Source of the DNA: Rhodospirillales bacterium | GTDB lineage: Bacteria; Pseudomonadota; Alphaproteobacteria; Rhodospirillales; JASLLZ01 | DNA length: 56,879 nt | Assembly (NCBI GenBank): GCA_030754885.1 | Contig: JASLZL010000076.1 | Coordinates: forward strand, 1 to 56,879 | Direction of reading: 5' to 3' | Shown: positions 1 through 56,879 of the stretch, one piece after another | How positions within the stretch are numbered: position 1 is the stretch's first letter | Layout of the letters: each line of letters starts with the position of its first letter | The notes under the pieces: model-generated | The model's database searches: none | Seen by the model: the letters and a program-made list of their open reading frames with translations, nothing else | Told to the model about the DNA's origin: nothing | Made by a program: the position numbers and the translations under genes

Positions 1-351
1 ATATGCCAATTTGCCGGTATTATTTTTGTGATCAGCCAAAACCTGAATGTCCGGTTGTGGCTATTTCCGGACGTTCTGAGGGCCGTTGCTCTCCGTCCGC
101 TTTACCCGTCGAAGCAGACATAACCGAAGGGTGCGATCAACGTCCGCTGATGACCCATTGCGGACACCTAATGAGGCGCCGTTCAAGCGATCTGGCCATC
201 CACCCGTGCTCAGTACCCGGCGTGATTGGCACCTTGATCTTGCCGCTTTCCGGGTGCAGCATCGGACACTGTGGGACGCTCCGTGCCGAAACAATATTAT
301 TTTCAGTGGCAAACTTTGTTCGATGGGGGTGATCTCGATGAGCGGCATCTC
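1..351. other. Intergenic region holding repeat copy 1
   Basis: No convincing gene is present before the HAD hydrolase start. The stretch holds the first copy of the 120-bp direct repeat (47-166). The remainder has short open frames on both strands, but none has a recognisable product or a ribosome binding site. Confidence 0.6.
47..166 (+). repeat. 120-bp direct repeat, copy 1
   Basis: This stretch matches 7331-7450 without gaps, with about six mismatches over 120 bp: two near the left end, one in the centre and three adjacent near the right end. It contains an inverted repeat GTCCGG/CCGGAC (49-54 and 67-72). The two copies are in the same orientation and bracket the glpD-HAD-phnDCEE-HAD block. 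The element is not recognised as an insertion sequence and encodes no transposase. It may be a non-coding interspersed repeat of this genome. Confidence 0.9.
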
Positions 352-1005
352 ATGACGGCCAGTCGTTACAATGCCGTTTTTTTTGATTTTGACGGGGTGC
401 TGGTCGAGTCCCCAGCCATCAAGGCGGCGGCGTTCCGCAGCCTCTATGCCGAGTACGGCGCTCAGGTGGAGAACGAAGCGGCTGCTTACCACAAGGCCAA
501 CGAAGGCATATCCCGCCTGATCAAGATCCGCCACTGCCATCAGGCGCTTCTTGGGATTACGCTCGGCGATGCGGAGTTAGCGGCGCTGGGCGAGCGATAC
601 ACCGCCATCGTTGTGGAAAAGGTCATCGCCTGCGACTGGGTTCCAGGCGCCGCCGGCTTTCTTGATGCAGCGCGCGGGGCGTTGGCCCTGTTCGTGGTCT
701 CCGGCACCCCCGAGGAAGAACTTCAGCGCATCGCCGCCCGCCGCGGAATGACGCATACTTTCGTCGAGGTTCGCGGCTCGCCTCCCGGCAAGGAGGCCAT
801 TGTACGCGAATTGTTAGAGCGCCACCGATTAGTGCCGCGAAGGACACTTTTCATCGGCGATTCCTTGGTTGATTGGCAAGCCGCCGAAGCCTGCGGGCTA
901 GATTTCCTGGGGCGCGTCGCGCCGGGGCATGCCAGCCCCTTCCCCAAGGGCACGCGGGTTGTCTCGGACCTCAAGGCGCTCGACACTGTCGTCGCGCTCA
1001 GGTAA
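352..1005 (+). CDS. HAD-superfamily hydrolase (phosphoglycolate phosphatase-like)
   Basis: This 217-residue protein is a HAD subfamily I phosphatase or phosphonatase-like hydrolase. The four motifs are visible: D12-F-D14-G in motif I, S117 in the VVSGT strand (motif II), K147 (motif III) and GDSLVD with D170 and D174 (motif IV). The ATG at 352 puts motif I at the usual distance from the N-terminus; an upstream in-frame start at 271 would add a non-homologous stretch. It converges on and overlaps by 8 nt the tail of the phnE-like gene, so it is transcribed separately. Its place beside a phosphonate-type importer suggests dephosphorylation of an imported or derived metabolite, but the substrate cannot be read from sequence. 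Confidence 0.85.
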   Translation: MTASRYNAVFFDFDGVLVESPAIKAAAFRSLYAEYGAQVENEAAAYHKANEGISRLIKIRHCHQALLGITLGDAELAALGERYTAIVVEKVIACDWVPGAAGFLDAARGALALFVVSGTPEEELQRIAARRGMTHTFVEVRGSPPGKEAIVRELLERHRLVPRRTLFIGDSLVDWQAAEACGLDFLGRVAPGHASPFPKGTRVVSDLKALDTVVALR

Positions 1006-1810
1006 TCCGCTGGCGCACGGCGGCGGAGATGAACTCGCTGATCAACACGACGGCGAAGATGGCGATCAGGAGCACGGAAACCTGCTCCCAGCGGAACAGG
1101 TTCATCGTCGAATACAATAGGATTCCGATGCCGCCGGCGCCAACGAACCCCAAGACCGTCGATTCGCGTATGTTGATGTCCCAGCGGTAAACCGTGGTGC
1201 CGTAAATCACCGGCAGGACCTGGGGCAGGATGCCGAACATCAGCACCTGCAGGCGCGAGGCGCCGGTCGCTTCGATGGCCTCGACGGCGCCCTGATCGAT
1301 CTCCTCTATGGCTTCCGCCGTCAGCTTGCCCATGAAACCGATGGAGCGGAAGGCGATGGCCCAGATGCCAGCCACTGGACCGGGGCCGAAGATGGCGACG
1401 AACAAAAGTGCCCAGACAACCGTGTTGACCGAGCGCGAGGCTACCAGGATGAACCGCGCGATGGACCAGGTCACGACGTTGAAGGTCGTGTTGCGCGCCG
1501 CTAGAAAGGCGATCGGAAAGGCGATGATAACGGTAACTGCGGTGCCAAGGGTGGCGATGTGCATGGTCTCGATCAGGGCGTCGACGACCTCATCCAAGAC
1601 CTCCCAGTCGGGCGGCACCAAGCGTACCATAAGGTCCCAGGCCTGTACGTGGGCATCCAGGAAGTACACCCACGGCAGGTCCAGGCTACGCAACGACCAT
1701 GCCGCGACGAAGACGACGGCGACGTACCAGACGTAACGAACCAATGTCTGGCGCGGCGTGAAGCGGCGCCAGACCTCGGGATAGCGGACGGAGTGCTCGG
1801 CCGGGCTCAT
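998..1810 (-). CDS. phnE: Phosphonate-type ABC transporter permease (PhnE-like, second copy)
   Basis: This 270-residue inner-membrane permease belongs to the PhnE family (phosphate/phosphite/phosphonate importers). Several hydrophobic segments are evident, and the cytoplasmic EAA-type loop reads EAIEATGASRLQVL, followed by a C-terminal GAGGIGILL segment typical of the family. The ATG at 1808-1810 overlaps the TGA of the upstream permease gene (ATGA), which fixes the start and implies translational coupling. A longer frame extends upstream but only shadows the previous gene. With its partner it would form a heterodimeric channel for the PhnC ATPase and PhnD binding protein. Confidence 0.9.
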   Translation of the reverse strand: MSPAEHSVRYPEVWRRFTPRQTLVRYVWYVAVVFVAAWSLRSLDLPWVYFLDAHVQAWDLMVRLVPPDWEVLDEVVDALIETMHIATLGTAVTVIIAFPIAFLAARNTTFNVVTWSIARFILVASRSVNTVVWALLFVAIFGPGPVAGIWAIAFRSIGFMGKLTAEAIEEIDQGAVEAIEATGASRLQVLMFGILPQVLPVIYGTTVYRWDINIRESTVLGFVGAGGIGILLYSTMNLFRWEQVSVLLIAIFAVVLISEFISAAVRQRIT

Positions 1811-2622
1811 CTTAGGCGGCTCCGCACCCAGTTGGAGAAAATCTCGCCCAAGAAAACGAGGGCGATGATGGTCAGCAGGATGGCCAGGCTGAAGTCGTAA
1901 TCGTAGCGCTTGAACGAGGCCGACAACACCTGACCAATGCCGCCGGCGCCGACGATGCCGACCACCGTCGAGTGGCGAATGTTGGCATCCAATCGGTAAA
2001 TGGAGACGCCGAGATAGCGCGGCAGAGCTTGCGGCGAGATGCAGTAGACCATGAACTTGGCAAAGCCGGCCCCGGTGGCGCGCACCGCCTCGAGCTGCCC
2101 CGGCGGCACGTTTTCGATATCCTCGGCCAACATCTTCGAGATGAAACTGACCGAGGCGACGGTCAGGGTAAGAACGCCGGCAAGCGCCCCGAAGCCCAAA
2201 ATCTTGACGAAAAAGATGGCCCAGATGATCTCGTGAAAGGTACGCGATAGAACGATGAGGAACCGCGCCACCAGATAGATCGGCCTGGGCACCAGGTTGA
2301 CCGCCGCGCAGACGCCGAGCGGTATGGCCACGATCATGCCGAAAAAGCTCGCCGCCAGCGCCATCTGGACGCTTTCCACGACCCCCTTGATGAGAAGCTC
2401 CCAGCGGCTGAAATCGGGCGGCACCATGCGTGCGAACATATCCCCGGCCCTGGGCAGACCCCTGGCCGCCCGGCCCCAATCGATGTCGAGGCTGGCGAAA
2501 GCCCAAACCAGGTAAACCGCCACCAGCGCCATGAGACCGAAGCGCAAGGCCGGGTTTTCGATCAGCTTGATGGTGTGCCACTCGCCCGCCGCGGCGCTTT
2601 TGGTATCCGCCGGCGGCGTCAT
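1807..2622 (-). CDS. phnE: Phosphonate-type ABC transporter permease (PhnE-like, first copy)
   Basis: This 271-residue integral membrane protein is paralogous to the permease encoded just downstream. The EAA loop is [14 protein letters not shown] and the C-terminal half has [13 protein letters not shown], matching the PhnE family. Its start overlaps the end of the ATPase gene by 4 nt (2619-2622) and its stop overlaps the next permease start, so phnC-phnE1-phnE2 is a tightly coupled transcriptional unit. Two separate phnE genes occur in a number of alphaproteobacterial phn loci, whereas E. coli uses a single PhnE. Confidence 0.92.
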
Positions 2623-3473
2623 CCCGCGGAAGCCTCTCTGACGAATCCTTTTTCCTTCTTGGTCGCTTGCGGATCGGGTGGCGGCTCGGGACCGGAATCG
2701 TCGTCGTCCTCTACCTTGCGGATGGTGGTGCTCCAGTCTTCCTCGCCGTAGATCCTTGTGAGGACGTCGGCCGTGAGGCCATCGGCGTCGCCGTCGAATA
2801 CGATTTCACCTTCGGCGAGGCCGATGACACGGTCGGAAAAAGACTGAGCCAGTCCAACATCGTGGATATTGACCAGCGCCGGCGTTTTGAACTCGTGCGC
2901 CAGCTCCACGATGATGCGCATGATCTGGCGCGAGGTCTTGGGATCGAGGGACGCCGTCGGCTCGTCGACCAGCAACAGGTCGGGTTTCTGCATTAAGGCC
3001 CGGGCGATGCCGACGCGCTGGCGCTGTCCACCCGATAGCGCATCGGCGCGGGTGTTTTGGTAGCCCGTGAGGCCAACGCGATCGAGGAGCTCAAAGGCAG
3101 CCCGGACGTCGTCGGGCGGGAAGTTGCGCCGGTAAGCGCGCCAGAACCCGACGTAGCCGAGGCGTCCCGAAAGTAAATTCTCCATCACCGTCAGGCGTTC
3201 GACCAGATTGTATTCCTGAAAGATCATGCCCATGCGCCGACGCACCTTGCGCAATTCGCGACGGTTCAAGGAGACGACATCGGTGTCGTCCAACATGACC
3301 TTGCCCGAAGTCGGCTCGACCAGTCGATTGATGCAGCGGATCAAGGTGCTCTTGCCGGCGCCGGACGGTCCGATGATGGCGATCACCTTGGGCTCGTCAA
3401 CGGTCAGGCTGACGCCCTTCAGGGCGCTCGTTCCCGTGGGGTAGACCTTGGCAAGATCGGTGATGGTCAGCAT
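2619..3473 (-). CDS. phnC: Phosphonate-type ABC transporter ATP-binding protein
   Basis: This 284-residue ATPase energises the importer on the cytoplasmic face. Walker A is GPSGAGKST (residues 35-43), the signature is LSGGQRQR and Walker B is [13 protein letters not shown]. After the core there is a C-terminal tail rich in Asp and Pro (around [16 protein letters not shown]) that goes beyond the usual PhnC length of about 260 residues. The gene lies between phnD (75-nt gap) and the two permeases. The PhnC assignment rests on both its own sequence and the neighbouring PhnD and PhnE. Confidence 0.93.
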
Positions 3474-3548
3474 GGATGCTCTTTCACGATAGGCCGACGC
3501 CCCCTGATTGCCAGGGACGTCGGCCCGCCGCGTTGGTTTGGTTGGAGC

Positions 3549-4592
3549 CTACTTCTTCTTCTTTTTCTTCGCTCTCTTGGCAGCCACCTTGGCGTCCTCG
3601 GCGCGCAGGGCGTCCTGGCTGTAGACGGTGTCGTTGGCCTGTTGGATGGTGCGAATATCGGACCAGTGGTCCTGGAAAGTGATGGGGAGGAATTTGTCGG
3701 CCTGCTTGCCGAACTCCTTCTCCAGCCCGGTTCCCTTCCAGTCGAAGGAGACGAACGAATAGATGATCTGGCGCGCCAGGTCCGGCTTCAAATTGTGTGC
3801 GTAGCCGTAGGATGTGGTCGGGAACAGCTTCGATTCCCAAATGATGCGCAGGTCGTCTTTGTTTACGACGCCCTTGTCGTGCATGCGATCCAAGACGCTC
3901 GATGCGATCGGCGCGGCATCGTAATCCTTATTGGCTACACCCATGATCGAGTTGTCGTGCTTGCCCGAATAGATCACCTTGTAGTCCACGTCAGGCTTGA
4001 CGCCGAGCGCCCCGAAAAGAGCTCGCGGCGCCTGGTTGCCCGAGTTGGACGAAGGCGTAACATGGGCGATCTTGCGCCCCTTCATATCCTTGAAATCCTT
4101 GATGTCGGTGTCCTTGTGGGTGATCAATTGCAGCTTGTAGCCGAAGGTGCCGTCGGCCCGCCCCATGATGGCAACCGGCACGTAGCCCGCCAAGTTGACG
4201 CCGAACACCGTCGGCCCGGTGGAAATGCCAGCCACGTGCAGGCGGCCCGAGCGCATGGCCTCGACCTGGGCGGCGTAGGATTCGGCGCCGTACCACTTGA
4301 CCTTCTTGCCGGTGTTCTTGGCCAGATAGTCCATGAACTCCGTGAACTGGTTCTCGTAGACAGACGGATCCTCGACCGGCGTGTAAGAGAATATCAACGT
4401 GTCGGGGTCGAGCCACTTGCTTGTATCGGTGGGTGTATCGGCAACCAGATCCTTGTCGTTGTCGCAGAAACGAACGTCCAGATCGCCGCGGTTCTTGCAC
4501 TCTTGAGCAATGGTAGGCGTCGCCGTCGCGAACAAGAGGGCGGCGACAGCGAGGCAGGGTAACAAGCGGTGGTAAATCGATGAAATGGCCAT
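3549..4592 (-). CDS. phnD: Phosphonate/phosphate/phosphite ABC transporter substrate-binding protein
   Basis: This 347-residue periplasmic binding protein has a signal peptide ending near ATPTIAQ. PhnD-family features include the DTLIFSYTPVEDP opening of the mature domain, the SGRLHVAGISTGP segment and a conserved TPSSNSGNQAPR stretch at the ligand hinge. A purine-rich Shine-Dalgarno sequence (AGGGAGAG) precedes the ATG. The C-terminus is odd: it ends in a run of six lysines preceded by AKR, which is not a normal PhnD feature. The ligand could be a phosphonate, phosphite or organophosphate; glpD and HAD genes upstream favour a glycerol-phosphate-like compound, by inference only. Confidence 0.9.
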   Translation of the reverse strand: MAISSIYHRLLPCLAVAALLFATATPTIAQECKNRGDLDVRFCDNDKDLVADTPTDTSKWLDPDTLIFSYTPVEDPSVYENQFTEFMDYLAKNTGKKVKWYGAESYAAQVEAMRSGRLHVAGISTGPTVFGVNLAGYVPVAIMGRADGTFGYKLQLITHKDTDIKDFKDMKGRKIAHVTPSSNSGNQAPRALFGALGVKPDVDYKVIYSGKHDNSIMGVANKDYDAAPIASSVLDRMHDKGVVNKDDLRIIWESKLFPTTSYGYAHNLKPDLARQIIYSFVSFDWKGTGLEKEFGKQADKFLPITFQDHWSDIRTIQQANDTVYSQDALRAEDAKVAAKRAKKKKKK

Positions 4593-4639
4593 AGGACTCT
4601 CCCTGGATGGTTGATAGTTGGGCCCGACGGGCGGTCCTC

Positions 4640-4653
4640 CCTAGGTGCCTAAT
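4640..4653. promoter_or_regulatory. CCTAAT-type motif upstream of phnD
   Basis: CCTAGGTGCCTAAT lies 48-61 nt before the phnD start. Its second half matches the GGTGCCTAAT of the direct-repeat motif upstream of dppA (15220-15235). The first half is imperfect and the spacing is 8 rather than 10 nt, so this may be chance. Confidence 0.25.
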
Positions 4654-4693
4654 TCAAACTGGCTGTCTTGTTCCCATTCGCCGTTCGGCACCA

Positions 4694-4737
4694 TTTGTTG
4701 CAAGATCATCTCTTTTTGCCACGCTCGTTGCAACAAA
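4694..4737. promoter_or_regulatory. Perfect 10-bp inverted repeat upstream of phnD (candidate operator)
   Basis: TTTGTTGCAA (4694-4703) and TTGCAACAAA (4728-4737) are exact reverse complements separated by 24 bp, in the 181-bp gap between the upstream HAD gene and phnD. The GTTGCAAC-like half-sites resemble binding sites of dimeric LacI- or GntR-type repressors. No T-tract follows, so a terminator is less likely. No regulator gene is adjacent. Confidence 0.45.
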
Positions 4738-4773
4738 ACATTTGCGCCGCGCCGCCAAGGTTCGCTTCCGGGC

Positions 4774-5571
4774 CTACAGCCTTGCTTCGAGGAGGGTCTC
4801 GGCAAGCTCCGCGAAACCGGCGCCGGCCGGCTGCCGGGTCACGTAGGCAGGTTCTGTCGCGAGCCGCCCGTCGAAGGCTCGGATGTTGGCCACGCCGACG
4901 GCATTGGGGAAGAAGGCGAACAGGGGTGCGTCATTAGGGGAATCGCCGACGAAGACGAAGGAGTCCCGCTCCGCGTCCAGATCGACGGCAAAGGATTCTT
5001 CGAGCAAGATGCGCGTCATGGTCAGCTTGTCGTAAGTTCCGAACCAGCCGTTGACGTGGATGGAGCTGACCTTGGCCGTCGCCCCCGCCGCCGTCATCAT
5101 CGCGACGACGCGCTCCACCTCTGTCGGCGGCAAGGGGGGCACGTCCTCGCAATAGTCGATGGCGAGGTCGGCCTCGCGGTAGGGTTGGTCCGAGGCCACC
5201 GCCGCCCCGGGAACCTCACGCAGGATCGCATCGCGCAAGCCGTCAAGGCGTCGGCGGTTCGCCGCCCGCTCGTCGGCGTCGAGCCCGAACCGCCGCGTCA
5301 TCCGGCGCGCTTGGTGGTCGTAGCGAAAGTAGAACGCCCCGTTCTCGCCGACCACCGCGTCGATCGGCCACATGCGGGCGATGTGGTCGCACCAGCCGGC
5401 TGGGCGGCCGGTAACGGGGATCACCAGCAACCCCGCCGAGCGCAGCTGTTCCATGGCGCCATAGGCCTCCGCCGTCATCCGGCCGTCGGTGGTCAGGGTG
5501 TCGTCGATATCGGTCAGAACCCAGCGCACGGCACGCCGGGCCTTGTGCGGAAAACATTCGAGCGGCTTCAT
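4774..5571 (-). CDS. HAD-IIB family phosphatase (Cof/sucrose- or mannosyl-phosphate phosphatase-like)
   Basis: This 265-residue HAD hydrolase has motif I D21-I-D23-DT, a long C2-type cap of about 100 residues, K182 as the likely motif III lysine, and motif IV GDSPND (D210, D214). The cap and motif IV spacing resemble sugar-phosphate or phosphoglycerate phosphatases. The start is set by the ATGA overlap with the glpD stop (5568-5571); a much longer upstream frame only shadows glpD. Coupling to glpD suggests it acts on a glycerol-phosphate or sugar-phosphate derivative. Its fold is unrelated in cap type to the HAD protein at 352-1005. Confidence 0.87.
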   Translation of the reverse strand: MKPLECFPHKARRAVRWVLTDIDDTLTTDGRMTAEAYGAMEQLRSAGLLVIPVTGRPAGWCDHIARMWPIDAVVGENGAFYFRYDHQARRMTRRFGLDADERAANRRRLDGLRDAILREVPGAAVASDQPYREADLAIDYCEDVPPLPPTEVERVVAMMTAAGATAKVSSIHVNGWFGTYDKLTMTRILLEESFAVDLDAERDSFVFVGDSPNDAPLFAFFPNAVGVANIRAFDGRLATEPAYVTRQPAGAGFAELAETLLEARL

Positions 5572-7091
5572 CGGTCGCACCCCTTTCCAGCCATCCATTC
5601 GGCGAGCCGGGCGCGCGTCGCGTCGGCCACGTGGAGGCCGAGCTTGGTGCGCCGCCACAGCACGTCGTCGGGCGTGCGAGCCCATTCCCGGTCCACCAGG
5701 TGGCGGACCTCGGCCTCGTAAAGCCCGCCACCGAAATCCTCGCCGAGGTCCTCCGGACGACCCGCGCCGTCGAGGATTTTGAAGACCCGGCTTCCGTATG
5801 CGCCAGCGTAGCGGCGGCGGAGCGGCGCGGGCAACCATGGAATGGAATCGGCGAGCCGACCCAGAAGCCCATCCAGACCGTCGACCCCGAGGTCGCCGCC
5901 GGGCAGCGGATCGTTGCTGGTCCAGGGCGGCGCCATGAGGTCGACGAAGGGTTGCAGCCTGTCGAGCGCCCGCTCGGCGAGCCGGCGATAGGTGGTGATT
6001 TTGCCGCCAAAGACGGACAACGCCGGCGCGCCGCCGGTGCCTCTTCCGACTTCGAGCCGGTATTCGCGGGTCACCGCCGAAGCGGCACCGGATTCGGCCC
6101 CGTAAAGCGGCCGTACGCCGGAGTAAGACCACACCACGTCGGTGGGATCGACAGGCGCGCGGAAGTACCGGCCGGCGGCCTCGCCAAGGTAGGCGATTTC
6201 CCCGTCGTCGATCCGCACCTCGGCCGGATCGCTGTCGAAGTCGACCTCGGTGGTGCCGATCAGCGTAAAGCGGCCTTGGTAGGGAATGGCAAAGAGGATG
6301 CGGCGGTCGGGTTGCTGGAAGATGTAGGCCATGTCGTGGCCGAACAGGCGCGGGACCACGATATGGCTGCCCTTGACCAGGCGCAACGGCACGGCTGTTG
6401 GCAGTCCGAGAATTTCAGTCGCCACCCGGCCGGCCCACGGGCCGGCGGCGTTGACAATGGCACGCGCCCGGACCATGCGTTCGGGTCCCGCGATTGGGAT
6501 CAGGCGTGCTTGCCACTGGCCGTCGACCGCGTCGGCCGATGCGCAGCGGGTCCTAACCAGAATCTCGGCGCCGCGCTCGACCGCGGACTGGGCGTTGAGA
6601 ACGACCAGCCGGGCGTCGTCGACCCAGCAGTCGGAATAGGCGAAACCCTTGCGGAAATTCCCTTTCAGCGGTTCACCCGCCGGATGTCGGGCGAGGTCGA
6701 GACCTTCGCACTTCGGCAGCGTCGTCCTGTGGCTCAGGTGATCGTAAAGGAACAGGCCGATCCGGATTAGCCAAGCCGGCCGCTGGCCGTCTTCGTGGGG
6801 AAGGACGAAACGCATCGGGCTGACGATGTGCGGGGCCAGCCGAAGCAGGACCTCGCGTTCGGCCAACGCCTCGCGGACGAGCCCGAAGCGGTAGTATTCC
6901 AGATACCGGAGGCCGCCGTGAATCAGCTTGGTGCTTGCCGACGAGGTGGCGCCGCCCAGGTCGCCCTGCTCGCACAGCACCACCGACAAACCGCGTCCCG
7001 CGGCGTCGCGCGCAATTCCGACCCCATTAATCCCGCCGCCGATGATCAACAGATCGACTGGTTCGCCGTCTTGCACCTCGGCACCTCCCAT
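5568..7091 (-). CDS. glpD: Aerobic glycerol-3-phosphate dehydrogenase
   Basis: This 507-residue flavoprotein would oxidise sn-glycerol-3-phosphate to dihydroxyacetone phosphate and feed electrons to quinone at the inner membrane. The FAD-binding motif is IIGGGINGVG (16-25), followed by the family signatures SSASTKLIHGGLRYLE and DDARLVVLNA. The ATG at 7089-7091 gives the usual GlpD length of about 500; a longer frame upstream adds 45 unrelated residues. It heads a same-strand series glpD-HAD-phnD-phnC-phnE-phnE, so G3P or a precursor is a plausible product of the importer's substrate. No glpK, glpR or glpF is nearby. Confidence 0.93.
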   Translation of the reverse strand: MGGAEVQDGEPVDLLIIGGGINGVGIARDAAGRGLSVVLCEQGDLGGATSSASTKLIHGGLRYLEYYRFGLVREALAEREVLLRLAPHIVSPMRFVLPHEDGQRPAWLIRIGLFLYDHLSHRTTLPKCEGLDLARHPAGEPLKGNFRKGFAYSDCWVDDARLVVLNAQSAVERGAEILVRTRCASADAVDGQWQARLIPIAGPERMVRARAIVNAAGPWAGRVATEILGLPTAVPLRLVKGSHIVVPRLFGHDMAYIFQQPDRRILFAIPYQGRFTLIGTTEVDFDSDPAEVRIDDGEIAYLGEAAGRYFRAPVDPTDVVWSYSGVRPLYGAESGAASAVTREYRLEVGRGTGGAPALSVFGGKITTYRRLAERALDRLQPFVDLMAPPWTSNDPLPGGDLGVDGLDGLLGRLADSIPWLPAPLRRRYAGAYGSRVFKILDGAGRPEDLGEDFGGGLYEAEVRHLVDREWARTPDDVLWRRTKLGLHVADATRARLAEWMAGKGCDR

Positions 7092-7552
7092 ACTTTTCCG
7101 GCAACTGACAGGCCCAATTCCAACAATGAACGATTTGAACCATCTTTCAATGTTCGCGATGACGGGAACGGTAGTCAGGGATCGTCCTCCGGACAGCGGT
7201 CGACGACACTTGGCCGGCCCCCACAAGCCTCCCCGCCCATTTGTATTTTAACGATTCGGCGATAGAGGTCCCATGCCCAAGAGAGGTGGCGTTGCGGAGC
7301 AAAATGCCGAAGTTCTAAATCAACGCCGCCATGTCCGCTTTTGGCTATTTCCGGACGTTCTGAGGGCCGTTGATCTCCGTCCGCTTTACCCGTCGAAGCA
7401 GACATAACCGAAGGGTGCGATCAACGTCCGCTGATGACCCAACTCGGACAATACGGACTAGTGGCTGTGGGTCAATTTGGTCCTTTCTTGATTAAAAGGC
7501 TCTGACCTATAGGTGGAAATGTCCGTGGGGGTTGGTCAGCCTGATCGGGCCA
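7092..7552. other. Intergenic region with repeat copy 2
   Basis: This 461-bp gap lies upstream of glpD and downstream of the octopine-dehydrogenase-family gene. It should contain the glpD promoter (minus strand, right of 7091), but no confident -35/-10 pair or Pho box was seen. Repeat copy 2 occupies 7331-7450. A short frame starting at 7273 runs into the repeat and stops within it; it has no recognisable product. Confidence 0.6.
7331..7450 (+). repeat. 120-bp direct repeat, copy 2
   Basis: This is a gapless match to 47-166 in the same orientation with about six mismatches. The two copies are 7.3 kb apart and enclose six minus-strand genes and one plus-strand gene that form one functional block. 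No terminal inverted repeats or transposase accompany it. Confidence 0.9.
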
Positions 7553-8632
7553 TTACTCCGCTTTCCAGCCTTCGCCCACAAGGCGATGGAGTTCCTCGCC
7601 GTTCATGCGCTCCAGCCCAAGTTCCGGCAGGATGTCGTTCTCGGCTGGGAAATCCCGCCCATAGAGGGCGGAGAAGAGGTTGATGCCCGCCTCGTGAAGC
7701 GGCATGGCGACACCGGCGGCGCGGCCGATGGCGACGCTTGGGACTAGGCCGAAGGGCACGTCCTCAACGACGTAGCGGGTATCGAGGGAATTTGGTCCGG
7801 GCGGCCCGCCGCGCCGCGCATGGATGGCGTCGGTCATCTCGGCGACCGGTCCCAGCGGCACGTGGAACGACAGGTGGATGTGCTCGCGAATCGTGCGCAC
7901 GGTGACGCCATAGGCCTCGGCGACCGCAAGGCGCTCAACATCCATCGCCTCGATCAGGCGGCCCACGGTTCCCGTGATCAACTCATAGTTGGCCCACTCC
8001 TCGGCGCGCTCTATGCGCGTCAGGTTGCACAGAGAATTGGCCATGTGGACCGGCGGATTGAGATTGCTGAGCGATATGGCAAGAAGGTCGGAGCGCCGTT
8101 GGAAGTGGTCTCCGAACAGCGCCTGGCACACCTCTAAACCGCGATCCTCATCCGCCAAGGGCAAGGTCGAGACGTCCAGGGTCTTGCGGATGGTCGAGAT
8201 ACCGACCCCCGTTTCCCCTTGGGAGCGTCCTGCCAGGAAGGTTGTCGCCCAAGCGGCGATGGGAATCTGAACACCCCGCTCCGCCAGGAGTTTCGACAGA
8301 TAAAGAGCGCTGAGCGAGCAATGCGAGCTGATGATGACGATTTGATCGGGGTGCAGGTGCGGGGCAGCCTGATCCATGACCATGCGGTGAGCGTTGCCCG
8401 GAACCGCGATCAATACCACGTCCGCGTTCTCCAGCGCCGCCTGACAGGTGGTCGCGATGGTTGGCGAAAAGTTGCCCGACACCTCTCCGCTGGCGGCCAG
8501 TGGCGCGCCCTCCGCGAACGCCTTGGTCGACTTTCCGGACGGTGACCAAAGGGTTGTCTGGTGCCCCTTGTCGGCAAGAAAAGCGATGTATCCGCGGCCT
8601 ATGCCGCCGGCCCCAAGAACTGCTACCTGCAT
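7553..8632 (-). CDS. NAD(P)-dependent octopine/nopaline dehydrogenase family protein
   Basis: This 359-residue oxidoreductase has an N-terminal Rossmann domain (VLGAGGIGRGY, residues 4-14) and an all-helical C-terminal domain with conserved LSNLNPPVHMANSL, typical of the opine dehydrogenase family. Such enzymes reversibly couple an amino acid and a 2-oxo acid with NAD(P)H to form opines. A good Shine-Dalgarno sequence (GAGGAG) precedes the ATG. It is the last gene of the dpp-type operon, 27 nt after the second ATPase. In that context it could oxidise an imported N-carboxyalkyl amino acid or reduce a pathway intermediate. Ketopantoate reductase-like N-termini look similar, but the C-terminal domain favours the opine family. 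Confidence 0.85.
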   Translation of the reverse strand: MQVAVLGAGGIGRGYIAFLADKGHQTTLWSPSGKSTKAFAEGAPLAASGEVSGNFSPTIATTCQAALENADVVLIAVPGNAHRMVMDQAAPHLHPDQIVIISSHCSLSALYLSKLLAERGVQIPIAAWATTFLAGRSQGETGVGISTIRKTLDVSTLPLADEDRGLEVCQALFGDHFQRRSDLLAISLSNLNPPVHMANSLCNLTRIERAEEWANYELITGTVGRLIEAMDVERLAVAEAYGVTVRTIREHIHLSFHVPLGPVAEMTDAIHARRGGPPGPNSLDTRYVVEDVPFGLVPSVAIGRAAGVAMPLHEAGINLFSALYGRDFPAENDILPELGLERMNGEELHRLVGEGWKAE

Positions 8633-8659
8633 TCGTCTGTTCTCCTCAAAAGATGCAAT

Positions 8660-9594
8660 CTAATTGGTGTGATCGACCGCGCAGCGCGCGGCGGCGAGCC
8701 AATGGCCCGTGGAAACCTCGGTCAGCCGCGAGTCCGGCTCTCCATAATCGAGGGTGGGATCCATCAAGAGGTGTTGGCGCGTACGCTCAACTAGCGGATC
8801 GGGTACCGAGATGGCAGACAATAGAACGCGCGTATAGGGGTGCAGCGGATTTTCGTACAACTCCCGGGTTGGCGCCAACTCGACGATCCGGCCGCGGTAA
8901 ATAACCGCCACTCGATGGCAGATGTGGCGAACCATGTTGAGGTCGTGGGAAATGAAGAGATAGGTCAGGTCGAGCTCTTCTTGCAGATCCTGCAACAGGT
9001 TGACCACCTGGGCTTGAATGGAGACATCAAGGGCCGAGATCGGTTCGTCGGCGATGATAAGGCTCGGCTTGAGCGCGATGGCGCGGGCGATGCAGATACG
9101 CTGTTGTTGTCCGCCTGAGAACTGATGCGGATACCGTTTGGCAAAGGCCGGGTCAAGACCGACCTTGCGGAAGAGGTCGGCAACGTATTCTTCTCGCTCG
9201 CCCGGCCCCGGCATCAAGCCATGGATGACAAGCGGTTCGGCAACGAACCCACCGACGCGCATACGCGGATTGAGCGAGGCGTAGGGGTCTTGAAACACCA
9301 TCTGAAAGCGCCGCCGAACCGGTCTCAGCTTCGCCGTCGTTAACCCGGTGATTTCCGCGCCCTCGAAGCGGATCGACCCCGACGTTGGCGGAACCAGCAT
9401 GGTGACGGCGCGCCCGATGGTGCTCTTGCCGCTTCCCGATTCGCCAACCAGACCCATCGTATGGCCGCGCTCTATATCGAAACTGACATCGTCGACGGCC
9501 CTGAGATCGACCCCGGGCCGCCATAGGAATGGGTGCTGCAACGGAAAGGTCTTGACCAGATTGCGTACCGAGAGAAGCGGTGCCGGCTCTGCGT

Positions 9595-9598
<4 letters not shown>
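8660..9598 (-). CDS. dppF: Oligopeptide/dipeptide ABC transporter ATP-binding protein (DppF/OppF-like)
   Basis: This 312-residue ATPase has Walker [10 protein letters not shown], signature FSGGQQQR, Walker [17 protein letters not shown] and the C-terminal oligopeptide-transporter extension with [11 protein letters not shown]. It overlaps the other ATPase gene by 4 nt. Together they form the heterodimeric motor of a DppABCDF-type importer. The signature GGQQQR and the [10 protein letters not shown] loop place it in the DppF half. Confidence 0.93.
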
Positions 9599-10599
<1,001 letters not shown>

Positions 10600-10609
10600 G
10601 AATTGGCTT

Positions 10610-11794
10610 TCAGACCTGCAGATACCCGTTGTCGGTGGTGGTTAGGAACTCACATCCGTCGTCCGTGATCAGCACCAAATCCGAATGCTGCAGGCCACCC
10701 CAGGGGGGAATGCGCAGATTGGGCTCGAAGGTGCACACCATGCCGGGTGCCAGCACGATCTTGGAGTCGGCATCAAGCGACGGATCCTCGTGGGCGCCCA
10801 GGCCCATGCCGTGGCCGATGCGCCCCGGCGTGTACTTCGCGTAGCCCAGGTCCGCGTAGGCCTGCTTGGCGGTGTCATAGAGCTCAGCCACCGAGATGCC
10901 GGGCTTGAACAAGGGCTTGGTGCGGGCTCGCACCTCCAGAATGGCGTCGTAAGCGGCCCTTTTCTCATCGTTCAAGGGGCCGACGGCCACCGTGCGTTCG
11001 TTTTCGGCATGCATGCCGTTGGCATTGGTCCAAATCATGATCAGCACCAGTTCACCCTTCTTAGGTTTGCGGCGCTTGGGATTGTCAGCGTTGATGGCCA
11101 CCCGGTCGCCGGCCAGAGTCCAGCACCACAGGCCGTTGTGGACGCCGCCTTCCAAGCTGCCGAAGTCACAGACCTCGATGTCCGGATAGTCCTCGATCCA
11201 TAGGCGGTTCATGGCCCCCATGGCCGCCACCGACGCCTGCTGCTCGTTGGCCCCGGCGGAAACGGCGGAGATGGCTGCATCCATACCAGCGTCAGACAGC
11301 TTCGCCGCGATGCGTATGCAGTCGATCTCGTAAGGTTCCTTGACCAGGCGGGACTTGGCGATCACGTCGGAGATATCGGAGAACGTGGCGTTGGGGAACG
11401 CGGCTTCGAACTGGCGCATCCGAGCGACAGGGAGGAAGTTTTCCTCGATCCCCAGTGGCCCGTCGGCGACGCCCAATTCGCTCAGAATCTCGCCCAGGGC
11501 TGTCAGCCAGTTGGGTCCCATGGTTTTTTTGATGCCCCAGGCGCCATAAAGCCGGATATCGCGCACCCAAGCCGACTCGTGGGAATGATCATCGCGCAGG
11601 GCGTGGACCAGGACCACGGGATCGCCCTTTGCGGGCAACACCGCGACGACGGGGTGGCTGTAGATGATCGGGTTAAAGCCACTGAGATAAAAACTGTTTT
11701 CCGGCTTCATGCAGATCATGGCGCCGATACCGCGCGCCGCAAGGTCCTCTTGCAGACGACGAATGCGGTCCTGGCCGACGGAATTCTGTTCCAC
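10610..11794 (-). CDS. M24-family (creatinase/aminopeptidase P fold) hydrolase with altered metal ligands
   Basis: This 394-residue protein has a creatinase-N domain (about 10-150) and a pita-bread C-terminal domain. True aminopeptidases P carry D, D, H, E and E as metal ligands. Here the first Asp position is M253 (VLIMIW), the second is E264 (HAENERT), H328 (GRIGHGMG) and E357 (TFEP) are kept, and the last Glu position falls in LQHSD. It is therefore unlikely to be a dimetal prolidase and is more like metal-independent creatinase, which hydrolyses creatine to sarcosine and urea. It sits inside the dpp operon between the permease and ATPase genes, so it probably acts on the imported substrate. 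Exact substrate unknown. Confidence 0.8.
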   Translation of the reverse strand: MEQNSVGQDRIRRLQEDLAARGIGAMICMKPENSFYLSGFNPIIYSHPVVAVLPAKGDPVVLVHALRDDHSHESAWVRDIRLYGAWGIKKTMGPNWLTALGEILSELGVADGPLGIEENFLPVARMRQFEAAFPNATFSDISDVIAKSRLVKEPYEIDCIRIAAKLSDAGMDAAISAVSAGANEQQASVAAMGAMNRLWIEDYPDIEVCDFGSLEGGVHNGLWCWTLAGDRVAINADNPKRRKPKKGELVLIMIWTNANGMHAENERTVAVGPLNDEKRAAYDAILEVRARTKPLFKPGISVAELYDTAKQAYADLGYAKYTPGRIGHGMGLGAHEDPSLDADSKIVLAPGMVCTFEPNLRIPPWGGLQHSDLVLITDDGCEFLTTTDNGYLQV

Positions 11795-11830
11795 GATTTT
11801 ATGTCTCCTCCAGTTAGATTAAGGCTTGGT

Positions 11831-12685
11831 TCAACGCGAACCGCTCATTTTTGGGTCGAAATAATCTCGCATCCAATCCCCCAGCAAGTTGACACCGAGC
11901 ACGACAAGGACGATCGCGACGCCCGGAAAGGTCGATAGCCACCAGCCGGACGAGATGTAGCCCCGTCCATCGGCCAGCATGCGGCCCCAACTGGCGTGCG
12001 GCGGCTGCACCCCTAGGCCGAGGAAGCTCAGGGCCGATTCGAGAACGACGACACGGGCCAGTTCAAGCGTGGCAACCACGATCGCGGCGGTCAGAACGTT
12101 GGGCAGGATGTGGCGAAAAAGGATCCGGGCGCGCCCCGCGCCGGCTCCTCGCGCGGAAAGCACGAATTCCTGCTCGCGCAATGACAAGACCTCGCCACGC
12201 GTGATCCGGGCGAACCGTGTCCACCCGGTCAGGGCAAGGACGATGACCAGGTTGACGAGGCTGGGCCCGAGGACGGCAATGACGATCAGCGCGAAGAGCA
12301 ACAGCGGAATAGAGAGCTGAATATCGGCGATCCGCATGATGATTCGCTCGTTCCAGCCGCCGAAATAGCCGGCGACCAAGCCCAGAGAGACACCGATCGT
12401 TGCGCCTAACAGCACCGCCGTTGCCGCGACGAGGAGGGTGACGCGACTGCCGGTGATGATACGGCTTAGAATATCGCGCCCGATCTGATCGGCCCCCAGC
12501 GGGAAATCGCCAGGCCCGGAAAGAGACATCGTCGGGGGAGCCAGCCGCTTCTTCAGATCCATCTTTAAGGGGTCGTGCGGAGCCATGATCGGGGCGGCGA
12601 GCGCCGTTATCAGGAACAGGGCGACGAAAGTGGCGCCGAACAGGCCGGCCCGGCTGGCCACGAGGTGACGAAAAAAGCGGCTCAC
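11831..12685 (-). CDS. dppC: Dipeptide/oligopeptide ABC transporter permease (DppC-like)
   Basis: This 284-residue inner-membrane permease starts with an N-terminal segment seen in DppC/OppC (FRHLVASRAGLFGATFVALF), followed by the GADQIGRDILSRIITGSRVTL motif and an EAA loop around SARGAGAGRARILFRHILPN. About six transmembrane segments are evident. Its start overlaps the dppB stop by 4 nt. It pairs with DppB as the translocation channel. Confidence 0.92.
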   Translation of the reverse strand: MSRFFRHLVASRAGLFGATFVALFLITALAAPIMAPHDPLKMDLKKRLAPPTMSLSGPGDFPLGADQIGRDILSRIITGSRVTLLVAATAVLLGATIGVSLGLVAGYFGGWNERIIMRIADIQLSIPLLLFALIVIAVLGPSLVNLVIVLALTGWTRFARITRGEVLSLREQEFVLSARGAGAGRARILFRHILPNVLTAAIVVATLELARVVVLESALSFLGLGVQPPHASWGRMLADGRGYISSGWWLSTFPGVAIVLVVLGVNLLGDWMRDYFDPKMSGSR

Positions 12686-13602
12686 CGGTTGATCCTGATC
12701 CGCGGGTCCAACAGGCCATAGGTCAGATCGACCAGCAGATTAATCAAGATGAACATCGCCGAGATGACGGCAACCCCAGCCTGGACGACCGGGAAATCCT
12801 TGCTCTGAATCGCCAGCAGAATGACGCGACCGACCCCCGGCCACGAAAAGATGGTTTCCGTCACTACCGCTCCGCTGAACAACTCGCCGGCCAGAATGCC
12901 CAACATGGTCACCACCGGAATCAAGGCATTTCGCGCCACATGGCGCATGAAGACGAGGTGGCTGACCAGACCCTTGGCCCAGGCCGTGCGGATATAGTCT
13001 TCTTTTAGGATTTCGATCATGCTGGAGCGCAGAAGTCTGGCGATGCTGGCGCTCGTGAAGGTCGCCAAGGTGATCGCCGGAAGCACCAGATGGGCGAGAG
13101 TTCCCCGTCCCCCCGCCGGCAGCCAACCGAGTTGGACGGCGAAAACGAGAATGAGGATGATCCCGAGCCAGAAAATGGGCGTTGCTTGCCCTAAAAGCGC
13201 GGTCGTCATCGCGATCAATTCGAGGAAAGTACCGCGTTTGAGGGCAGCGACGAAACCCGCGATGACGCCGATCACCATCCCCATAACGAGCGCCACTAAG
13301 GAAAGCTGAATGGTCGCCGGAAAGCGTTCCAGAACAACGTCCATCGCCGGCCGCTGGTGGAGGAGCGATTCGCCGAAATTACCCCTGACGGCGTCCGCCA
13401 GGAAAATGGCGTATTGCTCCCAAAGCGGAAGATCGAGCCCCAGTGCATGGCGGAATTCGGCGAGATCCGCATCCGTTGCGCCAAGCGGAAGCATCAACAC
13501 CGCCGGATCCCCGGTCAGCCGCGCCGCGACGAAAACCAACGTCAACAATCCCCATATGGCGATTAAGGCTTCGCCGAGGCGCGACAGAACGTACTTGGGC
13601 AT
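12682..13602 (-). CDS. dppB: Dipeptide/oligopeptide ABC transporter permease (DppB-like)
   Basis: This 306-residue inner-membrane permease has the DppB-type opening MPKYVLSRL, the conserved LGLDLPLWEQYAIFL and GNFGESLLHQRP segments, and an EAA loop (YIRTAWAKGLVSHLVFMRHVARNALIP). It is separated from the binding-protein gene by about 30 nt and overlaps dppC by 4 nt. Six transmembrane helices are expected. Confidence 0.93.
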   Translation of the reverse strand: MPKYVLSRLGEALIAIWGLLTLVFVAARLTGDPAVLMLPLGATDADLAEFRHALGLDLPLWEQYAIFLADAVRGNFGESLLHQRPAMDVVLERFPATIQLSLVALVMGMVIGVIAGFVAALKRGTFLELIAMTTALLGQATPIFWLGIILILVFAVQLGWLPAGGRGTLAHLVLPAITLATFTSASIARLLRSSMIEILKEDYIRTAWAKGLVSHLVFMRHVARNALIPVVTMLGILAGELFSGAVVTETIFSWPGVGRVILLAIQSKDFPVVQAGVAVISAMFILINLLVDLTYGLLDPRIRINR

Positions 13603-13632
13603 AGATGCCCTCAGACATCAGCGTTAGGGCAA

Positions 13633-15147
13633 TCAGCGCGGTTTGATGTCCATCGCTCTAAACCATTCGTCGCCACGCTTTTGCCAGCTGATGGACTTGG
13701 ACTGTGCCCAAGTTTTCGGCTGATGGAACATGGAGACGTGCGGCGGATCGGCGCATATGGTCTCGGACGCCTCCTTGTAGAAACTCAGGCGTTCCTTCTT
13801 ATTGGTCGTCGAGCGCGCCTTGGACAAGAGGTCCTTGAACTTCTGGTTCTCGTAATAGGCATACTTGTTGCCCGGCTCGAACAGGGTCAGAAGTCCATCC
13901 GCGTCCAGTGTCGGCCATGCCATCCCAAGATAGGCCATGTTGCCGAGATTGCCCGCCTTGCGGAACTTGGTCAGCCACTGGCCGAAATCCATCTCGATGA
14001 TTTTGGCCTGGACGCCGACCTCACCCAACTGCGCGGCAATGATTTGGCCGATTTCCTCGCCTTGCAGATAACGCTTGGTCGGCACCTCGAAGTCGACCTT
14101 CAGGCCGTTCGGATAGCCCGCCTCGACAAGCAGCGCCTTGGCCTTTTTCGGGTCGTACGGAATCGGCTTCAAGTCGGGATTGAACCCGAAATAAGCCCCC
14201 GACATGGGCTGGCACCTGGCGATTGAGCCATGGCCGTCCCACAGGCTGTCGATAATGGCCTGGCTGTCGATCGCGTGGTTGATCGCCAGGCGCAGTTTCT
14301 GATTGCCCTTAAACGGAGGAATCAGGTTATTGAATTTGAGCATCATGAAGCGAATGCTCGGTTCGGCACCGGCTTCTGCGCGGCCGCTGGCGTTGATGCG
14401 GGCGATCTCTGACGGCGGGAAGCTGTGAATCAGATCGACCTCGCCGGCAAGCAGCGCGGCGATGCGGCTCGAGGCCTCGGGCATAACGCGGAAGATGGCG
14501 GTCTTGAACGTCGCTTTCGCGCCCCAATAATTGTCCTTGGCGCGCAGTTCAAGATGGTCGCCGCTCTTAAACGTGACCAGATCGTAGGGTCCCGTCCCCA
14601 TCGCTTCGATAGCCGGGTTATGGTCCTGCGACCATTTCGGCGGCAAAAGGAAGAACATCGAAAGCTGGTCGGCGAGCGCCGCAAACGGCTTGTTGGTTAT
14701 TAATTCGAGGGTCGTCGGATTGATGACCCGGACCTCCTTGATCGGCGTGAACCACGCCCTGATGCGCGCCTTGAGCTTGGGGTCGAGGACGCGATCGACA
14801 TTCCACTTCACCGCCGCGGCATCCATCTTCTCGCCGTTCGGGAAGGTTACGCCGGGCACCAGTTCGAAGCGCCACGTCAGGTCGTCGACCGCGCGCCACG
14901 ACTTCGCCAGGTTTGGCTTGAGCTTCAAGTCCGGGCCACGGATGACGAGTGAACTGTACAGATGGCTGATGACGCTGAGATCGGTATCGGCGGTTGCTGT
15001 CTTGTGCGGATCAAGGGTGTTGACATTGGCAACAAGCCCGATCGTAACCTTGTCCCCGGCAGCTTGCACCGTGTTCGAAACAAGAGCGGCCGTTGCGAGG
15101 AGCAGGCCACCGACGGCATACGCAAAAGCACGAATAATACGTGACAT
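13633..15147 (-). CDS. dppA: ABC transporter substrate-binding protein, family 5 (DppA-like)
   Basis: This 504-residue periplasmic solute receptor (SBP family 5) has a signal peptide ending around VSNTVQA-AGDK, then the family sequence VANVNTLDPHKTATADTDLSVISHLYSSLV and a late GYPNGLKVDFEVP segment. The ATG at 15145-15147 has a GGGAG Shine-Dalgarno sequence and sits right before the signal peptide; a longer frame upstream adds 94 residues that include non-signal sequence. It is the first gene of the operon. The ligand may be a peptide, opine or small amide; the downstream enzymes argue against a simple nutrient dipeptide. Confidence 0.92.
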   Translation of the reverse strand: MSRIIRAFAYAVGGLLLATAALVSNTVQAAGDKVTIGLVANVNTLDPHKTATADTDLSVISHLYSSLVIRGPDLKLKPNLAKSWRAVDDLTWRFELVPGVTFPNGEKMDAAAVKWNVDRVLDPKLKARIRAWFTPIKEVRVINPTTLELITNKPFAALADQLSMFFLLPPKWSQDHNPAIEAMGTGPYDLVTFKSGDHLELRAKDNYWGAKATFKTAIFRVMPEASSRIAALLAGEVDLIHSFPPSEIARINASGRAEAGAEPSIRFMMLKFNNLIPPFKGNQKLRLAINHAIDSQAIIDSLWDGHGSIARCQPMSGAYFGFNPDLKPIPYDPKKAKALLVEAGYPNGLKVDFEVPTKRYLQGEEIGQIIAAQLGEVGVQAKIIEMDFGQWLTKFRKAGNLGNMAYLGMAWPTLDADGLLTLFEPGNKYAYYENQKFKDLLSKARSTTNKKERLSFYKEASETICADPPHVSMFHQPKTWAQSKSISWQKRGDEWFRAMDIKPR

Positions 15148-15464
15148 GAAAGATTTCTCCCTTTTGGTTAACGGACGCGGTCGGGCATATTGCATGGCAG
15201 CCGTTTTCGGATGCCGTTTCCTAATGGTGCCTAATCCGACGTCAACTTCGACGCAGAAATACGTAACGTAAGCAAAACTATACTGCACCCGGCTCGCTGT
15301 GCACAAGATCGCATCCGCTGCACCGGTGGCGTCGAGATTTGGTGCCGCTACGGGCCGCTCCCAGTGCTTGCCGTCCGCTCGGCTCTTGTCGAACCGGTTC
15401 AGAAAGAGGAAGCTGGAAAAGATAATCAAACATCGGCCTCGACTGAGCGATCTTGGAGGGTTAG
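15148..15464. other. Divergent promoter region between dppA and the cysteine hydrolase
   Basis: This 317-bp gap separates two divergent transcription units and should carry promoters for both. The left part is moderately A/T-rich around 15250-15290. A direct repeat of CCTAAT (15220-15235) is the clearest candidate control element. No small gene was found. Confidence 0.5.
15220..15235. promoter_or_regulatory. CCTAAT direct repeat, 10-bp period (candidate regulator site)
   Basis: CCTAATGGTGCCTAAT contains two identical CCTAAT half-sites exactly one helical turn apart, 73-88 nt upstream of the dppA start. A near match (TAATGGTTCCTAA, 20282-20294) lies in the gap upstream of hyuA. Direct repeats one turn apart are used by several MocR/GntR-type regulators. 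No regulator gene is visible here. Confidence 0.4.
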
Positions 15465-16151
15465 ATGCGGGTGACTGGCGGGCGGGAAATTCTTACCGAA
15501 CTCGACGAGATTGTTGATCCCAAGCACACGGCGTTGATCATTGTCGACATGCAGAGAGATTTCTGCTCGTCGGACGGCTGGTTCGCCCGCCGCGGGGTCG
15601 ATATCTCTTCCGTGCAGGCAGCGGCAGAGAATTTGGTGCCGCTGTTGGGCAACGCCCGCCAGGCGGGCGTGCTGCCGATTTACATTCAAATGCAGATTCT
15701 TCCGGGCTTCAAATCGCTGTCGGGATCGTATCTGCGTTTTCTCACCGAGATTGGGAAAATCATGGACTCTTCGGGCGAGAGTTTCACGATGCCCGGAACG
15801 CGCGGCGCTGAAATCATTGACGAATTGGCACCGCAAGAGGGCGAAATAGTGATCCAGAAATGGAGATCAAGCGCCTTCGTCGGCACCAGCCTCGATATGA
15901 TCCTCAAGTGCAACGACATCAAGTCCGTCATCTGTTCCGGGGTGGCAACCCATGCCTGCGTCGATTCCACGGCGCGCGACGCCACATTTTACGATTACTA
16001 CACCGTCGTGGCCGAGGATTGCGTCGCCGATTACGATTCGGAACTGCACAATGCGTCGCTTCAACTTTTGGCCCATCGTTTGGACGTAGTGTCGTCGAAA
16101 TCAATCGGTCGTCTTTGGGAACAGCCGGTCGCCGCGATTGCGGGAGAGTAA
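15465..16151 (+). CDS. Isochorismatase-family cysteine hydrolase (N-carbamoylsarcosine amidase-like)
   Basis: This 228-residue protein is a cysteine amidase of the isochorismatase fold. The catalytic triad is visible as D28 (IIVDMQRDF), K132 (IQKWRSSAF) and C165 (GVATHACVDSTARDA). Proteins of this subgroup include N-carbamoylsarcosine amidohydrolase, N-carbamoyl-D-amino-acid hydrolase relatives, nicotinamidases and biuret hydrolases. It is divergent from the dpp operon and converges on the hyuB-hyuA pair. That neighbourhood favours hydrolysis of an N-carbamoyl amino acid made by the hydantoinase, releasing CO2 and ammonia. Substrate is inferred. Confidence 0.87.
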   Translation: MRVTGGREILTELDEIVDPKHTALIIVDMQRDFCSSDGWFARRGVDISSVQAAAENLVPLLGNARQAGVLPIYIQMQILPGFKSLSGSYLRFLTEIGKIMDSSGESFTMPGTRGAEIIDELAPQEGEIVIQKWRSSAFVGTSLDMILKCNDIKSVICSGVATHACVDSTARDATFYDYYTVVAEDCVADYDSELHNASLQLLAHRLDVVSSKSIGRLWEQPVAAIAGE

Positions 16152-16175
16152 TCCCAGTGATCTTTGATGCTTCGT

Positions 16176-17849
16176 TCAATCGGTCGGAAGGCCGTAGATG
16201 TCGCGGGCCGTTGATTGCGAGATACGCTCCTCGGTCAAATCTCTTTGAACGAGGGTGCGCTCACGAGTGCCGGGATCGCCATATCCACCGCCCCCGGCGG
16301 AAACCACCGCCACGGATTCGCCGGCCGGGACGATGCAGTTCGGCCCCACGGGCGGCGTAACGCCGGCACTCCATTCCAGTCGGGAAATGCCGCCTGACCG
16401 GCCGCCGAACAATCCCAAGGGGGGCGTCTGGTTACAAGCACCCCACATGAAAACCCGTGCCTCGTGATCGACGGCTCGGATACGGCGCCTTACCGCCATG
16501 CCGCCACGGTATTTTCCGGTGCCGCAGGAATCCTCGACGAGCTCGTAGCGCTCGACCACCAGGGGATGTTGAGATTCAAGCGATTCGATGGGCTGATTGG
16601 CACCGTTCATGCAATGCGCCATGGTGGCGTCCATCCCATCCTTGGTGGCGCGTGCGCCCAGGCCACCGCCGACCGTCTCGTTGTAGACGTAGAATTTACC
16701 GGTGCGTGGATTGATGCCGCTGAAATTGACCAAGGCGCCCCCCGTGCTGTGGGAAACGACGCGGTCGGGAATCGCGGGCGCCAGCGCGGCAAAGATCATA
16801 TCCGCGAGCCGTTGGCAGACCTGTGTGCGGCTGAAGACGGCGGCTGGTGCAATCGCATTGACCACTGAGCCCTCCGGCGCCGACACGTGGATCGGTCGGT
16901 AAAGACCCGCATTGGGTGGAATGCCGGGATCGACGAGGGCTTTCACCGCGTAGTAGATCAATGACAACAGCGCCGTCCACACGACGTTGATGGAGCTTCG
17001 CACTTGTGGCGGGTTGCCGGCGAAGTCAAAAAACAACTCATCGCCACGCACTTCGATCGCCACCTTGAGCTCCAAAGTGCCCTCGAAGGTGTCGCTGTCG
17101 AGACCGTCTTCGAATTGATACGAGCCATCCGGGATCAAGGCGATGCCGGCCCGTGTCCGCCGCTCCGCATAGTCGAGCAGGGCCTCGCAAGCAGCCAGCG
17201 TATGATCCATGCCGTATTTCGCACACACCTTCTCGAAGCGCTGGATGCCCATCCGGTTGGCCGCCATTTGAGCGCGGAAATCGTTGAGCCGATCACTCGG
17301 CACCTGGCAGTTGAGGAGGATCATCTCCATGACGTCCTCTTGCAGAACGCCCTCGCGATAGAGCCGCACCGGCGGAATGCGCAACCCTTCTTGGAAGATG
17401 TGCGCGTGGCCGCGATCGACGAAATCCGCATGATGCGCAACGTTGGTTGCCCAGGCGATAAACCGGCCCTCATAGAAGATCGGTTCGATGATTACGATGT
17501 CGTTGAGATGCGTCCCGCCGCCCGTATAGGCGTCGTTGCCAACGAAGGCGTCGCCGGCGCGGATGTCATCGAGCGGGTGGCGCTTGAGCACGTGATCGAC
17601 GATGCCGATCAGCGAGCCGAGATGCATCGGAATGTGCTCGGCCTGGGCGAGGGTGCGTCCCTTGATGTCGAACAGCGCCGTCGAGCAATCGCGCCGCTCC
17701 TTTATGCTGGTTGAATAGGCGGCGCGGATCAGGGTCTCGCCCATTTCCTCGACGATCGTCAGCATGGCATTGCCGATGACCTCGACCGTGATCGGATCGA
17801 CGGTCGGGCGGGCCGGACCCGGCGCCTGTTGATCGGGGGGCACGGTCAT
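16176..17849 (-). CDS. hyuB: Hydantoinase B / 5-oxoprolinase family subunit
   Basis: This 557-residue subunit works with HyuA in ATP-dependent hydrolysis of a cyclic amide (hydantoin, N-methylhydantoin, oxoproline or similar). Family landmarks are TVDPITVEVIGNAMLTIVEEMGETL at the N-terminus, STSIKERRDCSTALFD, and the VGGGLGARATKDGMDATMAHCMNG block near residue 390. The start overlaps the hyuA stop by 4 nt (17846-17849). Acetone and acetophenone carboxylase subunits are homologous, but the extra carboxylase gamma subunit is absent. Confidence 0.92.
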   Translation of the reverse strand: MTVPPDQQAPGPARPTVDPITVEVIGNAMLTIVEEMGETLIRAAYSTSIKERRDCSTALFDIKGRTLAQAEHIPMHLGSLIGIVDHVLKRHPLDDIRAGDAFVGNDAYTGGGTHLNDIVIIEPIFYEGRFIAWATNVAHHADFVDRGHAHIFQEGLRIPPVRLYREGVLQEDVMEMILLNCQVPSDRLNDFRAQMAANRMGIQRFEKVCAKYGMDHTLAACEALLDYAERRTRAGIALIPDGSYQFEDGLDSDTFEGTLELKVAIEVRGDELFFDFAGNPPQVRSSINVVWTALLSLIYYAVKALVDPGIPPNAGLYRPIHVSAPEGSVVNAIAPAAVFSRTQVCQRLADMIFAALAPAIPDRVVSHSTGGALVNFSGINPRTGKFYVYNETVGGGLGARATKDGMDATMAHCMNGANQPIESLESQHPLVVERYELVEDSCGTGKYRGGMAVRRRIRAVDHEARVFMWGACNQTPPLGLFGGRSGGISRLEWSAGVTPPVGPNCIVPAGESVAVVSAGGGGYGDPGTRERTLVQRDLTEERISQSTARDIYGLPTD

Positions 17850-19957
17850 GTCGGCGACACCTCGATGATGATGTTGAGATGCGAATCGACGATTGCCGTC
17901 TGCTCGGGCAACACGAGCACGGTCGAATCCATCTGGTCGCTGAGCGCCGGGCCGATCAGCCGGTTCCCCGGCCGGAGCTGCTCTCGATCATACACCGGGC
18001 ATGTCACGAAGCCGTTCGCTTCGGGGAAATATACGTCGCGCCGGCCGATAACGGCGGCGCCGGCGTCCGCCCCTTCATCGGGATAAACGGGCAGCGCCGC
18101 CTTGGGAACGATACCCGACGCCTCCAGGCGGAAGGTCGTTATCTGAACCGGCTCCTCCGCCGCAGTGTAGCCATACGTCTGGCGGTGCAGGCTTTCGAAC
18201 GCCTGGCGCAGCATGGGCAGCATGGTTGCATCGATGGTGCCGGGTGGAAGCGGCACGCTGAGTTCATAGCTTTGCCCCGCATAGCGCATGTCGATGGCCC
18301 GTGCCAGCAGGCGGGCCTCGGGCGCAATCGCGTGGCGCTCGAACCAGTCGGCCGACTGGCTATGGAGGGTCGCGAACGCCTTGGCCATCGGTTCGAGCGC
18401 TGACTCGTCGAGCGCAAGGAGCCGCGTCATCGAGGTGTTGGTCCTGAGGTCGGTCAGCAACAGGCCAAGGGCGCTCAAGATTCCTGGATTCTTCGGCACG
18501 ATGATACGCGGCACCTCGAGTTCCCGCGCCAGCCGGGCGGCGTGCACCGGACCGGCACCGCCAAACGCCACCAAGGTGTAATCGCGCGGATCGTGGCCAT
18601 GCTGCACCGAGATCACGCGGATCGCCTTGACCATGTTGGCGGTAACCACGCTGACGATGCCCTGCGCCGTCGCCAATACGTCGAGTCCAAGGCGGTCGGC
18701 CAGCCCCTCGATCGCTCCTTTGGCGTCCTCTTGGAATATCTTCATCCGCCCGCCGAGTAGTTGCGTCGGGTTCAGTGTCTGGAGCACGACATTGGCGTCG
18801 GTGACCGTTGGCTCGTTGTTGCCGAGGCCGTAGCACACTGGCCCGGGGACGGCGCCGGCGCTCTCGGGACCGACCTTGAGAAGGCCGCCGCTATCGATAT
18901 AGGCGATAGAACCGCCGCCGGCGCCGACGGTGTTGATGTCAAGCATCGGTGCCTTGATCGGGTATCCGTGCACTGTTGCCTGGCTGACCTGCTTCGGCTG
19001 TCCGTCGTCGATCAGCGACACGTCGCTCGACGTACCGCCCATATCGAAGGTGATCAGGTTCTCGAAGCCGGCCAGTCTTCCGATATGCAGCGCACCGACG
19101 ACGCCCGTGCTGGGACCGGAGAGCAAGGTGCGAACCGGGGTTTCCTGGGCCGCCTCGAAGGAAATGACGCCGCCGTTGCTTTGTGTCAGGTGGGGCGGCA
19201 CGATGGCGCCGATGTCGGCCAAGCGCGGACGCAGCCGTTCCAGATATGAGCTCATCACCGGGCCGAGATAGGCGTTGACGATCACTGTCGACAGCCGTTC
19301 GTACTCGCGGAACTCAGGCGCCACCTCGTGCGATGCGCTGACGAAGGCGGAGGGAAATTCCTCGGCGACGATCCGTTTCACCAGCTCCTCGTGCGTCGAG
19401 TCGAGATAACTATAGAGAAAGCAAATCGCCACCGACTCGACGCCGGCTTCCTTTAACCGGCGTACCGCCGAGCGCACCTCTGCCTCATCAATCGCTTTTT
19501 CGACCCGGCCGTCGAAGTGAATGCGTTCGCGAACCTCGATCCGCATGTCGCGCCGAACCAGCGGCTCGGGCTTGTCCGCTTGCAGGTCGTAAAGTGACGT
19601 GCGGCGCTGGCGGCCGATCTCCAACAGGTCGCGGAAACCTTCGGTCGTTATCAGTCCCGTCTGCACGCCTTGGTGCTGTATCAGCGCATTGGTTGCCACC
19701 GTGGTGCCGTGCCCGATATAAGTCACCTGAGGGGGCGCGTCTGTCTCGTTTCCCGCCCCTTCGCCGGCCGCCCTCTTCACCCCGTCTTCGATGCCCTTGG
19801 CAATGGCTTGAGACGGGTCGTCCGGCGTGCTGCTCACCTTCCAAACCCGGATCGCGCCGGTGCCCTCATTGAACAGACAGACGTCCGTAAAGGTGCCGCC
19901 CGAATCAACCCCAACCCGCCAACGCATCGCTTCATCAATCGTCAAGGGACCATCCAT
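17846..19957 (-). CDS. hyuA: Hydantoinase A / 5-oxoprolinase family subunit
   Basis: This 703-residue ATP-binding subunit has the sugar-kinase/HSP70-like nucleotide fold, with RVGVDSGGTFTD (D18-D25) at the N-terminus and ITFDMGGTSSDVSLI further on. It would phosphorylate the cyclic amide and work with HyuB. An alternative ATG at 19927 is possible; neither start has a clear Shine-Dalgarno sequence. With HyuB and the carbamoyl-amidase-like neighbour it suggests the route cyclic ureide to N-carbamoyl amino acid to amino acid, as in N-methylhydantoin degradation to sarcosine. Confidence 0.92.
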   Translation of the reverse strand: MDGPLTIDEAMRWRVGVDSGGTFTDVCLFNEGTGAIRVWKVSSTPDDPSQAIAKGIEDGVKRAAGEGAGNETDAPPQVTYIGHGTTVATNALIQHQGVQTGLITTEGFRDLLEIGRQRRTSLYDLQADKPEPLVRRDMRIEVRERIHFDGRVEKAIDEAEVRSAVRRLKEAGVESVAICFLYSYLDSTHEELVKRIVAEEFPSAFVSASHEVAPEFREYERLSTVIVNAYLGPVMSSYLERLRPRLADIGAIVPPHLTQSNGGVISFEAAQETPVRTLLSGPSTGVVGALHIGRLAGFENLITFDMGGTSSDVSLIDDGQPKQVSQATVHGYPIKAPMLDINTVGAGGGSIAYIDSGGLLKVGPESAGAVPGPVCYGLGNNEPTVTDANVVLQTLNPTQLLGGRMKIFQEDAKGAIEGLADRLGLDVLATAQGIVSVVTANMVKAIRVISVQHGHDPRDYTLVAFGGAGPVHAARLARELEVPRIIVPKNPGILSALGLLLTDLRTNTSMTRLLALDESALEPMAKAFATLHSQSADWFERHAIAPEARLLARAIDMRYAGQSYELSVPLPPGTIDATMLPMLRQAFESLHRQTYGYTAAEEPVQITTFRLEASGIVPKAALPVYPDEGADAGAAVIGRRDVYFPEANGFVTCPVYDREQLRPGNRLIGPALSDQMDSTVLVLPEQTAIVDSHLNIIIEVSPT

Positions 19958-20330
19958 TATTCAAGCATTACGGGCTGCAAACGGCATCGTTACGTTAATC
20001 GTATTGACTGCGAAATCAAGGTGCCTTGCTTGTCGTCGCTTTTCGTCATTTCAATGGTTTAACGCCGCGGCGGCGTCCTAATCTCGCTTGGCATACCATT
20101 GACGCGATAATGTCCTCGCCACCTCGGTTATCTTGGCTGATCTTGGAAAAGGAAATCGTCGGAAATGTGTAATTGGTTGGCGAGATGGGCCCGAAAGAGG
20201 CGAAGAAATGTAGTTTCCTTAGTGGCAGAGTGAATGTACGCTTTCCATGGATTAGGAGGGCATCTGGGGAATGTCGGTTATTAATGGTTCCTAAGATGGC
20301 TCAAAAATGGTTGCGGGGGGGGACTCGGAG
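19958..20330. other. Intergenic region upstream of hyuA
   Basis: This 373-bp gap separates divergent hyuA and the uroporphyrinogen-decarboxylase-like fragment. It contains a GC-rich palindrome ACGCCG-CGG-CGGCGT (20062-20076) and the motif TAATGGTTCCTAA (20282-20294). No gene was recognised. Confidence 0.5.
20282..20294. promoter_or_regulatory. TAATGGTTCCTAA motif (second copy of candidate operator)
   Basis: This stretch matches TAATGGTGCCTAA at 15222-15234 with one mismatch. It lies about 325 nt upstream of hyuA and 37 nt upstream of the truncated decarboxylase-like gene. Possible shared regulator site, weakly supported. Confidence 0.3.
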
Positions 20331-20509
20331 ATGAGTGGATCGATGACGCATTGGGAACGGATCGAGGCGGCGCTCAAGGGCGAGGCGGTCGATCGGCCAT
20401 CGATAAGCCTGTGGCGCCATTGGCCGGGCGAGGACGATACGGCCGAGGGTCTCGCCGCCGCCACCGTCCGCTGGCAGAAGGCACATGACTTCGATCTCGT
20501 CATCTATTC
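20331..20509 (+). pseudogene. Truncated uroporphyrinogen-III decarboxylase-family gene (N-terminal fragment)
   Basis: About 60 residues resemble the N-terminus of URO-D-family proteins: THWERIEAALKGEAVDRPSISLWRHWPGED, then a helix ending in KAHDFDLVIYSS. Full family members are 340-380 residues and continue after the FDLV strand, but here the homology stops near 20505 and the frame then reads into unrelated sequence. The catalytic and methyltransferase-type residues are missing, so the product cannot be functional. Starts at 20331 or 20343 are both possible. The downstream sequence belongs to a different gene, so this is a deletion or recombination scar, or an assembly join. Confidence 0.65.
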
Positions 20510-20749
20510 TTCAAGGGGGCTATCACGCCGCTCATCTGGGCTTCGGGCTTGCTCTATCTGTCCTACGACATATGGGGCGTCCTGGGGCTCGACGGGCTGT
20601 CGTTGGGATGGGTGGCGCTGGTTCACACCTTGGCCGCGTATCTCCTTCTCACTTTCCTGGCTGCCCATCTCTACCTGATCACCACCGGGCATACCGTGAT
20701 TTCACAGCTCAAGGCGATGATTACCGGCTGGGACGAAGTCGAGGAGTAA
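20507..20749 (+). pseudogene. C-terminal fragment of a cytochrome b561-type membrane protein
   Basis: From about 20507 the second frame reads FKGAITPLIWASGLLYLSY followed by two hydrophobic segments and ends with ISQLKAMITGWDEVEE at the TAA. This matches the tail of cytochrome b561/thiosulfate-reductase-type di-heme cytochrome b subunits, with two His residues 14 apart (VH-TLAAYLLLTFLAA-H) suited to haem ligation. The N-terminal helices are absent, replaced by the decarboxylase fragment in another frame. No start codon with a good ribosome site precedes it. Confidence 0.6.
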
Positions 20750-20767
20750 TACCTAGGACCAGTGGAA

Positions 20768-22030
20768 TCAGAACCGATCGGGCCGATAGGGCGTGAGATC
20801 GATGCTGGGCTGTTGGCCGGTCGCCAGCTCGGTGATCAATTTGCCGGTGACGCCGCCTAGCGCAATGCCGATCTGGTCGTGACCGAAGGCAAAGAGCACA
20901 TTGTCGTAACGCGGCGAGCGCCCGATCACCGGCTGCGAATCGACCATCGCCGGGCGCGAACCCATCCAGCGCTTCGCCCCTTCGACGTTGAGGCCGGGCA
21001 GGATGCCGCTGGCGTGACGTGTCAGCACGTCGGCGCGGTCGTAGTTGGGAGCCGCGTCGACGCCGGCAAACTCGGCCGTTCCGGAGGCCCTGAGGCCGCC
21101 TTCCATGGGGGTCAGGGCAACGCGCCGTTCAGACGCCGTGACGATGCTGTTGAGGGTGACACCGGGATTGGGCATCATCGAATGATAGCCCCGCATGGCC
21201 TGTAGCGGCACCGTGGCACCCAGTTCCGTCGCCAGTGGCTTTGACCAGGCGCCGGCGGCAAGCACGATCAGGTCGGCTTCGATGGCGCCGGCGTCGGTCA
21301 GCACCTTGCTGGGACCGTCCGGCCCCTTTTCGAAGCCGGTGACCGTCGCACGCTTAAGTATGCCGCCGTTTCGAACCACGTGCTCGGCGAAGGTCTGGGC
21401 CAGGCGTTGCGGGTTGACCGTGTAGGCGACGTCGGGAAAAAGCACGCCGTGCTTGACCGTCGGACCAACGGCCGGTTCGCGCTCGCGCACTTCGTCGCCG
21501 CTCAGCTCCTCGACCCGGATACCCCGGTTGCGACGCAAATTGAGGCCGTACTGGGCATGGGCCAGGCCGTCATCGCGTTCGAAGACGGAGAGCAGGCCGG
21601 TGTGCTTGATCAAGTCTTGGGCGCCTGACGCCTCGATCAGAGGCTTGTAGGCCTCAAAGAGACCCTTGAGGAGTGCGTCGCGGGAGTCGGCGATCTTTTC
21701 CACCCGCTTGACCGTGCTGTTTCTGATGTATCGGATGAGCCAGGGCAGGGTCCACGGCAGATAGGCCCAGCGGATGGAGAGGGGCTGCAAGGGATCGAAC
21801 AGCATCTTGGGCACGTCCTTGATGATGCCCGGCGTCGCCAGGGGCACGATCGAGGCGATCCCGAGCGAGCCCGAGTTGCCCAAAGTGCAGCCGCCGCCGG
21901 CGTCGCCCTTGTCGATCATCGTCACCTGGAAACCGGCACGCTGAAGAGAGAGCGCGCAAGAGGCGCCGATGATGCCGGCGCCGATGATAGCCACACTTTT
22001 GCCGGACGCACTCGCGTCGCCGTTTGCCAT
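20768..22030 (-). CDS. FAD-dependent D-amino acid dehydrogenase-like oxidoreductase
   Basis: This 420-residue protein is of the DadA/glycine oxidase (DAO) family. The dinucleotide motif is VAIIGAGIIGASCALSLQRAGFQV, and the C-terminal FAD segment is RPAMVDSQPVIGRSPRYDNVLFAFGHDQIGIALG. The chosen ATG at 22028-22030 removes 21 upstream residues unlike the family. It would oxidise a D-amino acid or secondary amine to the imine and reduce quinone or oxygen. It ends in PYRPDRF, as do two paralogues nearby. A similar gene follows upstream at 22131-23387 on the same strand with a 100-bp gap. Confidence 0.87.
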   Translation of the reverse strand: MANGDASASGKSVAIIGAGIIGASCALSLQRAGFQVTMIDKGDAGGGCTLGNSGSLGIASIVPLATPGIIKDVPKMLFDPLQPLSIRWAYLPWTLPWLIRYIRNSTVKRVEKIADSRDALLKGLFEAYKPLIEASGAQDLIKHTGLLSVFERDDGLAHAQYGLNLRRNRGIRVEELSGDEVREREPAVGPTVKHGVLFPDVAYTVNPQRLAQTFAEHVVRNGGILKRATVTGFEKGPDGPSKVLTDAGAIEADLIVLAAGAWSKPLATELGATVPLQAMRGYHSMMPNPGVTLNSIVTASERRVALTPMEGGLRASGTAEFAGVDAAPNYDRADVLTRHASGILPGLNVEGAKRWMGSRPAMVDSQPVIGRSPRYDNVLFAFGHDQIGIALGGVTGKLITELATGQQPSIDLTPYRPDRF

Positions 22031-22130
22031 GGATGGACCCTCCCCAATATTTCGTTCGGGCGCCAAGATAGCGACGTTCAAGAAAGCACGCAACCAAGGT
22101 ATGAATGCCCGGAAGAGGACGATGCGCGGG

Positions 22131-23387
22131 CTAAAAACGATCGGGGCGGTAGGCTTCGATGTCCATTGAAGGCGGGCGTCCGGCGGCCAATTCGCCGATC
22201 AACTGGCCGGTGATGCCGGCGGTTGAAAGGCCGATGTGGTCATGGCCAAAGGCGAACAGCACGTTCCCGTGCTTGGGCGAGCGTCCGATCACCGGCCTGG
22301 AATCGGGAAGCGACGGTCGGGGGCCCATCCACGGTTCGAACCCCGCTGTGTTGACGCCGGGAAAAAGGCCCGCCAGCAGGCCGAGCAGGCGCTCGGCACG
22401 GGCATAAACCGGCGGTGCGTCGGCGGCAGCGAATTCGGCGAGGCCGGCGACTCGCAATCCGTGTTCCATGGGCGTGATGCCGACGTAGCGTTCACCCGAG
22501 ATAACGCAGCGACTGGGCGTTACCCTTGGATCGGGGAGCATCACGTTATAACCCCGCTCAGCCACAAGGGGGAAGTTGGAGCCCAATTTTTGGGCCAGTG
22601 GCCGCGACCACACGCCGGCGGCGATGACCACCAGGTCACATTCGACGGAGCCGCTGCCGGTGAGCACTTGGCGCGCGCCCTCGGCACCGATCTCGAAGTC
22701 CGTTGCTTGGCGGCGCAACAGTGTACCACCCTGATCGGTGAAGTGGCGGGCCAGAACCTGGGCCAGGCGCAGGGGGTTCACCGTGCGCCCGACCTGGGGG
22801 AAGAAGAAGGCGTTTTTGACCGAGGGGCCGAGAGCCGGTTCCATCTCGCGTGCCTGATCGCCGCTCAGCTCTTCCATTTTGACCCCGCGGCGGCGGCGCA
22901 GGTTCAACCCATAGGCGCTCTGGGCCAGGGCCTTCTCGGTCTCGAAGACGTAAAGCATGCCGTCGCGCTTCACCATATCCTCGGCGCCGGCCTGGGCGAG
23001 CAGAGGCTCAAACCCGTCGTACATGCGCGACAAGAGCGCAAAGCGGGCATCGGCAATGTCTTCGACGCTGGGTTTGTTGCAGTTACCGAGGAAGCGCAGG
23101 AACCAAGGCGTCAGGCGTGGCGCATCCCGCCAGCGCAGCTTAAAGGGGGCGTCCGGATCAAGCAGCATGAGCGGTGCCTTGAGCGCCAGACCGGGCATGG
23201 AAAGCGGCACACAAGACGCGTAACCGAAGCATCCTCCATTGCCTGTCGATGCCTCCTCGCCCGGTCCCCGGCGGTCGATCAGGGTCACCGCGAAGCCTTC
23301 GCGCTGTAGATAAAGCGCTGAGCAGACTCCGACGATACCGGCGCCAATGACCGTGGCGCGACGGCCTTTCCCGTTCGTCTTGGACAT
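22131..23387 (-). CDS. FAD-dependent D-amino acid dehydrogenase-like oxidoreductase (paralogue)
   Basis: This 418-residue DAO-family flavoprotein has the N-terminal motif ATVIGAGIVGVCSALYLQREGFAV, followed by the STGNGGCFGYASCVPLSMPGL block also present in the neighbouring paralogues. The C-terminus is RPVIGRSPKHGNVLFAFGHDHIG and it ends in AYRPDRF. It is divergent from the 2-keto-4-pentenoate hydratase-like gene, sharing a 134-bp promoter region. It closely resembles the protein at 27973-29235, suggesting duplication within this island. Substrate unknown. Confidence 0.87.
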   Translation of the reverse strand: MSKTNGKGRRATVIGAGIVGVCSALYLQREGFAVTLIDRRGPGEEASTGNGGCFGYASCVPLSMPGLALKAPLMLLDPDAPFKLRWRDAPRLTPWFLRFLGNCNKPSVEDIADARFALLSRMYDGFEPLLAQAGAEDMVKRDGMLYVFETEKALAQSAYGLNLRRRRGVKMEELSGDQAREMEPALGPSVKNAFFFPQVGRTVNPLRLAQVLARHFTDQGGTLLRRQATDFEIGAEGARQVLTGSGSVECDLVVIAAGVWSRPLAQKLGSNFPLVAERGYNVMLPDPRVTPSRCVISGERYVGITPMEHGLRVAGLAEFAAADAPPVYARAERLLGLLAGLFPGVNTAGFEPWMGPRPSLPDSRPVIGRSPKHGNVLFAFGHDHIGLSTAGITGQLIGELAAGRPPSMDIEAYRPDRF

Positions 23388-23521
23388 GGATTTCCCTTAT
23401 TGCCAGCGCATTGCCACCATACTGGGTGACGCCGATAGTGAATACAACCGCTTTTCCGCGGTGACCCGAAGGCCGCCTGGCTTTATAGTCGCGGCGGCAA
23501 ACATCGCCCGAGGAGGAATAC

Positions 23522-24304
23522 ATGGAGCCAGACAATATTGCACGCGCTGCCGATACCCTTGCCGAGGCTTGGCGTGGCCACACGCGTATCGAAGCCTTGC
23601 CCGAGGATTATCGGCCGGCGACCGCGGAAGAAGGATTTGCCATCCAGCAAGCGCTGAACGACCGCCTCGGTCGCGAGACGGTGGGCTGGAAACTGGCCCA
23701 CAGCAGCCCGCCGGCGATGGCGCGCATCGGCGTGACGACGCCGCCGCCCGGGCGTCTCTTTGCCCAGACGGTAAAGAATACGCCGGCCGTCTACGGCCCC
23801 CATGAGCTGCACGCTCCCAGGCTTGAGCCCGAATTCGCCTTTCTTCTGGCGCGCGACCTGGCGGTTGGCGACGGGCCTTGTACCGAGGATCAGGCGGCGG
23901 CGGTGGAGAGCCTGCACCTGGCCATAGAGATCGCTGATTCCCGCTATCACGACCCCAAGGCAGTGGGCATTCCCAGTTCCATCGCCGACAATATGGGCAC
24001 CGGCGGTTTCATCGTCGGCCCCGTCGTTACCGATTGGCGCAACGCGAACCTGCGATCCGGCCCGGTGCGCCTGTTGGTCGATGGCAAGGTGGATGCCGAG
24101 CAGATGGCGACCGACGATCGCTGCGACCCTTTGTGGGTCCTGGCCGAAGCGGCGACCAACCTGGCAAGCCATGGCGAGCCCCTGCGCGCCGGCCAGTACA
24201 TCTCGACGGGGGCCCATGTTGCGCCCCATCCGGTCCCCCTCGGCCACGTTGTGGTCGCCGATTTTGGCGATCTTGGCGAGGTCAAGGTGACATTGGAGGC
24301 GTGA
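23522..24304 (+). CDS. 2-keto-4-pentenoate hydratase family protein
   Basis: This 260-residue protein belongs to the FAH/MhpD superfamily, which hydrates 2-oxopent-4-enoates or decarboxylates 4-oxalocrotonate-type acids. Supporting sequence includes GWKLAHSSPPAMARIGVTTPP, the acidic LEPEFAFLLARDL metal-ligand strand and the IEIADSRYHDP stretch. A strong GAGGAG Shine-Dalgarno sequence precedes the ATG. It is followed 87 nt later by a DapA-family gene, and the two could process a 2-oxo acid produced by the flanking amine oxidases. The aromatic meta-cleavage genes that usually accompany MhpD are not present. Confidence 0.85.
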   Translation: MEPDNIARAADTLAEAWRGHTRIEALPEDYRPATAEEGFAIQQALNDRLGRETVGWKLAHSSPPAMARIGVTTPPPGRLFAQTVKNTPAVYGPHELHAPRLEPEFAFLLARDLAVGDGPCTEDQAAAVESLHLAIEIADSRYHDPKAVGIPSSIADNMGTGGFIVGPVVTDWRNANLRSGPVRLLVDGKVDAEQMATDDRCDPLWVLAEAATNLASHGEPLRAGQYISTGAHVAPHPVPLGHVVVADFGDLGEVKVTLEA

Positions 24305-24391
24305 TACCAAGGAGCGTTCGGTTGCAATGCTCGGCGAAGGAGCTAGAATTCGCCTCGATTTAACCATCCCGCTAAGCGTGAGGAGCCCGCC

Positions 24392-25336
24392 ATGGCCATA
24401 GAAATGATTGAAGGCTCGTTCGTCGCCCTCATCACACCTTTCAACCGCGACGGATCGGTGGACTTCGAAGGGTTCCGCACATTACTTGATTTCCAGGAAA
24501 AGAACGGCACCGCCGCCGTCCTTATAATGGGCTCGACCGGCGAGGTCTCGATGTTGAGTCCCGAAGAGCGGCGCCAGATTATCTCTCAGACAGCGAAGAT
24601 GAAGACCGGCGCAATGAAGTTCTTCTACGGCTGCACCGGTAACAACACCGCGGGCACCATCGAGTACGTCGAGTATGCCGGCAAGGAAGGGGCCGACGGC
24701 GCCATCATTGCCGTTCCCGCCTACATCTGCCCGCCCGAAGAAGACGCCGTCAACTACGTCCTTGAGGTCTGCGACGCGTCGACCATTCCGGTCGGTTTCT
24801 ATAATAATCCACCCCGGGTGAAGACCGACATCTCGCCCGAAGGCGTGCTGCGCATGGCCGAGCACCCCAACATGGTGCTGGTCAAGGAGGCGACGTCCAG
24901 GGTCGGCCAGATTGCCAAGCTTGCCGCCGCCAAACCCGACATGGGCATTATGTGCTGCGATTCGCCCAACCTGGGCCTGACTATTTCGGTGATGGCGCTG
25001 GGCGGCCAGGGCACCGCCAACATGACCGGCAATATCCTGCCCCGCGAACTTGCCACCATTTCCAAGCCATGGCGGAACTACGACGACGCCATGGCGTGCC
25101 GCGCCGCCTGGCTCAAGAACCTGCCGATGCTGCATTACACCTATTCGGAGATCAATCCGGTGGCCTTGAAGACGGTCATGCGCGCCGTCGGCCTGCCTTC
25201 CGGCGATCTGCGCCGCCCCCTAACCCTGCTGGAGGGGCCACGCCTGCAAGAAGGCCTCGACATCATCCGCGATCTCGGCGTCGCCGAGGCCTACGGCTAC
25301 AAGCTGCCGGGCACCACCCGCGCGGCGGCGGAGTAG
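24392..25336 (+). CDS. Dihydrodipicolinate synthase (DapA)-family aldolase/lyase
   Basis: This 314-residue class I Schiff-base lyase has the family features LIMGSTGEVS (46-54), Y137 in GFYNNPPR, and the catalytic K165 in LVKEATS. Genuine DapA is usually about 292 residues and lies in housekeeping contexts; here the gene stands among amine oxidases, so a catabolic lyase such as a hydroxyproline-pathway deaminase/dehydratase or a 2-oxo acid aldolase is more likely. A GAGG Shine-Dalgarno sequence precedes the ATG. A second, broken DapA-family gene lies at 51412-52322. Confidence 0.87.
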   Translation: MAIEMIEGSFVALITPFNRDGSVDFEGFRTLLDFQEKNGTAAVLIMGSTGEVSMLSPEERRQIISQTAKMKTGAMKFFYGCTGNNTAGTIEYVEYAGKEGADGAIIAVPAYICPPEEDAVNYVLEVCDASTIPVGFYNNPPRVKTDISPEGVLRMAEHPNMVLVKEATSRVGQIAKLAAAKPDMGIMCCDSPNLGLTISVMALGGQGTANMTGNILPRELATISKPWRNYDDAMACRAAWLKNLPMLHYTYSEINPVALKTVMRAVGLPSGDLRRPLTLLEGPRLQEGLDIIRDLGVAEAYGYKLPGTTRAAAE

Positions 25337-25384
25337 GGGCCCCAAGGCGTATCCTCATAAGGTGGATGAGAGCGGACAGGCTTG

Positions 25385-26593
25385 CTACCAGCGCGGCCGG
25401 CCGTCTATCAGTTCGATCGTATTCTCAGCCGTTGCCGGTTTTGCCATGTAGTAGCCCTGACCGTAATGGCATCCCAGATTTCGCAAGGCGTCCATTTGCG
25501 CCTTCTCCTCGATGCCCTCGGCGACGATATCCATTTCCAAGGCGAGGGCGAGTTGCGCAATGCTACCGACAATCCGTTTGCTGTTCTCGGACTTGTCCAT
25601 ATTGAAGACGAAGGAGCGGTCTATTTTTAGTGTGTCCAGCGGGAATTGATGCAGATAGCTCAAGCTTGAGTACCCGGTGCCGAAATCGTCGATGGCGATT
25701 GAAACGCCCAACTCCTTAATTTTCTTCAACGCCACCGCGGCATGTTCGGGTGCTTCGACCAACAGCGTTTCGGTCATCTCCAGTTTAATGTTCGCGGGGT
25801 TAACGCCGCTTTGTTCAATGATTGTCGCCAAGCGATCAATCTCGGTCAGCTCTGATAACTGCAGACCGGAGACGTTTACGCTCATGAAAGGTGGTGGCAG
25901 ATCCGGGAACACAGCGCTGAAATGGCTGGCGAACCGAAGTTGATCGCGTAACCCGATTTCCAACGCCCAACGGCCAAGCTCCACGATCAAACCCGTTTCC
26001 TCCGCCAGCGGAATGAATTCCATTGGCGAGATGAGTTCACCATCTTTTCTTTGCCGCCGCATCAATGCTTCGAAACCGACGATATGACCGCTATCCAGCG
26101 ATACGATAGGCTGGTAGTGCAGTTCAAATTCCTCGACCTCAAGCCCTTGGCGCATGTCCATTTCGATGTTGATTCGGCGCAGCGCGAGATTGCGGATTTC
26201 TTCCAATGACGGGTCTATCTCACCCGATTCGGTCTTCATGCCGGAAAGCTGTCGCTGCACGTCGCGAAAACGCGTCAGCACGACCCTCAACAACAAATTC
26301 ATCAACGGATCGGCGGACGCTAGGGGCTGTATGAACCGGGACGGCTGAATAACAATGACCTCGGTATCTTCCCTCGCCGTAACCGTTGCCGAGCGCGGCG
26401 CGTCGTCGATCATGGACATTTCGCCAAATATCTCGCCCTTGCCCATTTCCGCGATAACCACGTTTTTGCCGCCTCGCGTGGCCGTAACCTCTACTTTCCC
26501 GCGCTCGATGATGTAGGCGTTACGCCCACGGTCGCCCAGCCGGAATATCTCCTCCCCGGCCGCGAACCTTCTCGAAAAGATCGTCTCGGGCAT
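25385..26593 (-). CDS. Cyclic nucleotide-binding domain - EAL phosphodiesterase fusion
   Basis: This 402-residue cytoplasmic signalling protein has an N-terminal cNMP-binding domain (about 8-115) with the phosphate-binding cassette GEIFGEMSMIDDAPRSATV, then a short linker and a complete EAL domain (about 150-395). All expected c-di-GMP phosphodiesterase residues are visible: E175 (EAL), N240, E275, D302-D303 (DDFGTG), K323 and E359 (AEGIE). It should hydrolyse c-di-GMP under control of cAMP, cGMP or another ligand. It converges on the DapA-family gene (48-bp gap) and has no obvious functional link to its neighbours. No GGDEF domain or membrane segment is present. Confidence 0.9.
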   Translation of the reverse strand: MPETIFSRRFAAGEEIFRLGDRGRNAYIIERGKVEVTATRGGKNVVIAEMGKGEIFGEMSMIDDAPRSATVTAREDTEVIVIQPSRFIQPLASADPLMNLLLRVVLTRFRDVQRQLSGMKTESGEIDPSLEEIRNLALRRINIEMDMRQGLEVEEFELHYQPIVSLDSGHIVGFEALMRRQRKDGELISPMEFIPLAEETGLIVELGRWALEIGLRDQLRFASHFSAVFPDLPPPFMSVNVSGLQLSELTEIDRLATIIEQSGVNPANIKLEMTETLLVEAPEHAAVALKKIKELGVSIAIDDFGTGYSSLSYLHQFPLDTLKIDRSFVFNMDKSENSKRIVGSIAQLALALEMDIVAEGIEEKAQMDALRNLGCHYGQGYYMAKPATAENTIELIDGRPRW

Positions 26594-26689
26594 CCGTTTG
26601 CGTTCCTTAGCCCCAATCGTCCCCGTAAGCTAAACTCATTTTGCAGATGAATTGTAGGATGGTCCACTCGGCGTCGTCGCGGAGGTCGG

Positions 26690-27892
26690 TCACGCAACCG
26701 CCGTTTCCGCGCCTTCCTTCGCCATGCCAAACCGGTCGGGCGTCAGTTCTCCGATATCGAAGGCGGGGTCCTTACCCGTCGCCAGGTCGGCGATCATGGC
26801 GCCGGTGATGGGTGACAGGCATATGCCGTCACCCTCGTGGCCGGCCGCGACAAGCAGGTTTTCAACAATTCCGCTGCGACCGACGATGGGCTTGCCGTCG
26901 GCGACATAGGGGCGAAATCCTGCGAAGCAGCGCAATACCCGTGCCCCGGCCAGCAACGGCACCCGCTTGATGGCCTCGGATATCAGAGTGGCGATGCCTT
27001 CCGGTGTCGAACGGCTGTTGTAGCCGACGAAGGCCCGGGTGCTGCCCATCATGGTCTGGCCGTGGGCCGAGGTGCCGAGGGAAAAGCCATAACCAAGGCG
27101 GATCACCGGGTCGTCGGAAGCCTTCACGGCTTCGGCGTCCTGTTTGACGGTCAAGTACTGGGCCGAGATCAGCTTCATGCCGGTAAAGGCGCCGCCGCGG
27201 TCGGTCATGACCAGCTCGCCGCGCCTGGGCACCACCGGGATATCGACGCCGACCATGGCGCCCAGCGGGCGGCTCCACACCCCGGCGGTGAAAAGGAAGT
27301 TCTCCGCCACCACGCGCCCGGCCGCGGTGTCCATGGACTTGACGCGTCGACCGTCTAGCTCGAAGCCGAGGGGCGGAGTGTTCCAGAACGTGCGCGTACC
27401 TTGGGCGACGGCGCCCTGGACCAGGGCAAAGGTCCACATCTGGGCGTTAATCGTGGCCTCGTCGGGTGCATGATAGGCGCCGTAGAGGTCGGGGCTGAGG
27501 GCGGGCTCGGCTTGGCGCAAACGCTCTCCTGCCAGATAGGTTGTCTCGGTCCCCACATCGCGGAGTTCGGCGGCATGGCGCCCGGCGGCTTCGGCGACCG
27601 TCTCGTCCTCACAGATCATCAGCCCGCCGTTGACCTTGTATTCGAGACCGCCGCCAAGATCGGCGACACATTCGGGAAACAAGGCCTTGCTGGCCACCGT
27701 CAGCTCCATCATCAGGCCGGGCCGCTTAGTGGTGCCACAGATGGAGCCGTTACACGCACCCGACGAGCCGGCCGTCGGCATCTTGGCGTCGAACACCGCT
27801 ACCTTGAGTCCGCGCTTGGCGGCCTGGTAGGCGCACGAAGCTCCGACGGCACCGCAGCCAACGACGGCCAGGTCCACTTCGATGACGGCCAT
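26690..27892 (-). CDS. FAD-dependent glycine/D-amino acid oxidase-like protein
   Basis: This 400-residue DAO-family protein has the N-terminal motif LAVVGCGAVGASCAYQAAKRGLKV and the C-terminal segment KPIVGRSGIVENLLVAAGHEGDGICLSPITGAMIADL. It differs from the RPDRF paralogues in its N-terminal SGACNGSICGTTKRPG loop and its C-terminus (LTPDRFGMAKEG). The start at 27890-27892 follows a GGAGG-rich leader. It is divergent from the FAD gene at 27973, with an inverted repeat between them. The GHEGDG segment is seen in hydrogen-cyanide-synthase-like and opine-oxidase-like flavoproteins, so opine or amine oxidation is possible. Confidence 0.85.
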   Translation of the reverse strand: MAVIEVDLAVVGCGAVGASCAYQAAKRGLKVAVFDAKMPTAGSSGACNGSICGTTKRPGLMMELTVASKALFPECVADLGGGLEYKVNGGLMICEDETVAEAAGRHAAELRDVGTETTYLAGERLRQAEPALSPDLYGAYHAPDEATINAQMWTFALVQGAVAQGTRTFWNTPPLGFELDGRRVKSMDTAAGRVVAENFLFTAGVWSRPLGAMVGVDIPVVPRRGELVMTDRGGAFTGMKLISAQYLTVKQDAEAVKASDDPVIRLGYGFSLGTSAHGQTMMGSTRAFVGYNSRSTPEGIATLISEAIKRVPLLAGARVLRCFAGFRPYVADGKPIVGRSGIVENLLVAAGHEGDGICLSPITGAMIADLATGKDPAFDIGELTPDRFGMAKEGAETAVA

Positions 27893-27905
27893 GAAATCCT
27901 CCCTC

Positions 27906-27928
27906 CGTCCCGTCTTAACATCGGGACG
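27906..27928. promoter_or_regulatory. Inverted repeat between two divergent flavoprotein genes
   Basis: CGTCCCG (27906-27912) and CGGGACG (27922-27928) are exact reverse complements with a 9-bp A/T-rich spacer, 14 nt from one start and 45 nt from the other. Candidate operator or leader hairpin. Confidence 0.35.
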
Positions 27929-27972
27929 CGGGGCTGATATTAACACCTAGTGCTGATCGGGGGACCCTGCAC

Positions 27973-29235
27973 ATGACGAAAACTGCATCGACAACGCCGG
28001 CGCGCCACGCGGTGGTCATTGGTGGCGGCATCGTCGGCGTCTGCTCGGCGCTCTATCTTCAACGCGAGGGTCTACGGGTGACGTTGATCGAGCGCGACGA
28101 GCCCGGCGATGCCTGCTCGGCGGGCAATGCAGGCAACCTTGGCATCGCGTCGTGCGTCCCGTATTCGCTGCCCGGCATGATGTGGCGGGTGCCGGGGCTC
28201 TTATTGGATCGAACCTCGCCGCTCAATGTGCGCCTCAGCCATTTTCCCCGCGCGACGCCTTGGTTCCTGCGCTTTCTCCTGGCCGGAAGCCACCGAAGGG
28301 TGGAGGAAATCTCCGACGCACTGCGCAGCCTCATGCGGCTGCTCTATGATGCCTACGCGCCGCTTTTAGACGATGCCGGGGCGCGCGATTTGGTGCAGAA
28401 CGTCGGTCGGTTGCAGGTCCACGAAAGCGATAAGGGTTTCGCCGGCAGCCGCTATTCGATGGATATCCGGCGTCGCCGCGGCATCGAGTTCCAAACGCTG
28501 AGCGGCGACGAGGTGCGTGAGATAGAACCGGCCTTGGGACCCGCCGTCACCGCCGGTTATTACATCCCCGAGGCCAGTCATTGCGTTAATCCGTCGCGCC
28601 TGGTCAAGGTCTTGGCCGAATGTCTGGTCCGTCGTGGCGGCACACTGCTGCGCCAGACCGTCAAGGGCCTTGAGGACGGCGCCGACGGCACCGGATCTGT
28701 TGTCACCGATGCCGGGCGCCATTCGGCCGACGCCGTGGTCCTTGCCGCCGGTGCCTGGTCGGGGCGACTGGCCAAGCAACTGGGGACCCGGGTGCCGATG
28801 GAGGCCGAGCGCGGCTATCACACCATGCTGCCCAATTCGGGTGTGGGCATGAAAATTCCGGTGACGGCGGCCGACCGCTTTGTCTCGCTGTCACCCATGG
28901 AGCACGGACTCCGGGTCAGCGGCATGGGCGAATTCGCCCCCATCGACGCACCCGCCGACTGGCGCCTTGCCCGGGTCGTCGTCGAGCACGCGCACCACCT
29001 ATTGCCGGGACTTTCGGAAGAGGGCTCCCACGACTGGATGGGGCCGCGCCCGGCGCTGCCCGACGGCAAGCCGGTGATCGGTCGCTCCCAGCGCCACCCT
29101 TGGGCCACTTTCGCATTTGGCCACGGCCATGTGGGCCTGGGAACCGGCGCCATCACCGGGCGTATCGTCAGCCAACTTGTGGCCGGCAAGCCGCCCGAGG
29201 TCGATCTGGAGCCCTTCCGGCCCGACCGCTTTTGA
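27973..29235 (+). CDS. FAD-dependent D-amino acid dehydrogenase-like oxidoreductase (paralogue)
   Basis: This 420-residue DAO-family protein has the N-terminal motif AVVIGGGIVGVCSALYLQREGLRV, the AGNAGNLGIASCVPYSLPGM block, the C-terminal RPALPDGKPVIGRSQRHPWATFAFGHGHVGLG segment, and ends in PFRPDRF. It is very similar in layout to the proteins at 20768 and 22131. It is followed 24 nt later by a CoA-transferase gene, so the two are likely co-transcribed, which hints that the oxidation product is later activated as a CoA thioester. Confidence 0.87.
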   Translation: MTKTASTTPARHAVVIGGGIVGVCSALYLQREGLRVTLIERDEPGDACSAGNAGNLGIASCVPYSLPGMMWRVPGLLLDRTSPLNVRLSHFPRATPWFLRFLLAGSHRRVEEISDALRSLMRLLYDAYAPLLDDAGARDLVQNVGRLQVHESDKGFAGSRYSMDIRRRRGIEFQTLSGDEVREIEPALGPAVTAGYYIPEASHCVNPSRLVKVLAECLVRRGGTLLRQTVKGLEDGADGTGSVVTDAGRHSADAVVLAAGAWSGRLAKQLGTRVPMEAERGYHTMLPNSGVGMKIPVTAADRFVSLSPMEHGLRVSGMGEFAPIDAPADWRLARVVVEHAHHLLPGLSEEGSHDWMGPRPALPDGKPVIGRSQRHPWATFAFGHGHVGLGTGAITGRIVSQLVAGKPPEVDLEPFRPDRF

Positions 29236-29259
29236 AAATTCAAAGAGGAGTAATCTCTC

Positions 29260-30471
29260 ATGAACCAGGGTAATGGCGACGGAAGACCCTTCGCGGGCAT
29301 CAAAGTCATCGATCTAACCCACGTGCTGGCCGGACCCTACTGCGCCTATCAGTTGGCCGTTCTGGGGGCGGAGACGGTCAAGGTGGAGCCGCCGGTCGAT
29401 GGCGACATGACACGCGTATCGGGTGCCGTCCGCGAACTCAACGAGCGCGGCATGGCGCCCTATTTCCTGACCCAGAACTCCAACAAGCGGTCCCTTACCA
29501 TGGATCTCAAGACCGAGAAGGGGCGCGAAATTCTAAAACGCCTTATTACTGGCGCCGACGTCGTGTTGGAGAATTATCGGGCCGGGGCGATGGGTGCCAT
29601 CGGCCTCGGCTACGAGGATATGAAGGCCCTCAACCCGACTCTCATTTACTGCTCCATGACCGGTTACGGCGGCACCGGGCCGAAGGCCGGCCACACGGCC
29701 TATGACCAGGTGATCCAGGCGGCCTCGGGTTTGATGAGCGTTACCGGCACGCAGCAGACGGCACCCAACAAGGTCGGTGCGCCGGTGATCGACTATGCGT
29801 CGGGCATCACGGCCGCCTTTGCCGTCGCCAGCGCCTTGTTCCAGCGCGCCAAGACCGGCACCGGCCAGCACATCGACTTTTCCATGCTCGACACCACACT
29901 GGCCCTGATGGGCACCAATGTGACGTCCTATCTTTTAAACGGCACGCTGTCGAAGCCGTCGGGCAACGCCAATCCGCTCTATGCCGCCAGCAGTTGCTTT
30001 GAGACCGCCGACGGCCTTCTCATGCTGGGCGCCTTCAACCCCGATCAGAACCGGCGCCTGTGGGAGGCCCTGGGCCGACCCGATCTGGCCGCCATCGATA
30101 CCTGGCAAGCCCTGCAGGACAAGCGCGAGATGCTGGCGGACGAGTTGGCGGTGATCCTTAAGACACGCACCGCCAAGGAATGGGAAGACCTGCTCAACGA
30201 CATCCCAGTGCCGGCGTCACGGGTCCTGGGCATCGACGAGGCTTTGAGCCAAGAGCAGATCGGGCACCGGGGTATCCTTCACCGCCACGACAGCGTCCCC
30301 GGCGTCGACGGCCCGGTGACCGTGCCGTTGGCCGCCTTTACCTACGACCACGGCGGACCCAGTATCGAAACGCCGCCGCCGTGCCTTGGCGCTGATAGCG
30401 ACGCCGTGCTGGGCGAATTGGGCCTGGGGGCCGATGAAATCGCGGCACTCCGCGACGAAGGCGTGGTTTAG
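29260..30471 (+). CDS. CaiB/BaiF family (class III) CoA-transferase
   Basis: This 403-residue class III CoA-transferase has the N-terminal IKVIDLTHVLAGPYCAYQLAVLGAETVKVEPP and the conserved NSNKRSLTMDLKTEKGREILKRLI, then D-containing TAYDQVIQAASGLMSVTG, consistent with the catalytic Asp region. It transfers CoA between carboxylic acids. A GAGGAG Shine-Dalgarno sequence precedes the ATG. It lies directly downstream of a flavoprotein gene and convergent with another. Its acid substrate is unknown; a second CaiB-like gene occurs at 47257-48453. Confidence 0.92.
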   Translation: MNQGNGDGRPFAGIKVIDLTHVLAGPYCAYQLAVLGAETVKVEPPVDGDMTRVSGAVRELNERGMAPYFLTQNSNKRSLTMDLKTEKGREILKRLITGADVVLENYRAGAMGAIGLGYEDMKALNPTLIYCSMTGYGGTGPKAGHTAYDQVIQAASGLMSVTGTQQTAPNKVGAPVIDYASGITAAFAVASALFQRAKTGTGQHIDFSMLDTTLALMGTNVTSYLLNGTLSKPSGNANPLYAASSCFETADGLLMLGAFNPDQNRRLWEALGRPDLAAIDTWQALQDKREMLADELAVILKTRTAKEWEDLLNDIPVPASRVLGIDEALSQEQIGHRGILHRHDSVPGVDGPVTVPLAAFTYDHGGPSIETPPPCLGADSDAVLGELGLGADEIAALRDEGVV

Positions 30472-30493
30472 CCGGAAGGCGAGGGCGCCGCCG

Positions 30494-31597
30494 TTACAAC
30501 AGGCGTGCCGGGTCGAACAGAGGGCGTTCGGGCTCGTGGCCTAAAATACGTTGGGCCAACAGCCGCGTCATGTAGGGGCTGAGCGTATAGCCGCCATTCA
30601 TGCCGCCGATGATGAAGGCATCGTCCATGCCGGGCAGGGGACCGATCACCGGCATGCGGTCGGCGACGTAGGTCTCAAGGCCAATCCAGGCACGAACCAG
30701 ACGGGCCTGCGCCAAGGCCGGGATGGCGTGAAGTGCTACGCGGATGTTGCCGACCACGCTGGCGGGGATGATCTCGACGCCGCCCCGCGCCAAATCGCCG
30801 ATTGCCGGCCAGCCCCCGCCGAACAACACCGTGCCGTTCGCCACCTGTTTCACCGAAAGGCGCTGGTTGGCGGTGCGCATGACCGTGTTGATGATGGGTG
30901 GCAGGCGCTCCGAAACCACCATCTGCTTGACGTCGCACAGGATGGGAAACTCGAGGCCCAGCCAGCGCGCCATCGGGCGCAGCCAGACGCCGGTGGCGAG
31001 GACCAGGCGTCGGGCCGCGACGACGCCGGAAGCGGTCGGCACTTCGTAGGCGCCGGCGCCGCCCTCGATGCCGCTAACCTCGGTCTCCTCGCGGATGTCC
31101 ACGCCCGCGCTCTCAAGCGCCACGTGGTAGAGGATGCCCGCCAAGGTGGAGTTGCCATAGCCATCCAGCGGACAGTAGGTGGCGCGGATCACGTGATCCG
31201 ACAGGCCCGGCTCGAAAGCGCGTGCCCGCTTGGCGTCGACCATCTCAATGGGCATGCCGACGGCCCGGCGCTCGTCCAGGCGATTTTCCAACAACGCTAC
31301 CTCGTCGTCGCGGAAGGCCAGCATAAAGCCGCCCGTCTGGCGGTAGCCGGCATCCCCGTCCAGCCATTCGGCGGACGTCTCCCACAGTTCACGGGCGCGC
31401 AGGAAATAGGGTATCATGACCGGCGGCTTATCGTGCATTGTCATGCCGCCGGCGTTGGCGCCCGAGGCCTGCCGGCACAGTCGTCCGCGCTCGATCAGCA
31501 CGACCCGCATGCCGCCCCTGGCCAGGTGGAGCGCCGTACCACTGCCCATGACGCCGCCGCCGATGACAGCCACGTCGAATGTCGCCGAGACCTCCAT
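30494..31597 (-). CDS. FAD-dependent oxidoreductase (sarcosine oxidase/DAO family)
   Basis: This 367-residue DAO-superfamily flavoprotein has the N-terminal motif VAVIGGGVMGSGTALHLARGGMRV, then QASGANAGGMTMHDKPP, and the C-terminal YVADRMPVIGPLPGMDDAFIIGGMNGGYTLSP. The ATG at 31595-31597 removes 21 upstream residues that are not part of the fold. It is more divergent than the RPDRF paralogues and resembles sarcosine oxidase beta-type or opine oxidase subunits. It is divergent from the GT8-like gene by 141 bp. Confidence 0.83.
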   Translation of the reverse strand: MEVSATFDVAVIGGGVMGSGTALHLARGGMRVVLIERGRLCRQASGANAGGMTMHDKPPVMIPYFLRARELWETSAEWLDGDAGYRQTGGFMLAFRDDEVALLENRLDERRAVGMPIEMVDAKRARAFEPGLSDHVIRATYCPLDGYGNSTLAGILYHVALESAGVDIREETEVSGIEGGAGAYEVPTASGVVAARRLVLATGVWLRPMARWLGLEFPILCDVKQMVVSERLPPIINTVMRTANQRLSVKQVANGTVLFGGGWPAIGDLARGGVEIIPASVVGNIRVALHAIPALAQARLVRAWIGLETYVADRMPVIGPLPGMDDAFIIGGMNGGYTLSPYMTRLLAQRILGHEPERPLFDPARLL

Positions 31598-31738
31598 GCC
31601 GTTAACCGTCCCACCCCGATGCCGATGGGCAATCATGCCACCCGGGCCGAGCTCGGACAAGGCGCCCTGCCTCGTGACAGACGCCGGCCATCCGTGACAT
31701 AAGACGGGATATCAACCGTAGGAGGCGACGTTTCGACA

Positions 31739-32413
31739 ATGTCCAATCGGGGTGCCTTGTACGTGGTCTGGGGAAAGGTCGACAAGACCATCCTTGATCG
31801 CTCCATCGCCTCCTTGAAGGCCCACCATCCCGAACTGCCGGTCCATATCGAGCGTCTGCCCGACGGCGCCACGCTATTGGACAAGGCGCGGATGTTGGAC
31901 TTCACGCCCTTCGACGAGACCGTCTTTCTCGACATGGATACGGTGGTCCTGGGCAACCTCGACTTCGGCTTTCGCAAAGGGCGCGAGGTCGGCCTGGCGC
32001 TTTGTATCTGCGAATGTCCGTGGGCACGCCGTTATGGGGGACTGACCGGTGATCTGGTGGAATACAACACCGGCGTCATGTTTTTCACCAACAAGGCCAA
32101 GCCAGTCTTCGATGCCTGGACGGGCCTCGTCGCCCATGTCGATTCGAGCATCGTCTTTCAGGCCGGGGGCGAGTACGTGAAGATGCCGCTCAACGATCAG
32201 GCGGGATTTGCCAAGGCCATTGACGATACCGGCTTCGTGCCCTACGTCCTGCCGCTCAACTGGAACTTCCGCCCGCGCTGGCACAAGTCCTGGTTCGGAC
32301 CCCTTAAGGTGTGGCACGACTATGCCCCGGTGCCCGATGCCCTGGCGGAAAATAACACCCGCCAGGCCGACCCCAACGCCATCATCGGGTTTGCCGTGCT
32401 GCGCGACGAATAG
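31739..32413 (+). CDS. GT8-like nucleotide-diphospho-sugar transferase fold protein
   Basis: This 224-residue protein has a GT-A-like N-terminus (LYVVWGKVDKTILDRSIASLKAHHPELPV) and a DMD motif (65-67, FLDMDTVVLGN) in the place of the metal-binding DxD of glycosyltransferases. VEYNTGVMFF later corresponds to the second conserved strand. It is shorter than typical GT8 enzymes. The 24-nt gap to the tartrate dehydrogenase gene suggests a shared transcript, but no sugar polymer genes are nearby, so the role is unclear. Confidence 0.65.
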   Translation: MSNRGALYVVWGKVDKTILDRSIASLKAHHPELPVHIERLPDGATLLDKARMLDFTPFDETVFLDMDTVVLGNLDFGFRKGREVGLALCICECPWARRYGGLTGDLVEYNTGVMFFTNKAKPVFDAWTGLVAHVDSSIVFQAGGEYVKMPLNDQAGFAKAIDDTGFVPYVLPLNWNFRPRWHKSWFGPLKVWHDYAPVPDALAENNTRQADPNAIIGFAVLRDE

Positions 32414-32436
32414 ACAGCCGTAGAGGAAACCCACCC

Positions 32437-33501
32437 ATGAAGACTTATAAAATCGCCGTCATTCCCGGTGACGGTATCGGCAAGGAAGTGGTACCCGAAG
32501 GCGTGGCCGTATTGGAGGCCCTGGGACGGCGTTTCGATATCGGCTTTGAGTGGGGCGAGTTCGACTGGAACTGCGAACGGTATTTAGAGACCGGGCGCAT
32601 GATGGCGGAAGACGGCATCGAGCAGCTATCGGCCTTCGACGCCATATATCTGGGGGCCGTGGGCTGGCCCGAGGTTCCCGACCACGTTTCGCTTTGGGGT
32701 CTCCTCATCCCTATCCGGCGTTGCTTTCAGCAATACATCAACCTGCGCCCGGTGAAGTTGTTCGAGGGCGTACCGACGCCGCTTGCCGGCCGTAAGCCGG
32801 GTGACATCGACTTTATTTGCGTGCGCGAAAACAACGAAGGTGAATATTCGGAGATCGGCGGCCGCCTCTATCGGGACTCGGCCGAAGAGATGGCCGTTCA
32901 GCAAAGCGTGTTTACCCGCAAAGGCACGGACCAGGTTCTGCGCTATGCCTTCGATCAGGCTCGGGCGCGGCCTAAGAAACACCTGACCTCGGCCACCAAA
33001 TCGAACGGCATTATCCACACTATGCCTTTTTGGGATGAACGCGTCGTCGAGGTGGCCAAGGACTATCCCGATGTGCGCTGGGACAAGTACCACATCGATA
33101 TCCTGACGGCGCACTTCGTCGCCCATCCCGACTGGTTCGACGTGGTCGTCGGCTCGAACCTGTTCGGCGATATCCTTTCTGACCTGGGCCCGGCGGTGGC
33201 CGGCACCATCGGTATTGCGCCGTCGGCCAACATCAACCCCGAGGGGGACTATCCTTCCATGTTCGAGCCGGTGCACGGCTCGGCGCCCGACATCGCCGGA
33301 AAGGGCATCGCCAACCCCATCGGCCAAGTGTGGTCGGCGGCCATGATGCTCGACCACCTGGGCGAGGACGAGGCCGCGGCAACCCTGGAGAACGCTATCG
33401 AACGCGTGCTGGCGGACGGCGGCACCCGCACCTGCGACATGGGCGGCACGGCCAATACCCGCGAGATGGGCGAAGTTCTTATTCAGGCAATCACGGACTG
33501 A
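32437..33501 (+). CDS. Tartrate/D-malate dehydrogenase-type NAD-dependent oxidative decarboxylase
   Basis: This 354-residue protein is of the isopropylmalate/isocitrate dehydrogenase family. Visible features are IAVIPGDGIGKEVVPEG, the substrate loop SLWGLLIPIRRCFQQYINLRP, VRENNEGEYS, and the metal-binding DILSDLGPAVAGTIGIAPSANINPEG region. VGWPEVPDHVSLWGLLIPIRR is characteristic of the tartrate dehydrogenase/D-malate dehydrogenase subgroup rather than LeuB. It would oxidise and decarboxylate tartrate or D-malate. It stands before an SLC13-type carboxylate transporter. A GAGGAAA Shine-Dalgarno-like sequence precedes the ATG. Confidence 0.9.
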   Translation: MKTYKIAVIPGDGIGKEVVPEGVAVLEALGRRFDIGFEWGEFDWNCERYLETGRMMAEDGIEQLSAFDAIYLGAVGWPEVPDHVSLWGLLIPIRRCFQQYINLRPVKLFEGVPTPLAGRKPGDIDFICVRENNEGEYSEIGGRLYRDSAEEMAVQQSVFTRKGTDQVLRYAFDQARARPKKHLTSATKSNGIIHTMPFWDERVVEVAKDYPDVRWDKYHIDILTAHFVAHPDWFDVVVGSNLFGDILSDLGPAVAGTIGIAPSANINPEGDYPSMFEPVHGSAPDIAGKGIANPIGQVWSAAMMLDHLGEDEAAATLENAIERVLADGGTRTCDMGGTANTREMGEVLIQAITD

Positions 33502-33598
33502 CGCTGGGTTGGCGCCAACGCCGCTAGTTGCCATATAATCGAGAGCTAAAGAATTCGGCCGGGCCGACCAAGGCGCGGTGAGGGGGAGTAGTTTCACC

Positions 33599-35449
33599 AT
33601 GGCTGCCATCGAGCCGACATTCCAGATGTGGGTGGTATTCGCCATCATCGTCGGGGCCCTGGCGCTCTATGCCCGCGAACGCGTCCCCATGGAGGTGACG
33701 TCGATAGGCGTGGTCTGCGTTCTGTTGCTGTTCTTCCATTTCTTCCCCGTGGCGGACGAAGACGGCGCCAACCGGCTGGAGGCGAGCCGTCTTTTGCTCG
33801 GCTTCGCCAATCCAGCCCTCATTGCCGTGGTAGCCCTTCTGGTCATGGGACAGGGCATGGTCCGCACCGGCGTGCTGGATCGTGGCGCGCGACTGGTGCT
33901 GGGCCTGGGAGGCGGTGGCGCCTGGCTGCCCTTGGTTCTCACCCTGACCGCTGTCCTCGTGGTGAGCGCCTTTCTCAACAACATTCCGGTCGTCATCATC
34001 TTCATCCCTATCATGCAGGCCCTGGCGGCGCGCTTTGGCCAGTCAGTCAGCCGGTTAATGATTCCCTTGAGCTACGCCGCCGTTCTCGGTGGTATGACGA
34101 CGCTCATCGGGTCGAGCACCAACCTCTTGGTTAACAGCGCCCTCATCGAGATGGCGCAGCGGCCCTTCTCATTCTTCGATTTTACCGTGCCGGGGTTGGT
34201 CCTGGCGGGCACCGGCCTGATCTATGTTGTGTTCGTCGCACCGCGCTTGTTACCGGTGCGGGAATCCCTGGCCGACGTGCTCTTGGAGGGTCGGGGCAGA
34301 CAGTTCATCGCCCAGATCACACTGTCGGCGGGCTCGGACCTAGTGGGCAAGGGTGCTCCGGGCGGCATCTTCCCCGGCCTGTCGGATATGACCGTGCGCA
34401 TGGTGCAAAGGGGCGAGCAGCCCATCTTGCCGCCGTTCGAGGATTACGCCGCCCGGCCCGGCGACGTCTTGGTGGTCGCGGCGACGCGCCAAGCCTTGAC
34501 CGAGGCCCTGGGTGAGGACCGCGGGGTGCTTTTTCCCGACCTGCAGGACGGCCACGAAACGGAAGCAGATAGCGAACGGCCCTGGGAAGCCGGCGATCAA
34601 ATGCTGGCCGAAGTGATGGTGGCGCCGGCGTCGCGTTTCATCGGCCAGACCCTGCGCCAGATCGGCTTTCGCTATCGCACCCAATGTATTGTCCTTGGGG
34701 TGCAGCGGCGCTCGCGCATGTTCCGGACCCGCATGACCGATATTCGTCTCCAGGCCGGAGACGAGCTTTTGATCCAGGGACGACCCGACGACGTGGGCCG
34801 GCTGAAGGCGGACCGCGACGTCGTGTTGATCGAGTGGTCGGCCCAGGAATTGCCCGCCCTTGATCACGCACCCAGCGCCAGCCTCATATTCCTGACCGCG
34901 ATCAGCATGGCGGCGATGGGCATCCTACCGGTCGTCGTCGCGGCGCTCGCCGGCGCCGCCGCCATGGTAGGGATGGGGGTGCTCAATGTGCGCCAGGCGG
35001 CGCGTGCGATCGAGCCCAACATCGTCACCACCATCGTCGCTGCCTTGGCGCTTGGCGTTTCCCTGCAAGAAACGGGCGGCGCCAGCTACCTCGCCTTGGT
35101 TCTTTCCGATGCGCTGCATGGGGCGGCACCGGCGGTCGTGCTTTCGTTCTTCTTTCTCCTTGTGGCGGGGCTGTCCAACCTTATCAGCACCAAGGCCTGC
35201 GCGGTGCTGTTTACGCCCATCGCCGTCGATCTGGCCCTGGCCCTGGGTGTCGCGCCCGAGGCTTTCGCGGTGGCCGTGGTGTTCGCCGCCAACTGCTCGT
35301 TTGCCTCGCCCATCGGCTATCAGACCAACCTTTTGGTCATGGGGCCGGGCCACTACCGCTTCACCGACTTTTGCCGCGCCGGGGTGCCGCTGATATTCCT
35401 GATGTGGATCGTCTTCTCACTCTTCGCGCCGTGGTACTACGGCCTGTGA
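33599..35449 (+). CDS. SLC13/DASS-family anion transporter with two RCK_C (TrkA-C) domains
   Basis: This 616-residue inner-membrane transporter has N-terminal hydrophobic helices with a VVVSAFLNNIPVVIIFIPIM segment and GGMTTLIGSSTNLLVNSALI (family SNT motif). A cytosolic middle part (about 220-420) contains two TrkA-C-like domains, then a second membrane half ending with SPIGYQTNLLVMGPGHYRFTDFCRAG. This layout is that of SLC13/DASS sulfate or dicarboxylate permeases. The ATG at 33599 follows a GGGGGAG sequence; a GTG at 33578 is the alternative. The dehydrogenase next door points to a carboxylate, but sulfate cannot be excluded. Confidence 0.88.
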   Translation: MAAIEPTFQMWVVFAIIVGALALYARERVPMEVTSIGVVCVLLLFFHFFPVADEDGANRLEASRLLLGFANPALIAVVALLVMGQGMVRTGVLDRGARLVLGLGGGGAWLPLVLTLTAVLVVSAFLNNIPVVIIFIPIMQALAARFGQSVSRLMIPLSYAAVLGGMTTLIGSSTNLLVNSALIEMAQRPFSFFDFTVPGLVLAGTGLIYVVFVAPRLLPVRESLADVLLEGRGRQFIAQITLSAGSDLVGKGAPGGIFPGLSDMTVRMVQRGEQPILPPFEDYAARPGDVLVVAATRQALTEALGEDRGVLFPDLQDGHETEADSERPWEAGDQMLAEVMVAPASRFIGQTLRQIGFRYRTQCIVLGVQRRSRMFRTRMTDIRLQAGDELLIQGRPDDVGRLKADRDVVLIEWSAQELPALDHAPSASLIFLTAISMAAMGILPVVVAALAGAAAMVGMGVLNVRQAARAIEPNIVTTIVAALALGVSLQETGGASYLALVLSDALHGAAPAVVLSFFFLLVAGLSNLISTKACAVLFTPIAVDLALALGVAPEAFAVAVVFAANCSFASPIGYQTNLLVMGPGHYRFTDFCRAGVPLIFLMWIVFSLFAPWYYGL

Positions 35450-35500
35450 GGCAAACTTCGCCGATTGCCGATTGACGCCCTACGAAAGGCCTCGCTATAA

Positions 35501-35540
35501 GGTCTGTGGGCCACGGCCTCCCAACGGGCCGCGACCCTTC
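35501..35540 (+). ncRNA. Candidate serC leader RNA (hairpin upstream of serC)
   Basis: A nested hairpin is readable: GGG (35508-35510), CGGCC (35514-35518), loop TCCCAACG, GGCCG (35527-35531), and CCC (35535-35537), with a symmetric 3-nt internal loop. It lies 25-55 nt before the serC ATG. A conserved serC-associated RNA motif upstream of alphaproteobacterial serC genes is known from comparative genomics; the match here is by position and general look, not by model score. Confidence 0.45.
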
Positions 35541-35562
35541 TGTGAGGAAGGGAATAGACGTC

Positions 35563-36732
35563 ATGGATACCCCCGCGCGGCCGGACCGGCGTCCGGCCTC
35601 ACCCAATTTCTCCTCAGGTCCTTGTGCCAAGCGTCCGGGCTGGTCGACGGCCGCACTGTCAGACGCGCTGATCGGGCGCTCGCACCGGTCCAAGATCGGC
35701 AAGGCCAAACTGTTCGAGGTTATCGAGCGTTCGCGCGATCTGCTTGGCTTGCCCGACGACTGGCGGATCGGCATCGTGCCGGCGTCCGACACCGGGGCGG
35801 TGGAGATGGCGTTGTGGTCTTTGTTAGGCCAGCGCGGTGTCGATATGCTGGCCTGGGAGAGTTTTGGTAGCGGTTGGGTCACCGACGTCGTCAAGCAGCT
35901 CAAGCTTGATGATGCGCGCATCATAGAGGCCGACTACGGACAGCTTCCCGACCTGGACCAGGTCGATTTCTCGCGCGACGTGGTGTTTACCTGGAACGGC
36001 ACTACGTCGGGGGTTTGCGTGCCCGACGGTGAGTGGATCGACGATGGGCGCCAGGGGCTTACCATTTGCGACGCCACCTCGGCGGCCTTCGCCGTCGCCC
36101 TGCCGTGGCACAAGCTCGATGTCGTCACCTATTCGTGGCAGAAGGTGATGGGCGGCGAGGCCCAGCACGGCATGCTGATCTTAAGCCCCAACGCCGTCGA
36201 ACGGCTGGAAACCTACACCCCACCCTGGCCCCTGCCCAAGGTCTTCCGCCTGACCAAGGGGGGCAAACTGATCGAAGGCGTATTCAGGGGCGAAACCATC
36301 AACACGCCGTCGATGCTGGCGGTCGAGGACGCCCTGGACGGCCTGAAGTGGGCCCAGTCCATCGGTGGCGGTCAGGCCTTGATAGGCCGCGTTGGCGATA
36401 ACGCCGCCGCCATCGCGGCCTGGGTCGAGGCGACGGCTTGGGTGGATTTCCTGGCCCGCGACGCGGCGACCCGCTCGCCGACATCGGTGTGCCTGGGAAT
36501 TGTCGATCCCTGGTTCGCCGGCCTTGATGACGAACGCCGCGCCGCCGCCGCCAAACGTCTGGCGGCGATAGTGGAAGAAGAAGGCGTGGCCTACGACGTT
36601 GCCGCTTACCGCGACGCCCCGCCGGGCCTGCGCTTGTGGGCCGGTGCCACCGTCGAGACGGCGGATCTGGAAGCGCTGTTCCCGTGGCTCGACTGGGCCT
36701 ACTCCGTGGTCAAGGCCCAGGCCGCGACGTGA
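35563..36732 (+). CDS. serC: Phosphoserine aminotransferase (alphaproteobacterial type)
   Basis: This 389-residue PLP-dependent aminotransferase of L-serine and pyridoxal-phosphate synthesis converts 3-phosphohydroxypyruvate and glutamate to phosphoserine and 2-oxoglutarate. Visible features are [14 protein letters not shown] at the N-terminus, [12 protein letters not shown], and the Schiff-base lysine K194 in [10 protein letters not shown]. The ATG at 35563 has a GAGGAAGGGA Shine-Dalgarno sequence. serA follows after 10 nt. It matches the longer alphaproteobacterial SerC type rather than the E. coli type. Confidence 0.94.
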
Positions 36733-36742
36733 GGAGGATGCC

Positions 36743-38320
36743 ATGACCAAAGTCCTGATTGCCGACAAGATGAGCCCCCGCGCGGCCGAAATTCTGGCCG
36801 ACCGCGGGATTGAGGTGGATGTAGAGGCGGGCCTGGATGAGGCTCAGCTCAAGGCCCGCATCGGTGCTTACGACGGTCTTGCCGTGCGATCGGCGACAAA
36901 GGTGACAAAGGAGGCCTTGGAGAGCGCCGAGGCGCTCAAGGCCATCGGCCGCGCCGGCATTGGCGTCGACAACATCGACGTGACGGCGGCCACGGCGCGC
37001 GGTATCTTGGTTATGAACACGCCTTTCGGCAACTCGATCACTACCGCCGAGCACGCCATTGCTCTGATGTTCGCCCTGGCAAGGATGATCCCCCAGGCCA
37101 ATTCCTCGACCCACGCCGGCAAGTGGGAGAAATCGCGCTTCATGGGCGTCGAATTGATGGGCAAGACCTTAGGCATCATCGGTTGCGGCAACATCGGCTC
37201 GATCGTGGCCGACCGCGCCCAGGGGTTGAAGATGAAGGTCGTCGCCTACGACCCCTATCTGGCGCCCGAGCGCGCCCAAAGCCTGAACATTGAGAAGGTG
37301 GAGCTGGATGGCCTTCTCGGGCGTTCCGATTTCATCAGCCTGCACACGCCGCTTACCGACGCCACCCGCGATATCATTGACGCCGCCGCTCTTGCCAAGA
37401 CAAGGCCCGGCGTTCGCATCATTAATTGCGCGCGCGGCGGCCTGGTCGTCGAGGCCGACCTTAAGACAGCCTTGGAAGACGGCCATGTCGCGGCGGCGGC
37501 GATCGATGTCTATCCGCAAGAGCCGGCGCGCGAGAATATCCTGTTCGGCATGGAAAACGTGGTGGCGACGCCGCACCTCGGTGCCTCGACGTCGGAGGCG
37601 CAGGAGAAGGTGGCCGAGCAGGTGGCCGAGCAGATCGCCGATTACCTGTTGACCGGCGCTGTGGTCAACGCGCTCAACATGCCCTCGGTGACGGCCGAGG
37701 AGGCGTCCCGGCTCAAGCCCTACCTGACTCTTGCCGGGCAGTTGGGAAGTTTCGCCGGGCAGGTGACCGAGACCGGCATCAAAGCGGTAACCATCGAATA
37801 TGACGGCCACGTGGCGGCGCTCAACACCCGGGCACTCACCGGTGTCGTCCTTCAGGGCCTACTGGCGCCGCTCCTAGAGAACGTCAACATCATCAACGCG
37901 CCCCTGATCGCCAAGGAGCGCAACATCGCTATTAGCGAGGTCACCCATGATCGGGCTGGCGACTACCAGACCCTGATCCGACTCACCGTGACCACCGAGG
38001 CCCGATCACGCACCGTCGCCGGCACCCTGTTCGCCGGCAATCGGCCGCGCATCGTCGAAATCCGGGGTATTTCCATGGACGCCGAGTTGGGACCGCATAT
38101 GCTGATCGTCACCAACCGCGATCGACCGGGCCTGATCGGCATCATCGGCCAAACCCTCGGCGAGTCCGGGGTCAACATCGCCACCTACAACCTGGGACGC
38201 ACGGAAAGCGGCGGCGAAGCCATCTCGCTGATCGGTGTCGATGACGCGGTCGGCGAGGACGTGGTGAAAAAGGTGCGTGCTCTGCCCGACGTGTTGCAGG
38301 CCAAGTTCCTGGTGTTTTGA
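36743..38320 (+). CDS. serA: D-3-phosphoglycerate dehydrogenase
   Basis: This 525-residue enzyme catalyses the first step of serine synthesis, NAD-dependent oxidation of 3-phosphoglycerate. The NAD-binding motif is GIIGCGNIG (144-152), followed by the conserved INCARGGLV, the catalytic His in TPHLGAST, an intervening ASB domain and a C-terminal ACT domain (HMLIVTNRDRPGLIGIIGQTLGE). The long form with ACT implies allosteric control by serine. The start at 36743 follows a GAGGAGG Shine-Dalgarno sequence. It is co-transcribed with serC. Confidence 0.95.
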   Translation: MTKVLIADKMSPRAAEILADRGIEVDVEAGLDEAQLKARIGAYDGLAVRSATKVTKEALESAEALKAIGRAGIGVDNIDVTAATARGILVMNTPFGNSITTAEHAIALMFALARMIPQANSSTHAGKWEKSRFMGVELMGKTLGIIGCGNIGSIVADRAQGLKMKVVAYDPYLAPERAQSLNIEKVELDGLLGRSDFISLHTPLTDATRDIIDAAALAKTRPGVRIINCARGGLVVEADLKTALEDGHVAAAAIDVYPQEPARENILFGMENVVATPHLGASTSEAQEKVAEQVAEQIADYLLTGAVVNALNMPSVTAEEASRLKPYLTLAGQLGSFAGQVTETGIKAVTIEYDGHVAALNTRALTGVVLQGLLAPLLENVNIINAPLIAKERNIAISEVTHDRAGDYQTLIRLTVTTEARSRTVAGTLFAGNRPRIVEIRGISMDAELGPHMLIVTNRDRPGLIGIIGQTLGESGVNIATYNLGRTESGGEAISLIGVDDAVGEDVVKKVRALPDVLQAKFLVF

Positions 38321-38583
38321 AGGCTTGAGGTTTCTGCGCCAGCCCGCATCCCAGAGCGGAAGAAAATGCCAAGCACTCTTGATCTGGCTCAAGGTGCCGC
38401 CCCAGGTTTTTGTTATTCTTATTGGCCGTCGATAATGTCGAAGCAAATCCCTGCTTCTGTCACTTTGCCGAGCCGCAATGGCTCGGCTTTTTTTTAGGTC
38501 GGTGCCAGTAGAGTGCGTTGGAAACAAGCCCACTGAGGGCCAGCATATTTTTCCCGCAGACAACCAACACAAAGGAGTTTTCC
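38321..38583. other. Intergenic region between serA and a small membrane-protein gene
   Basis: This 263-bp gap has no clear coding capacity on either strand. A strong intrinsic terminator occupies 38467-38495. The sequence from about 38400 to the terminator could be a 3' UTR of serA or a small RNA with its own promoter; no -10/-35 pair was convincing. Confidence 0.45.
38467..38495 (+). terminator. Rho-independent terminator
   Basis: A perfect 8-bp stem GCCGAGCC/GGCTCGGC (38467-38474 and 38480-38487) with the loop GCAAT is followed directly by eight T residues (38488-38495). It is oriented for plus-strand transcription and lies 147 nt downstream of the serA stop. Confidence 0.9.
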
Positions 38584-38916
38584 GTGAGTACCTTGGATAC
38601 CGCGAAGAAAAAACTTAAAGAAAATGAGATGATTGCAATTGCCTTTGTGGTCGGCTTGGTAGTGGGGCCACTAATCTCCAGCATGATTGGCTGGCAGGTG
38701 ACCAGCGGTGCATTGGAGGAGCAAGTGCGTACCGCCGTCGTCGAGCAGCAGGCATTGTTCTGCGTAGAACGGATCCGAGCGACAGGCCAAGACACCAGCG
38801 GGTTCGAATACAGCGCACTAAAAGATTTAGCGAAACGATGGTCCGTCATGCCGGACCAGGACTCAGCTGATTACGACGTTGCATATGCATGTTCTGTGAA
38901 GCTTGGGGTGCGATAA
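38584..38916 (+). CDS. Small membrane-anchored hypothetical protein
   Basis: This 110-residue protein is not recognised. A GTG start at 38584 is preceded by AAAGGAG at good spacing. The N-terminus is basic and charged (TAKKKLKENE), followed by a single hydrophobic segment (about 17-40, IAIAFVVGLVVGPLISSMIGW) and a soluble C-terminal part with two Cys residues (FCVERIR and YACSVKL). It would be a single-pass membrane protein with its tail outside the cytoplasm. The terminator upstream makes it an independent transcription unit. Confidence 0.65.
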   Translation: MSTLDTAKKKLKENEMIAIAFVVGLVVGPLISSMIGWQVTSGALEEQVRTAVVEQQALFCVERIRATGQDTSGFEYSALKDLAKRWSVMPDQDSADYDVAYACSVKLGVR

Positions 38917-38955
38917 AGTTTTTTATTTTTGGTTGCGGCCTTGGAAAGGGTCCGG

Positions 38956-39570
38956 TCAATAACCGGCACGCGCCTCGACCTGTGCCAGCAGTTCCTTAAG
39001 TTCGTCGTCGTCGATGTCGACTTCCGCCAGCGCGTGGAAGGTGCGGGCGAGATAGTCGCGGCAGGGACCGCGTTCGCCTCTGGCGCGGGCGATGATTTCC
39101 GCCGTTGCTTGGCGGTCAAGATCGCCGGCGTATTGGGGGTGCCCCGGCACGACGACGAAGACGATGGCGTCCACCGGTTTTCCGTCCGCATCTACCGTCA
39201 GCCAGAGGGGCCGATAGACCCCGGTGAACATCTCGCGCCGCCACAGGGTCCTTAGCCCATCTTGTTCGTGAGCCGGGTCCATACGATAGGTGACCCCTCG
39301 GCATTCCTCGCCCCCGGTCTCAAGGCCGAGACCCAGACCCGGGTTTTCAGGTGTCCCGCGGGCCAGAGCGGACCAAATGTTGAACGCGCGGCGATAGCCT
39401 TTGAGCGTCGCGGGCCGGCGTTCCACATGGGCGAAGCACGGGTCCCAAATCAATGAGCCATAAGCGAAAACCCAGGTCTCGGTCCGGTTCGGTCGGACGG
39501 CCATGAAGGACCTCAGGCTCTCGGCGCGAACCTCTTCTGATATCGGCGTGAAGGGACCACGGGGTCTCAC
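38956..39570 (-). CDS. chaC: Gamma-glutamylcyclotransferase, ChaC-like
   Basis: This 204-residue protein carries the ChaC signature WVFAYGSLIWDP (YGSL at 37-40), with the likely catalytic Glu E113 in LWRREM, and GVYRPLWLTV typical of the family. ChaC enzymes degrade glutathione to 5-oxoproline and Cys-Gly. The longest frame starts with GTG at 39570; an ATG at 39504 would give a shorter N-terminus. It lies 8 nt downstream of the FMN-protein gene on the same strand. Confidence 0.88.
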   Translation of the reverse strand: MRPRGPFTPISEEVRAESLRSFMAVRPNRTETWVFAYGSLIWDPCFAHVERRPATLKGYRRAFNIWSALARGTPENPGLGLGLETGGEECRGVTYRMDPAHEQDGLRTLWRREMFTGVYRPLWLTVDADGKPVDAIVFVVVPGHPQYAGDLDRQATAEIIARARGERGPCRDYLARTFHALAEVDIDDDELKELLAQVEARAGY

Positions 39571-39578
39571 GTGGGAAT

Positions 39579-40196
39579 CTAGTATAATTTCTTAGCGTAG
39601 CTCTCGGCGACCCGGGCTTCGGCTTGTTCGACCGTGCCGGATTTGGTTTGTTCGGCGAGGATCTTGCCGAGTGTCGGAAAACTGTCGCGCGCGATCTTGG
39701 TTTCTGCGTCCCAAAGCCTGGCCCGCATCAGCGCCTTGCCGCAATGGAAGAAGACCTTTTGCACCGTCACTTTGAGAGCCGAGCTGGGCACCTTTCCCGA
39801 AATGGCGAAGGGGGACAGGGCGGTATCGTCGGTGATAATTTTCGCATGGCCGATGACGCGCAGGGTCTCGTCGATGCCGGGCACCAGGAACAAGAGGCCG
39901 ACACCTGGGTTGACCAGCACGTTGGACAGGGTATCGACCCGGTTGTTGCCCTTGCGGTCGGGGATTATGACGGTTTGATCGTCGACGACCTTGACAGAGC
40001 CGGGAGGATCGCCCCGAGGCGAACAGTCGGCGGTACCGTCAGCCGCCGTGGTCGCGATGCACACGAATGGTGAGCGGGCGATGAACTGGCGGCAAAAATC
40101 ATCCAGTCTTTCGAATTCCTTGTGCCGCACCACCCCTGATGGTTCTTGATAAATTTCGCGCAGCGCTGAAAGCGTGGTCACGCTGGGGTCCGTCAT
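39579..40196 (-). CDS. Pyridoxamine 5'-phosphate oxidase-family FMN protein
   Basis: This 205-residue PPOX-class flavoprotein has the split-barrel sequence ARSPFVCIATTAADGTADCSPRGDPPGSVKVVDDQTVIIPDRKGNNRVDTLSNV, as in the DR_2398-type subfamily, rather than authentic PdxH, since the PLP-site C-terminus is absent. A conserved GNNR segment lies near the FMN site. Function is unknown; F420/FMN-linked redox or haem-degrading roles are known for relatives. It is divergent from coxS across a 236-bp gap. Confidence 0.83.
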   Translation of the reverse strand: MTDPSVTTLSALREIYQEPSGVVRHKEFERLDDFCRQFIARSPFVCIATTAADGTADCSPRGDPPGSVKVVDDQTVIIPDRKGNNRVDTLSNVLVNPGVGLLFLVPGIDETLRVIGHAKIITDDTALSPFAISGKVPSSALKVTVQKVFFHCGKALMRARLWDAETKIARDSFPTLGKILAEQTKSGTVEQAEARVAESYAKKLY

Positions 40197-40432
40197 GGTG
40201 CATCCTCCGTTCCGGGAAGACCGATCCTGCCAATTCGACGATCGAATGGCAATCCGTCGCGAGCCGCTGGCGCGTGTATCGCTCTAAAAAGGGTTGCCTC
40301 GCTCCTCTGAATGAGCACTAATAATTGGACAGAAAAAAAATGCGACAGTGGGCTCCGTAAAATTGCTGGACCCCGCCGGTCCCGTCCTAATGGACCGATA
40401 GAAAAAAAACTTTGAGCCGGGGAGTAATAACC
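40197..40432. promoter_or_regulatory. Divergent promoter region with two A8 tracts upstream of coxS
   Basis: This 236-bp gap lies between the PPOX gene and coxS. Two tracts of eight A residues (40333-40340 and 40402-40409) lie 69 nt apart, about 6-7 helical turns, which would bend the DNA. GGTCC/GGACC arms lie between them. No confident -35/-10 was seen. Confidence 0.4.
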
Positions 40433-40900
40433 ATGCCAACCGTATCCATGAAGGTGAATGGCGTTGACGTTTCGGGTGACGTCGAGGCACGTACCCTGCT
40501 GGTTCAGTTCCTGCGCGAGACGCTGGACATGACCGGAACCCACGTCGGCTGCGATACCAGCCAGTGCGGCGCCTGCTGCGTCCTGATGAACGGCGATTCG
40601 GTGAAGAGCTGTTCTGTGCTCGCGGTGCAGGCCGAGGGTGCCGAGATCACCACTATTGAAGGCCTTGCCAACGGCGACGAACTGCACCCCATGCAGGATG
40701 CCTTTCGTCAGAACCACGGTCTGCAATGCGGCTTCTGCACACCAGGCATGGTGATCAGCGCCATCGACCTTGTGAGCAAGAACCCCAAACCGACGGAGAA
40801 GGAAGTCCGCGAGTGGCTGGAGGGCAACCTCTGCCGCTGTACCGGCTACCACAACATCGTCAAGGCCATCCAGGCCGGCGCCCAGGCGATGGGAGGATAG
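40433..40900 (+). CDS. coxS: Molybdenum hydroxylase / CO dehydrogenase small subunit (2x[2Fe-2S])
   Basis: This 155-residue iron-sulfur subunit has the plant-type cluster cysteines C40, C45, C48, C60 ([12 protein letters not shown]...C) and the second cluster cysteines C99, C102, C134, C136 (CGFC...CRCTGYHN). It passes electrons from the Mo site to FAD in the medium subunit. The ATG at 40433 follows a GGGGAG sequence. It is the first gene of the coxSLM set, 4 nt before coxL. Confidence 0.93.
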
Positions 40901-40904
40901 GACC

Positions 40905-43277
<2,373 letters not shown>

Positions 43278-43288
43278 GGAGAGAGGCC

Positions 43289-44086
43289 ATGTACGATTTC
43301 GAATATCATCGCGCCGCCTCGCTCGACGACGCGGCCGGCAAGCTGAAGTCGGCGGATGACGGTACCCTTGTCGCCGGCGGCATGACCCTCATACCGACAC
43401 TTAAACTGCGTCTTGCCTCGCCGTCGGACCTGATCGACATTTCGGGTCTGGCCGAGCTTAGCGGCATCAAGGCCGAAGGCGACGCCGTGGTTGTCGGCGC
43501 CGCCACTATCCACGCGGCGGTGGCCGCATCGTCCGACGTTAGAGCCAAGATTCCGGCGCTGGCGGATTTGGCCGAGCTCATCGGCGACGCCCAGGTGCGC
43601 AACCGGGGAACCCTCGGCGGTTCGATCGCCAACAACGATCCGACGGCCGACTATCCGGCGGCCTTGCTGGCGTTGGGCGCCACCATTCGCACCGACCACC
43701 GTGAGATCGCGGCGGACGACTACTTCGAGGGACTGTTCGAAACGGCGCTTGATGCTGGCGAGATTATAACCCAAGTTGCTTTCCCGGTGCCTGAGAAAGC
43801 GTCCTATCAAAAGTTCCCCAATCCGGCGAGCCGCTACGCCTTGGTCGGCGTGTTCGTCGCCAAGGGACCCTCCGGGGTGCGCGTCGCCGTCACCGGTGCC
43901 GGGTTGGACGGCGTCTTCCGCGTCACCGAGATGGAAACGGCGCTGGCTGAGAACTTCTCGCCCGATGCCATCAAGGACGTAAGCGTGTCTGCCGACGGCC
44001 TGAACGCCGACATCCACGCCGGCGCCGACTATCGGGCTCACCTGATCGGTGTCCTGGCCAGGCGCGCCGTCGCCGACTGCACCTAG
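43289..44086 (+). CDS. coxM: CO dehydrogenase-like medium subunit (FAD)
   Basis: This 265-residue FAD subunit has AGGMTLIPTLKLRL as the flavin-binding loop, and IGDAQVRNRGTLGGSIANNDPTADYPAA as the family signature (TLGGS). It completes the SLM heterotrimer. The start at 43289 follows a GGAGAGAGG sequence; an upstream frame overlapping coxL is only a shadow. The order S-L-M differs from the M-S-L order of many form I cox operons. Confidence 0.92.
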   Translation: MYDFEYHRAASLDDAAGKLKSADDGTLVAGGMTLIPTLKLRLASPSDLIDISGLAELSGIKAEGDAVVVGAATIHAAVAASSDVRAKIPALADLAELIGDAQVRNRGTLGGSIANNDPTADYPAALLALGATIRTDHREIAADDYFEGLFETALDAGEIITQVAFPVPEKASYQKFPNPASRYALVGVFVAKGPSGVRVAVTGAGLDGVFRVTEMETALAENFSPDAIKDVSVSADGLNADIHAGADYRAHLIGVLARRAVADCT

Positions 44087-44110
44087 CGTCGTCGATAATT
44101 CGGCACGGAG

Positions 44111-45028
44111 ATGGTGGAACTTCCCCAGTCCGTGGACGAGGCCCTGGCTCTTTTGCAGAAGGGTGACTACGTCGCCGACCGCTCCCTGGCGACGGCGCTC
44201 TATTTGGCTCTGAGTCTGAAAAGGCCGCTGTTTGTCGAGGGCGAGGCCGGGGTCGGTAAGACGGAAATTGCCAAGGTTCTGTCCAAGACCCTGAAAAGAC
44301 GCCTGGTGCGCCTTCAGTGTTATGAGGGCCTTGACGTAGCGTCGGCCGTCTATGAGTGGAATTATGCCGGCCAAATGGTGGAAATTCGCCTTGCCGAGGC
44401 GGCAGGCGAGACCGACCGCCAGGCTATCGAACACGGTATTTTCAGTGAGCGATTCCTGATTAAGCGGCCTCTCCTGCAGGCCCTGGAGCCTGAGCCCAGC
44501 GGACCGCCGGTGCTGTTGATCGACGAGATCGATCGCACCGACGAACCCTTCGAGGCCTATCTACTAGAGGTGCTGTCTGACTTCCAGATTACCATCCCCG
44601 AGATCGGCACCATGAAGGCGAAGGATCCGCCCATCGTCATCGTTACCTCTAACCGCACCCGCGAAGTTCACGACGCCCTGAAGCGCCGCTGCTTCTATTA
44701 CTGGGTTGAGTATCCGGATGCCGAACGCGAGCTTGCCATCCTCGCCGTCAAGGCGCCTCATGCCCCGGCGGCGCTGTCCGCCGAGATCGTCGGCTTCGTA
44801 CAGAAATTGCGCGAAGTCGACCTTTTCAAGCTGCCCGGCGTCGCCGAGACCATCGACTGGGCCGAGGCCTTGAGCCAACTTAACTGCATGGCGCTCAATC
44901 CCGACACCATCAACGACACCTTGGGCACGCTCTTGAAGTACCAAGACGACATTGCCAAAATCCAGGGCAGCGAGGCGAGCCGCATCCTGGGCCAGGTCAA
45001 GGCGGAACTGACGGCGGCTGGGGATTGA
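44111..45028 (+). CDS. coxD: MoxR-family AAA+ ATPase (CoxD-like)
   Basis: This 305-residue AAA+ protein has Walker A GEAGVGKTE (44-52) and Walker B VLLIDEIDRTDEPFEAYLLE, followed by the MoxR insertion. CoxD is an AAA+ chaperone that helps assemble the active-site Mo/S(Cu) centre with the VWA protein CoxE. It lies 24 nt after coxM. Its partner CoxE is encoded 3.5 kb further on, after three inserted genes. Confidence 0.92.
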   Translation: MVELPQSVDEALALLQKGDYVADRSLATALYLALSLKRPLFVEGEAGVGKTEIAKVLSKTLKRRLVRLQCYEGLDVASAVYEWNYAGQMVEIRLAEAAGETDRQAIEHGIFSERFLIKRPLLQALEPEPSGPPVLLIDEIDRTDEPFEAYLLEVLSDFQITIPEIGTMKAKDPPIVIVTSNRTREVHDALKRRCFYYWVEYPDAERELAILAVKAPHAPAALSAEIVGFVQKLREVDLFKLPGVAETIDWAEALSQLNCMALNPDTINDTLGTLLKYQDDIAKIQGSEASRILGQVKAELTAAGD

Positions 45029-45065
45029 AGCTGCTCGATCTCCCTGATAATCCGAGGAATGTTTC

Positions 45066-46436
45066 ATGGACGCCCTCGAACGACTGGCTGTGACTCAAAC
45101 TCTGGCCCGTTTCATTGGGCGACAATCTTGGACCGATATACCCGATGAAGCCAGCAATGAGGCAAAACGCGCGATTGCCGATTGCATTGGCGGCGCCATA
45201 GCCGCGCTTCATGAGCCTCAGACCCAAATTACGCTCGACATGCTTCGAGCCGAGAAGGGACAAAGTTCGATATGGGGAGCGGGGTGCACCACGACGGCTC
45301 GGAACGCCGCCTTGGTGAACGGTACCATGGCCCACGCCCACGATTTTGACGATACGAACGAATCGATGCGTGGCCACCCTTCGGCGCCCGTCGTGCCGGC
45401 CATCTTTGCTCTGGCGCCTGAGGTTGAAGCAGATGGAAAGGCTTTGATCGTGGCGTATCTGGTCGGCGTCGAGGTTGAGGCCAAGCTCGGGCGTGCCATG
45501 AACATGGAGCACTATGACCGGGGCTGGCATACGACGCAAACCTTGGGAACGATTGGTGCCACCGCGGCGGCGGCAAGCCTGTTGCGGCTCGATGAGGCCA
45601 AAATTTGCAACGCCCTTGCCATCGCCGCGTCGTTGGCTGGCGGACTGCGAGCCAATTTCGGGACCATGACCAAGTCCTTGCATGCCGGTCTTGCGGCACA
45701 AAGCGGTGTGTTGGCCGCGCGTCTTGCCGAAGGGGGGCTAACGGCGAACCCGTCCGCGATCGAAGCCTTCGAAGGGTTCTTCCACCTCTTTTGCGGCACC
45801 GATCACGTGGCATCCGATCGCGCGGTTGCGGAGTTGGGGTCTCCGTTCGATGCTGTCAGGCCGGGAATTATCTACAAGCTCTACCCGACATGTTCGCTAA
45901 CCCATTGCACAATCGATATCATCCTCGGCGGGATTGAGGCCGAAGATATTGTGCCCGCCGACGTCAATCAGGTGAACTGCGGCGTCGGATACCGGTGCGA
46001 ACATACGCTGCCCTACCACCGGCCTTCGACGGGATTGGAAGGCAAGTTCAGCATGGAATACTGCTTGGCCGCGGCCCTTCATTATGGCCGTGTTGGCTTT
46101 TCTGAGTTCACCGATAAAGCGGTCAATGATGCGGCGGTTCAGGCTCTGCTGCCAAAGATCAACGTCTACATCCATCCCGACCTGACAACACCTGAGTCCG
46201 TCTTCCACGATTTCACCGATATAGAAATTATCCATCGGTCGGGCCGTCGCTTCCAAACGCGGCTTGCAAAACCAAGGGGGCACCCGGAAAATCCTCTTAC
46301 CTGGGACGATCTGGGGAAGAAGTTTATGGCATGCGTCGAGCCTGTTCTGGGTGAGAACAAAGCAACCGAGATGTGGACGCGTCTTCAACAGCTAGAGCAT
46401 CACTCACCTGATAAGGCGTTGGAACCCATCTGCTAA
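45066..46436 (+). CDS. MmgE/PrpD family protein
   Basis: This 456-residue protein is of the 2-methylcitrate dehydratase/iminodisuccinate epimerase-like family. Supporting sequence includes LARFIGRQSWTDIPDEASNEAKRAIADCIGG near the N-terminus, GTMAHAHDFDDTNESMRGHPSAPVVPAIFAL and FGTMTKSLHAGLAAQSGVLAA. It might dehydrate or isomerise a hydroxy-acid. It stands with an enoyl-CoA hydratase and a CoA-transferase between coxD and coxE, suggesting a CoA-linked pathway for a substrate of the molybdenum hydroxylase. The substrate is not predictable. Confidence 0.88.
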   Translation: MDALERLAVTQTLARFIGRQSWTDIPDEASNEAKRAIADCIGGAIAALHEPQTQITLDMLRAEKGQSSIWGAGCTTTARNAALVNGTMAHAHDFDDTNESMRGHPSAPVVPAIFALAPEVEADGKALIVAYLVGVEVEAKLGRAMNMEHYDRGWHTTQTLGTIGATAAAASLLRLDEAKICNALAIAASLAGGLRANFGTMTKSLHAGLAAQSGVLAARLAEGGLTANPSAIEAFEGFFHLFCGTDHVASDRAVAELGSPFDAVRPGIIYKLYPTCSLTHCTIDIILGGIEAEDIVPADVNQVNCGVGYRCEHTLPYHRPSTGLEGKFSMEYCLAAALHYGRVGFSEFTDKAVNDAAVQALLPKINVYIHPDLTTPESVFHDFTDIEIIHRSGRRFQTRLAKPRGHPENPLTWDDLGKKFMACVEPVLGENKATEMWTRLQQLEHHSPDKALEPIC

Positions 46437-46474
46437 GCCAGCGATACAATTCTCATGACTAGAGGGCATATCGA

Positions 46475-47260
46475 ATGAGCACAGAAAATCCGGCGACAGC
46501 GGAACCACCGGTTCTGCTTGTGGACAGACACGAAGGTGTCGCGACGGTGACGCTTAATCGGCCGCAAGTGCTCAATGCCCTTAATCACGAGCAACGCAAC
46601 GCCCTGATCGCGGCCTTTGCGGACCTGGGTGCGGATACGAGTGTCAACGTCATCGTCCTTGGCGGGGCGGGACGCGCGTTTTGCGCTGGCCAAGACCAAC
46701 GCGAAAGCGCCACCATGGATGCCCAGGGGGCCGAGAAGCGTATCGCCGATTACGCCCGCCTGTACGACGGCATGCGACGAACGGAAAAACCCATTATTGC
46801 GCGCCTGCAAGGATACGCGGCCGGCGCGGGCCTTCAGCTGGCCTTGCTGTCCGACCTCAGGATCGCCGCCAGAACGATGAAACTTGGGATGACCGAACTG
46901 AGAGTTGGCTCGGCTGCCATTCTGGGCAGCGCGCTCCTTAGGGCTGTTGCCGGCGAAGCGGCGATGAAACGGATGGTGTTGATGGCGGACTTCATTCCCG
47001 CTGAACAGGCCCTTGCCCTCAACATCGTGCACGAGGTCGTCGACGACGACCGCCTTGATGGGCGCGTGCAAGAGGTTGCGGATACTTTGGCCAAGAACCC
47101 GCCAACCGCCACTCGGCTAACCAAAGCGTGGTGGCGTCAGATGTCGGAAGAGCAGTTCGCTCAGGCGGTCGAGGAAGCGAACCGCGCGCATGCCGAAAAC
47201 TTTGCGGCGGGAGGCCTTTCGGCCGGTGCGAGCCGGTTCGTTTCGCGCAAGGAAGGATGA
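46475..47260 (+). CDS. Enoyl-CoA hydratase/isomerase family protein
   Basis: This 261-residue crotonase-fold protein has VATVTLNRPQVLNALNHEQ near the start, the oxyanion-hole loop GGAGRAFCAGQDQRE and GYAAGAGLQLALLSDLRIAARTMKLG. The second catalytic Glu region reads MTELRVGSAAI. It should hydrate or isomerise an unsaturated acyl-CoA. Its stop overlaps the next start by 4 nt (47257-47260), so it is translationally coupled to the CoA-transferase. It contains the FAGxD-type pattern CAGQD as in paaG-like enzymes. Confidence 0.92.
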   Translation: MSTENPATAEPPVLLVDRHEGVATVTLNRPQVLNALNHEQRNALIAAFADLGADTSVNVIVLGGAGRAFCAGQDQRESATMDAQGAEKRIADYARLYDGMRRTEKPIIARLQGYAAGAGLQLALLSDLRIAARTMKLGMTELRVGSAAILGSALLRAVAGEAAMKRMVLMADFIPAEQALALNIVHEVVDDDRLDGRVQEVADTLAKNPPTATRLTKAWWRQMSEEQFAQAVEEANRAHAENFAAGGLSAGASRFVSRKEG

Positions 47261-48453
47261 CAACCGTGACGGATCTGCCTTTGACGGGGGTGCGGGTCCT
47301 GGACCTGACACAGGCGCTGGCGGGTCCTTTTGCCTCCATGGTATTGGCCGACCTCGGCGCCGCGGTGATCAAGATCGAGCCGCCGTCCGGCGACCTGACG
47401 CGCACGACCCCACCGTATTACGTGGGCGACACCTCGCTCTACTTTCTGAGTAACAACCGCAATAAGCGGGGAATCGTGTTGGACCTGAAGGCCGAACCCG
47501 CCAGGCAGGCCTTCTACGATCTGGTGCGGTGCTCGGACGTGGTCTTCTGCAACTTCAGCGCCGGTGTCGTTGAACGCCTGAAGATCGATCCCGATACCTT
47601 GGAGGGCATCAATCCTCGGATTATTACCTGCAGCGTCACGGGTTTTGGCGAACACGGACCCAAATCGGATCGGCGTGCGGTGGACCTCATCATCCAGTCG
47701 CTGGCTGGTGCCATGAGCATTACGGGCGAACCCGGGCGTCCTCCGGCTCGTGCCGGTGTGCCTACCGGCGACTTGTCGGCCGGCCTCTACGCCGTGATTG
47801 GCATCATCGCGGCACTTCATGCCCGTGGGCAAAGCGGGCGGGGCAGGCGGGTGGAGACAAGCCTATTTCATGCCCAACTCTCTCTTCTCAACTACATGGC
47901 TTCGTACAGCCTTTTCTCAGGTGAGTCGCCTGGGCCCGTCGGGTCGGGTCATCCGGGCACGGTGCCGTCCCAGGCGTTTCAGACCTCCGACGGTTGGATC
48001 ACCATTGATGCCGGCTTCGACCGCCATTTCGTTATCCTTTGCGACGTCATCGACAGGCCCGATCTTGCCGCCGATCCGCGCTACAAGGATCGCCCCAGCC
48101 GGTGCGATCATCGGGCCACGCTGATCCCGGAAATAGCCCGTGCAGTTCTAGCGCACCCGACGACTCACTGGACCGATACCTTGGACCGGGCGGGCATTCC
48201 CTGTGGTCCGGTAAACGATGTGTCCGCTGCCCTGGATGACACCCAAAGCGCTGCCTACCACACGGTTCGGTCCGTCTCCTATGGCGACGCATCGGTCCAG
48301 GTGCTCGCCACGCCGCTATGGTTTGACGATCAAACACAGCATCCCGTGGAGAGCCCGCCCACCCTTGGTCAACATACCGAAGAGGTATTACGTCAAATCC
48401 TTAGCTACGAAGATGCTCGGATCGCGGCTGTGACCGGCCAGACGAAAAGCTGA
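47257..48453 (+). CDS. CaiB/BaiF family (class III) CoA-transferase
   Basis: This 398-residue class III CoA-transferase has the N-terminal VRVLDLTQALAGPFASMVLADLGAAVIKIEPPSGD, then NRNKRGIVLDLKAEPARQAFYDLV and RAVDLIIQSLAGAMSITG with the likely catalytic Asp. The ATG at 47257 overlaps the hydratase stop (ATGA). It could supply the CoA-ester substrate for the hydratase. It differs clearly from the CaiB-like protein at 29260. Confidence 0.92.
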   Translation: MTTVTDLPLTGVRVLDLTQALAGPFASMVLADLGAAVIKIEPPSGDLTRTTPPYYVGDTSLYFLSNNRNKRGIVLDLKAEPARQAFYDLVRCSDVVFCNFSAGVVERLKIDPDTLEGINPRIITCSVTGFGEHGPKSDRRAVDLIIQSLAGAMSITGEPGRPPARAGVPTGDLSAGLYAVIGIIAALHARGQSGRGRRVETSLFHAQLSLLNYMASYSLFSGESPGPVGSGHPGTVPSQAFQTSDGWITIDAGFDRHFVILCDVIDRPDLAADPRYKDRPSRCDHRATLIPEIARAVLAHPTTHWTDTLDRAGIPCGPVNDVSAALDDTQSAAYHTVRSVSYGDASVQVLATPLWFDDQTQHPVESPPTLGQHTEEVLRQILSYEDARIAAVTGQTKS

Positions 48454-48517
48454 TTATTGAGAGACAGGCCTACGAGAAATTGAGAAACTCGGTCCATAGG
48501 GGTTTAGGTGGGATGCC

Positions 48518-49759
48518 GTGACCGATAACCGCCAAGTTGGACGTGAGATGCCTGGCCGACTGGCCGAGAACATCATGCATTTCGGCCGCTTGTTGCGCGC
48601 CGCCGGTCTGCCGGTCGGCACCGGCAAGGCGCTGGATGCGGTCCAAGCCGTGACAACGGCCGGCATCACCCGGCGCGATGACTTTTACTGGACCTTGCAC
48701 GCCGTATTCGTTAATCGCCGCGACCAGCGCGATATGTTTGATCAGGCTTTCCACGTCTTCTGGCGCAATCCGGCCATTTTGGAGCGCATGATGTCGCTTC
48801 TTCTACCCACCATGCGGGGTGAAGAGGCGCTGGCAGAGGGGCCGGCTCTGTCGCGCCGGGTGGCCGAAGCCCTGCGGCCCCCCGATTTGGTTGATGCCAC
48901 CGGCGAGTCTGTCGAACCCGACGAGATCGCCCTCGACGCCGCCATGACTTGGAGCGGTGACGAGGTGCTGCGTAGCAAGGATTTCGAGGACATGTCATCA
49001 GGCGAGACAAGAGAGGCGCTGTCGGTGATCCGGCGCATGCACCTGCCTCTTATGCGGACGCCGACGCGGCGCTTTCAATCCGATCCGACCGGGCGGGTCG
49101 CCGACATGCGAGCGACGCTGCGTGCCGCGTTGCGTTCGGGAAGTGACTTCATTCCTCTTCAATGGCGGCGTCGTCGGACCCGCCATCCGCCGCTGGTGGT
49201 ACTGTGCGACATCTCCGGCTCCATGGATCGCTACGTCCGCATGTTGCTTCATTTCCTGCACGCGGTGACCAACGACCGGGACCGGGTTAATACGTTTCTC
49301 TTCGGCACGCGTCTGACTAACGTCACCCGGCATCTGCGCCATAAGGACGTTGATGCCGCCCTGGCGAAAGTCGGCCAAGCGGTTGAGGACTGGGCCGGGG
49401 GTACGCGGATCGGCCACTGTCTGCATGCCTTCAACTCGGAATGGTCGCGCCGCGTACTGGGCCAGGGCGCGGTGGTCTTGCTTATCAGCGACGGCTTGGA
49501 CCGGGAAGATGGCCGGGAACTGGGGGGCGAGATGGAACGCTTGCACAAGTCGTGTCGCAAGCTGATCTGGCTCAATCCCCTGTTACGCTACGAGCGTTTT
49601 GAGCCGCGTTCCCTGGGCGTTAGGGCCATCTTGCCCCACGTTGACGAATTCCGCCCCGTGCACAACTTGGAAAGCCTGGCCGACTTGGCTCAGGCGCTGG
49701 GCAGCGAGGGACCAAGGCGCCCTGAGCCCATGGCCCGATGGCGCGAGGCGGCGGCATGA
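48518..49759 (+). CDS. coxE: VWA-domain protein, CoxE-like
   Basis: This 413-residue protein has a helical N-terminal domain and a von Willebrand A domain with the MIDAS motif DISGSMD (231-237). A GTG at 48518 gives the start after GGGATGCC. CoxE partners the CoxD AAA+ ATPase during maturation of the Mo active site. It overlaps the following gene by 4 nt (ATGA). It is separated from coxD by the PrpD-hydratase-CoA-transferase insertion. Confidence 0.9.
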   Translation: MTDNRQVGREMPGRLAENIMHFGRLLRAAGLPVGTGKALDAVQAVTTAGITRRDDFYWTLHAVFVNRRDQRDMFDQAFHVFWRNPAILERMMSLLLPTMRGEEALAEGPALSRRVAEALRPPDLVDATGESVEPDEIALDAAMTWSGDEVLRSKDFEDMSSGETREALSVIRRMHLPLMRTPTRRFQSDPTGRVADMRATLRAALRSGSDFIPLQWRRRRTRHPPLVVLCDISGSMDRYVRMLLHFLHAVTNDRDRVNTFLFGTRLTNVTRHLRHKDVDAALAKVGQAVEDWAGGTRIGHCLHAFNSEWSRRVLGQGAVVLLISDGLDREDGRELGGEMERLHKSCRKLIWLNPLLRYERFEPRSLGVRAILPHVDEFRPVHNLESLADLAQALGSEGPRRPEPMARWREAAA

Positions 49760-51381
49760 TTTTCGGCAATGTTCCCACTGAATCCGCCGAAGGCGCCATT
49801 CTGGCCCATGGTTGCAAGATGGGCCGCAAGACCTTCAAGAAGGGCCGCGTGATCAGTGCCGGAGATGTCGCCGACCTGCTTGCCGCCGGCATCGAACAGG
49901 TGGTCGCCGCACGCCTTGAGAAGGGTGACCTGGGCGAGGATGTCGCGGCGCGGCGTATTGCCGATGCGGCCTCGGGCGCCCACGTTACGGTGCGCCGGGC
50001 CTTCACGGGGCGGGCCAACCTGTTCGCCGGGACGCCGGGCATTCTTGTCATCGATGGGGAAGCGGTGGACGGCGTCAACCGGGTGAACGAGGCCGTCACC
50101 ATCGCCACCTTGCCACCCTTCGAGGTGGTGGAACCGGGTCAGATGGTGGCCACTGTCAAGATTATTCCCTTCGCCGTTGACGGGGCGGTTGTCGAAGATT
50201 GCGCGTCGCGGGCGGCGGCCGGCGGCGGGCTGATCCGCGTTGCCAAGCCTACCGAACATGCAGTTGGCCTTATCCAGACGACACTTCCCGGAACCAAGAC
50301 AGCGGTTCTCGACAAGACAACGGCGGTGATGCGGGGCCGCATCGAAAGCCTGGGCAGCCGTCTTACCGAAGAGCTTCGATGTGACCACGCAACGGATGAT
50401 CTCGTGCGGGCGCTTGGGGAACTTGGCGCCAAGGGGTGCGCGCCGCTGCTTGTCGTCGGTGCGTCTGCGATCACTGATCGGCGTGATGTGATCCCGGCCG
50501 CCCTAGAAGCCGGGGGTGGACGGATCGACCATTTCGGCATGCCGGTCGATCCCGGTAATTTGTTGCTGTTGGGATACGATGGTGGGGGAGTGCCGGTTGT
50601 CGGCCTTCCGGGTTGCGCGCGATCGCCCAAGTTCAATGGCGTCGATATGGTCCTCGGGCGCCTGTTGTCGGGAATTGAGGTGAGTAGCCGCGACATCACG
50701 GGCATGGGTGCCGGTGGCCTGTTGCATGAAATGCCTGGCCGCCCGCAGCCTCGCGCCGCCGATCCGGCGGGGCGAAAAAAATCCGCCCGGGCACCCCGCG
50801 TTGCCGCCTTGGTGCTGGCGGCCGGCCGTTCGACACGCATGGGCGACGTTAACAAGATGCTGGCCTTGGTGAACGGCCAGCCCATGGTGGCCCGCGTTGT
50901 CGATGCGGTGGTGGCCTCGACCGCCGCACCGGCTATTGTCGTCACTGGGCATCAGGCGGATGATGTGCGCCGGGTTCTTTCGGAGCGCGCCGTCACGGTG
51001 GTCGAGAACCCCGACTACGCTGCCGGGCTCAGTACGTCGTTGAAGCGTGGCCTGGTGGCGGTGCCGCCCGGTATCGACGGAGTGCTTGTTTGTCTGGGCG
51101 ACATGCCGCGAGTGACGACGAGCCAGATCAATCGCCTAATCGATGCCTTCGATCCGGCTGCCGGTAGGGCCATCTGCGTTCCCACCCACGGCGGCAAGCG
51201 AGGCAATCCGGTTCTGTGGAGCCGACGGTTCATCCCCGAGATGTTGGAGATCGCTGGCGACGTTGGCGCCCGACACTTGATCGGCGCTTATGCGGACTTG
51301 GTCTTTGAAGTGGAAATGGGGGACCCAGGTATTCTGTTTGATATCGATACTCCCGCGACGCTGAAGGACGCAGAGGAATAA
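49756..51381 (+). CDS. Fusion of molybdopterin-binding domain and MocA-like nucleotidyltransferase
   Basis: This 541-residue protein has an N-terminal half (1-320) resembling MoeA/MoaB-type molybdopterin-binding proteins of cox/xdh clusters (LAHGCKMGRKTFKKGRVISAGDVADLLAAGIEQVVAARLEKGDLGEDVAA). The C-terminal half (348-541) is a MobA/MocA-type NTP transferase with LAAGRSTRMG (354-363) and the substrate Lys K367. It should attach CMP to molybdopterin to make the cytosine dinucleotide cofactor of the CoxL enzyme. The start overlaps coxE (ATGA). Two-domain fusions of this kind occur in alphaproteobacterial Mo-hydroxylase loci. Confidence 0.87.
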   Translation: MIFGNVPTESAEGAILAHGCKMGRKTFKKGRVISAGDVADLLAAGIEQVVAARLEKGDLGEDVAARRIADAASGAHVTVRRAFTGRANLFAGTPGILVIDGEAVDGVNRVNEAVTIATLPPFEVVEPGQMVATVKIIPFAVDGAVVEDCASRAAAGGGLIRVAKPTEHAVGLIQTTLPGTKTAVLDKTTAVMRGRIESLGSRLTEELRCDHATDDLVRALGELGAKGCAPLLVVGASAITDRRDVIPAALEAGGGRIDHFGMPVDPGNLLLLGYDGGGVPVVGLPGCARSPKFNGVDMVLGRLLSGIEVSSRDITGMGAGGLLHEMPGRPQPRAADPAGRKKSARAPRVAALVLAAGRSTRMGDVNKMLALVNGQPMVARVVDAVVASTAAPAIVVTGHQADDVRRVLSERAVTVVENPDYAAGLSTSLKRGLVAVPPGIDGVLVCLGDMPRVTTSQINRLIDAFDPAAGRAICVPTHGGKRGNPVLWSRRFIPEMLEIAGDVGARHLIGAYADLVFEVEMGDPGILFDIDTPATLKDAEE

Positions 51382-51411
51382 CGACGCATCCCTTAAACAA
51401 AGGAGACGATT

Positions 51412-52322
51412 GTGGATAAAGGAGACGTGGATTGGCATGGCCCCATGCCATCTGTGATCACGCCCTATGACACCGAGGGTCGGATTGACGAGGACGCATT
51501 CGTCGAAAACATCGATCTTTGTATCGGCTACGGTATGACGGGGCTACTGGTTGGTGGCAACTCGGGTGACTTCTGGTCGCTCTCCATGGACGAACGCAGA
51601 CGATTGATGACGCTGGGTGTGGAAGGGGCTCGGGGCCGGGTTCCCGTGATCGCCTGCACCGGAGCGTTCCTGGCGCCGGCGGTCATCGAACTTGCCCATG
51701 CCGCCGCCGATGCGGGCTGCGCCGGCGCGATGGTACTGCCGCCCTTTTTCTATCGCCCCGACTCCGAGGACATTTTCAGTCATTACAAGGCCGTCTCGGA
51801 CGCCGCCCCGCTGCCGCTGATGCTTTACAATTTCCCCGCCAACTCGGTGCCTATCATGCCGTTCGACCTTATCGGGCGGCTGGCCGACCTGGAACGCGTC
51901 GTCGCCATCAAGGAGACCTCGGGGAACTACAACACCTTCTATAAGATACTGACCCTGGTCGGCGAGGGCATCCACGTGTTCTGCGGCCAGATGGTTCGCT
52001 TCGGGGTGCCGGCCCTGGTCATGGGGCGCCGGGCTTCATCGACACCAATCCCAATCTCTGGGGTGCCGGTTCGGTCGAGCTTTACCGGGCGGCCGTAACC
52101 GGCGATCTGGAGCGCGCCCGCGCGTTGCAGCGCCAGGCCCTGGTGCTCCACGAACTGGTCTCGGGAGGTGACAGGAATACCTACAACTGGGTCAAGACGG
52201 GAATGACACTGGTCGGCCTGCCGGGAGGCGTAGCGCGTCTGCCGCAGCGACCCTTGACGGCGGAGCAGGTCGAAGATCTGCGCCAAGGGCTGGAGGAATT
52301 GGGTATCGCTGGTCCCGGCTGA
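51412..52322 (+). pseudogene. DapA-family lyase gene with a single-base frameshift
   Basis: The first 204 or so codons from the GTG at 51412 (Shine-Dalgarno AAAGGAG) encode a DapA-family lyase: GGNSGDFWSL in place of GTTGE, YNFPAN, and the catalytic Lys in AIKETSGNYN. At the GGGG run in 52023-52026 the frame is lost and the product ends at 52098 with unrelated residues. Restoring one G gives MGAPGFIDTNPNLWGAGSVELYRAAV in the other frame, continuing to the stop at 52320-52322 for a normal length of about 303 residues. The change could be a true mutation or a homopolymer sequencing error. Confidence 0.85.
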
Positions 52323-52328
52323 ATTCCA

Positions 52329-53018
52329 TCAATCGGGACGGTTGCGATCGAAGAGTGGGACGGTCTTGTAGCGGAACGGCACGATAAGAACGACGCCGGC
52401 GAAAAAGCCGCCAATGTGGGCCCACCAGGCGGTAGACCCGCCGCTGCCGTAGGCATTGAACAGTTGGAAGACGATCCAGCCGACGAGGAGCACGTAGGCC
52501 GGCAGTCGTACCGGAATGCGGTTGAAGATGAGAGCCAACACTTTGACCCGGGGGTGGAGAACGAGATAGGCGCCCATGACGCCGGAGATCGCTCCGCTGG
52601 CGCCAACCATGGGCGTCGCCGACTCAGGATCCATGACGGCGTGGGTCAGGGCCGCCACGATACCTGTGATCAGATAGAAGGCAACGAAGCGGCGATGCCC
52701 CATGGAGTCTTCGATATTGTCGCCGAAAACCCAGAGATAAAGTATGTTGCCGATCAGGTGCCACCAGCTTCCGTGCAGGAACATCGAAGTGATTAGGGTC
52801 GCTTCCGCCGGCACGCGAATTAGCTCCGGAGACAACGCCCTGACTTCGAATAGTACCGCCGGGATGGCGCCATAGCCCAGAATGAAGACATCGCTGGCGT
52901 CCTCCGACAACGAAGCCTGCCAAACAAAGACGCCGACACAGGCCACGATGATGGATACCGTGACGACCTGAAAGGGAATGATCCTGAGCGGGTTATGGTC
53001 CTTCAGCGGCAGGAACAT
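52329..53018 (-). CDS. Rhomboid-family intramembrane serine protease
   Basis: This 229-residue protein has about six membrane segments. The catalytic dyad is visible as S141 in GASGAISG and H201 in AWWAHIGGFFAG; H82, H87 and N91 (LHGSWWHLIGN) supply the HxxxxHxxxN oxyanion-hole helix. It is the last gene of the der-bamB-yfgM unit. Substrate is unknown. Confidence 0.92.
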   Translation of the reverse strand: MFLPLKDHNPLRIIPFQVVTVSIIVACVGVFVWQASLSEDASDVFILGYGAIPAVLFEVRALSPELIRVPAEATLITSMFLHGSWWHLIGNILYLWVFGDNIEDSMGHRRFVAFYLITGIVAALTHAVMDPESATPMVGASGAISGVMGAYLVLHPRVKVLALIFNRIPVRLPAYVLLVGWIVFQLFNAYGSGGSTAWWAHIGGFFAGVVLIVPFRYKTVPLFDRNRPD

Positions 53019-53036
53019 AGCTGTCCTTTCAGTTGG

Positions 53037-54377
53037 TCAGGACGGAGCGTAAGGGTTCTTGCCCTTGCGCGTGAAAAGACGGATCGGCACGCCGGGCAGA
53101 TCGAAGCTCTGGCGCAGGCTGTTGGCCAAATAACGAAGATAGGATTCGGGCAATTGTTCGGGCCGCGAGGCGAACACGACAAAAGTCGGTGGGCGTGTTT
53201 TTGCCTGAGTCACGTAGCGCAGGCGGACGGACCGCCCACCGGCCAGAGGCGGCGGGTGATGCTCGATCATCTCGGCCAGCCACTGGTTGAGCCGCGCGGT
53301 GGAAATGCGCCGGTTCCACACTTCATAAATGTCGAGAACGGCGGGCAGCACCTTGCCGGCACTCCGACCGGTCAACGCCGAAAGGGTGAGTATGGGGATG
53401 CCGCGCACCTGGGGCAGGGATCTTTCGAGGCGGTCGTTGAGGCGGCCGAGGACAGCCTTTGCGTCCCGTACCAAATCCCATTTGTTGACGGCGATGATCA
53501 AGGCGCGGCCTTCGTCAATCACGTTGCGCGCGATAGTCAGATCCTGTTTTTCCATGGCCGCCTGGGAGTCGAGCACCAAGACAACGACCTGGGCGTAGCG
53601 AATGGCACGTAGCGCATCCGCCGTCGACATGCCTTCGGGGCGCCCGGCGACCCGGGACTTGCGGCGCAGGCCGGCGGTGTCGATAAGCCGGATGGGTTGT
53701 TCCTTGTACGTCCACGAGATGGAAACGGCGTCGCGGGTGATTCCGGCCTCGGGTCCGGTGACCACGCGCTCCTCGCCGAGAAGACGGTTGACCAGGGTCG
53801 ACTTGCCGACATTTGGCCGGCCGACGATGGCCAGCTGCATCGGTCCGGCGTCGGGCCCTTCGTGGGATACGGTTTTGTCGGCGCCGTCGACGAAGGGGGC
53901 TAGGGCATCATAGAGGTCACCCATGCCTTCACCGTGTTCGGCCGAAAGGGGGATGGGGTCGCCCAGGCCCAGGGCGTAAGCCTCTATCAGCCCGGCCGCA
54001 CCGGCGTTGCCCTCGCACTTGTTGGCGATGACCACCAATGTCTGGTCACGCCGCCGCAGCCATTCGGCGAAGTGGCGGTCGAGGGGGGTGACGCCGGCCC
54101 GGGCATCGATGAGCAACAAGGCCACGTCAGCGTCGTCTAGGGCGTGTTCGGTTTGGGCGCGCATGCGGGCTTCGAGGACGTCGCCGGCAACGTCTTCCAG
54201 ACCGGCGGTATCGATGACGGTGAATTTGAGATCGGCCAGGCGCGCCGTCCCCTCGCGCCGGTCGCGGGTCAGACCGGGGGTGTCGTCGACAAGGGCCAGC
54301 CGCTTTCCCACAAGGCGGTTAAAAAGGGTCGACTTGCCCACATTGGAGCGGCCAATGATGGCCACGGTGATGCTCAT
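53037..54377 (-). CDS. der: Ribosome-biogenesis GTPase Der (EngA)
   Basis: This 446-residue double GTPase has two G1 motifs, GRSNVGKST (9-17) and GRPNVGKST, with DTPGLTRDR and DTAGLRRKS as G3-type switches, and a C-terminal KH-like domain. It is required for 50S ribosomal subunit maturation. It is flanked by bamB upstream and a rhomboid gene downstream on the same strand. Length is close to the family norm of 440-490 residues. Confidence 0.95.
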
Positions 54378-54393
54378 GGTCCGACGACTTGGG

Positions 54394-55707
54394 TTAGCGG
54401 TAGGCTACCAGCGTGGCGTTGTCGGCGAGGAAATAAATGCTGCGGTCGGCGATGATCGGATCGACGATGATTCGGTCCGGCATCTCAGCCTTGCCCATGA
54501 TGTCGCCGCTGTAGGGCGAGACCGCCAGAACCGTGCCCTCGGAGCCAGCTACGATCAACCGGTCGCTGGCGAGCAGGGGCCCCGTCCAGACGATGAAGTC
54601 GCGGCGGTCCTCCTCATCTTCGAAGCGGGGCAATTGGGTGACCCAAAAAATGCGGCCGTCGTCGCGTGCTAAACTGACCAGTTCGGCGTTGTTCGTCAGC
54701 GTAAAGAGATAGTTGCCGGCCACCCACAGGCTTTGCAGGCCGCCGATTTCCTTTTCCCAGATGCGTTGTCCGCTGCGCAAATCGATGGCCACCATCTGAT
54801 CGCCGTGGCCCATGGCAAAGACCCGCCCGCGGTCGATAACCGGCCGCCCGCGGATGTGGGCCAGGGACGAAACAACGTCGGTACGCCTGAGCCGGGCCAG
54901 GGATTCAGTCCACAACACGCGGCCGGTTTCCACCTTGAGAGCCACCAGTTCGCCCGACGAATAGGGCACGACCACGACCCCGGCGTCCACCGCTGGGCTG
55001 CCGCCTCCAAGCAGGCTCGCCGTCTCGGTAATACCCGAATGGGTCCACAGAGTGGAGCCGTTGGAGGCATCAAGGGCATAAAGTTTGTTGGTAATGGTCA
55101 CTGCGAAGAGGCGGCCGCCGCGCGCCGTCGGCGGCGCCCGCATGGGACCGCCCAGGGTTTGGCGCCAGAGGACGGCGCCGGTCTCGGCGTTGAGCGCGAC
55201 AACCTCGGCAAAGCCGGTGGTCACGTAAACGCGGCCTTTATCATAAGCCAGGCCACCGCCGATATGGCCGTCGTCTTCTTCGTCGGGGGTCAGTTCAACC
55301 TCCCACAGATGCTGACCTTTCTCGGCGTCAAAGGCGCTAACGACGGTCTCGGCGTCCATGGTGAAGACCCGCCCCTGGGCGGTGATTGGAGATGCATTAA
55401 TACGGTCCGAATCGTCGGAACCGCTTCCAATATCGGCCCGCCAGGCGCGGCGAATATCCGCCGCTACTTCTGTGTGGTGCATGGCGTGGTTGGCGTAACC
55501 GCCGGCTTGCGGCCAATCCGGATTGACCGACGGCGGTGGGAGAAGGATCTCCTCTTGCGCCGCCTTGGGATCGGGGACAAGAGACTTTTCGTGCAGCAGC
55601 ACCGAGATGCGCTTGCCGGGCAGGGGCGGGGCTTCCTGTTCACCGAACCAGGTATCGCACGCCCCCAACAGCAATAAGGCGATGATGATGTACGCCGTCC
55701 TTGGCAT
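54394..55707 (-). CDS. bamB: Outer-membrane assembly lipoprotein BamB-like (PQQ beta-propeller)
   Basis: This 437-residue protein has a lipoprotein signal with lipobox LLLLGAC (Cys17) and a beta-propeller of PQQ-like repeats (for example [28 protein letters not shown] and [17 protein letters not shown]). BamB is an accessory subunit of the BAM complex. The ATG at 55705-55707 is chosen because it sits just before the signal peptide; a longer frame adds 67 residues of shadow sequence. It sits between yfgM-like and der, the standard alphaproteobacterial order. Confidence 0.9.
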
Positions 55708-55748
55708 CTTTTTTTCCGTTGCTTCCTTCGCTTTGGCCTGGTTGTCGC

Positions 55749-56408
55749 TTACTTCCCCAGTATGGCCAGCATCTCCTGGGCCCGCGCGCGAATACCGGAT
55801 GGTGCCGCGACGTCGTTGGCAAGCCCCGAATAGAGTTCGCGCGCCTTGCCCGTATCGCCGTCGTGGCGGGCCAGGGCGGCGATGATCTCGCGTGCACTGT
55901 AGCGCCATGGGTTGTCATCCGCGGTCAGCGGGGCTACGCGCTGGCCAAGGGCGGCCCGGTCCGCCGTGTCGATCTCGTGCAGCGCGCCGAGGACTAGCGC
56001 AAGATCCCGGTAAAGGGCATCGATGTCCGTATCTTCGGCCATTTCCCGGTAGGCGTTGATGGCGCCCGCCCGGTCGCCCTGGCCGGCAAGAAGTGCGGCG
56101 TCCTGGAAACGGGCGAGAAGCGCGTACCCGGCGCTCGCCCCGGCCGCCAGTTCACCGAAGGCCCTGGTGGCGGCCTCGTTCTGGTCATTTTGCATATACC
56201 GTTGCGCCTCGGCGAAGCGCATGCTTTCGGCGGTGCGCGTCGAGATGTCATAGTTGCGCCAGCCCTGGAATCCGGCGACACCAACGACAAGGGCGACCGC
56301 CGCGCCGATGACATAGTTGCCGTACTTCTTCCACAGCTTGGCGTAGTGTTCCTGGCGCAGTTCGTCGTCGATTTCCTGGAACAGGCCGTCGTGACTGGTT
56401 TCCGCCAA
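55749..56408 (-). CDS. YfgM/tetratricopeptide-like membrane protein
   Basis: This 219-residue protein has a cytoplasmic N-terminus (MAETSHDGLFQEIDDELRQEHYAKLWKKYG), one transmembrane segment (about 32-50, YVIGAAVALVVGVAGFQGW) and a periplasmic C-terminal part of TPR-like helices. This matches the YfgM/DUF2133 family, which acts with the SecYEG-PpiD periplasmic chaperone network. It is 41 nt upstream of bamB on the same strand. Confidence 0.87.
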   Translation of the reverse strand: MAETSHDGLFQEIDDELRQEHYAKLWKKYGNYVIGAAVALVVGVAGFQGWRNYDISTRTAESMRFAEAQRYMQNDQNEAATRAFGELAAGASAGYALLARFQDAALLAGQGDRAGAINAYREMAEDTDIDALYRDLALVLGALHEIDTADRAALGQRVAPLTADDNPWRYSAREIIAALARHDGDTGKARELYSGLANDVAAPSGIRARAQEMLAILGK

Positions 56409-56550
56409 CGTAAGCTCCGTGATGATTACCTGGAGCGCCTTGCCGACGCTCCGCCCGTGATTCGCGGCCTAAGATATCTCCCCCGTCGGGTAATGGCAAT
56501 TGCGCCGATGGCGAAGGACCGCTTCGTCGAAAATGAATACCCGTCTATTT

Positions 56551-56796
56551 TTAGAATTTAGCCCACCCCATGGCAGCCGAAAATTCCTTGACCGAGAGGA
56601 ACTCATCCCCGGTCTTCTCCAATACGTCAAATCCTACTTTCGGGAACGGCGTCTCGCTCCTGCTGAGCTTGCCGTTGCCATCCTTATCCCAACTTTTGAC
56701 TTTCGTCGTGGCCAGTTCCGGGACCGTCAGTTGGCCGTCCTGGTTCGCGTCGGTCCTTGAAATCGAGACAACAATTCCAGAGGGTGCTCGTCCTGG
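56551..56796 (-). pseudogene. N-terminally truncated EF-hand protein
   Basis: Reading the minus strand leftward from about 56796 to a TAA at 56551-56553 gives 81 codons with two clear EF-hand loops, DANQDGQLTVPE and DKDGNGKLSRSE, and a degenerate third one, EKTGDEFLSVKE, then a short tail ending GWAKF. No ATG, GTG or TTG precedes the first loop, and an in-frame stop lies just upstream (56797-56799). The gene has lost its N-terminal part, probably including a signal peptide, or carries a frameshift. It would be a calcium-binding protein if complete. Confidence 0.6.
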
Positions 56797-56842
56797 CTAG
56801 CAATACCAACCTTTCAACCAGACTAAATCAATTATAATTAAA

Positions 56843-56879
56843 GGGGCTGTCCCAGATAACCCATTTTGGGGGTTATCAT
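56843..56879. mobile_element. Possible terminal end of an insertion sequence
   Basis: GGGGCTGTCCCAGATAACCC (56843-56862) resembles the GGGCTGTCCCA-type terminal inverted repeat of IS5-related elements, and it precedes the perfect 8-bp hairpin GATAACCC (56855-56862)/GGGTTATC (56870-56877). The neighbouring EF-hand gene is truncated on this side, which would fit an insertion. The window ends before any transposase can be seen. Confidence 0.35.

Follow-up and report, generated by a model that had tools for sequence, protein, structure and literature searches.

What chemistry is carried out by an M24-fold protein that is encoded within a peptide-type importer operon and would readily be named Xaa-Pro aminopeptidase? 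The question is raised by a contig of a Rhodospirillales bacterium (JASLZL010000076.1), of which a stretch of 56,879 nucleotides, referred to as the window, was analysed. The M24 gene takes fourth place in a compact run of seven minus-strand genes, given here from the first to the last:

13633..15156, minus strand: family 5 solute-binding protein of the importer (SBP_bac_5, 1.7e-72)
12682..13602, minus strand: permease, DppB-like (Pfam)
11831..12685, minus strand: permease, DppC-like (Pfam), ending 36 bases before the M24 start
10610..11794, minus strand: M24/creatinase-fold protein of 394 amino acids, GTG start, stop included
9595..10599, minus strand: ATPase, DppD-like (Pfam), starting 10 bases past the M24 stop
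8660..9598, minus strand: ATPase, DppF-like (Pfam)
7553..8632, minus strand: member of the octopine/opine dehydrogenase family, closing the run (Octopine_DH, 9.9e-34; best PDB relative the opine dehydrogenase 1bg6, 1.9e-40)

The M24 reading frame runs from 11794 to 10610 with zero internal stops, and a GGAGGAG stretch lies 10 bases 5' of its GTG start. Pfam assigns Peptidase_M24 (E 7e-34) and Creatinase_N (E 2.9e-21) to the product, and matches to M24 enzymes from Foldseek and VIA-align likewise place it in the M24, or pita-bread, superfamily. An ordinary Xaa-Pro peptidase whose ligands had been misaligned would account for some of these matches: the best PDB sequence matches are metallo-prolidases, ahead of creatinase (1pv9 at 4.1e-32 versus 1chm at 2.8e-19), and the best NCBIfam model is a prolidase (NF040821). 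That model nevertheless stays below threshold, at 127 bits against a cut-off of 630, and the Xaa-Pro peptidase model NF008131 gives 42 bits against 465.

Relatives of the protein come from genomes and plasmids. Two were found among genome contigs (L009 and L010, 68% and 67% identical to the window protein). In searches of genomes the clade was matched in one of two at the family level (its own only), in two of 199 at the order level (its own and G065, at 71%), in two of 385 at the class level (its own and G427, at 67%, whose contig is the same as L010), and in two of 398 at the phylum level (its own and G829, at 56% by BLASTP). Plasmid records gave 602 matches, nine of which are 52.7-55.1% identical while the next-best reaches 28%. 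These nine belong to Rhizobium sp. WYJ-E13, Neorhizobium galegae (four), Neorhizobium sp. EC2-8, Sinorhizobium medicae (two), and Microvirga lotononidis, and six were taken into the comparison of loci. The viral contigs scanned to deepen the M24 alignment contained no relative. The ten intact members form a single branch with 100/100 support. No description of the clade was found in the literature searched, from which subscription papers were mostly out of reach.

The HAENER motif of the clade was also considered as a family tag and rejected, as it is not diagnostic alone. Its DNA pattern occurs in 48 of 385 Alphaproteobacteria genomes, and among the 55 matches listed two are known clade members (the window and G427). 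BLASTP with the window protein gave no match in 30 loci carrying the pattern (L024-L053), many of which read GHAGHAENERADxLAR and presumably encode RNase HI.

Xaa-Pro peptidases require five metal ligands, D-D-H-E-E, at which the window protein reads M-E-H-E-S (M253, E264, H328, E357, and S371). The residues on which the original prediction relied (M253, E264, H328, E357, and G-L-Q-H370-S371-D372) are numbered exactly in the minus-strand translation, although the prediction named no strand; its list lacked E266, the counterpart of the Glu of the LERT motif (E262) in creatinase. The sites that matter in what follows are these:

11132..11164, minus strand: 11-residue insertion found only in the clade and rich in invariant residues, among them E215 and N220; it spans residues 211-221 (FGSLEGGVHNG) and is a gap in the creatinase and prolidase rows
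11036..11038, minus strand: codon of M253, first metal-Asp site; M, F or L in all ten members
11003..11005, minus strand: codon of E264, second metal-Asp site; Glu in all ten members
10997..10999, minus strand: codon of E266, which corresponds to creatinase E262; Glu in all ten members
10811..10813, minus strand: codon of H328, kept His ligand site, matching creatinase H324
10724..10726, minus strand: codon of E357, kept Glu ligand site, counterpart of creatinase E358
10682..10684, minus strand: codon of S371, last metal-Glu site; Ser in all ten members, followed by invariant Asp372

In a MAFFT alignment of the clade members with PDB rows and plasmid M24 outgroups, the ligand columns read hydrophobic-E-H-E-S in every one of the ten intact members. 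The full D-D-H-E-E set is present in nine controls, namely all five PDB prolidase and aminopeptidase rows together with H18, H20, H13, and L011; of the remaining three plasmid outgroups, H17 reads D-E-H-E-E, H12 (L061) reads S-E-H-E-S, and H10 lacks the ligand set. Two further M24 proteins from the same genome, the aminopeptidase-like C92 and the methionine-aminopeptidase-like C111, align with all five ligands, and the loss in the clade is therefore no alignment artefact. The claim that prolidase ligands have been lost is thus borne out, with two gone and one changed from Asp to Glu. As a marker of this loss M253 holds in part: the missing Asp at the first site is conserved, but the Met itself varies among members. 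Since the ligand set is lost in all members and kept in the controls, the window protein is no ordinary Xaa-Pro peptidase, a reading to which we give only a very small chance. A complete dinuclear metal site is ruled out, and Xaa-Pro aminopeptidase would therefore be, as was argued originally, the wrong name.

The name matters beyond this gene. Clade proteins are annotated as Xaa-Pro peptidases, for instance in Sinorhizobium medicae, and are thereby hidden from pathway reconstruction. The genome of the window encodes ten M24 domains by PF00557 (L067-L076), and D-D-H-E-E is complete in just two, C92 and C111; in the other eight it is incomplete, though one of these (C110) is cut at a contig end and displays its first two sites only. 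Mis-naming is consequently no rare event there. Among the incomplete ones are an ectoine-hydrolase-like protein (507 bits against a cut-off of 613), two relatives of it, and C8 and C73, which read G-H-H-H-G at the five sites.

The reading that we favour, with moderate confidence, is that the clade protein is a non-peptidase M24 hydrolase predicted to cleave a C-N bond in an imported small molecule and to do so with no dinuclear metal centre. It draws on sequence for the loss of ligands in all members, the retention of a creatinase-type Glu/His/Glu, and an operon that is itself conserved. We infer metal independence from the residues, and one metal ion could still be bound by E264, H328, and E357. 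A mononuclear metalloenzyme of this kind, with water or H370/D372 completing the site and a peptide-like or amide substrate, is conceivable if doubtful. It would fit the Glu, His, and Glu found at three of the five ligand positions in all ten members, an importer of the peptide family, and prolidases as the best PDB matches. The first Asp and last Glu are, however, absent throughout the clade, and the same His and Glu persist in creatinase (H324 and E358), so that those two alone imply no metal.

Values of dN/dS among four rhizobial members (L056, L057, L059, and L060) are 0.05-0.09, which shows strong purifying selection on the M24 gene there; between the window and L014 dN/dS is 0.135, with dS near saturation. 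Frameshifts split several operon genes in two Neorhizobium loci, L058 and L060, and in L058 the M24 gene is among them; these splits are perhaps sequencing errors. Residues invariant in all ten alignment rows include E215, N220, D237, H262, E264, E266, H328, E357, S371, and D372, while H370 is replaced by Ile in the rhizobial half of the clade. If the M24 protein were catalytically dead and served the transporter operon as a binding or regulatory subunit, this would explain why metal ligands are lost and why the gene is wedged among permease and ATPase genes in nine of 11 loci. Two observations make such a pseudoenzyme unlikely: the invariant residues of the clade gather in the pocket motifs ADN, HAENER, PGRIGH, EPN, and QxSD, as would be expected of a catalyst, and S. 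medicae retains the gene with no peptide-type importer gene within 13 kb (L055, pMl1).

The position of the M24 gene between DppC and DppD in those nine loci (the window, L009, L014, L054, and L056-L060) ties the protein to the import of a small solute; in L010 it opens the run. Under the hydrolase reading, the peptide-type ABC importer would bring in a small nitrogenous solute, on which the M24 enzyme would act in the cytoplasm in the manner of creatinase or ectoine hydrolase. The bond cut would be a non-peptide C-N bond, such as that of an amidine, guanidine, cyclic imine or unusual amide. E266 and E357 may hold and polarise the cationic carbon-nitrogen group, E264 and/or H328 may activate a water, and residues 211-221 would shape the substrate pocket. 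The opine-dehydrogenase-like neighbour could then act on the product or on a precursor.

Downstream partner enzymes would vary by lineage, being opine-dehydrogenase-like in the window and a set around an S/N-oxide reductase in rhizobia. The opine-dehydrogenase-like partner occurs in three of 11 loci (the window, L010, and L014) and an alpha/beta hydrolase in eight. An S/N-oxide reductase (TIGR00509, 697 bits, cut-off 1018) is found in seven and is partial at the contig end in L010, a Pyr_redox_3 flavoprotein and a CMD/alkylhydroperoxidase pair are found in six each, and a Cds1-type cysteine desulfhydrase (567-583 bits, cut-off 600) in two; absences at locus ends (L009, L010, and L014) may reflect truncation. 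L014 carries in addition genes for L-asparaginase II and for a LysR protein, the latter divergent. In L056 (16096-20980) and L054 (1374-5786) the S/N-oxide reductase, the CMD pair, and the Cds1-like gene run together with the M24 importer operon, possibly as a sulfur or N-oxide pathway.

A more specific and more speculative proposal is that the clade represents a new activity, a creatinase-like M24 hydrolase with an E-x-E/His/Glu/Ser-Asp site of its own. A dedicated importer would supply this enzyme with an amino-acid derivative of plant or opine type, whose C-N bond it would open. In rhizobia it might feed the S/N-oxide reductase, the alkylhydroperoxidase-type pair, and sometimes a Cds1-type pathway, and the rhizobial substrate would then be a sulfur-bearing or N-oxidised amino-acid derivative. 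The sulfur interpretation would depend on an oxide-reductase family also active on N-oxides and on a Cds1-like gene present in two loci only. The idea of a thiazoline-carboxylate hydrolase gave nothing usable in a literature search. The operon, with its importer, regulator, and partner enzymes, offers a direct handle for finding the substrate.

Several further genes lie near the M24 gene. Two genes stand immediately 5' of it in L055 (11768-12735): one is DUF3830-like, by a weak match of 22.8 bits against 26, and the other encodes a Cucumopine synthase C-terminal domain (3e-25); like the opine dehydrogenase of the window, the latter is a putative link to opines. Past the importer operon of the window (15465-19957), an isochorismatase-fold hydrolase lies opposite HyuB and HyuA genes. 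The HyuA/HyuB products are caprolactamase alpha-like (607 bits against a cut-off of 1000). A connection of these and the isochorismatase gene with the M24 operon is conceivable; among the other loci compared HyuAB lies near the M24 gene only in S. medicae pMl1 (52% and 48%). Further along, a 49-residue remnant of the UroD family (20355-20501, plus strand; 49% identical) corresponds to a gene that is intact in L010, and four DAO-family FAD oxidoreductases and a DHDPS-family gene fall within 9 kb (20768-29235).

The comparison with creatinase refers to positions of 1chm; 7yto and 1kp0 are other creatinase structures. Creatinase, which is not known to need a metal, has in common with the window protein an M24 fold that lacks the dimetal set. 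The two also share the xERT Glu, the GH His, the MEP/FEP Glu, and an Asp in the C-terminal xxD motif, and creatinase Glu262, His324, and Glu358 are matched by E266, H328, and E357. Judged by residues, creatinase is the nearest functional analogy. The likeness ends at H232, which falls on A236 or a gap, at R64, which falls on H47, and at R335, which falls on a gap. The first is the catalytic base of creatinase, and the two arginines bind the creatine carboxylate. Because these three residues are without counterparts, creatine is an unlikely substrate, and the label creatinase-like applies to the shared Glu/His/Glu and does not extend to creatine itself. A true creatinase, converting creatine into urea and sarcosine, would suit the common fold, those three counterparts, and the four DAO-family oxidoreductases 9-17 kb away, a family that includes sarcosine oxidases. 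We regard it as highly improbable, given the three missing residues, the clade-specific insertion, and the finding of no creatininase family among the neighbour genes scanned.

The structure models do not choose between creatinase and the prolidases, and neither tree firmly groups the clade with creatinase. A full-length model built from three sequences has a pLDDT of 55.3, and a model of the catalytic domain built from four sequences reaches a pLDDT of 71.5 and a pTM of 0.77, with residues 211-238 and 326-338 below 50. The latter superposes on creatinase 1chm (Z 24.1, 227 residues, 2.7 A) and prolidase 1wy2 (Z 24.1, 214 residues, 2.5 A) with tied Z scores. The superposition that the original prediction called for has thus confirmed the pita-bread fold but not separated the two enzymes, since they tie and stretches of the active site are modelled below a pLDDT of 50. 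Placement of the clade with creatinase has 54/3 support in one tree, and the joint clade an AU p of 0.318 in the other. Grouping the clade with L061 (AU p 0.293) or with L061 and L016 (AU p 0.347) is not rejected either, and DoeA and the prolidases fall apart from these in a moderately supported group of 15 rows (90/91).

Among known M24 enzymes, the prolidases and aminopeptidase P (1pv9, 1wy2, and 5cdl) are the closest PDB sequences and share the fold, but have all five ligands, of which the window protein lacks two and has a third changed. The DMSP lyase DddP was rejected as an identity, as NF043017 scores 25 bits against a cut-off of 600 and the window protein has lost the ligands; DddP keeps its binuclear-metal ligands (PMC4108388).

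The Cytobacillus oceanisediminis plasmid protein L061 and the paralogue L016 (C87) from the window's own genome resemble the window protein in ENERT and in a non-Asp first site, and the C-terminal RHSD of L061 recalls QHSD. They differ in being only about 28-29% identical to it and in lacking the 211-221 insertion. No characterisation was found for either. The L061 gene adjoins genes for PruA and a BCCT transporter, together with an ornithine cyclodeaminase family gene that is split (1-7128).

EutD/DoeA (6twj, 6twk, and 6yo9; TIGR02993) are, like the window protein, M24 proteins that have lost the ligand set, and are non-peptidase enzymes of solute catabolism. EutD is described in PMC5924519 and DoeA, as an M24 protein similar to creatinase, in PMC3187862; by analogy, DoeA offers an earlier case of an M24 enzyme at work in solute catabolism. 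DoeA differs in having its own Glu at the first Asp site, where the window protein has M253, and in having lost the His and Glu that are still present in the window protein. Identity with EutD/DoeA is rated low on account of that first site, a separate tree branch, and ectoine hydrolase models that stay below cut-off (TIGR02993, 52 bits against 613; NF038259, 91 against 575). From creatinase the window protein differs, beyond the three missing residues, in its additional E264, in the 11-residue insertion, and in S371, where creatinase has H376. If the clade proteins are hydrolases with no dimetal centre, they would constitute another M24-fold route to C-N cleavage besides creatinase and ectoine hydrolase.
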